DNA of 26,373 nt from IMG/VR virus record IMGVR_UViG_3300021356_000141, positions 1 to 26,373 of that record; one strand, 5' to 3'. This DNA comes from a virus. This document shows, piece after piece, positions 1-26,373 of the stretch; the first letter of the stretch is position 1; every line of letters starts with the position of its first letter. Made by a program: the position numbers and the translations under genes. Under the pieces are notes generated by a model. The model ran no database searches and was not told the origin of the DNA. It was given only the letters and a program-made list of their open reading frames with translations.

Positions 1-770
1 TCATCTGGTTCAATGTATTCTCCTGTTTTCACCCAATGGTGATGTATGTCTAGCACCAAAGCGAGATCGTCTGCAAGTTCGAGGCTTGCATCGAGTCCCC
101 ATGATACCTCGTCATTCTCGATCGTGATTGTATTCCGTGCTTCTGGGGATAGTCTTGGCAGCACGTCTTTGATGCCTTGCGGACCTTTTCGACCCGATAT
201 GTGGACGTTGTTCTTGAAGTCTTGGAACTTCTTGCCGAAGCCCATCCACCGTATGAGAGTGGCGTGATATTCAAATTCTTCTATGCTCCTTTCGACGATT
301 TCTGGATTGTCACTTGCAAGTACTGTGAATTGACCGGGGTGCATCGAGAGTCTAACATCCAAGCGTCTGGCTGCTTCACCGACCATTGCGTAGTGCTTTT
401 CTCCGTACGCCACCACGTCAGGAAGAGACCAAAAATAGCGCCAGCTAGGCTCGGTAGCACAAGGAAGCTGATTGCTACCCAGTCGGACCATACGAAGTTC
501 TGGAGGAAGGCTTCCCACATACTCTACTAACCTTTTTGCTGCTGCTGCATTATGCACCATGATATCCCATAGTCGTTGTTCTGCAACATCCTTTGTTTGT
601 CTATTTAGCCATGCAACTGTAGTGCATTTTTCTGTAAGCGGACGTTGTAGTTCTTCTAGCACCTTAGGCTTTTGATTCTGATTGTAATGCAGATACTTGC
701 AAGCAAAGCCTATACGCTTTTGCTGAGATTTCAAGAAGTCACCTGCGTTTGTAAATATTAAGTCTTGCAT
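1..770 (-). CDS. uvsE: UV damage endonuclease UvsE/UVDE (3' end cut by window edge)
   Basis: UVDE-family TIM-barrel endonuclease, which nicks DNA 5' of UV photoproducts and starts excision repair. Reading leftward from the ATG at 768-770, 256 codons are visible and the frame is open to the window edge. Family signatures are IGFACKYL at residues 20-27, SMHPGQFTVLAS around 142-153 with metal-ligand His144, the ENDE stretch near 218-221, and a DIHHHWV stretch at 241-247 carrying further metal-ligand His. The family is usually about 300 residues, so only the C-terminus is missing. The start is uncertain: the ATG lies only 6 bases from a promoter -10 box, and an in-frame TTG at codon 13 follows an AGGTG stretch. 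The glycosyltransferase gene upstream ends inside that promoter. The family call is secure; the exact N-terminus is not. Confidence 0.9.
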   Translation of the reverse strand, partial: MQDLIFTNAGDFLKSQQKRIGFACKYLHYNQNQKPKVLEELQRPLTEKCTTVAWLNRQTKDVAEQRLWDIMVHNAAAAKRLVEYVGSLPPELRMVRLGSNQLPCATEPSWRYFWSLPDVVAYGEKHYAMVGEAARRLDVRLSMHPGQFTVLASDNPEIVERSIEEFEYHATLIRWMGFGKKFQDFKNNVHISGRKGPQGIKDVLPRLSPEARNTITIENDEVSWGLDASLELADDLALVLDIHHHWVKTGEYIEPD

Positions 771-776
771 AGTTTC

Positions 777-805
777 ATACTACTTTCTATATGTGTGTTT
801 GTCAA
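777..805 (-). promoter_or_regulatory. sigma-70-type promoter for uvsE
   Basis: On the minus strand TTGACA (800-805) and TAGTAT (777-782) are separated by exactly 17 bases. The expected transcription start falls at about 770, on the uvsE ATG, so the message would be leaderless or begin at the later TTG. The -35 box overlaps the stop codon of the glycosyltransferase gene. Confidence 0.55.
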
Positions 806-1596
806 CCCCAATGTTTTTTAACCCAACTATCATTTGCATCTGCAGGATTGGGATCTCCGTGGAACACTGCAATGCTTGTGTGTCTGTTAATACGTGGTGG
901 AGCATCTATTACAAAATTACGTTTTCTTGTGTGAGTATCTATTTTCAAATCTCGCCTATCACGCATTTCCCATTTGTAACTCATTATCCATTCATCAGGC
1001 CAAAATTTATGATCTTTGATATTTGCAAACATCCAATCTTGGTCTCCTCTATGCCTACCCATTTCTCCTCCAGTGTTGTTGTAAAACCGTCTCCATTTGT
1101 CATCATACTTACCTATTGGTATTCTAAAAACACTGCTGTTCATTCTATCCCAACGTTGTCTAATACTCCTGTTAAAATCTCGACAAATTACAAATTCACC
1201 AGTTTCATACTCAAATAGTTTATCAATATTTTTAAAAATAATAACATCTAGGTCTACAAATAATAGTGTACCTCTAATAGGCAAATCTCCTCCTAAAAAC
1301 ATCGGTTTATACCACCACCCCTGGGCTTGAAGTTTTGGTAAGCCAAATGTTTGTATATTAGGATCTAATCCTGATTTATTTTCAGTGAAACAAACAAACT
1401 CGTGATCAATTGTGCAAAATTTTTGTGTTTGTTTATAGAGCTTATTGACATACTCTGCTGAGTATTTGTCTCCCCATTTTAAGCAAGCAATGTAATTTTT
1501 TTTCGTGCTATCTTTAATTAACTTTGCTTGCTTTTCTTTTGCTTTTCGTGCTTTACGTTCTGCTTTAGTTTCACCTGGAATTATATTTTTAGGCAT
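802..1596 (-). CDS. GT-A-fold glycosyltransferase-like protein
   Basis: A 264-residue protein resembling small phage and bacterial GT-A glycosyltransferases. The nucleotide-sugar/metal motif is the DLD of LLFVDLDVIIF, residues 115-117. A conserved GWWYKP stretch sits about 20 residues earlier, and a GDQDWM motif follows near residue 195, as in GT8-like enzymes. The first 35 residues are rich in Lys and Arg. I chose the ATG at 1594-1596, which overlaps the queD stop by 8 bases. An in-frame ATG at 1633-1635 would add 13 residues but force a 47-base overlap. The acceptor cannot be read from the sequence; host surface glycan, phage DNA base or protein are all possible. The fold is fairly sure, the specificity unknown. 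Confidence 0.7.
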   Translation of the reverse strand: MPKNIIPGETKAERKARKAKEKQAKLIKDSTKKNYIACLKWGDKYSAEYVNKLYKQTQKFCTIDHEFVCFTENKSGLDPNIQTFGLPKLQAQGWWYKPMFLGGDLPIRGTLLFVDLDVIIFKNIDKLFEYETGEFVICRDFNRSIRQRWDRMNSSVFRIPIGKYDDKWRRFYNNTGGEMGRHRGDQDWMFANIKDHKFWPDEWIMSYKWEMRDRRDLKIDTHTRKRNFVIDAPPRINRHTSIAVFHGDPNPADANDSWVKKHWG

Positions 1597-2038
1597 CGTG
1601 TTTATATATTGCGCTGTTTGCTCCGTGTTCTGCACACTCTACTTCAACGCAACTACAACGTCCGTTTGTCATTTCTTGCACAAGTTCATTTGCTTGTTTC
1701 CACGCATGATATGCAAACTTTTCTACACCTACACCATCAAGTACTGTAAGTTCAGCAAGACCTTTTTCTTGTAAATCTTCAAATGTTGCCATTTCAGGAT
1801 CTTCTTTGTCTAATACAACCTTGTGATCAAATGTATCTTCGAGCCAGGCTTTTAGTGGTTTTAGTCCACCAAAATCAACTACCCAGTTCTTTTCATCTAA
1901 TTCGCTTGCTGCAAATGTAAATTTAAATTGCAGACTATATCCGTGTAAAAATCTGCAATGGCTATGTGCTTTAGGTTGTCTAAAGCAGGCGCTTAGTCCG
2001 ATGTTGTGCCCATATGTTTTTGTGCTATAGTAACTCAT
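1589..2038 (-). CDS. queD: QueD / 6-pyruvoyl-tetrahydropterin synthase-like protein with altered zinc site
   Basis: A 149-residue T-fold protein of the 6-carboxytetrahydropterin synthase (QueD)/PTPS family. QueD makes 6-carboxytetrahydropterin on the way to the 7-deazaguanines preQ0 and queuosine. Cys28 sits four residues before His32 in CRFLHGY, matching the family spacing CxxxHGH, and DFDHK-like DHK lies at 71-73. Of the three canonical zinc ligands only His32 is visible by alignment: the first is Phe19 (ACFRQ where the family has AAH) and the third is Tyr34 (HGY for HGH). His25 and His27 could substitute. I recall this HGY form from marine alphaproteobacterial and phage relatives, so it may be a distinct subfamily. 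It has a strong AAGGAG ribosome site and its own promoter. No queC, queE or queF is in the window, so the pathway role is inferred. Confidence 0.75.
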   Translation of the reverse strand: MSYYSTKTYGHNIGLSACFRQPKAHSHCRFLHGYSLQFKFTFAASELDEKNWVVDFGGLKPLKAWLEDTFDHKVVLDKEDPEMATFEDLQEKGLAELTVLDGVGVEKFAYHAWKQANELVQEMTNGRCSCVEVECAEHGANSAIYKHDA

Positions 2039-2043
2039 ATTAT

Positions 2044-2101
2044 ACTCCTTGGCTACTGGAGTGTGCGGAATGTTTATAGTGGGTCGAACACCTAGTCCAC
2101 T
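2044..2101 (-). promoter_or_regulatory. structured queD leader with SD-sequestering hairpin
   Basis: Between the promoter and the queD ATG the transcript can form two hairpins. The first is AGTGG/CCACT (2097-2101 with 2078-2082) with a 14-base loop containing CTAGG, followed by ATAAACA. The second is ACTCC/GGAGT (2058-2062 with 2044-2048) with a 9-base loop, and its 3' arm is the Shine-Dalgarno sequence. This is the layout of a translational riboswitch. The first hairpin loosely resembles the preQ1 class I aptamer, but the pseudoknot is not convincing by eye. Confidence 0.3.
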
Positions 2102-2109
2102 GTATTATT

Positions 2110-2138
2110 AATATACTACTTATCTTGGAAGTTGTCAA
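2110..2138 (-). promoter_or_regulatory. sigma-70-type promoter for queD
   Basis: TTGACA (2133-2138) and TATATT (2110-2115) are 17 bases apart on the minus strand. The promoter lies across the 3' end of the small membrane-protein gene. It gives a leader of about 65 bases before the queD ATG. Confidence 0.65.
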
Positions 2139-2421
2139 CAGTTAGTTCTTCTCGAATTGCTCGTAGTTCTTCGGCTACTTCAATTACACCTTGTTGTGTT
2201 CCTGTGAGTGTTTTTACCAACAGGCGTATACTGGTCATAGTCCACCACCACCAAATAACTGCGGTAAAGAAATACAATCCGCAAGCAATAAAAAACAGTG
2301 TTTGTGCGCTACAAAAATTTAGTAGCCAAGCAACCATTAACAGGCCAGTAAAAAAAATAGGTGCTAGTATGGCAGCTCTGTTCCACAACAACACCTGTCG
2401 TTCAAGTTTCTCTAATGTCAT
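2116..2421 (-). CDS. small two-helix membrane protein, unknown function
   Basis: A 101-residue protein I do not recognise. It has two hydrophobic segments, about residues 17-37 and 42-62; the second ends in a run of four Trp and is followed by basic residues (RLLVK). The C-terminal 35 residues are charged and likely helical. This suggests an inner-membrane hairpin with both ends in the cytoplasm. Its ATG lies 7 bases after the stop of the lysine-rich gene upstream, and the two are probably cotranscribed. Size and topology would fit small phage membrane proteins such as holins or superinfection factors, but no lysis gene is adjacent and I do not assign a role. Confidence 0.7.
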   Translation of the reverse strand: MTLEKLERQVLLWNRAAILAPIFFTGLLMVAWLLNFCSAQTLFFIACGLYFFTAVIWWWWTMTSIRLLVKTLTGTQQGVIEVAEELRAIREELTVDNFQDK

Positions 2422-2428
2422 ATTATAT

Positions 2429-3607
2429 TTATTTTACACATTTTAGAATAATAGTATCAGAATTTAGACGTCCGTTTAGTTTAATATCTGTTGTTTTAAT
2501 ATCATCCATAAACTTGCGAAGTGCAACCTTACCTGCTTTCTTAAACTCTTTGAGTGTATCAGCAGGTTTGCGTAGTGTTTTTTGTACACTGGCTTTTTCA
2601 TCATAAAATTGTAGCCCGGCGCCTTTTACTTGTAGTGTAGCGTGATCTGCTGCAACATATTTTCCAAGTTTACGAGTTTTTGTATTGTACACCCAAACTT
2701 CTTTAGCATCTATAATTTCAAGTGGATTAACACTAACAAGTTGTAGTTTATCATCACGTTCAAGATATTTTAGTTTTGCAATCAGTTTCTCTTTACTTGG
2801 TGCTTTCTTTGCACGAGGCTTACGACTTGCTTTTGCAGCGTCTATAACAACATCACAAGCACCGTGCAGTGTCTCTAATGCTGTGAGATAATTCTTAGCA
2901 TCTTGTTTTGTAAGATGCCCGTATGCTTCTCTAAGTTGTAACATCATATCTGCTTCACGTTCATCTTTACAACGATTAATTTCACCTGGTGTTGGTAACT
3001 TTTGTATTAATCTTGCTTCTTCAAGTTCTCCTGAGTACAAGCCTTTAATTTTTCTTGCGTGAGCCTGACTTACTTTATATTTTGCAAAATGACTTGTAAA
3101 ATCAAATCCTTTAGGATCAAAATCTTTCTTGTTTGTAATAAATCCATCTAGCCATTCTTCAATAGCATCACAGGCTTCGATTGCTTGATCACGAATACGT
3201 TCTTGAATGCTAGGAACATATATATTCTTTTTTGATTTTTCTTCTGCTTTCTTTTCTTCTACAACTTTAGCACCTTCTTCTGCCAAGCCCATTACCCATT
3301 TATCAAATTTACCTACATAACAATCTGGAATCAAATGCGGGTGATGTTCTTCACAATAAGCAGCAAGTGCATAATGGCTCTTCCCACCAACCTTCCAGTC
3401 TGGTAGCTTGTTAATTGCAGCAACAACTTTCTTGTCGTATTTCTTTTTAATATATGTTTTGCAGACATTCAACCAATCCTTTGATTCAATTTCATAGTGA
3501 ACAAAGTAATGAGCACCTAGCCAGGTTTTGGTCGGCATAAGTTCCCAAGGACTGCCTCGACGTTTAGCTCGTGCTGATTTCTTTTTAACCTTGGTTGCTC
3601 TTGCCAT
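2429..3607 (-). CDS. lysine-rich hypothetical protein
   Basis: A 392-residue protein of unknown function. The first 17 residues are nearly all Lys, Arg, Ala and Ser (MARATKVKKKSARAKRRG), a tail likely to bind nucleic acid. The middle (about 100-230) is helical and charged, a second basic patch (SRKPRAKKAPSKEK) lies near 265, and the C-terminal third looks beta-rich. No enzyme motif is visible. It is well supported as a gene: a TTGACT-17-TATAGT promoter stands upstream, AAAGGAG precedes the ATG by seven bases, and the gene fills the space between its neighbours. A virion-associated or DNA-binding protein is possible but unproven. Confidence 0.8.
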   Translation of the reverse strand: MARATKVKKKSARAKRRGSPWELMPTKTWLGAHYFVHYEIESKDWLNVCKTYIKKKYDKKVVAAINKLPDWKVGGKSHYALAAYCEEHHPHLIPDCYVGKFDKWVMGLAEEGAKVVEEKKAEEKSKKNIYVPSIQERIRDQAIEACDAIEEWLDGFITNKKDFDPKGFDFTSHFAKYKVSQAHARKIKGLYSGELEEARLIQKLPTPGEINRCKDEREADMMLQLREAYGHLTKQDAKNYLTALETLHGACDVVIDAAKASRKPRAKKAPSKEKLIAKLKYLERDDKLQLVSVNPLEIIDAKEVWVYNTKTRKLGKYVAADHATLQVKGAGLQFYDEKASVQKTLRKPADTLKEFKKAGKVALRKFMDDIKTTDIKLNGRLNSDTIILKCVK

Positions 3608-3626
3608 ACTTTACTCCTTTATTTTA

Positions 3627-3655
3627 ACTATATATGATGGAAGTGTAAAAGTCAA
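3627..3655 (-). promoter_or_regulatory. sigma-70-type promoter
   Basis: TTGACT (3650-3655) and TATAGT (3627-3632) are separated by 17 bases on the minus strand. They lie just after the stop of the upstream gene and about 20 bases before the lysine-rich gene, which also has an AAAGGAG ribosome site. Confidence 0.65.
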
Positions 3656-3972
3656 GTTAATTTGGGCTTTTTTCGAACCGTTCCGCTTTTTGTAAAGTAC
3701 GCTTGTCGCAAACTTTTCAGTCCACCTTCTACACGACTTGGATACTTTCCTAAAAAAGTGCCTGCTTCCAAATCGCCTTTGGTGATGTATTCTTTGTGGA
3801 AGTGTTCAATATCATCCCAACAGGCCAACATTGTTTTGCCCATGTCGTCAAAGAAGCCATCTGAGAAGATAGCATCATCTTCTTCGTAGTATGCGTATGA
3901 TGCCATGAGATACCATGGCACCATCATGTTTATGTTTTTAGCAAATAGTTTTGCTGCGTGATCATCAAGCAT
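3652..3972 (-). CDS. small protein resembling the Ia domain of NAD-dependent DNA ligase
   Basis: A 106-residue protein. Its central stretch SYAYYEEDDAIFSDGFFDDM, followed by a helix and an acidic-His segment, resembles the N-terminal Ia domain of LigA, where YYxxDxPxISDxxYD contacts the NMN half of NAD. No adenylation domain (KxDG) is present, so it could not act as a ligase alone. The C-terminus is basic. It overlaps the stop of the phosphoesterase gene by 8 bases (ATGCTTGA), so the two are probably translationally coupled. The similarity was recognised by eye and is weak; an unrelated helical phage protein remains possible. Confidence 0.6.
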   Translation of the reverse strand: MLDDHAAKLFAKNINMMVPWYLMASYAYYEEDDAIFSDGFFDDMGKTMLACWDDIEHFHKEYITKGDLEAGTFLGKYPSRVEGGLKSLRQAYFTKSGTVRKKPKLT

Positions 3973-4483
3973 TTTTTAATTCATCCAAGTTTACTGGTTT
4001 GTAATCAGTTTGCTCAACACATACACATTTGTATGGACCTTCGGGTGAAGGATTGCTGTGTATGTGTCCATGCACGTTAAGAACTTTGCCGTCACCAAAT
4101 CTATGTGACTCGTCTAATGTACTTGGATGTAAAGGAGTATGACTAAGGATCAAACCGTTCATATCCTTCCATAACATTATTTGCTTAAAAAACATTCCCA
4201 TAAACTTTGGGTTGTCGTGATTACCAAGTATAAGATACTTCTTGCCAGGCAACTTCTTGAAGTTCTCTAACATCCAGTCTAACTTGTTTTCACCAAACAA
4301 CACATCACCCAAGTGATAGATAGTGTCTTCTGGCTTAACTGTTTCGTTCCAGTTGTCCATCATGCATTCATCCATTTGCTCTACGCTGTCAAACGTTCTA
4401 GGCGGTTTGCCTGCATAGTCCTTGAATGTCAAGATTGCTGCGTGTCTAAAATGTGTGTCGCTTATAACCCAAGTATTTGCCAT
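3965..4483 (-). CDS. calcineurin-like metallophosphoesterase
   Basis: A 172-residue two-metal phosphoesterase with every family block in order: SDTHFRH (residues 8-14), GDVLFGE (about 59-65), GNHD (about 87-90), a SHTPLH block near 114, and the GHIH block near 138. This compact form is common in T4-like phages and in bacterial YfcE/MJ0936-type enzymes that hydrolyse phosphodiesters or nucleotides. The substrate cannot be told from sequence. A near-consensus promoter ends about 18 bases upstream, and a GGAGG Shine-Dalgarno sits 7 bases before the ATG, so expression is likely strong. It is first in a short unit with the LigA-Ia-like gene. Confidence 0.9.
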   Translation of the reverse strand: MANTWVISDTHFRHAAILTFKDYAGKPPRTFDSVEQMDECMMDNWNETVKPEDTIYHLGDVLFGENKLDWMLENFKKLPGKKYLILGNHDNPKFMGMFFKQIMLWKDMNGLILSHTPLHPSTLDESHRFGDGKVLNVHGHIHSNPSPEGPYKCVCVEQTDYKPVNLDELKNA

Positions 4484-4487
4484 CTTG

Positions 4488-4530
4488 CCCTCCTATAGTT
4501 TGTTATAGCAAATAGTTTTAAGGCTGTCAA
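4488..4530 (-). promoter_or_regulatory. strong sigma-70-type promoter and ribosome site for the phosphoesterase
   Basis: TTGACA (4525-4530) and TATAAC (4502-4507) have a 17-base spacer on the minus strand. They are followed by a GGAGG Shine-Dalgarno (about 4488-4494) before the ATG at 4483. The promoter overlaps the stop codon of the last radical SAM operon gene, marking the operon boundary. Confidence 0.75.
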
Positions 4531-5345
4531 CCTAAATTATAGTCACGAGCTAATTGTCTTACCCACATCTGATGTGCTTGATGCAAAGGATGTAAGCCTG
4601 GACCTAATGGATGACCTCCTTTTGCCCATTCATAAAATCCTTCTTGTGGAAACTTGTCTACGTAGTAAATTTTGTACTCATCAATTCTTTCTAGAATATT
4701 ATCAGTATAAAAATCTCTTTCATAAGGGTCATTTGTATTTTTGTAATAAAAATGGTCTCCAAAACCAAAACATTGTATACTTTTAATATCGTGTAATTTC
4801 AAAAATAAATTAACATATTCAATTTGTGTTAAACTATCAAAAGTATAATTAATAGGATGATTTAGATGGCCATACATTGTATTACTCAAAGCAAATAAAT
4901 TATTTTTTTCCAAAAATGTTTTTCTAGTATTGTTATTTGCAATAGCGCCAGTTGGTGATTTTTTTAAATTTGATTTTGTGTCAGTAGGAAGTAAAGTGAT
5001 AAAATTATTTTCCAAACTGTTTTTATGTATATTTGGATTATATTCTTGTGTTACCCTAATATCTCTACGATACATACTAGTCCACATTATACATACAATT
5101 ATGTTTTTTGCATTGTTAGTCTTTAACAAATCAGTTACATTTTTTACAACACGTCTTGCAATGCTATAATTACTACTTCCTGTTGTAGCTCTGCTCATAA
5201 ACGTGTAATCTTGAAAAAAATTTTTGTGTAATATTGCACTCCAAACAGTGTCGCATTCTTCATACCCTGTATCAGGATTTATTCTCCAAGAGTTGTGTTC
5301 TGCTCCTGCCATTAAACTGCATCCATCACTATATAAAATTTTCAT
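4527..5345 (-). CDS. SGNH-hydrolase-like protein (third SGNH gene of the cassette)
   Basis: A 272-residue protein. The N-terminus MKILYSDGCSLMAG matches SGNH block I, with GCS in place of GDS and Ser10 as predicted nucleophile. A block III-like segment IVCIMWTSMYRR lies near residues 84-95, and the C-terminal GLHPLHQAHQMWVRQL has the block V His. SGNH enzymes are esterases, lipases or carbohydrate O-acyl transferases/esterases. The opening MKIL..GCS is shared with the SGNH gene at 6321-7049, so the two are probably paralogues. The start overlaps the upstream stop as ATGA. It is the last gene of the radical SAM operon. Fold confidence is good; activity and substrate are unknown. Confidence 0.7.
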   Translation of the reverse strand: MKILYSDGCSLMAGAEHNSWRINPDTGYEECDTVWSAILHKNFFQDYTFMSRATTGSSNYSIARRVVKNVTDLLKTNNAKNIIVCIMWTSMYRRDIRVTQEYNPNIHKNSLENNFITLLPTDTKSNLKKSPTGAIANNNTRKTFLEKNNLFALSNTMYGHLNHPINYTFDSLTQIEYVNLFLKLHDIKSIQCFGFGDHFYYKNTNDPYERDFYTDNILERIDEYKIYYVDKFPQEGFYEWAKGGHPLGPGLHPLHQAHQMWVRQLARDYNLG

Positions 5346-6331
5346 TTAAATTTCCTAAAGATTAACAGAGAATCATCATTGTTTGTATTTGTAAAAGCAG
5401 CCCATTTTACAATTTGCTTTTTGTATTTGGCCTTTAGATATGAATTCATACTTTTTACTTTTACTTCGGCAACATTTGGATCAACATCAAAATTAAATTT
5501 AAAATATAATTTATCGTTATCTAAAAGTATTTCCCCATCTATATTAAATCTATCAGGAATATAACTAAGTGTTTTTTCAATGTTTATACCTTTTGTACTT
5601 TTAGATTCACACACTCCGTTGTCATAACTCATAATTTTTACTTTTTGTAAATCAACACCTCTATCTTGACAACTAATCCTAAAATATTCCACTGATTTTA
5701 ATGTAGGTAAAAACACACAATTAATATCATATTTTTGCACCACGTGAGAAATTTTATCAATTCCTAATTTCATATCATTGTATCCCAATGAAAAGTGTGC
5801 CTGAACAGGAGTGCATAAAGATGGAAAAAGAAATTTACACAATAAAGGCCTATTAGTGTAACGGGTATGTAAAACATTGCCATGAATATTCATTTTCTCA
5901 AAATTATTCGTTAATGGCTCGTCAAAAATTAAACTTGTGCCTTTTTGTTTGTATTCATAGTTTTTACTGAATTTTAAATCAGCCAAATCAAAATAGTTAT
6001 AATTTTTAATTTGGTGAAATCCAAAAACATCTAGTTCACTATCTGCTAACGTGTGTATAATTAATTCTGGATCTTTATCCACTATGTTAAAGTCACATTC
6101 TATTGCGGCAAAACACACTGCAATAGTGTCTAGGCTGGTTTGATTAAAATGCAATTGTATATTTGCGTTAGGTTGTAATTTACAATACCCTAAGAAAATA
6201 TTCTTCCAATGATCAATCCTGTTAAACAGGGTTTGTTTTTTTACGCCTGTTTCTTCCATAAATCCACTGCGGAAGTTAAATTCATTTGTTTTGTAAAGAA
6301 AGTCGTCTCTTATAATATTTCTATTCAACAT
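5342..6331 (-). CDS. unknown protein between SGNH genes (possibly degenerate adenylate-forming enzyme)
   Basis: A 329-residue protein without a clear family. Residues about 40-85 (HWKNIFLGYCKLQPNANIQ and on to an alanine-rich AVCFAAIECDF helix) resemble the N-terminal part of adenylate-forming (ANL) enzymes, and a later segment, KYDINCVFLPTLKSVEYF, resembles the region after their P-loop. The canonical P-loop (TSGTTGxPKG) and the usual GE motif are not visible, so if related it is degenerate or catalytically altered. It is probably soluble. It overlaps the upstream SGNH stop by 11 bases and the downstream start as ATGA, so it belongs to the cassette. The ANL idea is a guess from eye alignment. 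Confidence 0.6.
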   Translation of the reverse strand: MLNRNIIRDDFLYKTNEFNFRSGFMEETGVKKQTLFNRIDHWKNIFLGYCKLQPNANIQLHFNQTSLDTIAVCFAAIECDFNIVDKDPELIIHTLADSELDVFGFHQIKNYNYFDLADLKFSKNYEYKQKGTSLIFDEPLTNNFEKMNIHGNVLHTRYTNRPLLCKFLFPSLCTPVQAHFSLGYNDMKLGIDKISHVVQKYDINCVFLPTLKSVEYFRISCQDRGVDLQKVKIMSYDNGVCESKSTKGINIEKTLSYIPDRFNIDGEILLDNDKLYFKFNFDVDPNVAEVKVKSMNSYLKAKYKKQIVKWAAFTNTNNDDSLLIFRKFK

Positions 6332-7049
6332 AATTTAATTTCCTTAGATAACCTTCTAAACGATTTGCCCACGCTTGATGACCATCAGCTAAAAAATGCC
6401 AGCATTCCGTTTTTTCATAACCCCAGTGCATGAGATACTGTATCATCACAAAATCTAAATCAAAAGGTTCTATGTATTTGTCTAAATTGAGTTTATCTAT
6501 AATTTTTTTGTTAATGTCTAATCTAGGCATTGGTTCACAAGTATTACTCATCAAATAAGGTATATTATAATTTTCAAAAGTGCATTGTAATGCATAAGCC
6601 CAAGTTGCCCACCTTAAAGATTCTAGTTCTAAGTCTATTAGGTAAGGTGTATAATCTAACATTTTGGATATTCTTTTATCAGCAAATAAATTTGGGTTTG
6701 TACCTACAGTGAATGGTACACTTTTTAAATCAATATAATCGCCAAGTGTTTTATGTGTGAAACTACTGTTTTCAGTATAACGAAATTCACAACGTAATCT
6801 ACTAGTCCAATTTACCAAAAACAAATACTCGTTGTTTTTGTCATAATGATTAGTAATATATTCTATTGCACTACGTTGTATGTATTGGTTACTGCCTCCT
6901 GGTTTGCTTATGTTTACAAGTTGATATCCAAATTTATTTGCAAGCATTGCAGGAAAACCATTCCTAACATTATATTCACTACTGCCATTTATACCATCAA
7001 TCATACTACCGTTTGTATGACTACAACCTAATGCAACTAATATTTTCAT
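6321..7049 (-). CDS. SGNH-hydrolase-like protein (second SGNH gene of the cassette)
   Basis: A 242-residue protein with the best preserved SGNH features of the three. Block I is LGCSHTNG (residues 7-14, Ser10 as nucleophile). Block II-like SKPGGSNQYIQRSAI, with its conserved Gly-Ser-Asn, lies near 48-62, block III-like LVNWTSRLR near 78-86, and ADGHQAWANRL near the C-terminus carries the block V Asp/His pair. No signal peptide is seen, so it should act in the cytoplasm. ATGA start/stop overlap with the upstream SGNH-like gene implies translational coupling. The activity is likely acyl-ester hydrolysis or transfer; the substrate is unknown. Confidence 0.75.
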   Translation of the reverse strand: MKILVALGCSHTNGSMIDGINGSSEYNVRNGFPAMLANKFGYQLVNISKPGGSNQYIQRSAIEYITNHYDKNNEYLFLVNWTSRLRCEFRYTENSSFTHKTLGDYIDLKSVPFTVGTNPNLFADKRISKMLDYTPYLIDLELESLRWATWAYALQCTFENYNIPYLMSNTCEPMPRLDINKKIIDKLNLDKYIEPFDLDFVMIQYLMHWGYEKTECWHFLADGHQAWANRLEGYLRKLNYVE

Positions 7050-7648
7050 AGAACAGAACCTGCTGTAATTTTTTGTTCTAAAAACTCACTCCATCTTATA
7101 TGAGCAGATTCATCTAAAGTAGAATACTTTTCTTTTTCTAAAAAGTATTTCATACTAGAATCTTTGTTCAAAGGATTGTGGTATTTTCTTGCATTTATTG
7201 CTTTTAACACACCTAGTGTTTTATCATTAAACAAAATACAATCTTGTGTATTATACATATAATATTTGATATTGGCTTTTTCTAAAACTTGTTGTACCAA
7301 AAATGCTTCTGTTGCCCAATGTTGAGACAACAATAAATCATTAAAAATTACATCATCAAAATTGTGTAAACTGTTAATACCATTATCATTGTATTCTCGT
7401 AATTCAGGACGATAGGTAAAAATTTTATCTTTCCACCAAACTTCTCTACGCTTAGTGTTTGTCCAACCTATAAGAAAAAAATTGTTGATATTATCTTCTA
7501 GTGAATATTCTATAACTTTTCGGAATATTTGATTATTACAAGTATCAATTTCTGCAACATCGCAAAAATTATAACCTAAACTTTCAGCGAGGTATTTTGG
7601 TGCAGCATCTCCTTTCACTAACTCGTCGCCAAAACTTATTAGATTCAA
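7046..7648 (-). CDS. SGNH-like protein lacking the nucleophilic serine; TTG start
   Basis: A 200-residue protein. Starting at the TTG at 7646-7648, which makes a TTGA overlap with the upstream stop and has AGGAG seven bases before it, gives MNLISFGDELVKGD. This aligns with the start of the SGNH paralogue downstream. Where GDS proteins have the nucleophilic Ser there is Glu (GDE). The block III-like segment FLIGWTNTKRREVWW is kept, and a C-terminal DESAHIRWSEFL keeps the block V His. It is therefore probably a non-hydrolytic paralogue, or one using other chemistry, perhaps a partner of the two other SGNH proteins. A farther upstream TTG (7666) would add six residues. The fold call is moderate. 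Confidence 0.65.
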   Translation of the reverse strand: MNLISFGDELVKGDAAPKYLAESLGYNFCDVAEIDTCNNQIFRKVIEYSLEDNINNFFLIGWTNTKRREVWWKDKIFTYRPELREYNDNGINSLHNFDDVIFNDLLLSQHWATEAFLVQQVLEKANIKYYMYNTQDCILFNDKTLGVLKAINARKYHNPLNKDSSMKYFLEKEKYSTLDESAHIRWSEFLEQKITAGSVL

Positions 7649-8982
7649 AAATAATCTCCTATCCAAGGTATATAATCGTGTATACTAATTTTTCTAAATT
7701 TATCGCTGGCATTTGTATTATCAATAAAAACTTGCCAGTCTCCTTCGTCAGGTTCTTGATTAAGAACATTTTTTAAATTAATAATGTTTTCAACTGCCCA
7801 CTGTTCCCAATCTGGAAGTTCAGCTGCTTTAAATCTTGCATACTGTTCTTCCAACATGGTATTCATTAAATCTTTGCGCTCTTGTGGTAAGTTTCTTATA
7901 TTTAAATATCGAGGTTGTTCTACTATATTAAAGTGAGGTAAGCAATTTTGATATCCAAAATTTCCCCACGCCCATGTATAATGCCATTCATCATACTGTT
8001 TCTTACACCAGTCTAGCAAGTTAGGCAAGTCGTGCATATTCAACAAGCTCAGTGTGACGTGTGTATGTACAAGAACACCTTTACGTGTAGCACTAAACTC
8101 TTTTAGTTTTTGTACATTACGTTCTACAATCTTCCACTTGCTAGGATGCCTTACATAGTATGCTAGGTCGCCTACAGCATCAATACTAAGGCTAAGTATT
8201 ACACCACGGAACTTGTCCCAAATGTTTAGCAGTCTGTCTGGTATGGTTGTAGCATTTGTGTTGTAATGTAGCTCAATGTTTTTGCTCCAACCTTTGTCAA
8301 TAATGTGTTCAAGCCAAGCATAGTGTTCTTCAACAACTAACGGTTCACCTCCAATAAAGTTTATCACACGTACATTGGGCAACACATCATCATAGAAGCC
8401 TTCTGCAAATGCACGTACAAACCAAGGATTTTCACTGCTTAGTTTTGCAATATGATATGCAGTTTTATCCCAATCAGTGTGCGGAACTGTTGGTCCTTCT
8501 TCAATCCATCTATGACTTGCCCAAGGATTGCAACTACGACATTTTAAATTACACACATTACCTAAACTAATATCCAAGTATGTAATTGCTTCTGGATTAA
8601 TGCTACCATCTTCATTTAAATTTTTTAATGTTTCGTCAATATGATCTTCGTATATTTCATTCCACGTTTGTCTAAAACTACGTATTCCTTGCTCTTCAAG
8701 TCCGAAACAACCTTTACATCCATCAGGCACATCGTCACTCATAAGCTGTTTACGTACTTTCATTATTTCAGGATCGTTTATAAAATCAAACAAATTTTCT
8801 GCATTTTTATTCCCGTGATGTTTCCATTCGAAAATATTGTTTATTTGCACACCAGGCATATAAGTATTGGTATTCATTCTACTAAAGCAACAAGGTCTTG
8901 TTCTACCATGACCGTGTGTGCTAAATCCTTGATTTGCAAGATAACAATAATTTTTTGGTAATTTATCTAATTTTTTCTGCAT
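7645..8982 (-). CDS. twitch/SPASM-type radical SAM protein (fourth twitch paralogue)
   Basis: A 445-residue radical SAM enzyme. The [4Fe-4S]/SAM motif CNLKCRSC follows LDISLGNV near residue 145, and FIGGEPL near 215 is the GGEP SAM-binding motif. Before the core is a cysteine domain with Cys13, Cys31-Cys32 and a CKGC pair near residue 89, followed by FGLEEQGIRSFRQ. This is the signature usually found C-terminal to the core in SPASM/twitch enzymes, and it probably holds an auxiliary cluster. A YYVRHPSKW stretch near 280 recurs in its paralogues. The start is the ATG at 8980-8982; GTG at 9057 would force a 95-base overlap. Such enzymes modify peptides, sugars or nucleosides; the substrate here is unknown. 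Confidence 0.85.
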   Translation of the reverse strand: MQKKLDKLPKNYCYLANQGFSTHGHGRTRPCCFSRMNTNTYMPGVQINNIFEWKHHGNKNAENLFDFINDPEIMKVRKQLMSDDVPDGCKGCFGLEEQGIRSFRQTWNEIYEDHIDETLKNLNEDGSINPEAITYLDISLGNVCNLKCRSCNPWASHRWIEEGPTVPHTDWDKTAYHIAKLSSENPWFVRAFAEGFYDDVLPNVRVINFIGGEPLVVEEHYAWLEHIIDKGWSKNIELHYNTNATTIPDRLLNIWDKFRGVILSLSIDAVGDLAYYVRHPSKWKIVERNVQKLKEFSATRKGVLVHTHVTLSLLNMHDLPNLLDWCKKQYDEWHYTWAWGNFGYQNCLPHFNIVEQPRYLNIRNLPQERKDLMNTMLEEQYARFKAAELPDWEQWAVENIINLKNVLNQEPDEGDWQVFIDNTNASDKFRKISIHDYIPWIGDYF

Positions 8983-9955
8983 ACTCTGGCCTTGCTTTAC
9001 TAATGTTAAAATCTGCTGCACAGTGACAATGTGACTTTGGACACCAAACACCGTCACTCATTGTTGTATTAAACTCGCCTTGTACAATATTGCCTACAAT
9101 AGGACCTACACCACAACTTGCTTGCTGTATGCGTCCGTTAGGGTGTATATGCAAACTTTCGTGTATATTGCACAGCCAACCTTGGAAGAAGTTTTTGCCT
9201 TCTGTAATAATACTATTGGTGTTAATAGGTTCAATAGTATCATCTTCAAACCAAGTTTTTGCCCACGCATAACTTGGGTCCTTTTGCACAGGAATAGATT
9301 GCTGCTGCACAGTGCTGTTGGTTTTAAAGAAGTCCATTTGCCATTGTTCATTATAATGATACGGATCTGTGCTAGGACGTAATTCGTCATATACAGGTGC
9401 ATATTCTATCATATAGTTGTCACATTCTTCTCTAATTCTATCTCCAAAATCAATACATTGTTGGAAATAATCGTGATGCATCATTATACGTGAACACAAA
9501 TAGTTTTTCTTATCTTGCAAAAATTTATACACTTCTATGTATTTGTCATCTTTACTCCATTCTGCATGATAGCTTGCAACAATATCCTCAAACAAATGAT
9601 GATTTTCTTTCCACCAACTCAACGGTTTACTAAAATTAGTATTAATACCCACACAACTTCCTGGCCATTTTGCGTGTTCTCTAAACTTCTCTACAACAGG
9701 AATTAATGCTTTCCAAAAGGTCGGTTCGCCTCCACTAAGATATAATTTAAAATATTCATATCCTTTATCTTTATAATGCAACATAATTTTTTCTAGTGTA
9801 TCTACTATCAAAGGAATATCATGATCGTTTCGGTTTCTGCCTGCCCAATTCCATTCACTACAATATGTGCAACGGAAGTTGCACCAATCGTTGACTTGCC
9901 AAACTATACTTACCCATTTATCTTTTGCTGGGATAATTGCTTTTATGTCTTGCAT
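8963..9955 (-). CDS. radical SAM protein with C-terminal cysteine cluster
   Basis: A 330-residue radical SAM enzyme. CNFRCTYC at residues 25-32 is the SAM cluster motif and LSGGEPTF at 73-80 the GGEP motif. Unlike its twitch neighbours it lacks the N-terminal cysteine domain. Instead the last 70 residues hold a Cys in GWLCNIHESLHIHPNGRI, an ASCGVGPIVGNI stretch and a CPKSHCHCAAD cluster, which together look like a C-terminal twitch/SPASM-type auxiliary site. The ATG overlaps the upstream stop by 13 bases. Architecture is of the peptide- or carbohydrate-modifying type; the reaction cannot be named. Confidence 0.85.
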   Translation of the reverse strand: MQDIKAIIPAKDKWVSIVWQVNDWCNFRCTYCSEWNWAGRNRNDHDIPLIVDTLEKIMLHYKDKGYEYFKLYLSGGEPTFWKALIPVVEKFREHAKWPGSCVGINTNFSKPLSWWKENHHLFEDIVASYHAEWSKDDKYIEVYKFLQDKKNYLCSRIMMHHDYFQQCIDFGDRIREECDNYMIEYAPVYDELRPSTDPYHYNEQWQMDFFKTNSTVQQQSIPVQKDPSYAWAKTWFEDDTIEPINTNSIITEGKNFFQGWLCNIHESLHIHPNGRIQQASCGVGPIVGNIVQGEFNTTMSDGVWCPKSHCHCAADFNISKARPEYAEKIR

Positions 9956-11151
9956 ACGTCTTCCAATATGTAATTAAGTGTAGGAAATATATCTGCAAAA
10001 TTGTATCTTCTATACTTGTCGTTGATTGCAATAAATTGTTTCATACGTGTAATGTTTTCTGCAGAATATTTATTAGTATTCTGTGTGTAGTTAATGATTC
10101 TTTGAACAGCGTCTGCGTGTAATTTTGTTTCTAGTGTAAACAACTTGCCTATTACTTTGTGTTGTATTTCTCTTGGCCATACGCAACTGTGCAGTTGATC
10201 AGGGTGTTCGAGAAAAATAGGCACAAAGTCTACACGTCTAGTTTGACGTTTTTCAAGCCAACGAATTAATCTGTCTACATCAAACACATTCCACGCTTGA
10301 TAGACAAAGTAAATTTTTAGTTGTACTTTTTCAGGCAACCGCATTGCTTTATCAAAGTTTTCTTCTACTTTGTTCCAATCTGTAGGATAACGTATATACA
10401 TATTATGATCACCGTATCCATCAATGCTCATCTGCACTTCGCTTGAATCAAAGAAGTCTAGTTTATCATAGAATCCTTCTGGCCATGTTGTCATATTAGT
10501 AGTCCAAGCTACATGACATTTAGTATTACCTACTTCAACAAGTTTATCTAATACATATTGATTTGCTTGTATTAGTGTAGGCTCACCACCTGTCATATAC
10601 AAACGTTCTAATGTTGGTGCCACTGTATCTACAAAGTCACGGAACTCTTGTGTTTCATACCATTGCCAATCGTGTGCTTCTACACTACGTATTTCGTGTT
10701 GCCATTGATCATTCAACCAGTCTGGCACAGTTTCATTTGCTAGTATTTTCTTACGTTCTTTGTATATGTTGTCGCTGCTTACACTCCAACAACTGTTACA
10801 CTTTAAGTTGCAGTGATTTCCGAGACGTAATTCCAGGTGAGTAGGATTGCTATGCAGTAATGGTTGTTTATAGTTTTTATTAGCCCATTGCCTACTACTT
10901 TCAAGACCTTTTTCTTCGTGCTCGTAGCAGCGACTACATTCTTTAACAGGCTTGCCTGCTAACATATTGGCACGAACATTTAACATATATTCACCGTTCC
11001 AAATATTTTCCCACTTGTCTTTACCAAGTATAGCATCGTGTCCGTCTGCTTGTATGTAATCTTCACTGTAAACATGGCAGCACAACTTACATCTGCCGTC
11101 TGTATTTGTATGCACATTTATAAATGGGTATATACAAAAGGTATTACTCAT
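9943..11151 (-). CDS. twitch/SPASM-type radical SAM protein (third twitch paralogue)
   Basis: A 402-residue enzyme of the same permuted architecture. The N-terminal domain has Cys6, CKLCC at 21-25, an IWNGEYM segment, and a CSRC pair followed by YEHEEKGLESSRQ. The core has LRLGNHCNLKCNSC and MTGGEPTL, and MYIRYPTDW matches the motif shared by the paralogues. The start is the ATG at 11149-11151 in an ATGA overlap with the B12 radical SAM gene; the open frame extends nine codons further upstream without need. It is more divergent from the first two paralogues than they are from each other. Likely an oxidoreductase using SAM and two iron-sulfur clusters, substrate unknown. Confidence 0.85.
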   Translation of the reverse strand: MSNTFCIYPFINVHTNTDGRCKLCCHVYSEDYIQADGHDAILGKDKWENIWNGEYMLNVRANMLAGKPVKECSRCYEHEEKGLESSRQWANKNYKQPLLHSNPTHLELRLGNHCNLKCNSCWSVSSDNIYKERKKILANETVPDWLNDQWQHEIRSVEAHDWQWYETQEFRDFVDTVAPTLERLYMTGGEPTLIQANQYVLDKLVEVGNTKCHVAWTTNMTTWPEGFYDKLDFFDSSEVQMSIDGYGDHNMYIRYPTDWNKVEENFDKAMRLPEKVQLKIYFVYQAWNVFDVDRLIRWLEKRQTRRVDFVPIFLEHPDQLHSCVWPREIQHKVIGKLFTLETKLHADAVQRIINYTQNTNKYSAENITRMKQFIAINDKYRRYNFADIFPTLNYILEDVCKT

Positions 11152-13307
11152 ACTGTCCACTTGCCTTTGCCTTTCCAATCATACTCGAAACTAAAATCTA
11201 AATTTCTAGTAACTAAAAAATCTTTTTCGTGTTGTGTGAATGTATCAACATCATAAGCATTGTAAGGATCTCTTTTTGCTTTATCAGTACCTTTCCACGC
11301 TAACTTACGTGCTCTAATAACACTGTTGCTGTTATCTCTTGTGAAATCCATAATACTCCATACTGGGCTCCAAGGGTCTGGACTCATTTTCATAGCACCG
11401 TTTTCTATCCAGTATTTGTCATTCCAATCTGTGTATTCGTCTTGTTCATAGTTCCACCAAAAGTCAGCAGTCCAATTTCCATCATCGTCTATTTCAAAAT
11501 CGTATTCTGCATTCAGTGGAGCAGCATTACGCTCACCCCATTCTTCGTATTCCCATTCTTTTTTGAATTTAAGATTGAGTTTATATCCACCACGTGTTCT
11601 CCATACAACACGTAAGAACGGCCATATTTCGTTTACAAGACTATCTGCAAAATTACTAATGCCCGGTTTAATAATCTCATAATCAAAGTCGTCATAATCA
11701 TAACGTGCTTCTAGTTCTTTGTCAGGATCATTGAACTCAATATCATAATGAAACTTTGCTAAATTATGTCTAGTAGGTTTGCTACAAATTTTTTCAGTGT
11801 TTAAGAAATCTGTAAAAATACTAAAACATTTCATTCTTATAAGTTTGTGGACAATGCTAAGTTTATGATCTTTTGTAATCCAATGGTCATAATAGTAAAA
11901 AGGAGACAAATTAAATTTGTCGAAGTTTTGTCCTACAATAGTATCAACACCAACACTGAATCCTGTGCCTTGACTTATAGCAATTAATCCTTGATCTTTA
12001 ATACGATATAAAAATGTAAGAGTATCTTCTAATTCTTTTGGCCCTTCATTAGGAAAGCCTACAATCCAATTGGTCATTGCATCGATGCCCACTGCATAAC
12101 CATCACTAAAGTTGGCTTCCATTTCTTCAACAGTAACTTTCTTGTCCATTAAGTCTAGCACAACTTGACTACCTGACTCGATACCATAATTAAGAACTTC
12201 ACAGCCACCTGCTTTTAAATCTTTGTAATAATCCAAGTCCATACGTCCATCACAACGACAATAACCTGTCCAATGTATATCTAGTCCTTTTTCTGCGACA
12301 CCATTTACAAATGCACGTAACTCATTAAGATTACCATTAACTAAACTATCAATAAACCAGTAAACATTGGTTCCGTGTTCATAATACATATGTTCTATTT
12401 CTTGTACAGTGCTAAGTGCATTACGCTGTCTATATTTCCAAAAGTGTGTTTCTTCACAAAACGTACATTTAGCAATACAACCACGTGATATTTCACACAA
12501 GGCACCGTTAGGAAATAGATAGTTACTAAAATCAAAATCGCTATAATCTGGCAAAGGCAACGTGCTGAGATTATATCTTTGATTTTCAGGTTGTCTAATA
12601 ATTTTACTTTTTTCTTCTTCTGTGTAATCTATACCTTTTTTATTTTCTATACTTGCTAACGCTACTAGTAATGGTTGTTCGCCTTCACCATTAACAACGT
12701 AATCAAAAAGATTATCTCCTTTGTAATAACTGCTGTGTGTGCTAGGACCACCTACCATTGTTACTACATTTGGTAAACGCTTTTTTATCTCCATTGCCAT
12801 ATATTTTGTTGGTGCTGTGTTACAGTAATATAAAGTAAATCCTACAACATCTGGCTTGAAGTCTACTATTTGTTGAATTTTTTCTTGTAATAAAGGTTCT
12901 AGATGCGGATGAATATCATCGTAATAATGTTCTTCTAACCAATGCCAATCACGTAGAGGATCCCACGGATTAAAATTAATAGGCCATTTTTCTTCATGAT
13001 ATATTCTGTACGATTCAACATTGATATCAAAACTTTTGACTGCATAACCTGCACGTTTAGCTGCACTAGCTAATTTAGCTGTATTATAAGGAGGAAAGCT
13101 AGGATCCCATTCAGGCAATAGACAAAGACAAAGTCTAGTTTTCCTGTTGACTTTGTATTCTATTTCTAAATTATCTAATCCTTTTTGTACAGGTTTGCTG
13201 TATTTTGCAATTGCTGCAAGAGTGGCTACGTGTTTATCTTCAGCTAAAGTTCCTGTAGGTCTTTCAGGAATTTTCCTGTTTTTATCTTTTTGGTCAAAAA
13301 ATCCCAT
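11148..13307 (-). CDS. B12-binding-type radical SAM protein with aromatic C-terminal extension
   Basis: A 719-residue class B-type radical SAM protein. Residues about 57-215 form a cobalamin-binding-like Rossmann domain (PPYNTAKLASAAKRAGY; KPDVVGFTLYY; VTMVGGPSTH; VVNGEGEQPLL) without an obvious DxHxxG base-off histidine. The radical SAM core begins at 271, with SRGCIAKCTFC supplying Cys277, Cys281 and Cys284, and includes the family motif NYGIESGSQ. From about residue 490 comes a 230-residue extension unusually rich in Trp, Tyr, Asp and Glu, ending KGKGKWTV, which I do not recognise. Relatives methylate or rearrange unactivated carbons. It is joined to the gene before by TAATG and the gene after by ATGA. 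Confidence 0.88.
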   Translation of the reverse strand: MGFFDQKDKNRKIPERPTGTLAEDKHVATLAAIAKYSKPVQKGLDNLEIEYKVNRKTRLCLCLLPEWDPSFPPYNTAKLASAAKRAGYAVKSFDINVESYRIYHEEKWPINFNPWDPLRDWHWLEEHYYDDIHPHLEPLLQEKIQQIVDFKPDVVGFTLYYCNTAPTKYMAMEIKKRLPNVVTMVGGPSTHSSYYKGDNLFDYVVNGEGEQPLLVALASIENKKGIDYTEEEKSKIIRQPENQRYNLSTLPLPDYSDFDFSNYLFPNGALCEISRGCIAKCTFCEETHFWKYRQRNALSTVQEIEHMYYEHGTNVYWFIDSLVNGNLNELRAFVNGVAEKGLDIHWTGYCRCDGRMDLDYYKDLKAGGCEVLNYGIESGSQVVLDLMDKKVTVEEMEANFSDGYAVGIDAMTNWIVGFPNEGPKELEDTLTFLYRIKDQGLIAISQGTGFSVGVDTIVGQNFDKFNLSPFYYYDHWITKDHKLSIVHKLIRMKCFSIFTDFLNTEKICSKPTRHNLAKFHYDIEFNDPDKELEARYDYDDFDYEIIKPGISNFADSLVNEIWPFLRVVWRTRGGYKLNLKFKKEWEYEEWGERNAAPLNAEYDFEIDDDGNWTADFWWNYEQDEYTDWNDKYWIENGAMKMSPDPWSPVWSIMDFTRDNSNSVIRARKLAWKGTDKAKRDPYNAYDVDTFTQHEKDFLVTRNLDFSFEYDWKGKGKWTV

Positions 13308-14542
13308 TACATTATTCCTTGTAATTCTGGGAATATTTCATACACATTTTCGTTACGCATACCATCCATTTTGTTTGTTTTCCAGTACCACATTTTTAAT
13401 TCAGATGTTCTATCTTGTTCCATAAATTGCAAAATGTTTTTGTAGTCCTGTATCACACTATCTATATTTTTTAATTTTTCGTTTTTATTATTATCAAACT
13501 GTTTCAAATAGTTAATATGTTCTTCATATCTTTTATGCACTTGTTCTTTTATCCAAGGAGGTAATATGCTTAAACGCATATAAGTTGGATCCAATAGTAT
13601 GTTAATTCTAATATTAGCAGGTTCTAATAATCCTTCTTCAATCCATTCTTTGTGGAAATCGCAAATGTTTAGCACATTGTAAACACTTACAGTAGGAGTT
13701 AATTCAAAGTAAACGTGCGGACATTGCTCAATCATATCACGTCTATTTTGCACAACCTGTGTCCAATCCATATTTTTACGCAGATATTCTCCTCGCTTAT
13801 GATTTGCATCTAAACTTGCTGCTACTCTTACATTATCAAACGCATTCCAATACTCAAATGCTGTTTTACGCTTGTAACGCATTTGTGTAAAGTTTGTGGT
13901 GTAGTCCATTGCTACATTACGTTTGCCCATTTCAATCCATTTGTCAAGTATACGGTAATGTTCATCTGTGATAAGTGGTTCGCCGCCAGCCCAATACACA
14001 CGTTCAACGCTGCCTAACAATGGTTCAAGTTCGTCCATAAAGTTTAACATATCATCACGTACTTTGAGTATCTTATTGTGTCCAGGATCTCCGTATGCTG
14101 CTTTGTGATCTTCAAACCAACTACTGCTGAACTGGGGTCCACAACTGCGACACTTTAGATTGCACAAGTTGCTAAAACGTATGTCTAGGTAAGCCATATT
14201 AACATCACCAGCACTGCCGTCATCGCTTGTAGCATCAACTTTGTCCCAATGGTTTTTGCCAAAATTGTTTATGCTACCTTGACGTAGTGTGCCCATTCCG
14301 TTTTCTTCTAGTTCGTAACAACGTCTACATTCTTTACTTGGTTTATCTTGCAACATATTCATTCGCAGTTCACGTATTTCAGGACCGTTCCAAATATCCT
14401 GTAAACTTTGTGTTTGTGTATCTCCCACAGGGTGAGCAGGATCGCTCATACAACAAGGATATGTAGTGCCAGCTGGCCACATATGTAAATGTATCCAAGG
14501 CATCATACAAAAATGTTTACTGTTTTTTAATTTATCAGACAT
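13307..14542 (-). CDS. twitch/SPASM-type radical SAM protein (second twitch paralogue)
   Basis: A 411-residue radical SAM enzyme. The N-terminal cysteine domain has HFCMMPW (Cys12), YPCC (Cys30, Cys31), IWNGPEIRELR, and CRRC (Cys72, Cys75). The core follows with SNLCNLKCRSC (Cys127, 131, 134) and WAGGEPL near 184-190. A GEYLRKNMDW segment corresponds to the shared Y-x-R-x4-W motif. It is the closest relative of the next gene upstream: the DDGS, RFSNLCN and CRSCGPxFSSxW blocks match nearly residue for residue, so this is probably a tandem duplication. It starts within the upstream stop (8-base overlap ATGTCTGA). Substrate unknown. Confidence 0.88.
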   Translation of the reverse strand: MSDKLKNSKHFCMMPWIHLHMWPAGTTYPCCMSDPAHPVGDTQTQSLQDIWNGPEIRELRMNMLQDKPSKECRRCYELEENGMGTLRQGSINNFGKNHWDKVDATSDDGSAGDVNMAYLDIRFSNLCNLKCRSCGPQFSSSWFEDHKAAYGDPGHNKILKVRDDMLNFMDELEPLLGSVERVYWAGGEPLITDEHYRILDKWIEMGKRNVAMDYTTNFTQMRYKRKTAFEYWNAFDNVRVAASLDANHKRGEYLRKNMDWTQVVQNRRDMIEQCPHVYFELTPTVSVYNVLNICDFHKEWIEEGLLEPANIRINILLDPTYMRLSILPPWIKEQVHKRYEEHINYLKQFDNNKNEKLKNIDSVIQDYKNILQFMEQDRTSELKMWYWKTNKMDGMRNENVYEIFPELQGIM

Positions 14543-15755
14543 ACAAATCCTTTAGTTCTGGGAATACACGTAAAAAGTTTTCTCCACGCTTCAAATCTAA
14601 CTTTTGCATTTCTTCTCTAAACTTTGGAATAAAATGACTGTCATCTTTACTATACATAAAATTTATAATATTGTCTATACCATCTTGCAAAAATTGTTTA
14701 CGAGTAGGATAAATTATTTTTTGTTCATATAAAGATTCTACATCTTGTTTAAACAATTCTAAACTTTGCTTTGCTTTGTCTTTAATATGTTCTGGTAATA
14801 TTGTTATACTCAACCATTCTGGCCCAACCAATATATTACTGAAGTTAATATCATAATCTGTAGGAATTTTGTGTTCATACAAAAACTTTACAATATCAGC
14901 CAAATCTAAAATATTAAGGACACTAATAGTAGGATTAGGTTGTATAATTACGCCTTTATCATAACTGTGATCAAAATTATCACGTATATAACAAAGATTG
15001 TTAAACACAGTTTCCCATGATTGTCCATTACGTGTGTATTCTGCTTTTGCACCCATTTGATCTAAACTAACACAATAAAAGATTTTATCAAAGTGTTTCC
15101 AGTAATCAGTAATATGTTTTCCTTTAAGGCTTAGGCGTGTTGCGTTGCTGTTGTATGTCAGTCTCGGTTTGAGTCCACGCTCTATGAGCATATCTAGCAA
15201 TCTATAATGCTGTGGCATAAACAAACTTTCGCCGCCTGTAAAATATACTTCTTCTATTGTAGGCAGTATTTCTTCTATTTCTTCCCACATCTCAGGATGG
15301 TTGATTTCTACTATTTCAGGTTTACCAACAATATCTTCAGCCCACTTGCTGCTGAAGTGCGGTCCACAACTACGACACTTCATATTACAAAGGTTACTAA
15401 AACGTACATCAAAATATGCCAAGTTCATTTGTTCTACGCTACCGTCATCACTGGTGGTTTGTACCAAATCATAATGATGATTGTATTCTGTGTTAAATTT
15501 GTGTCTATAACTTATAACACCTTGTTCTTCATATTTGATACACTTTTCACATCCTTGACTACTTACGTTGTTTAACATTCGTAGCCTAAGCTCACGCATT
15601 TTTTCACTGTTCCATACTCCTTTGAAACCAGCTTCATTGATATTACCAACTGGCATATCCCAATGATAAATGCAGCAAGGATATGCATCTCCGTTTTGCC
15701 ATACGCTCATATGTGTCCACGGAGCCATACAAAAATGTTTTTTAAATTCTGTCAA
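14535..15755 (-). CDS. twitch/SPASM-type radical SAM protein (first twitch paralogue); TTG start
   Basis: A 406-residue enzyme if started at the TTG at 15753-15755, which forms a TTGA overlap with the upstream stop and aligns the N-terminus (TEFKKHFCMAPW) with the tandem paralogue. The open frame begins at another TTG, 15794, which would add 13 residues and a 43-base overlap. The cysteine domain has HFC, YPCC and CEKC; the core has SNLCNMKCRSC and a GGES in place of GGEP; and AEYTRNGQSW is the shared motif. It is the second gene of the cassette, after the glycosyltransferase-like gene. The choice of start is inferred, the family is clear. Confidence 0.86.
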   Translation of the reverse strand: MTEFKKHFCMAPWTHMSVWQNGDAYPCCIYHWDMPVGNINEAGFKGVWNSEKMRELRLRMLNNVSSQGCEKCIKYEEQGVISYRHKFNTEYNHHYDLVQTTSDDGSVEQMNLAYFDVRFSNLCNMKCRSCGPHFSSKWAEDIVGKPEIVEINHPEMWEEIEEILPTIEEVYFTGGESLFMPQHYRLLDMLIERGLKPRLTYNSNATRLSLKGKHITDYWKHFDKIFYCVSLDQMGAKAEYTRNGQSWETVFNNLCYIRDNFDHSYDKGVIIQPNPTISVLNILDLADIVKFLYEHKIPTDYDINFSNILVGPEWLSITILPEHIKDKAKQSLELFKQDVESLYEQKIIYPTRKQFLQDGIDNIINFMYSKDDSHFIPKFREEMQKLDLKRGENFLRVFPELKDLYV

Positions 15756-16933
15756 TTTACTAACTCTACTATACTGTCTACAATAGTATTCCAACTTATC
15801 TTACGAGATAAGAACAGTTTTTGGTTATGTATTAATTTATCAAAATATTCATTTTTGATTTTTGTTTTTAATAAGTCAATACGTGTGTTTTTTATATTGT
15901 GCCAAAGTTTCATTGCTTGTGTATAATCGCTGACTACACTAACTCCAAATAATTCTTCAAATGTTTCGTATCCTCTTGCTCTTAACAAACTATGTTGTTC
16001 AGGGTTGCCTACAATAAAAAACGGATGAAGATTCATTATTGCTTTATATGTCTTTTCTGTAATAAAGTTTTTATGACTATCACTTTCTGTAATCACACTT
16101 AATATACTGTCATTGTAATAAGATTTTATACTATTTCCATAATTAATTACTTCTACCTTGTTTAAAACATCCAATTTTCTATTGTACATTTCACGTACAA
16201 GGGCCATTTTAAAATCACTGTGTAACTCTTCAGGAATACGTTTTAATGTATGATGTGACTTTGCACAAGCATCGTGTTCCGTGCTGTCAACTTCGGGTAG
16301 GTTATAACTTACATATCCTTCATTGATAATATTACTTCTAAGTATACTATACATAAGCCATATTCTATGTGGTTTAATATTGCGGTTTAAACACAGAAAT
16401 TTCTTAGATGCTTTATCAACATCAAATTCATCTGGATGAGTCAAAGATACATGAGGAAGTGTTTTGTGTTGATGCCTACTTAAACTTTCCCAAAAATTAA
16501 TGCTGATATATTTTATTCCTTCTAAAGTTTTATTATGTGCTTCTAAATCACAACATAGAACTATAACTTTGTCTATAGGTATTTTGTGCTTGTCAATTTC
16601 TCTACGCAATTCTTTTGGTTTAATAATACATTCAGTGACACTCACTAAACAATAAAATACATTTGGATCATTTCTTAACAATTTTAAAGTTTTTTTAGAT
16701 GGTTGTAGGGTGACCCATTCCGGCATATGTACGATGTTTAAAATAAACTTTTTTGTATCTTTATCTAAAAAATTCAAATGATTTATATGGTAGAAATTAC
16801 TATAGGTAAAATCATCATAGTGTCCAAACATATAATCAAAGGGCCTGTGATTTTTATCACCAGGTAAATCAAAAGTCAAACCACTGTAAGGAGTTTGTAG
16901 AATATTATCTACAAGGAAATAGCAATTGCTCAT
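15752..16933 (-). CDS. glycosyltransferase-like protein heading the radical SAM operon
   Basis: A 393-residue protein. The C-terminal half has FLCLNRNIKPHR (residues 179-190), then a Ser/Thr-Glu segment leading to FITEKTYKAIMNLHPFFIVG (290-309). This last stretch resembles the donor-binding motif of GT-B enzymes of the exostosin and fucosyltransferase (GT47/GT10-like) groups, where a Glu-Lys pair contacts the nucleotide sugar. The N-terminal half is an unrecognised alpha/beta domain. No signal peptide or membrane segment is seen. As the first gene behind the promoter at 16939-16966, it points to a glycan or glycoconjugate as the cassette's substrate. Family placement is by eye and moderate. 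Confidence 0.65.
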   Translation of the reverse strand: MSNCYFLVDNILQTPYSGLTFDLPGDKNHRPFDYMFGHYDDFTYSNFYHINHLNFLDKDTKKFILNIVHMPEWVTLQPSKKTLKLLRNDPNVFYCLVSVTECIIKPKELRREIDKHKIPIDKVIVLCCDLEAHNKTLEGIKYISINFWESLSRHQHKTLPHVSLTHPDEFDVDKASKKFLCLNRNIKPHRIWLMYSILRSNIINEGYVSYNLPEVDSTEHDACAKSHHTLKRIPEELHSDFKMALVREMYNRKLDVLNKVEVINYGNSIKSYYNDSILSVITESDSHKNFITEKTYKAIMNLHPFFIVGNPEQHSLLRARGYETFEELFGVSVVSDYTQAMKLWHNIKNTRIDLLKTKIKNEYFDKLIHNQKLFLSRKISWNTIVDSIVELVN

Positions 16934-16938
16934 ACTTT

Positions 16939-16966
16939 ATTATACGTTATTTTTTAGATTTTGCAA
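16939..16966 (-). promoter_or_regulatory. probable promoter of the radical SAM operon
   Basis: A perfect -10 TATAAT (16939-16944) with a weaker -35 TTGCAA (16961-16966) and a 16-base spacer on the minus strand. Only five bases separate the -10 from the first ATG, so transcription should begin at or near the start codon. There is no Shine-Dalgarno. The only other gap between genes in the cassette is the boundary at 4530. Confidence 0.5.
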
Positions 16967-17540
16967 GAAGTTTTTCTCTATGTGGTTCCAAGTATTTTGC
17001 AACCATATCAAAGAATGTGATGTTTTCGCCTGGTACATCTATTACAGTGTCAGCTGGTACACCTGCTGCATCTTCAAACTCTTCTGGACTGTTATCTAAT
17101 ACTGCTTTGCGCAATGCTGTTGCACTGCTCAATCTCGGTGTAGGTTTTGTTTCTATGTTTTTAAATGCATAAGTTCCGTGTGGGCCTTCTTTGCCATTAT
17201 ACTGTTGGATTGTTTTTGGTACCCATGCTTCGTCTGTGAATAACACAAGTGTGGCATCAGGGTGTTTTGCATATAGTTCACTTGCTAGTGTTAACCAACT
17301 TTGACTGAATACAATATGGTCTTTGACTTCAGGCATTATTGTTTCCATTGCAAGAACTTTGACTTGTGCAGGTAATGGATCCTTAGGACCTACTGTGCTT
17401 TCATTTGTGCCTACATACCAATGTGTTTCTTTTGCAGCCATTTCCCATGCTGCTTTGTGTCCTTTGTGTGGAGGATTAAATCTACCAAATATTAGTCCTA
17501 CTGTTTCGCCCGGTGCTTCAAATAGTTCTCTTAGTCTCAT
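16947..17540 (-). CDS. HxGH nucleotidyltransferase (cytidylyl/adenylyltransferase-like)
   Basis: A 197-residue protein of the HIGH-type nucleotidyltransferase superfamily. LIFGRFNPPHKGH at 16-28 contains the nucleotide-binding HKGH, and TPRLSSATALRKAV near 134-147 is the second motif (ISSTxxR). Family members transfer NMP from NTP to a phosphorylated small molecule such as NMN, pantetheine phosphate or glycerol/ribose phosphate. The acceptor here is unknown, though spacing and length suit NadM/NadD-like or cytidylyltransferase-like enzymes. The ATG at 17538-17540 overlaps the upstream stop as ATGA; the open frame extends four codons upstream. It is the last of three consecutive nucleotidyl-transfer-type genes. 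Confidence 0.85.
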   Translation of the reverse strand: MRLRELFEAPGETVGLIFGRFNPPHKGHKAAWEMAAKETHWYVGTNESTVGPKDPLPAQVKVLAMETIMPEVKDHIVFSQSWLTLASELYAKHPDATLVLFTDEAWVPKTIQQYNGKEGPHGTYAFKNIETKPTPRLSSATALRKAVLDNSPEEFEDAAGVPADTVIDVPGENITFFDMVAKYLEPHREKLLAKSKK

Positions 17541-18667
17541 GAGGGTGTCCACCTTTTTCTTGGAACAAGTTTTACGTTTCCAAACTGTTTTGTAGATGTA
17601 TCTGCATAACGTACTCGACCTTCACCATTTGTGTCCCAAATGTCTCCTTGTTCGCCTTCTAGTTGATCAATAACTTCATCCTTCATACGTTGAATCATTT
17701 TTACAAGTTCAAATATAGCACCTGTCGCGCCTTTGAATTTTGTATTTAAATCAGCAATTTTGGCTTGTTTAGGTTTGCTTACTTTGCTACGCTCTAACCA
17801 TTGAAAGAAATCTTGATCGCTTAAATTATCTAGTCTTTTTGCTTTTGCTGTTTGATTTACATATGTATATATGATATTTTTTAAATCTGAAAGTCCAGGC
17901 ACTCCTGCTAAGAAACCGTCGATTTGATCTTTGTGTTTTTGCACAAAGCCTTCAACTGTTTCAATAGCGCCTAAATTTACTTGTATTTTTTGCTTATTAT
18001 AAACAGGTCCTAAAACTATAAGATTATGGTTATTGTTAAACACACTAAAATCTTGCATAGGTTGTTGTGAGCTGTCTGGCATACCAAAGTCAGGAAAATA
18101 TGCGTGACCTACTACCATAATGTTGGCTTTGCGAATTTGTCGGCCAAGATCACTTTCTGCTCTTACGTGATAACAAGTTTTAGATTTTGGATTTGGACAG
18201 AATGTATAAACACCGTTTTCTTGTTTAGGTGGATCTAAAAACAAGCCATCTGCATACACAAAGCCAACAAAGTCTTTTGGTGTTGCACGATCAAAATCTT
18301 CGTATAAACTGGCAAATTTATTGCCAAACTCTTTACGTGCTTCTACTTCTTCTGGTGTTTTAGGATTGCCTGATTTGTTTATGATAAAATCTGCAACTTC
18401 TTCTGGACTAGTAGCAGCAACACCTTTGGCCCAGGCATTGTGTCCTGCAAGTACAAGTGGTCCACCTTTTTCTGCACGACCCCAATAAATTTGTGGATTT
18501 CCGTCCCATTTCATACGTATGCTTTGCGCACCACTTTCTTGTGCCATATCTTCTAAATGTTCTAGTGCTTCTAGTGTGCCTGCACTGCCGTAGAAAAACA
18601 CCAAGTCTTCTAGGTGATTAAATGCCCTACCTAATTGTTTTGCTTCAATCAGTTCTTGGTATCTCAT
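17537..18667 (-). CDS. KxDG-containing ligase-like protein
   Basis: A 376-residue protein. RMKWDGNPQIYWG at residues 51-63 has the KxDG signature of covalent nucleotidyltransferases (RNA/DNA ligases, capping enzymes), with Lys53 as the candidate AMP acceptor. DFVGFVYADGLF and NIMVVGHAYF, roughly 100 and 150 residues later, would fit inner motifs of the fold but are not canonical. Homologues of unknown function are frequent in T4-like marine phages. A helical C-terminal region follows residue 250. It is joined by ATGA overlaps to the pol-beta-type gene before and the HxGH gene after. Ligase activity is inferred from motif I alone. Confidence 0.65.
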   Translation of the reverse strand: MRYQELIEAKQLGRAFNHLEDLVFFYGSAGTLEALEHLEDMAQESGAQSIRMKWDGNPQIYWGRAEKGGPLVLAGHNAWAKGVAATSPEEVADFIINKSGNPKTPEEVEARKEFGNKFASLYEDFDRATPKDFVGFVYADGLFLDPPKQENGVYTFCPNPKSKTCYHVRAESDLGRQIRKANIMVVGHAYFPDFGMPDSSQQPMQDFSVFNNNHNLIVLGPVYNKQKIQVNLGAIETVEGFVQKHKDQIDGFLAGVPGLSDLKNIIYTYVNQTAKAKRLDNLSDQDFFQWLERSKVSKPKQAKIADLNTKFKGATGAIFELVKMIQRMKDEVIDQLEGEQGDIWDTNGEGRVRYADTSTKQFGNVKLVPRKRWTPS

Positions 18668-19470
18668 CTGCTGTCAGCCAATCTATTGATAAGTTCTACG
18701 ATTCTATTGTGATTTTTATCTGCTAGAGTAATAACACTTTCTGGTAGTTGCTTACCATCTTTGGCAAACTCATCTGCTGCTTTTGCTGTAAGCGTATCAA
18801 AATCTGGATCACCTCTAAGTGCTGTAATAATAGTTTCTACTGTATGAGTGTCCGACTCTTTAGCATTATTTCCTAACAATAACTGTGCTATTTCATTCCA
18901 GTCATCAGAAACAAATTCATTTGTTTCAGGATTTTGTAATCCAAACTTAGGACTAAATTTATATCCTCGTGCTCTAGCAATACTTGAAAGTAAGATAGCT
19001 CTATCTTTACCACTAAATGCTGCTGTACCTCCACGCTTTGCACCACGTTGAAAATCTGGATTGGTTGTGAACATAAAGTCTGTTTGCACATACCCAACAC
19101 CGCTTTGTATAGGAGTACGAAAATGTACTTGGTCACCTGCGTTATGAATCCAGCCAGCTGTAAATTTACGTCCTTGATTCATTATTTGATCTTCAGGTAC
19201 ACCATTACTTTTAAGCCATGCCGAAAGTTTAGCAATTAAATCTTCTTTGCTAACTTTATTTGCATCTGTGTTTAGATCTAAGTCTCCGGAACTGTTCTTT
19301 TCAAAAGACCCATCCGGATGATTTTTCTTACCAGTAGTTCCTAGCCAGTCTTCTTCGTCAAATGTTAAACCTGTGATTTTTTCTATGAACTGAATAGTTG
19401 GATGTACATCAGCAGTAGCAATACGCTGTGTAAGTGGTCCTTCATCTGTCTTAAAAACGTTTCCGCCCAT
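18664..19470 (-). CDS. pol-beta-type nucleotidyltransferase-like protein
   Basis: A 268-residue protein with nucleotidyltransferase features. LGTTGKK at 43-49 matches the G[GS] turn, SGDLDLNTD at 61-69 supplies the paired metal Asp (Asp63, Asp65), and YVQTDFMF at 127-134 supplies the third (Asp131). About ten extra residues lie between the G-turn and the Asp pair. Relatives include poly(A)/CCA enzymes, aminoglycoside nucleotidyltransferases and phage homologues of unknown role. AAGGAG stands 6 bases before the ATG, and an internal promoter lies about 80 bases upstream, so this gene probably starts its own transcript with the KxDG and HxGH genes. Catalytic residues look intact; substrate unknown. 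Confidence 0.7.
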   Translation of the reverse strand: MGGNVFKTDEGPLTQRIATADVHPTIQFIEKITGLTFDEEDWLGTTGKKNHPDGSFEKNSSGDLDLNTDANKVSKEDLIAKLSAWLKSNGVPEDQIMNQGRKFTAGWIHNAGDQVHFRTPIQSGVGYVQTDFMFTTNPDFQRGAKRGGTAAFSGKDRAILLSSIARARGYKFSPKFGLQNPETNEFVSDDWNEIAQLLLGNNAKESDTHTVETIITALRGDPDFDTLTAKAADEFAKDGKQLPESVITLADKNHNRIVELINRLADSR

Positions 19471-19471
19471 G

Positions 19472-19951
19472 CTAACTCCTTGATATAGTATTTATTATCT
19501 TTTGCTTAACTATATCAAAACCCTCATCTTTGACACTTAACTTAAACAGTATACGGTCTTTTGGCGATTTGTCAACCGAATGTGTGCGGGTTGTGTTTAA
19601 TAATGCTGTTTTATAGTAGTATTCGTTGTCACCAAAACGCACCGGAGCAGCACCATCACTGAGTAAAAAGTTAATACTGCACGTTGTATCTTGATCCGTG
19701 TGGGGAAACAATATTGTGTTTGCTTGTAGCACATAAAACTTTGGTATAGCATCAATGTCAAAGTGTTTGCACATTGCATCTGCATATTCTAGTTCTATGT
19801 CTTTGAGTATGCGCCAGTTGTTCATTACAAACCTACCGAAACGCCGATCGCTGTAGGGCTGGGTATTATCTTGATTTTGATTCCAAAAATCAAGCAGTGT
19901 GCTTTTATCAAAATCAAAATCGAAGACTAATATATCTTCGTTATTGATCAT
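19472..19951 (-). CDS. 2-oxoglutarate/Fe(II) oxygenase-like protein
   Basis: A 159-residue protein with a compact double-stranded beta-helix pattern. HTD (His84, Asp86) opens the iron site, His124 in RTHSVD would complete the facial triad, and Arg133 in KDRILFKLSV would bind 2-oxoglutarate. It resembles small phage hydroxylases related to prolyl and aspartyl hydroxylases. I chose the ATG at 19949-19951, whose reading overlaps the zinc-ribbon stop by 11 bases; a GTG nine codons upstream is less likely. It contains a strong promoter for the next gene. The target (protein, nucleotide or small molecule) is not indicated. Confidence 0.7.
   Translation of the reverse strand: MINNEDILVFDFDFDKSTLLDFWNQNQDNTQPYSDRRFGRFVMNNWRILKDIELEYADAMCKHFDIDAIPKFYVLQANTILFPHTDQDTTCSINFLLSDGAAPVRFGDNEYYYKTALLNTTRTHSVDKSPKDRILFKLSVKDEGFDIVKQKIINTISRS
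19548..19575 (-). promoter_or_regulatory. sigma-70-type promoter inside the oxygenase gene
   Basis: TTGACA (19570-19575) and TATACT (19548-19553) with a 16-base spacer on the minus strand. The implied start is near 19541, giving a leader of about 70 bases before the pol-beta-type gene, which has an AAGGAG ribosome site. Confidence 0.6.
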
Positions 19952-20099
19952 CTCGTTTTGCGTTTCCTTTTGATCCACAATGCGGACAGTGGAATGTGTA
20001 TCTTTCTATTTGCATTTTTTCCATTGTTGCATAGGTGAACCAGTTTTTGCATTTAGTGCAGGTAAGATGCCATATCACTTCTTTTGTTGCTTTAAACAC
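19941..20099 (-). CDS. 52-residue zinc-ribbon protein, GTG start
   Basis: A short gene in the gap between the small acidic protein and the oxygenase. Translation from GTG at 20097-20099 gives 52 residues with two CxxC knuckles: CTKC (Cys14, Cys17) and CPHC (Cys38, Cys41), 20 residues apart, typical of a treble-clef or ribbon zinc site. The C-terminus is basic and polar (SKGNAKRDDQ). It overlaps the upstream stop by 8 bases and the oxygenase start by 11, so it fits the tightly packed operon. A later in-frame GTG (codon 8) is an alternative start. Likely a small nucleic-acid- or protein-binding factor; the role is unknown. Confidence 0.75.
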   Translation of the reverse strand: MFKATKEVIWHLTCTKCKNWFTYATMEKMQIERYTFHCPHCGSKGNAKRDDQ

Positions 20100-20322
20100 T
20101 TTTTACCCTTCGAAAAAAACCTTCCGGCGATTGTATCGCAGCAATAAGTTCTTCCCACATTCCAGGATTCATTTCTAAAACAAACTCTACATCAAGTTCT
20201 TCGTCATCTTGTGTGATGTACACGATGTCATCATAAGCACGAACTTTGACGTCACCGTGTACACCTGTATCATCCATTACAGTAATGCATATTTCGTCGT
20301 GATCAAACTCTACTGTGTACAT
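20092..20322 (-). CDS. small acidic hypothetical protein
   Basis: A 76-residue protein I do not recognise. It is acidic (many Asp and Glu up to residue 50), probably a small beta-strand-rich domain followed by a helix (PGMWEELIAAI) and a basic tail (FFRRVKSV). The ATG is 8 bases after the symporter stop and the stop overlaps the zinc-ribbon start. No Shine-Dalgarno is obvious, so translation may depend on coupling with the symporter gene. Reading frame and packing support a real gene. Confidence 0.7.
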   Translation of the reverse strand: MYTVEFDHDEICITVMDDTGVHGDVKVRAYDDIVYITQDDEELDVEFVLEMNPGMWEELIAAIQSPEGFFRRVKSV

Positions 20323-20330
20323 AAAGATAT

Positions 20331-21818
20331 TTAGTTGCTGCTTTTACTCACAGAACTCAATACGATCAATAACACACTGCTCACGATAAGACCTGGCACA
20401 ATAGGTTCTACAAAGTTGTAAACGCCCAAGTCATATGTAATGCCTGTGAACAGTTTTGACTCTTTGAAGTGTACGAACAAGATCCACGCAATACTTGTAC
20501 TAGCACCACCTAAGAAACTGATCAGCGCATTTGTACCGTTTGTTGCACCACGTGCCATAGCGATAACGTTGGGCAGCATAGCAGCACCAATAACACCAAA
20601 ATACAATGCTGTGGCTCTTGCAATAATAGCAGCCTGTCCGTTGAACGCCACTGTCATATACAATGCTAGTATGATAACCAAAATCATTGAACCATATGCA
20701 ACTGTGAGTTTAGGTTGCTCTGTGCTGATAATATCATTGCTGATAGTTGTGCTTAACAAGTGCATCAAACTGTTCAGTGTTGTAAATGCTGCTGCAAGTA
20801 CAGTTAGAAACAATGCACTAGACACCCAAGCAGGAAAGCCTGTTTTGATCCAGTATGGCACAATGTTTGCTGTACCGCCTGCTGCTTGCATCACTGTTAC
20901 ACCTTCTGTAGCAAATGTATAACTGTTTGCTGTAATAGCTGCTAACATAAACGAAATGATTGCCAGTGCCGGAATAACAATACCCCAACGTGCAATACTA
21001 GGAAAACTCTCTGCATCTTTGGCTAACATCCAACGTGTTTGTAGTTGTGGCAATGCAATAAGTCCTACTGGAATAGTGAATACCAACAGTGTGACGATCA
21101 TCAACCAACCTCTGCTCCAAAACTCAGGCCACGAATCAAATCCAGTGAAGCCCAGTTTGTACAAGCCATCGTCTGCAGGAACTGCTGTCCAAGCACCTAC
21201 AAGGTTGTTCCAAAAGTCTGGCGTTTGCATATGCGAAAAGAATGTAATCCCAAGCACAATAAGAGAACCTGCTACAACAACAAGTCCTTGCACCATATCA
21301 TTTTTAATAACACTGTTGATACCGCCATATGCGATCGTAGCAAACACAAGCACACTGAATCCTACAACTGCTAGTGTGAAGTCAATGCCTGTGAATGTTG
21401 TAATAAACTTGCCTACGCCAATCAATACTGCTACACAATAAAATGGAATAAGCCCTACTGTGATTAGGGCGAGCAGTTTTGATAGTGCTGGTGAGTTGTA
21501 GTATTTGCCAATCAACTCAATATAGGTTTTAGCACCAATGCGTTGATTTGCTTGCCATACTTTAGGACCTACATACACAGTGGCAAAATAGATTAGCCCT
21601 ACAAATGGTATTACCATTGTGAGAGGTACTGAGAATCCAATCCAGCCCGCGAGGCCGCCGAAGCCTATAATAGCACTTGTAGAGATAAGTGTTGCACCAT
21701 AGGAAAGTCCTAGGTTTAGGTTGCTGTCTGAAGTTGTCATAAAGTAGTCATCACCTTTTGACCTGTAGGCAACATAACCTACAACTGCTACAAACAACAG
21801 CATTAAAATAATATTCAT
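20331..21818 (-). CDS. sodium:solute symporter family transporter
   Basis: A 495-residue inner-membrane protein of the sodium/solute symporter (SSS) family, with about 13 hydrophobic segments spread over the whole length, the usual SSS topology. Family features include the early GLSYGATLISTSAIIGFGG stretch, corresponding to the first unwound sodium-site helix, then YGGINSVIKNDMVQG and ALPQLQTRWMLAKDAES, as in PutP/PanF-type members. Length is normal and no break is seen. The start is the ATG at 21816-21818, with TAAGGAG eight bases upstream; the open frame continues back into the tRNA region without meaning. The transported solute cannot be told. A full-length SSS transporter is very unusual for a phage. 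Confidence 0.9.
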   Translation of the reverse strand: MNIILMLLFVAVVGYVAYRSKGDDYFMTTSDSNLNLGLSYGATLISTSAIIGFGGLAGWIGFSVPLTMVIPFVGLIYFATVYVGPKVWQANQRIGAKTYIELIGKYYNSPALSKLLALITVGLIPFYCVAVLIGVGKFITTFTGIDFTLAVVGFSVLVFATIAYGGINSVIKNDMVQGLVVVAGSLIVLGITFFSHMQTPDFWNNLVGAWTAVPADDGLYKLGFTGFDSWPEFWSRGWLMIVTLLVFTIPVGLIALPQLQTRWMLAKDAESFPSIARWGIVIPALAIISFMLAAITANSYTFATEGVTVMQAAGGTANIVPYWIKTGFPAWVSSALFLTVLAAAFTTLNSLMHLLSTTISNDIISTEQPKLTVAYGSMILVIILALYMTVAFNGQAAIIARATALYFGVIGAAMLPNVIAMARGATNGTNALISFLGGASTSIAWILFVHFKESKLFTGITYDLGVYNFVEPIVPGLIVSSVLLIVLSSVSKSSN

Positions 21819-21840
21819 AAAATTTCTCCTTAAAAATATT

Positions 21841-21915
21841 TGGCATAGGTGCAAGGAATCGAACCCTGTCTTTCGGATTTGGAATCCGACGTGCAACCAT
21901 TAACACTTCACCCAT
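21841..21915 (-). tRNA. trnW: tRNA-Trp (anticodon CCA)
   Basis: Folds as a complete cloverleaf on the minus strand. The acceptor is ATGGGTG with CACCTAT (one G-T pair), the D stem GTGT/GCAC, and the anticodon stem TCGGA/TCCGA with loop TTCCAAA. The T stem is CAGGG/CCTTG with loop TTCGATT, the discriminator is G, and CCA is encoded. It is the last of three tRNAs transcribed leftward from the promoter at 22106-22134, and lies just upstream of the symporter. Confidence 0.92.
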
Positions 21916-21918
21916 ACA

Positions 21919-22004
21919 TGGTGCCTCCATCCAGACTCGAACTGGAACGACCTAAGGTCGAGAGATTTTAAGTCTCTTGTGTCTACCTATTCCACCATGG
22001 AGGC
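21919..22004 (-). tRNA. trnL: tRNA-Leu (anticodon TAA)
   Basis: Class II tRNA on the minus strand. The acceptor stem GCCTCCA/TGGAGGC is perfect, the anticodon stem AGAGA/TCTCT has loop CTTAAAA, a long variable arm CGACCTTAGGTCG follows, and discriminator A is followed by encoded CCA. It reads UUA and UUG, frequent leucine codons in this AT-rich DNA. Confidence 0.94.
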
Positions 22005-22006
22005 GG

Positions 22007-22096
22007 TGGCGGAGCGTGAGGGATTCGAACCCTCGAGACGCTTTCACGTCTGCACCCTTAGCAGGGGTGTGGTTTCGACCGCTCACCCAACGCTCC
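22007..22096 (-). tRNA. trnS: tRNA-Ser (anticodon GCT)
   Basis: Class II tRNA on the minus strand. The acceptor stem is GGAGCGT/ACGCTCC, the anticodon stem CACCC/GGGTG with loop CTGCTAA, a long variable arm contains GACG/CGTC, and discriminator G is followed by encoded CCA. It decodes AGC and AGU. It is nearest the promoter of the tRNA cluster. Confidence 0.94.
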
Positions 22097-22105
22097 TTAT
22101 TTTTT

Positions 22106-22134
22106 ATTATACTATTCTAGTTATCAGAAGTCAA
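22106..22134 (-). promoter_or_regulatory. near-consensus sigma-70 promoter for the tRNA cluster
   Basis: TTGACT (22129-22134) and TATAAT (22106-22111) with a 17-base spacer on the minus strand, 10 bases before the first tRNA. It probably also drives the symporter. It lies in the only divergent intergenic gap; no convincing rightward promoter was seen in the same gap. Confidence 0.85.
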
Positions 22135-22166
22135 CAATAAACTGCGTGTTTTTTGTAAATAATGTT

Positions 22167-23165
22167 ATGATATGGACAGAATGGGATCCGCTCAAAGAAA
22201 TCATTGTTGGGCGTGTGTATGATCCAAACGATATAGCACACATTGAAGACGTGGAGTTCCGCAATGGCTTGCAAAGAATCTTTGAAGAGTCAGAAGAAGA
22301 TTTCTTTGATCTAGCAGAACTATTTGAGAGCTATGGTGTTGTAGTACACAGGCCCAAGTGTGAATACAGAGGCGACTTTCGTTATCCTGCTGTGTGTCCA
22401 CGTGATATGCATCTTGTGTATGGTGATCAAATCATAGGAACTATTGGTGGCGATCCAAACAGATTTTATGAACGTCAGCATTATAACGATATTATTTTTT
22501 CACTAGATAGAAAGTATGACGGAATGCCTACACCCACACTAGGAGGCTTCTATCAACCATATCGTGCTATGGAAGGCACACCATTGTATCACGCTGCTAA
22601 CATACTCAAGTGCGGTGATACGCTGCTGTATACGGAACCATACAACGACAGCACGTATCCAATGACCAGACAGTTTGGTAGAGGCACATACACAGGTTTA
22701 GAATGGATACAGGAACGAGTTGATGCAAAATGGATTGGTTTGCACGAAAGCGGACACGCAGATGGTAAGATAGCGTTGATCAAGCCAGGACTGCTTATGT
22801 GTTGGTTGCCCGAAATGATACCAGATGAACTAAAGTCGTGGGACTATATACAAGTACCAAAGCAACCTGTGCCAGAACAGTTTTGGCAAAGCAAAATGCA
22901 ACCATTACGTGCCAAAAATGTAGCAACCTGGTTAGACAGTTGGATAGGACACGTAGACGAAACCATATTTGATGTTAATGTTGTAAGTGTATCGCCTGAA
23001 CTAGTAATCACAAACGGCTATGACAAAGACATTGCTGCACAACTAAAACGCTATGGTGTAGAAATGGTGCCATTTAACTTTAGACACAAGTTTTTTTGGG
23101 ACGGAGGACTGCACTGTGTTACGTTGGATTTAACAAGAGAAGGGACTTGCGAAAGTTATGTATAA
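22167..23165 (+). CDS. amidinotransferase (glycine/inosamine amidinotransferase-like)
   Basis: A 332-residue member of the amidinotransferase/guanidino-group-modifying superfamily (beta/alpha propeller). The N-terminus MIWTEWDPLKEIIVGR is the conserved opening strand. CPRD lies at 77-80, SGHADGKIALIKPGL has the catalytic His197 and Asp199, and GGLHC near the end holds the nucleophilic Cys317. These enzymes move the amidino group from arginine to an amine through an amidino-cysteine intermediate; hydrolases of the superfamily are an alternative. The start is the ATG at 22167; an in-frame GTG seven codons earlier is less likely. It is first in a three-gene rightward operon, overlapping the oxygenase start by 8 bases. 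No Shine-Dalgarno is seen. Confidence 0.88.
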   Translation: MIWTEWDPLKEIIVGRVYDPNDIAHIEDVEFRNGLQRIFEESEEDFFDLAELFESYGVVVHRPKCEYRGDFRYPAVCPRDMHLVYGDQIIGTIGGDPNRFYERQHYNDIIFSLDRKYDGMPTPTLGGFYQPYRAMEGTPLYHAANILKCGDTLLYTEPYNDSTYPMTRQFGRGTYTGLEWIQERVDAKWIGLHESGHADGKIALIKPGLLMCWLPEMIPDELKSWDYIQVPKQPVPEQFWQSKMQPLRAKNVATWLDSWIGHVDETIFDVNVVSVSPELVITNGYDKDIAAQLKRYGVEMVPFNFRHKFFWDGGLHCVTLDLTREGTCESYV

Positions 23166-23868
23166 TGTTGTATTAAAAACACCTGAAGTATTAGTAGTAG
23201 ATGATTTTTTATCGAAAGTGTATTGGGATAGATTGTACAACCAAGTGCAGTTGGATGAATGGACACAAAGCCAAACAGACGACAAGTATTGGCACATCAC
23301 CGATGGACCTAACTATAAAGCCAGCAAACGTTTTCTAAAAGATACACCATTTAACGACAACTATGACATATGGGCTGAGTGCATAAAAGCATTTGCAGAT
23401 TACTGTGAAGAAGCACAAGACTTTGTTAAAGGATACACAGACATTGCAATGCGCTGCCATGGATATCCTGTGGGCAGCAAAAATCCTTGGCACATGGACA
23501 TGGGTTTTGTTACATATTCATATTATTTGCACAGGCATTGGCAAATCAATTGGGACAGCACATTACTAGTTTTGCCAAAAGGTTCAGTAGAATATAGACA
23601 AATGCTGCTTAAACTAGAAGGCACAAAACAACAGGATACATACGCTGGCACTGGTGCATTGGAAATGTTTGAACAAGCAGAAAAAACCAAAAACTTGATG
23701 GACTACGGTATGGGTACATTCATATCTCCAAAGCCAAATAGATTGGTGCTTATCAACAAAAATGTTGTACACGGTATAACTAGGGTAGACAAGGATGCAG
23801 GAGAAAACGTGAGACTTACGCTCACAGGCTTTTTTAACTTTTTTGACAAGCAGGTAGTAGATGTTTAG
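23158..23868 (+). CDS. 2-oxoglutarate/Fe(II) oxygenase
   Basis: A 236-residue hydroxylase-like protein with a full iron triad: WHMDMGF (His112, Asp114) and NVVHGITRV (His205). Arg219 in ENVRLTLTGFF is the candidate 2-oxoglutarate ligand. The N-terminus VLVVDDFLSKVYWDRLYNQ is typical of prolyl-4-hydroxylase-like phage proteins. Between amidinotransferase and aminotransferase-like genes, with 8-base overlaps on both sides, it is more likely to act on a small molecule such as an amino acid or guanidino compound than on protein, but this is inference from context. Confidence 0.82.
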   Translation: MYNVVLKTPEVLVVDDFLSKVYWDRLYNQVQLDEWTQSQTDDKYWHITDGPNYKASKRFLKDTPFNDNYDIWAECIKAFADYCEEAQDFVKGYTDIAMRCHGYPVGSKNPWHMDMGFVTYSYYLHRHWQINWDSTLLVLPKGSVEYRQMLLKLEGTKQQDTYAGTGALEMFEQAEKTKNLMDYGMGTFISPKPNRLVLINKNVVHGITRVDKDAGENVRLTLTGFFNFFDKQVVDV

Positions 23869-24634
23869 TAGTAAAGCTCTGCAGATGAATGATGCAGACG
23901 TAAAAGAATTTATAGAAAAATTTGAGTGGAATAGTAACAGTGTTCATAATCCAATTAACTTTGTAAAAAAACATAGGAAATGGTTAAAAAATAATACATT
24001 TTATTTAAAAGGATTAGACAAATTTGAACATGGATATGTAACAGCAGGTTGCACTGAAGCGTTCCATGAAGTATACAAAGAACATTGTTATGTACTCAAC
24101 AATGAATACACCTATCATAGAGACAGCGGTATGGCTGCTGTTTGTGATATTGACAGTATACCTCCATTAAGCCGTTTGATAATAAGTTTTCCTTTTGCTG
24201 ATACAGGCGAAGTACATAGGCATTGGGATCATATACTTGATGTATGTGAACGCAAAATGATAAGGATTTTTGTTGACGCTTGTTTGTCTGGTGTAAGTTT
24301 GGGTAATTTAGATTTAACTCATCAACGTATTACTCATGTTGCTTTTAGTTTTAGCAAGGCATTTGGCACAGGATTTCAACGCACAGGTGTGGTCTATACC
24401 AACATGGAAAAAACACCAGCAAGTGTTAGAAATGCACATTTGTATTTGAACCATATGAACATTGATTTACATATGAATCTAATGCAACATTTTACTAGTG
24501 ATTATATATTCAAAAAATATAGAATGAAGCAAATAGACATATGTAAAAAACACAGCCTAATACAATCAGACTGTGTTTTATTTGGTTTAGAAGATTTTAA
24601 AAGAAAGTGTATTACTCGGGCATTGGAAGTTTAA
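23861..24634 (+). CDS. compact PLP-dependent aminotransferase-like protein
   Basis: A 257-residue protein with the core of fold-type I PLP enzymes. VTAGCTEAF near 60-68 fits the phosphate-binding turn, FVDACLSG near 137-144 supplies the Asp (139) that pairs with the pyridine nitrogen, and FSFSKAFG at 162-169 supplies the PLP-binding Lys166. Full aminotransferases have about 400 residues; here the C-terminal small domain is largely missing, although the protein ends normally at a stop and not at a frameshift. It may be a reduced, perhaps partner-dependent or altered enzyme. The last gene of the rightward operon, its 3' end overlaps the convergent gene by 23 bases. Confidence 0.75.
   Translation: MFSSKALQMNDADVKEFIEKFEWNSNSVHNPINFVKKHRKWLKNNTFYLKGLDKFEHGYVTAGCTEAFHEVYKEHCYVLNNEYTYHRDSGMAAVCDIDSIPPLSRLIISFPFADTGEVHRHWDHILDVCERKMIRIFVDACLSGVSLGNLDLTHQRITHVAFSFSKAFGTGFQRTGVVYTNMEKTPASVRNAHLYLNHMNIDLHMNLMQHFTSDYIFKKYRMKQIDICKKHSLIQSDCVLFGLEDFKRKCITRALEV
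24547..24579 (-). terminator. intrinsic terminator-like hairpin for leftward transcription
   Basis: A perfect 9-base inverted repeat, AAAACACAG (24547-24555) and CTGTGTTTT (24571-24579), with a 15-base loop. Read leftward it ends in six T after the stem, a terminator form that would stop the clpP-side transcript just beyond the small acidic gene. It lies inside the last 90 bases of the rightward aminotransferase-like gene, where rightward it has only four T before an A. Confidence 0.5.
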
Positions 24635-24806
24635 TCACGTTATCTTCTACTTCAACTTTTTCATCGCTTACAACAGAAAATTTTACACCGCCATCTAAAT
24701 CAGTAGCTTCTTCCACATCATCATAGAGTGCTTTTTCAATGCGTGTTACTCTGTCAAGAACTTCATAAAGAAGCTGAGTAATTTCATAAAGTGAATTATT
24801 AGACAT
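24612..24806 (-). CDS. small acidic hypothetical protein
   Basis: A 64-residue protein I do not recognise. The first 35 residues form a likely amphipathic helix or coiled coil (SLYEITQLLYEVLDRVTRIE); the rest is acidic and beta-like, ending NVIKLPMPE. It starts in a TAATG overlap with the glycine-zipper gene stop, so it is translationally coupled to it. Its 3' end overlaps the convergent aminotransferase-like gene, and a terminator-like hairpin follows about 35 bases further on. Confidence 0.7.
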   Translation of the reverse strand: MSNNSLYEITQLLYEVLDRVTRIEKALYDDVEEATDLDGGVKFSVVSDEKVEVEDNVIKLPMPE

Positions 24807-25309
24807 TACTTGGCTCTCAAACGCACTTCAACTGGAATACGTTGTCCTAGTTGATAGTTGTTGTATGTGTATGCTGATCCATACACTCCATTCCATTCAA
24901 AGGTAATATGATAATCTTTGATTGTGCTAATTTGCTGCCGTGTTATTACTTCAGAACACTGTCTTTGGATTTCGTATCCAATAATAACTTTTTTGTTGTT
25001 TTGGCCTTTATCTGCTGCGATAACACCACCAATAACAGCACCAGCTGCTGCACCTTTGTCATTGCCGCTAACACCTTTACCAAGCAAACCGCCTATGATC
25101 ATACCAGTGAGCACATCGCCTCCTGATGCACCATTGCCTTGTTGTGTTCCGTAAATAGGAACTTCTACATCTTGACATTGTGTTGTTGGAACGTTTTGAT
25201 AACCTGTTGTGTAACGTGGTTCAATTTTAGTAATTCTTGCATATTCAGTAGCAAATGCACTGGTTGCAGTTGCAAAAAGAACAGCAGTTGTAATCAATAG
25301 TTTTTTCAT
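24806..25309 (-). CDS. exported glycine-zipper protein
   Basis: A 167-residue secreted or envelope protein. MKKLLITTAVLFATATSAFA is a clear Sec signal peptide with a likely cut after AFA (residue 20). There is no lipobox Cys. Residues about 60-100 are Gly/Ala-rich with small-residue spacing (GMIIGGLLGKG, GAAAGAVIGGVIAAD), the two-helix glycine-zipper pattern of the Rick_17kDa/OmpA-like outer-membrane family. Two Cys (in TTQCQDVEVP and RQCSEV) could form a disulfide. A good GAGAGG ribosome site, a sigma-70-type promoter and a T4-type late motif lie upstream. Such proteins recur in marine phages; a role in host envelope change or lysis is plausible, not shown. Confidence 0.85.
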   Translation of the reverse strand: MKKLLITTAVLFATATSAFATEYARITKIEPRYTTGYQNVPTTQCQDVEVPIYGTQQGNGASGGDVLTGMIIGGLLGKGVSGNDKGAAAGAVIGGVIAADKGQNNKKVIIGYEIQRQCSEVITRQQISTIKDYHITFEWNGVYGSAYTYNNYQLGQRIPVEVRLRAK

Positions 25310-25332
25310 AATAGCCTCTCCGTGTGTGCCTA

Positions 25333-25367
25333 TATTTATACTATAAAGTCTAAATATCTTTTGTCAA
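25333..25367 (-). promoter_or_regulatory. sigma-70-type promoter with adjoining T4-type late motif
   Basis: On the minus strand TTGACA (25362-25367) and TATAGT (25340-25345) have a 16-base spacer, and immediately downstream is TATAAATA (25333-25340), the T4 late promoter consensus. Either would transcribe the glycine-zipper gene, whose ATG is about 25 bases further on. Confidence 0.6.
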
Positions 25368-25905
25368 CCTCTTTATTATAAAAACCAGATATTTGTAGTG
25401 TGTATTTGTTGTTCATACCTGCATTGGCACTAAGGTGTAGTGGACCACTATCCCAAATAAAACCTTGTCCTGCTTCCCAATGGGTATGACTTGCCCAGCC
25501 ACCTTGCAATTGATATTGCAACATATGTCCAACTTTCCAATCTTCTAAGAAAATATTTGCACGTATTTTTTGTCTCTTGTCATCTGGAAAACGTTGCTTT
25601 ATTTGATAGAATGTATCTCTATGTATTGGAATAACGTGGCCCGGAGGTTGTAGAATACTGCTAATTGTAACTACTTCCATACTCAATTGTTTGCCTATTG
25701 ATTTAAAATCAACTTGTGTATCATCCCACCACAATTGGCGTATCATTGTGTTTCCAATATCATAGCTATCAGGAAAGCCGCCATAACTTTCGTGTATGTC
25801 TTGCAGTTCGTTTACTTGATGTGTAATACAACTACCGCTATGAACTTGATAGTCTGCTTTTAGAAAAATATCAAAATCAAGATTGAGCTTTACAGGATAA
25901 ATCAA
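25336..25905 (-). CDS. 2OG/Fe(II) oxygenase, aspartyl hydroxylase-like; TTG start
   Basis: A 189-residue protein. PPGHVIPIHRDTF (87-99) gives His95 and Asp97 of the iron site, and SGPLHLSANAG (153-163) gives His157. The pattern with WEAGQGFIWDSGPLH just before the last His resembles the aspartyl/asparaginyl beta-hydroxylase cupin group found in marine phages. The frame starts at TTG 25903-25905, forming a TTGA overlap with the upstream stop; the next in-frame ATG is more than 50 codons downstream and would remove an otherwise consistent N-terminal strand region. The substrate is unknown. Confidence 0.78.
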   Translation of the reverse strand: MIYPVKLNLDFDIFLKADYQVHSGSCITHQVNELQDIHESYGGFPDSYDIGNTMIRQLWWDDTQVDFKSIGKQLSMEVVTISSILQPPGHVIPIHRDTFYQIKQRFPDDKRQKIRANIFLEDWKVGHMLQYQLQGGWASHTHWEAGQGFIWDSGPLHLSANAGMNNKYTLQISGFYNKEVDKRYLDFIV

Positions 25906-26261
25906 TAGTTTGCTGTGTCCTCTGTTCCGTTGCCATAGTACTTATCAACTTCAACCTTTTTTACTCTATCATAGCGGAAACTACGCCAAGCACTAGGTTC
26001 AATATCAATTGCCCATACAACCAACGTTTTATCTTCTAAGTTGCGTATTTTAGTTTGGCTAAGTTTATCATCACGTTGTGCTGGTGGCAGCATACTTGGA
26101 ATAAGTGTGCATTTCATTTTACGATCATCACCACTGAGCTTTTGGAATGTAACGTCCACAATCTCTTTACCCAACATTTCTACTAGTTCTGGTTTGGTAG
26201 GAATGCCTTTGAGTGCTGCTACTGTATCAGCGACTTTCGATGACTCTGTCTGCGAGTCCAT
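25902..26261 (-). CDS. phage SH3-barrel-like protein
   Basis: A 119-residue protein. The C-terminal half (MKCTLIPSMLPP, then VVWAIDIEPSAWRSFRYDRVKKVE) resembles the small SH3 beta-barrel (DUF2693-like) proteins recurrent in T4-like marine phages; the N-terminal 45 residues are helical and polar. I place the start at the ATG 26259-26261, which has AGGAGG nine bases upstream; a TTG at 26297 gives 12 more residues but no ribosome site. The start lies inside the upstream clpP gene in another frame (35-base overlap). The role is unknown, although the match supports the phage origin of the window. Confidence 0.75.
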   Translation of the reverse strand: MDSQTESSKVADTVAALKGIPTKPELVEMLGKEIVDVTFQKLSGDDRKMKCTLIPSMLPPAQRDDKLSQTKIRNLEDKTLVVWAIDIEPSAWRSFRYDRVKKVEVDKYYGNGTEDTANY

Positions 26262-26373
26262 TGTCAACTGCCTCCTGTGCTGATAAGAATGTGTCAAACT
26301 TCATTGTCTCAAACAGTTCTTCATAGGTTTTACCTGCTGTGTTGTGTTTTACATACAGTTCTGTAAGACGTTG
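26227..26373 (-). CDS. clpP: ClpP-type serine protease, C-terminal end (5' part outside window)
   Basis: The last 48 residues of a protein entering from the right edge. KTYEELFETMKFDTFLSAQE, then AVDNGLADRVIESR, matches the C-terminal end of ClpP, where the drDxFmsAxEAxxyGLiDxVi segment is highly conserved; the catalytic Ser-His-Asp are outside the window. ClpP homologues occur in marine T4-like phages, where some are proposed to take part in head maturation or host takeover. It overlaps the SH3-like gene in a different frame. Family is likely from the C-terminal motif alone. Confidence 0.75.
   Translation of the reverse strand, partial: QRLTELYVKHNTAGKTYEELFETMKFDTFLSAQEAVDNGLADRVIESR

Follow-up and report, generated by a model that had tools for sequence, protein, structure and literature searches.

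Gene organization of the locus

The window, that is, the whole stretch of 26,373 nucleotides of the viral record IMGVR_UViG_3300021356_000141 analysed here, carries eleven open reading frames chained on the minus strand, from K (16933-15752) through A (5345-4527). All ten junctions overlap, eight of them by 1 to 31 bases, and with the longest starts the overlaps extend to 43 bases between K and J and to 95 bases between F and E. Because the counterparts of E in two related loci, L019 and L022, begin only near Met26 of the window E, the true start of E is probably this methionine, near position 8982, and the F/E overlap would then be 20 bases. Thus, the chain of eleven genes described in an initial sequence-only reading of this DNA stands, and its overlap range of 1-20 bases was nearly right. 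The same reading had counted six radical SAM genes, and these were recovered: PF04055 is above its cut-off in five of them, and the sixth, I, is above that of NF033640.

A TATAAT element, a putative -10 box, is located on the minus strand at 16939-16944, 5 bases upstream of the start codon of K, with TTGCAA 16 bases further upstream. Taken alone, this element does not rise above chance expectation: the stretch 1500-21400 contains 93 promoter-like sites, versus 81.7 +/- 7.2 in shuffled sequences. However, TATAAT, TATACT or TATTAT recurs just before K in 13 of the 14 loci that have the upstream gene CTtr, which is found upstream of K in 14 of 16 loci examined (among them L007 is the window's own species, and L014 and L015 are one cluster). 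In the fourteenth CTtr locus, L045, the called K start falls inside CTtr; the element is absent in both loci without CTtr, L122 and L130. The single TATAAT promoter first assumed for the operon is, therefore, supported by this recurrence and not by the window alone. Since K is separated from the preceding gene by 13 bases and a further four genes on the same strand lie upstream, the transcript may be longer than the eleven genes.

Radical SAM proteins

Each of the six radical SAM proteins has a single CxxxCxxC motif. In E (7645-9057), G (9943-11178), I (13307-14542) and J (14535-15794), all on the minus strand, this motif follows an N-terminal cysteine domain, the twitch domain, and all four match NF033640 (N_Twi_rSAM) over nearly the whole model with 321.0, 304.8, 396.1 and 372.7 bits, respectively, against a curated cut-off of 170; SPASM scores 51.9 bits in the N-terminal part of J and 50.5 bits in I. 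In a set of 132 such twitch proteins, the window's included, CxxxCxxC is found in 132/132 and a strict CC...CxxC before it in 106/132. In a quick tree of this set, the labels E, G, I and J, which were given by our own HMMs at over 350 bits (83 rows labelled and 49 unlabelled; models built from the window together with the seven loci L010, L011, L016, L019, L022, L024 and L028), are each confined to one side of a branch with SH-aLRT values of 92, 99, 99 and 100, the lowest of which, that of E, is not starred. Labelled J is absent from clusters of the L028 type in this tree. F (8963-9955, minus strand) scores 30.5 bits with PF04055 and 23.2 bits with N_Twi_rSAM, under the cut-off, has no N-terminal twitch domain and carries cysteines at 262, 281, 305, 310 and 312 in its C-terminal part; judged by these matches, it is a radical SAM protein of another subfamily. 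It is among the most conserved of the set, with 81-90% identity in close loci.

H (11148-13307, minus strand) exceeds the cut-offs of both PF02310 (38.6 versus 32.1 bits) and PF04055 (48.8 versus 29.5 bits), and by family it would be a class B (B12-binding) radical SAM enzyme. The N-terminal cysteine domains of E, G, I and J, the C-terminal cysteines of F and the B12-binding domain of H agree with the sequence-only reading. H has a long C-terminal extension, and no domain was recognised in its C-terminal half by Pfam and NCBIfam scans. It is an optional member: H is cleanly absent from four related contigs and is replaced in a fifth. Conversely, four of 32 H clusters have no radical SAM neighbour, one of them adjoining genes that look by eye like nrdB and glutaredoxin genes, so that H, at least, has a setting besides the radical SAM cassette. 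A search of genome contigs with the H profile (A4), using two peptide patterns, gave one weak match (27%), which does not imply absence from bacteria.

Twitch/SPASM radical SAM enzymes often mature peptides, and it might be possible that E, G, I, J and H act, as in RiPP maturation, on a small peptide made by the ribosome that may serve as an antimicrobial or a signal. The best NCBIfam matches of H include ApyD (97.6 of 750 bits) and rSAM_ocin_1 (91.9 bits, cut-off 281.85), and these are far under the cut-offs. However, the overlapping genes leave no space for a precursor gene between the cassette members, and neighbours in distant clusters include nucleotide-sugar genes. We consider this explanation quite unlikely.

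Glycosyltransferase-like and SGNH proteins

K, the first gene of the conserved core, encodes 393 amino acids without a match in Pfam. Its AlphaFold2 model (pLDDT 84.2, pTM 0.81) is predicted to adopt a GT-B fold across the whole protein, in agreement with the glycosyltransferase-like protein of the sequence-only reading. In VIA-align the model matches FUT9 with Z 12.0 (rmsd 3.8, 259 aligned), tied with T4 BGT (Z 11.9) and the alpha1,3-fucosyltransferase 2nzw (Z 11.6), and its conserved TEK stretch presumably resembles GT10. As K is likewise tied with the T4 alpha- and beta-glucosyltransferases (Z 11.8-11.9), a nucleic acid target may also be compatible with its fold. Thus, one can imagine that the radical SAM enzymes and K hypermodify phage DNA or tRNA together with QueD, a gene similar to which (phrog_2389) lies nearby at 1589-2038. 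QueD-like genes are found within the flank examined in seven of 25 loci, several of these loci being one phage and several ending early. L024, on the other hand, has the core and no QueD in its available stretch, F is far under the cut-offs of QueE models (20.4 of 260.1 bits for QueE_Clost and 18.1 of 206.1 bits for Bsubt_queE), and SGNH and nucleotide-sugar neighbours would be unexpected in such a pathway. Hypermodification therefore seems to us very unlikely.

Three genes on the minus strand had been called SGNH-like. Two of them, C (6321-7049) and A, score 31.8 and 29.3 bits with DUF6071, above the cut-off of 27. The AlphaFold2 model of C (pLDDT 93.1) is superimposed on TesA with Z 14.4 (rmsd 2.7, 159 aligned), and in alignment A8, used for both A and C, H218 of C is invariant while S10 and H224 are nearly so. 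C is thus modelled as an SGNH/GDSL hydrolase fold with the block I serine and the block V histidine. The third, D (7046-7666; alignment A2), is SGNH-like but scores 13.8 bits, below the cut-off, and is probably not a serine hydrolase because GDE stands in place of its block I serine in the window, L011 and L016, and GDK in L019. B (5342-6331, minus strand) is the one protein of no known kind, as had been said: it has no match in Pfam, NCBIfam or PDB searches and a weak one to phrog_16401 (E 0.049), is present in few relatives and is shortened in L016. All of A to D are variable, the SGNH and B genes being fast-diverging or missing among relatives.

Conservation and lineage of the cassette

The conserved unit is not the eleven genes that had been proposed but seven of them, K-J-I-(H)-G-F-E, with H optional. 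Together with H, this core is complete and in that order in ten of the 32 H clusters, while in an eleventh the order is interrupted by the end of the contig. Loci L035, L037 and L038 were outside the analysis. Order and content recur across lineages; chance clustering is rejected by this conserved order and by an independent scan with F, and the idea that other genomes share the order of the set is borne out for the core. The radical SAM genes are under purifying selection, with pN of 0.07-0.19 versus pS of 0.58-0.77 in five comparisons (pN and pS are given since synonymous sites are near saturation, which makes dN/dS unreliable). In addition, a gene for an A-type Fe-S carrier is present in eight of the 12 related records tested.

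Megablast of 7645-16933 against 50,697 phage records revealed no described phage as a relative. By tblastn against the phage records, K had none, H had only a partial match of 27% in two records of Streptomyces phage SF3, I matched Vibrio phages K566/K567 (22%) and, partially, Marine virus AG-345-D19 (24%), J matched K566/K567 (23%), and E matched 17 records, all under 60% identity and none spanning 80% of the query. Among six bacterial genomes, sampled from one class, the NF033640 cut-off was exceeded in none. A pelagimyophage identity was supposed at first and then given up: in the two genes compared, the clamp loader of a related genome, G002, and u2429 of the window, the lineage lies nearest to PA5oct-like jumbo phages of Pseudomonas. 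DUF6267 found no phage record, and PF07068 (Gp23) was detected in none of the 12 related records and also in no control, which makes it uninformative on the phage type.

Sugar-related context and possible function

What kind of substrate could such a set of enzymes act on? Elsewhere, related radical SAM sets with a different gene order lie close to nucleotide-sugar genes. A Pfam scan of 134 neighbours outside E-J in 19 distant loci, some of which are mutually related, revealed, among 25 of 32 families listed, sugar C-methyltransferase (5), UDP-glucose/GDP-mannose dehydrogenase (5), Stf0 sulfotransferase (4), epimerase (3), carbamoyltransferase (2), mannose-P isomerase (2), GT7 (2), DegT (1) and RmlD (1); 11 of the 134 are further radical SAM proteins. 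As a control, 82 other ORFs of one such phage contained none of those sugar families among 25 of 82 families listed. Vibrio phage K566 has the order rSAM-GT8-rSAM-rSAM-GT4-like-rSAM-GT8 with an annotated PagP close by, and on two bacterial plasmids a radical SAM homologue is placed amid glycosyltransferases and ABC exporters. It is to be noted that this context may not transfer to the window, because its close relatives have no nucleotide-sugar gene recognised inside the cluster, the K-like proteins of distant clusters are weakly similar to K, and the remote homologues of the Vibrio phage and plasmids share 21-25% identity. Among those proteins of the window that were scanned, neither a flippase nor a glycan polymerase could be recognised.

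The coordinated modification pathway of the sequence-only reading, which had left its target among glycoconjugate, lipid and peptide, is supported by the constancy of gene order, by purifying selection and by the presence of related sets in clusters that are rearranged. Nucleotide-sugar dehydrogenase, C-methyltransferase, epimerase, sulfotransferase and glycosyltransferase genes in distant clusters make a glycoconjugate more likely relative to a peptide. With a probability of about one half, we consider that the operon encodes a phage pathway for making or tailoring a sugar, whose product most likely joins a glycan of the host envelope so that the surface is converted during infection. This reading builds on the protein families, the modelled folds of K and C, the gene order, the selection on the radical SAM genes, the glycan context of distant clusters and the carrier gene. 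E, G, I, J and F would act in turn on a sugar, either free, nucleotide-bound or already within a glycan, and their reactions could be oxidation, epimerisation, deoxygenation or similar ones; H would add an optional B12-dependent step, plausibly C-methylation; K would transfer the sugar, A and C might add or remove ester groups, and the A-type carrier would help to load the many Fe-S clusters.

Another possibility is that the virion itself is modified, its tail fibres being decorated with an unusual sugar or their side chains modified directly. SdgB, which we take to be a protein glycosyltransferase, is among the Foldseek matches of K, and in G002 the A-type carrier adjoins long genes that look fibre-like by eye, approximately 8 kb beyond the cluster's last SGNH gene. 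In PMC7029224, pelagimyophages are also reported to carry radical SAM cassettes in their host-recognition region. Carbamoyltransferase, epimerase and C-methyltransferase neighbours as well as the exporter-side plasmid homologues, however, fit an envelope glycan at least equally, and virion modification is in our view unlikely. Still another explanation is that the genes form a metabolic pathway whose product is not a glycan but a small molecule that can diffuse, such as a cofactor or an aminocyclitol-like compound. Close to the operon, on the opposite strand at 22146-24634, three genes encode an amidinotransferase-like protein (by eye), a 2OG-oxygenase-like protein and an aminotransferase; in another genome, G003, homologues of the first (36%) and the third (26%) lie amid radical SAM genes. 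Yet this trio does not belong to the operon, not every locus was found to have it, and K as well as the sulfotransferase and epimerase contexts favour a polymer or a lipid-linked sugar; we give this explanation very little credence.

To return to the envelope glycan, a bolder version, which we offer tentatively and hold to be rather doubtful, is that uncultivated jumbo-type phages possess a modular radical SAM assembly line, in which several fixed twitch enzymes work with a glycosyltransferase, with a B12 module as an option and in many cases with an Fe-S carrier. This line would build a sugar made by no described phage and install it on the envelope, so that radical chemistry converts the surface of the infected cell. 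If true, this would represent a novel means of host alteration by a phage. Phages convert host surfaces with simple transferases, and radical SAM enzymes are usually oxygen-sensitive. A conserved block of five to six of them, accompanied by an Fe-S carrier in many of the records, would be a far costlier investment, and such a cost points to a worthwhile product, perhaps a glycan that keeps out competing phages. First functions could also be obtained for some twitch radical SAM proteins, and clusters that naturally lack H, as well as Vibrio phage K566, allow the idea to be tested directly.

Comparison with known systems

Textbook serotype-conversion cassettes perform simple glucosyl or acyl transfer. 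The present locus resembles surface-conversion cassettes in a phage-borne glycosyltransferase and an expected effect on the envelope, and differs from them in its five to six radical SAM enzymes and in that no flippase was recognised; glycosyltransferase cassettes of this kind are also discussed in PMC7029224. A search of open-licence PMC literature found no radical SAM glycan pathway in phages. The sequence-only reading knew of no described phage system of this composition. This has to be corrected in part, as excerpts of PMC5332604 describe T4-like marine viral genomes rich in radical SAM genes, TARA_ERS488813_N000010 having 12 of them and ATC, and excerpts of PMC7029224 count radical SAM cassettes among the variable components of the pelagimyophage host-recognition island. 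Many radical SAM genes and an A-type Fe-S carrier in one viral genome are shared with the former. Within these excerpts, neither paper gives a conserved cassette, gene order, partner genes, substrate or function, and in contrast to their T4-like phages and pelagimyophages, the closest relatives here are PA5oct-like jumbo phages in the two genes compared.

Among enzymes, H shares the B12-binding domain and radical SAM core of class B members such as TokK, CysS, BchE and PhpK, of which TokK and CysS were reached from H by profile search. Unlike them, it is under every equivalog cut-off, with 91.7 of 481.35 bits for BchE and 86 of 600 bits for PhpK. E, G, I and J belong with NF033640 by score, a model of a subfamily without a named reaction; what distinguishes the present case from that subfamily in general is that four separate subfamilies recur in one phage operon together with F, K and mostly H.

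Layout and conservation of the cluster

On the minus strand of the 26,373-base window, taken from an IMG/VR virus record, eleven open reading frames run from K (16933) to A (4527) and overlap at all ten junctions, so the overlapping one-strand chain read from the sequence alone is indeed present. Does the same set recur elsewhere? Scans of IMG/VR with H, the B12-binding radical SAM protein, as query gave 22 loci at first and 55 later, and the 54 H frames (one, in L027, partial) form 32 clusters at 95% identity. The full order K-J-I-H-G-F-E is found in ten of these clusters, and in eight others the set is reordered or K is not in front (e.g. I-I-G-H-F-E-k, J-I-H-G-F-E); nine are distant sets with several radical SAM genes each, four have H without radical SAM neighbours (L056, L057, L073 and L076), and in that of L045 the contig ends after G. 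In the close loci L010-L024, radical SAM orthologues share about 69-90% identity, whereas K (36-62%) and D, C, B and A (27-61%, best segments) are diverged or absent. Set and order are shared from K to E but not through A-D. L024 has no A-D homologue that could be found; by eye, an SGNH-like frame lies about 2 kb beyond its E. Five pairwise comparisons of the radical SAM genes gave pN of 0.07-0.19 against pS of 0.58-0.77.

H is an optional member of the cluster. An independent scan with F as query (37 loci) revealed K-J-I-G-F-E without H in at least five contigs, among the 19 listed of 58 new loci. In four of the five, the ends of I and G share 4 bases at the position of H, and at L122 6177-6812 a 211-aa protein, SGNH-like by eye, sits exactly in the H slot between I and G. 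In the five H-less records, all of them fragments (14-80 kb), no H was found elsewhere. As to the lone homologues, that at L057 2966-5116 comes, by eye, right after nrdB-like and glutaredoxin-like genes and precedes a small gene and one that is PAAR-like; that at L056 9167-12064, on a 518.6-kb contig, is near what looks by eye like an A-type Fe-S carrier gene.

The cluster had also been given a single TATAAT promoter. Such a box ends 5 bases before the ATG of K, although a scan of promoter-like sites (93 observed against 81.7 +/- 7.2 expected) carries little weight by itself. Upstream of K, a cytidylyltransferase-like gene (CTtr), a DUF6267 gene and two unknowns lie on the same strand, and only 13 bases separate CTtr from K. 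Among 16 loci compared, of which L007 is the same species as the window and L014 and L015 form a single cluster, CTtr precedes K in 14, and TATAAT, TATACT or TATTAT occupies that place in 13 of them; in the fourteenth, L045, the called start of K falls within CTtr. Since the hexamer recurs with CTtr and is absent from the two loci lacking it (L122 and L130), a promoter before K is likely. The transcript may, however, be longer than the K-A unit.

The encoded proteins

The six radical SAM proteins expected, E to J, were all found, each with CxxxCxxC, one B12-binding (H, with B12-binding and radical SAM domains) and one with C-terminal cysteines (F). E, G, I and J score 321, 305, 396 and 373 bits with the NCBIfam twitch-domain model N_Twi_rSAM (cut-off 170), and a profile search of the PDB with H gave three weak matches, TokK and CysS among them. 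A quick tree covered 132 twitch proteins, 83 of which our own HMMs (above 350 bits) assigned to E, G, I or J and 49 of which carry no label; each label keeps to one side of a single branch (SH-aLRT 92, 99, 99 and 100, respectively). E, G and I occur in both close and L028-type clusters, and J is absent from the latter in the tree set. The four positions look like old, distinct subfamilies.

K matches no Pfam family. Its predicted structure (pLDDT 84.2, pTM 0.81) has a GT-B fold, with FUT9 (Z 12.0, rmsd 3.8, 259 residues) and T4 beta-glucosyltransferase (Z 11.9) tied as matches and a top Foldseek E-value of 9.2e-5, in line with a glycosyltransferase-like protein. For C, an SGNH/GDSL hydrolase is predicted (pLDDT 93.1; TesA, Z 14.4, rmsd 2.7, 159 residues), and both A and C match DUF6071. 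Of three supposed SGNH-like proteins, D fits less well, having GDE where the SGNH serine is expected. B, taken as unknown, has no family over cut-off.

A sugar-tailoring pathway?

In L052, one neighbour joins a cytidylyltransferase and a mannose-6-phosphate isomerase domain in a single fusion; the others encode a UDP-glucose/GDP-mannose dehydrogenase, a sugar C-methyltransferase, an Stf0 sulfotransferase and an epimerase. When Pfam was run on 134 neighbours outside E-J (at least 150 aa) from 19 distant loci, some mutually related, the best 25 of 32 families included C-methyltransferase and UDPG_MGDP_dh (5 each), sulfotransferase (4), epimerase (3), carbamoyltransferase, mannose-P isomerase and GT7 (2 each), DegT and RmlD (1 each) and 11 further radical SAM proteins. 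As a control, 82 other frames of the phage contig G002 gave no such sugar family in the best 25 of 82. Vibrio phage K566, with two radical SAM genes over the N_Twi cut-off, has the order radical SAM, GT8, radical SAM, radical SAM, GT4-like (below cut-off), and radical SAM, GT8 on the opposite strand; in Methylomagnum ishizawai and Ca. Manganitrophus, plasmids carry a related radical SAM gene amid glycosyltransferases and ABC exporters. These homologues are remote (21-25% identity), informative on context and not on function. Near the K566 cluster, an annotated PagP adjoins a gene that is LpxC-like by eye (L138 18730-19996). The 85.8-kb phage contig G003 (loci L028, L033 and L034) has 18 N_Twi matches (12 over cut-off, 6 weaker) and, by eye, nucleotide-sugar-like genes.

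The context of the cluster points to sugars, and a sugar-tailoring pathway is the most economical reading of these sequences. The twitch enzymes and F would remodel a sugar stepwise, H would add an optional B12 step, K would transfer a sugar, and the SGNH proteins would trim or add ester groups. We infer that K, C, A and B vary around a fixed radical SAM core because the acceptor would differ between hosts. Gene context, and what genes of this kind generally do in phages, suggest the envelope as destination of the product; decoration of the virion instead is the nearest rival. The coordinated modification supposed earlier agrees with the conserved order and with purifying selection, the sugar genes of distant loci favour a glycoconjugate over a peptide, and the chemistry is offered as a proposal.

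The phage lineage and known systems

Judged by two genes, the lineage seems to be related to jumbo myophages. G002 has a clamp loader with 55% identity to its counterpart in Pseudomonas phages some 287 kb long (e.g. PA5oct), and the window protein u2429 matches these phages too, at 36% over 66% of its length. Genes that are by eye 5-aminolevulinate synthase-like (L039 5977-7170) and heme oxygenase-like (L041 10001-10534) in G002 would fit an alphaproteobacterial host, and an NfuA-like one, also by eye, is at L040 8839-9225. A phage AlaS has been described, and other hosts have also been proposed for such phages (PMC11480375). G002 (IMGVR_UViG_3300027859_000890) further has consecutive genes for cytochrome c oxidase subunit II, Cox11 and subunit I at L040 13989-16892 (places by eye; Pfam COX2, CtaG_Cox11 and COX1, 9.1e-159). 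Because they are on one contig only, COX1 occurring in one of 12 records, this may be a chimera.

In the window, three consecutive tRNA genes (Trp, Leu, Ser; 21841-22096, minus strand) mark the switch of gene direction. The longest frame of a sodium:solute symporter, a membrane transporter (20331-21896, minus strand; PF00474, 68 bits), enters tRNA-Trp, so its true start must be further in. On the plus strand at 22146-24634 come, in succession, an amidinotransferase-like gene (by eye, no Pfam match), a 2OG-oxygenase-like gene (just below cut-off) and an aminotransferase gene; homologues of the first and third lie among radical SAM genes in G003 (L034).

N_Twi proteins exceed the cut-off in all 12 records tested, and an A-type Fe-S carrier gene is present in eight; none was found in G003, G005, G006 and G009, possibly incomplete records. 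A T4-like viral genome is reported to combine 12 radical SAM genes with an A-type carrier (PMC5332604), and radical SAM genes were prevalent in Tasman Sea samples (PMC7150976). The richness of viral genomes in these genes is thus already published; the literature searched, in its accessible portions, gives neither a function nor a conserved cassette for them, nor a link to glycans. The present cassette is real, conserved and uncharacterised, a new combination of known enzyme families. Pelagimyophages carry radical SAM cassettes within their host-recognition region (PMC7029224), and curli genes reported for them are resembled by those of G002 at L041 13477-16964 (CsgG, Pfam 5.3e-50, with CsgA/B-like repeats by eye).
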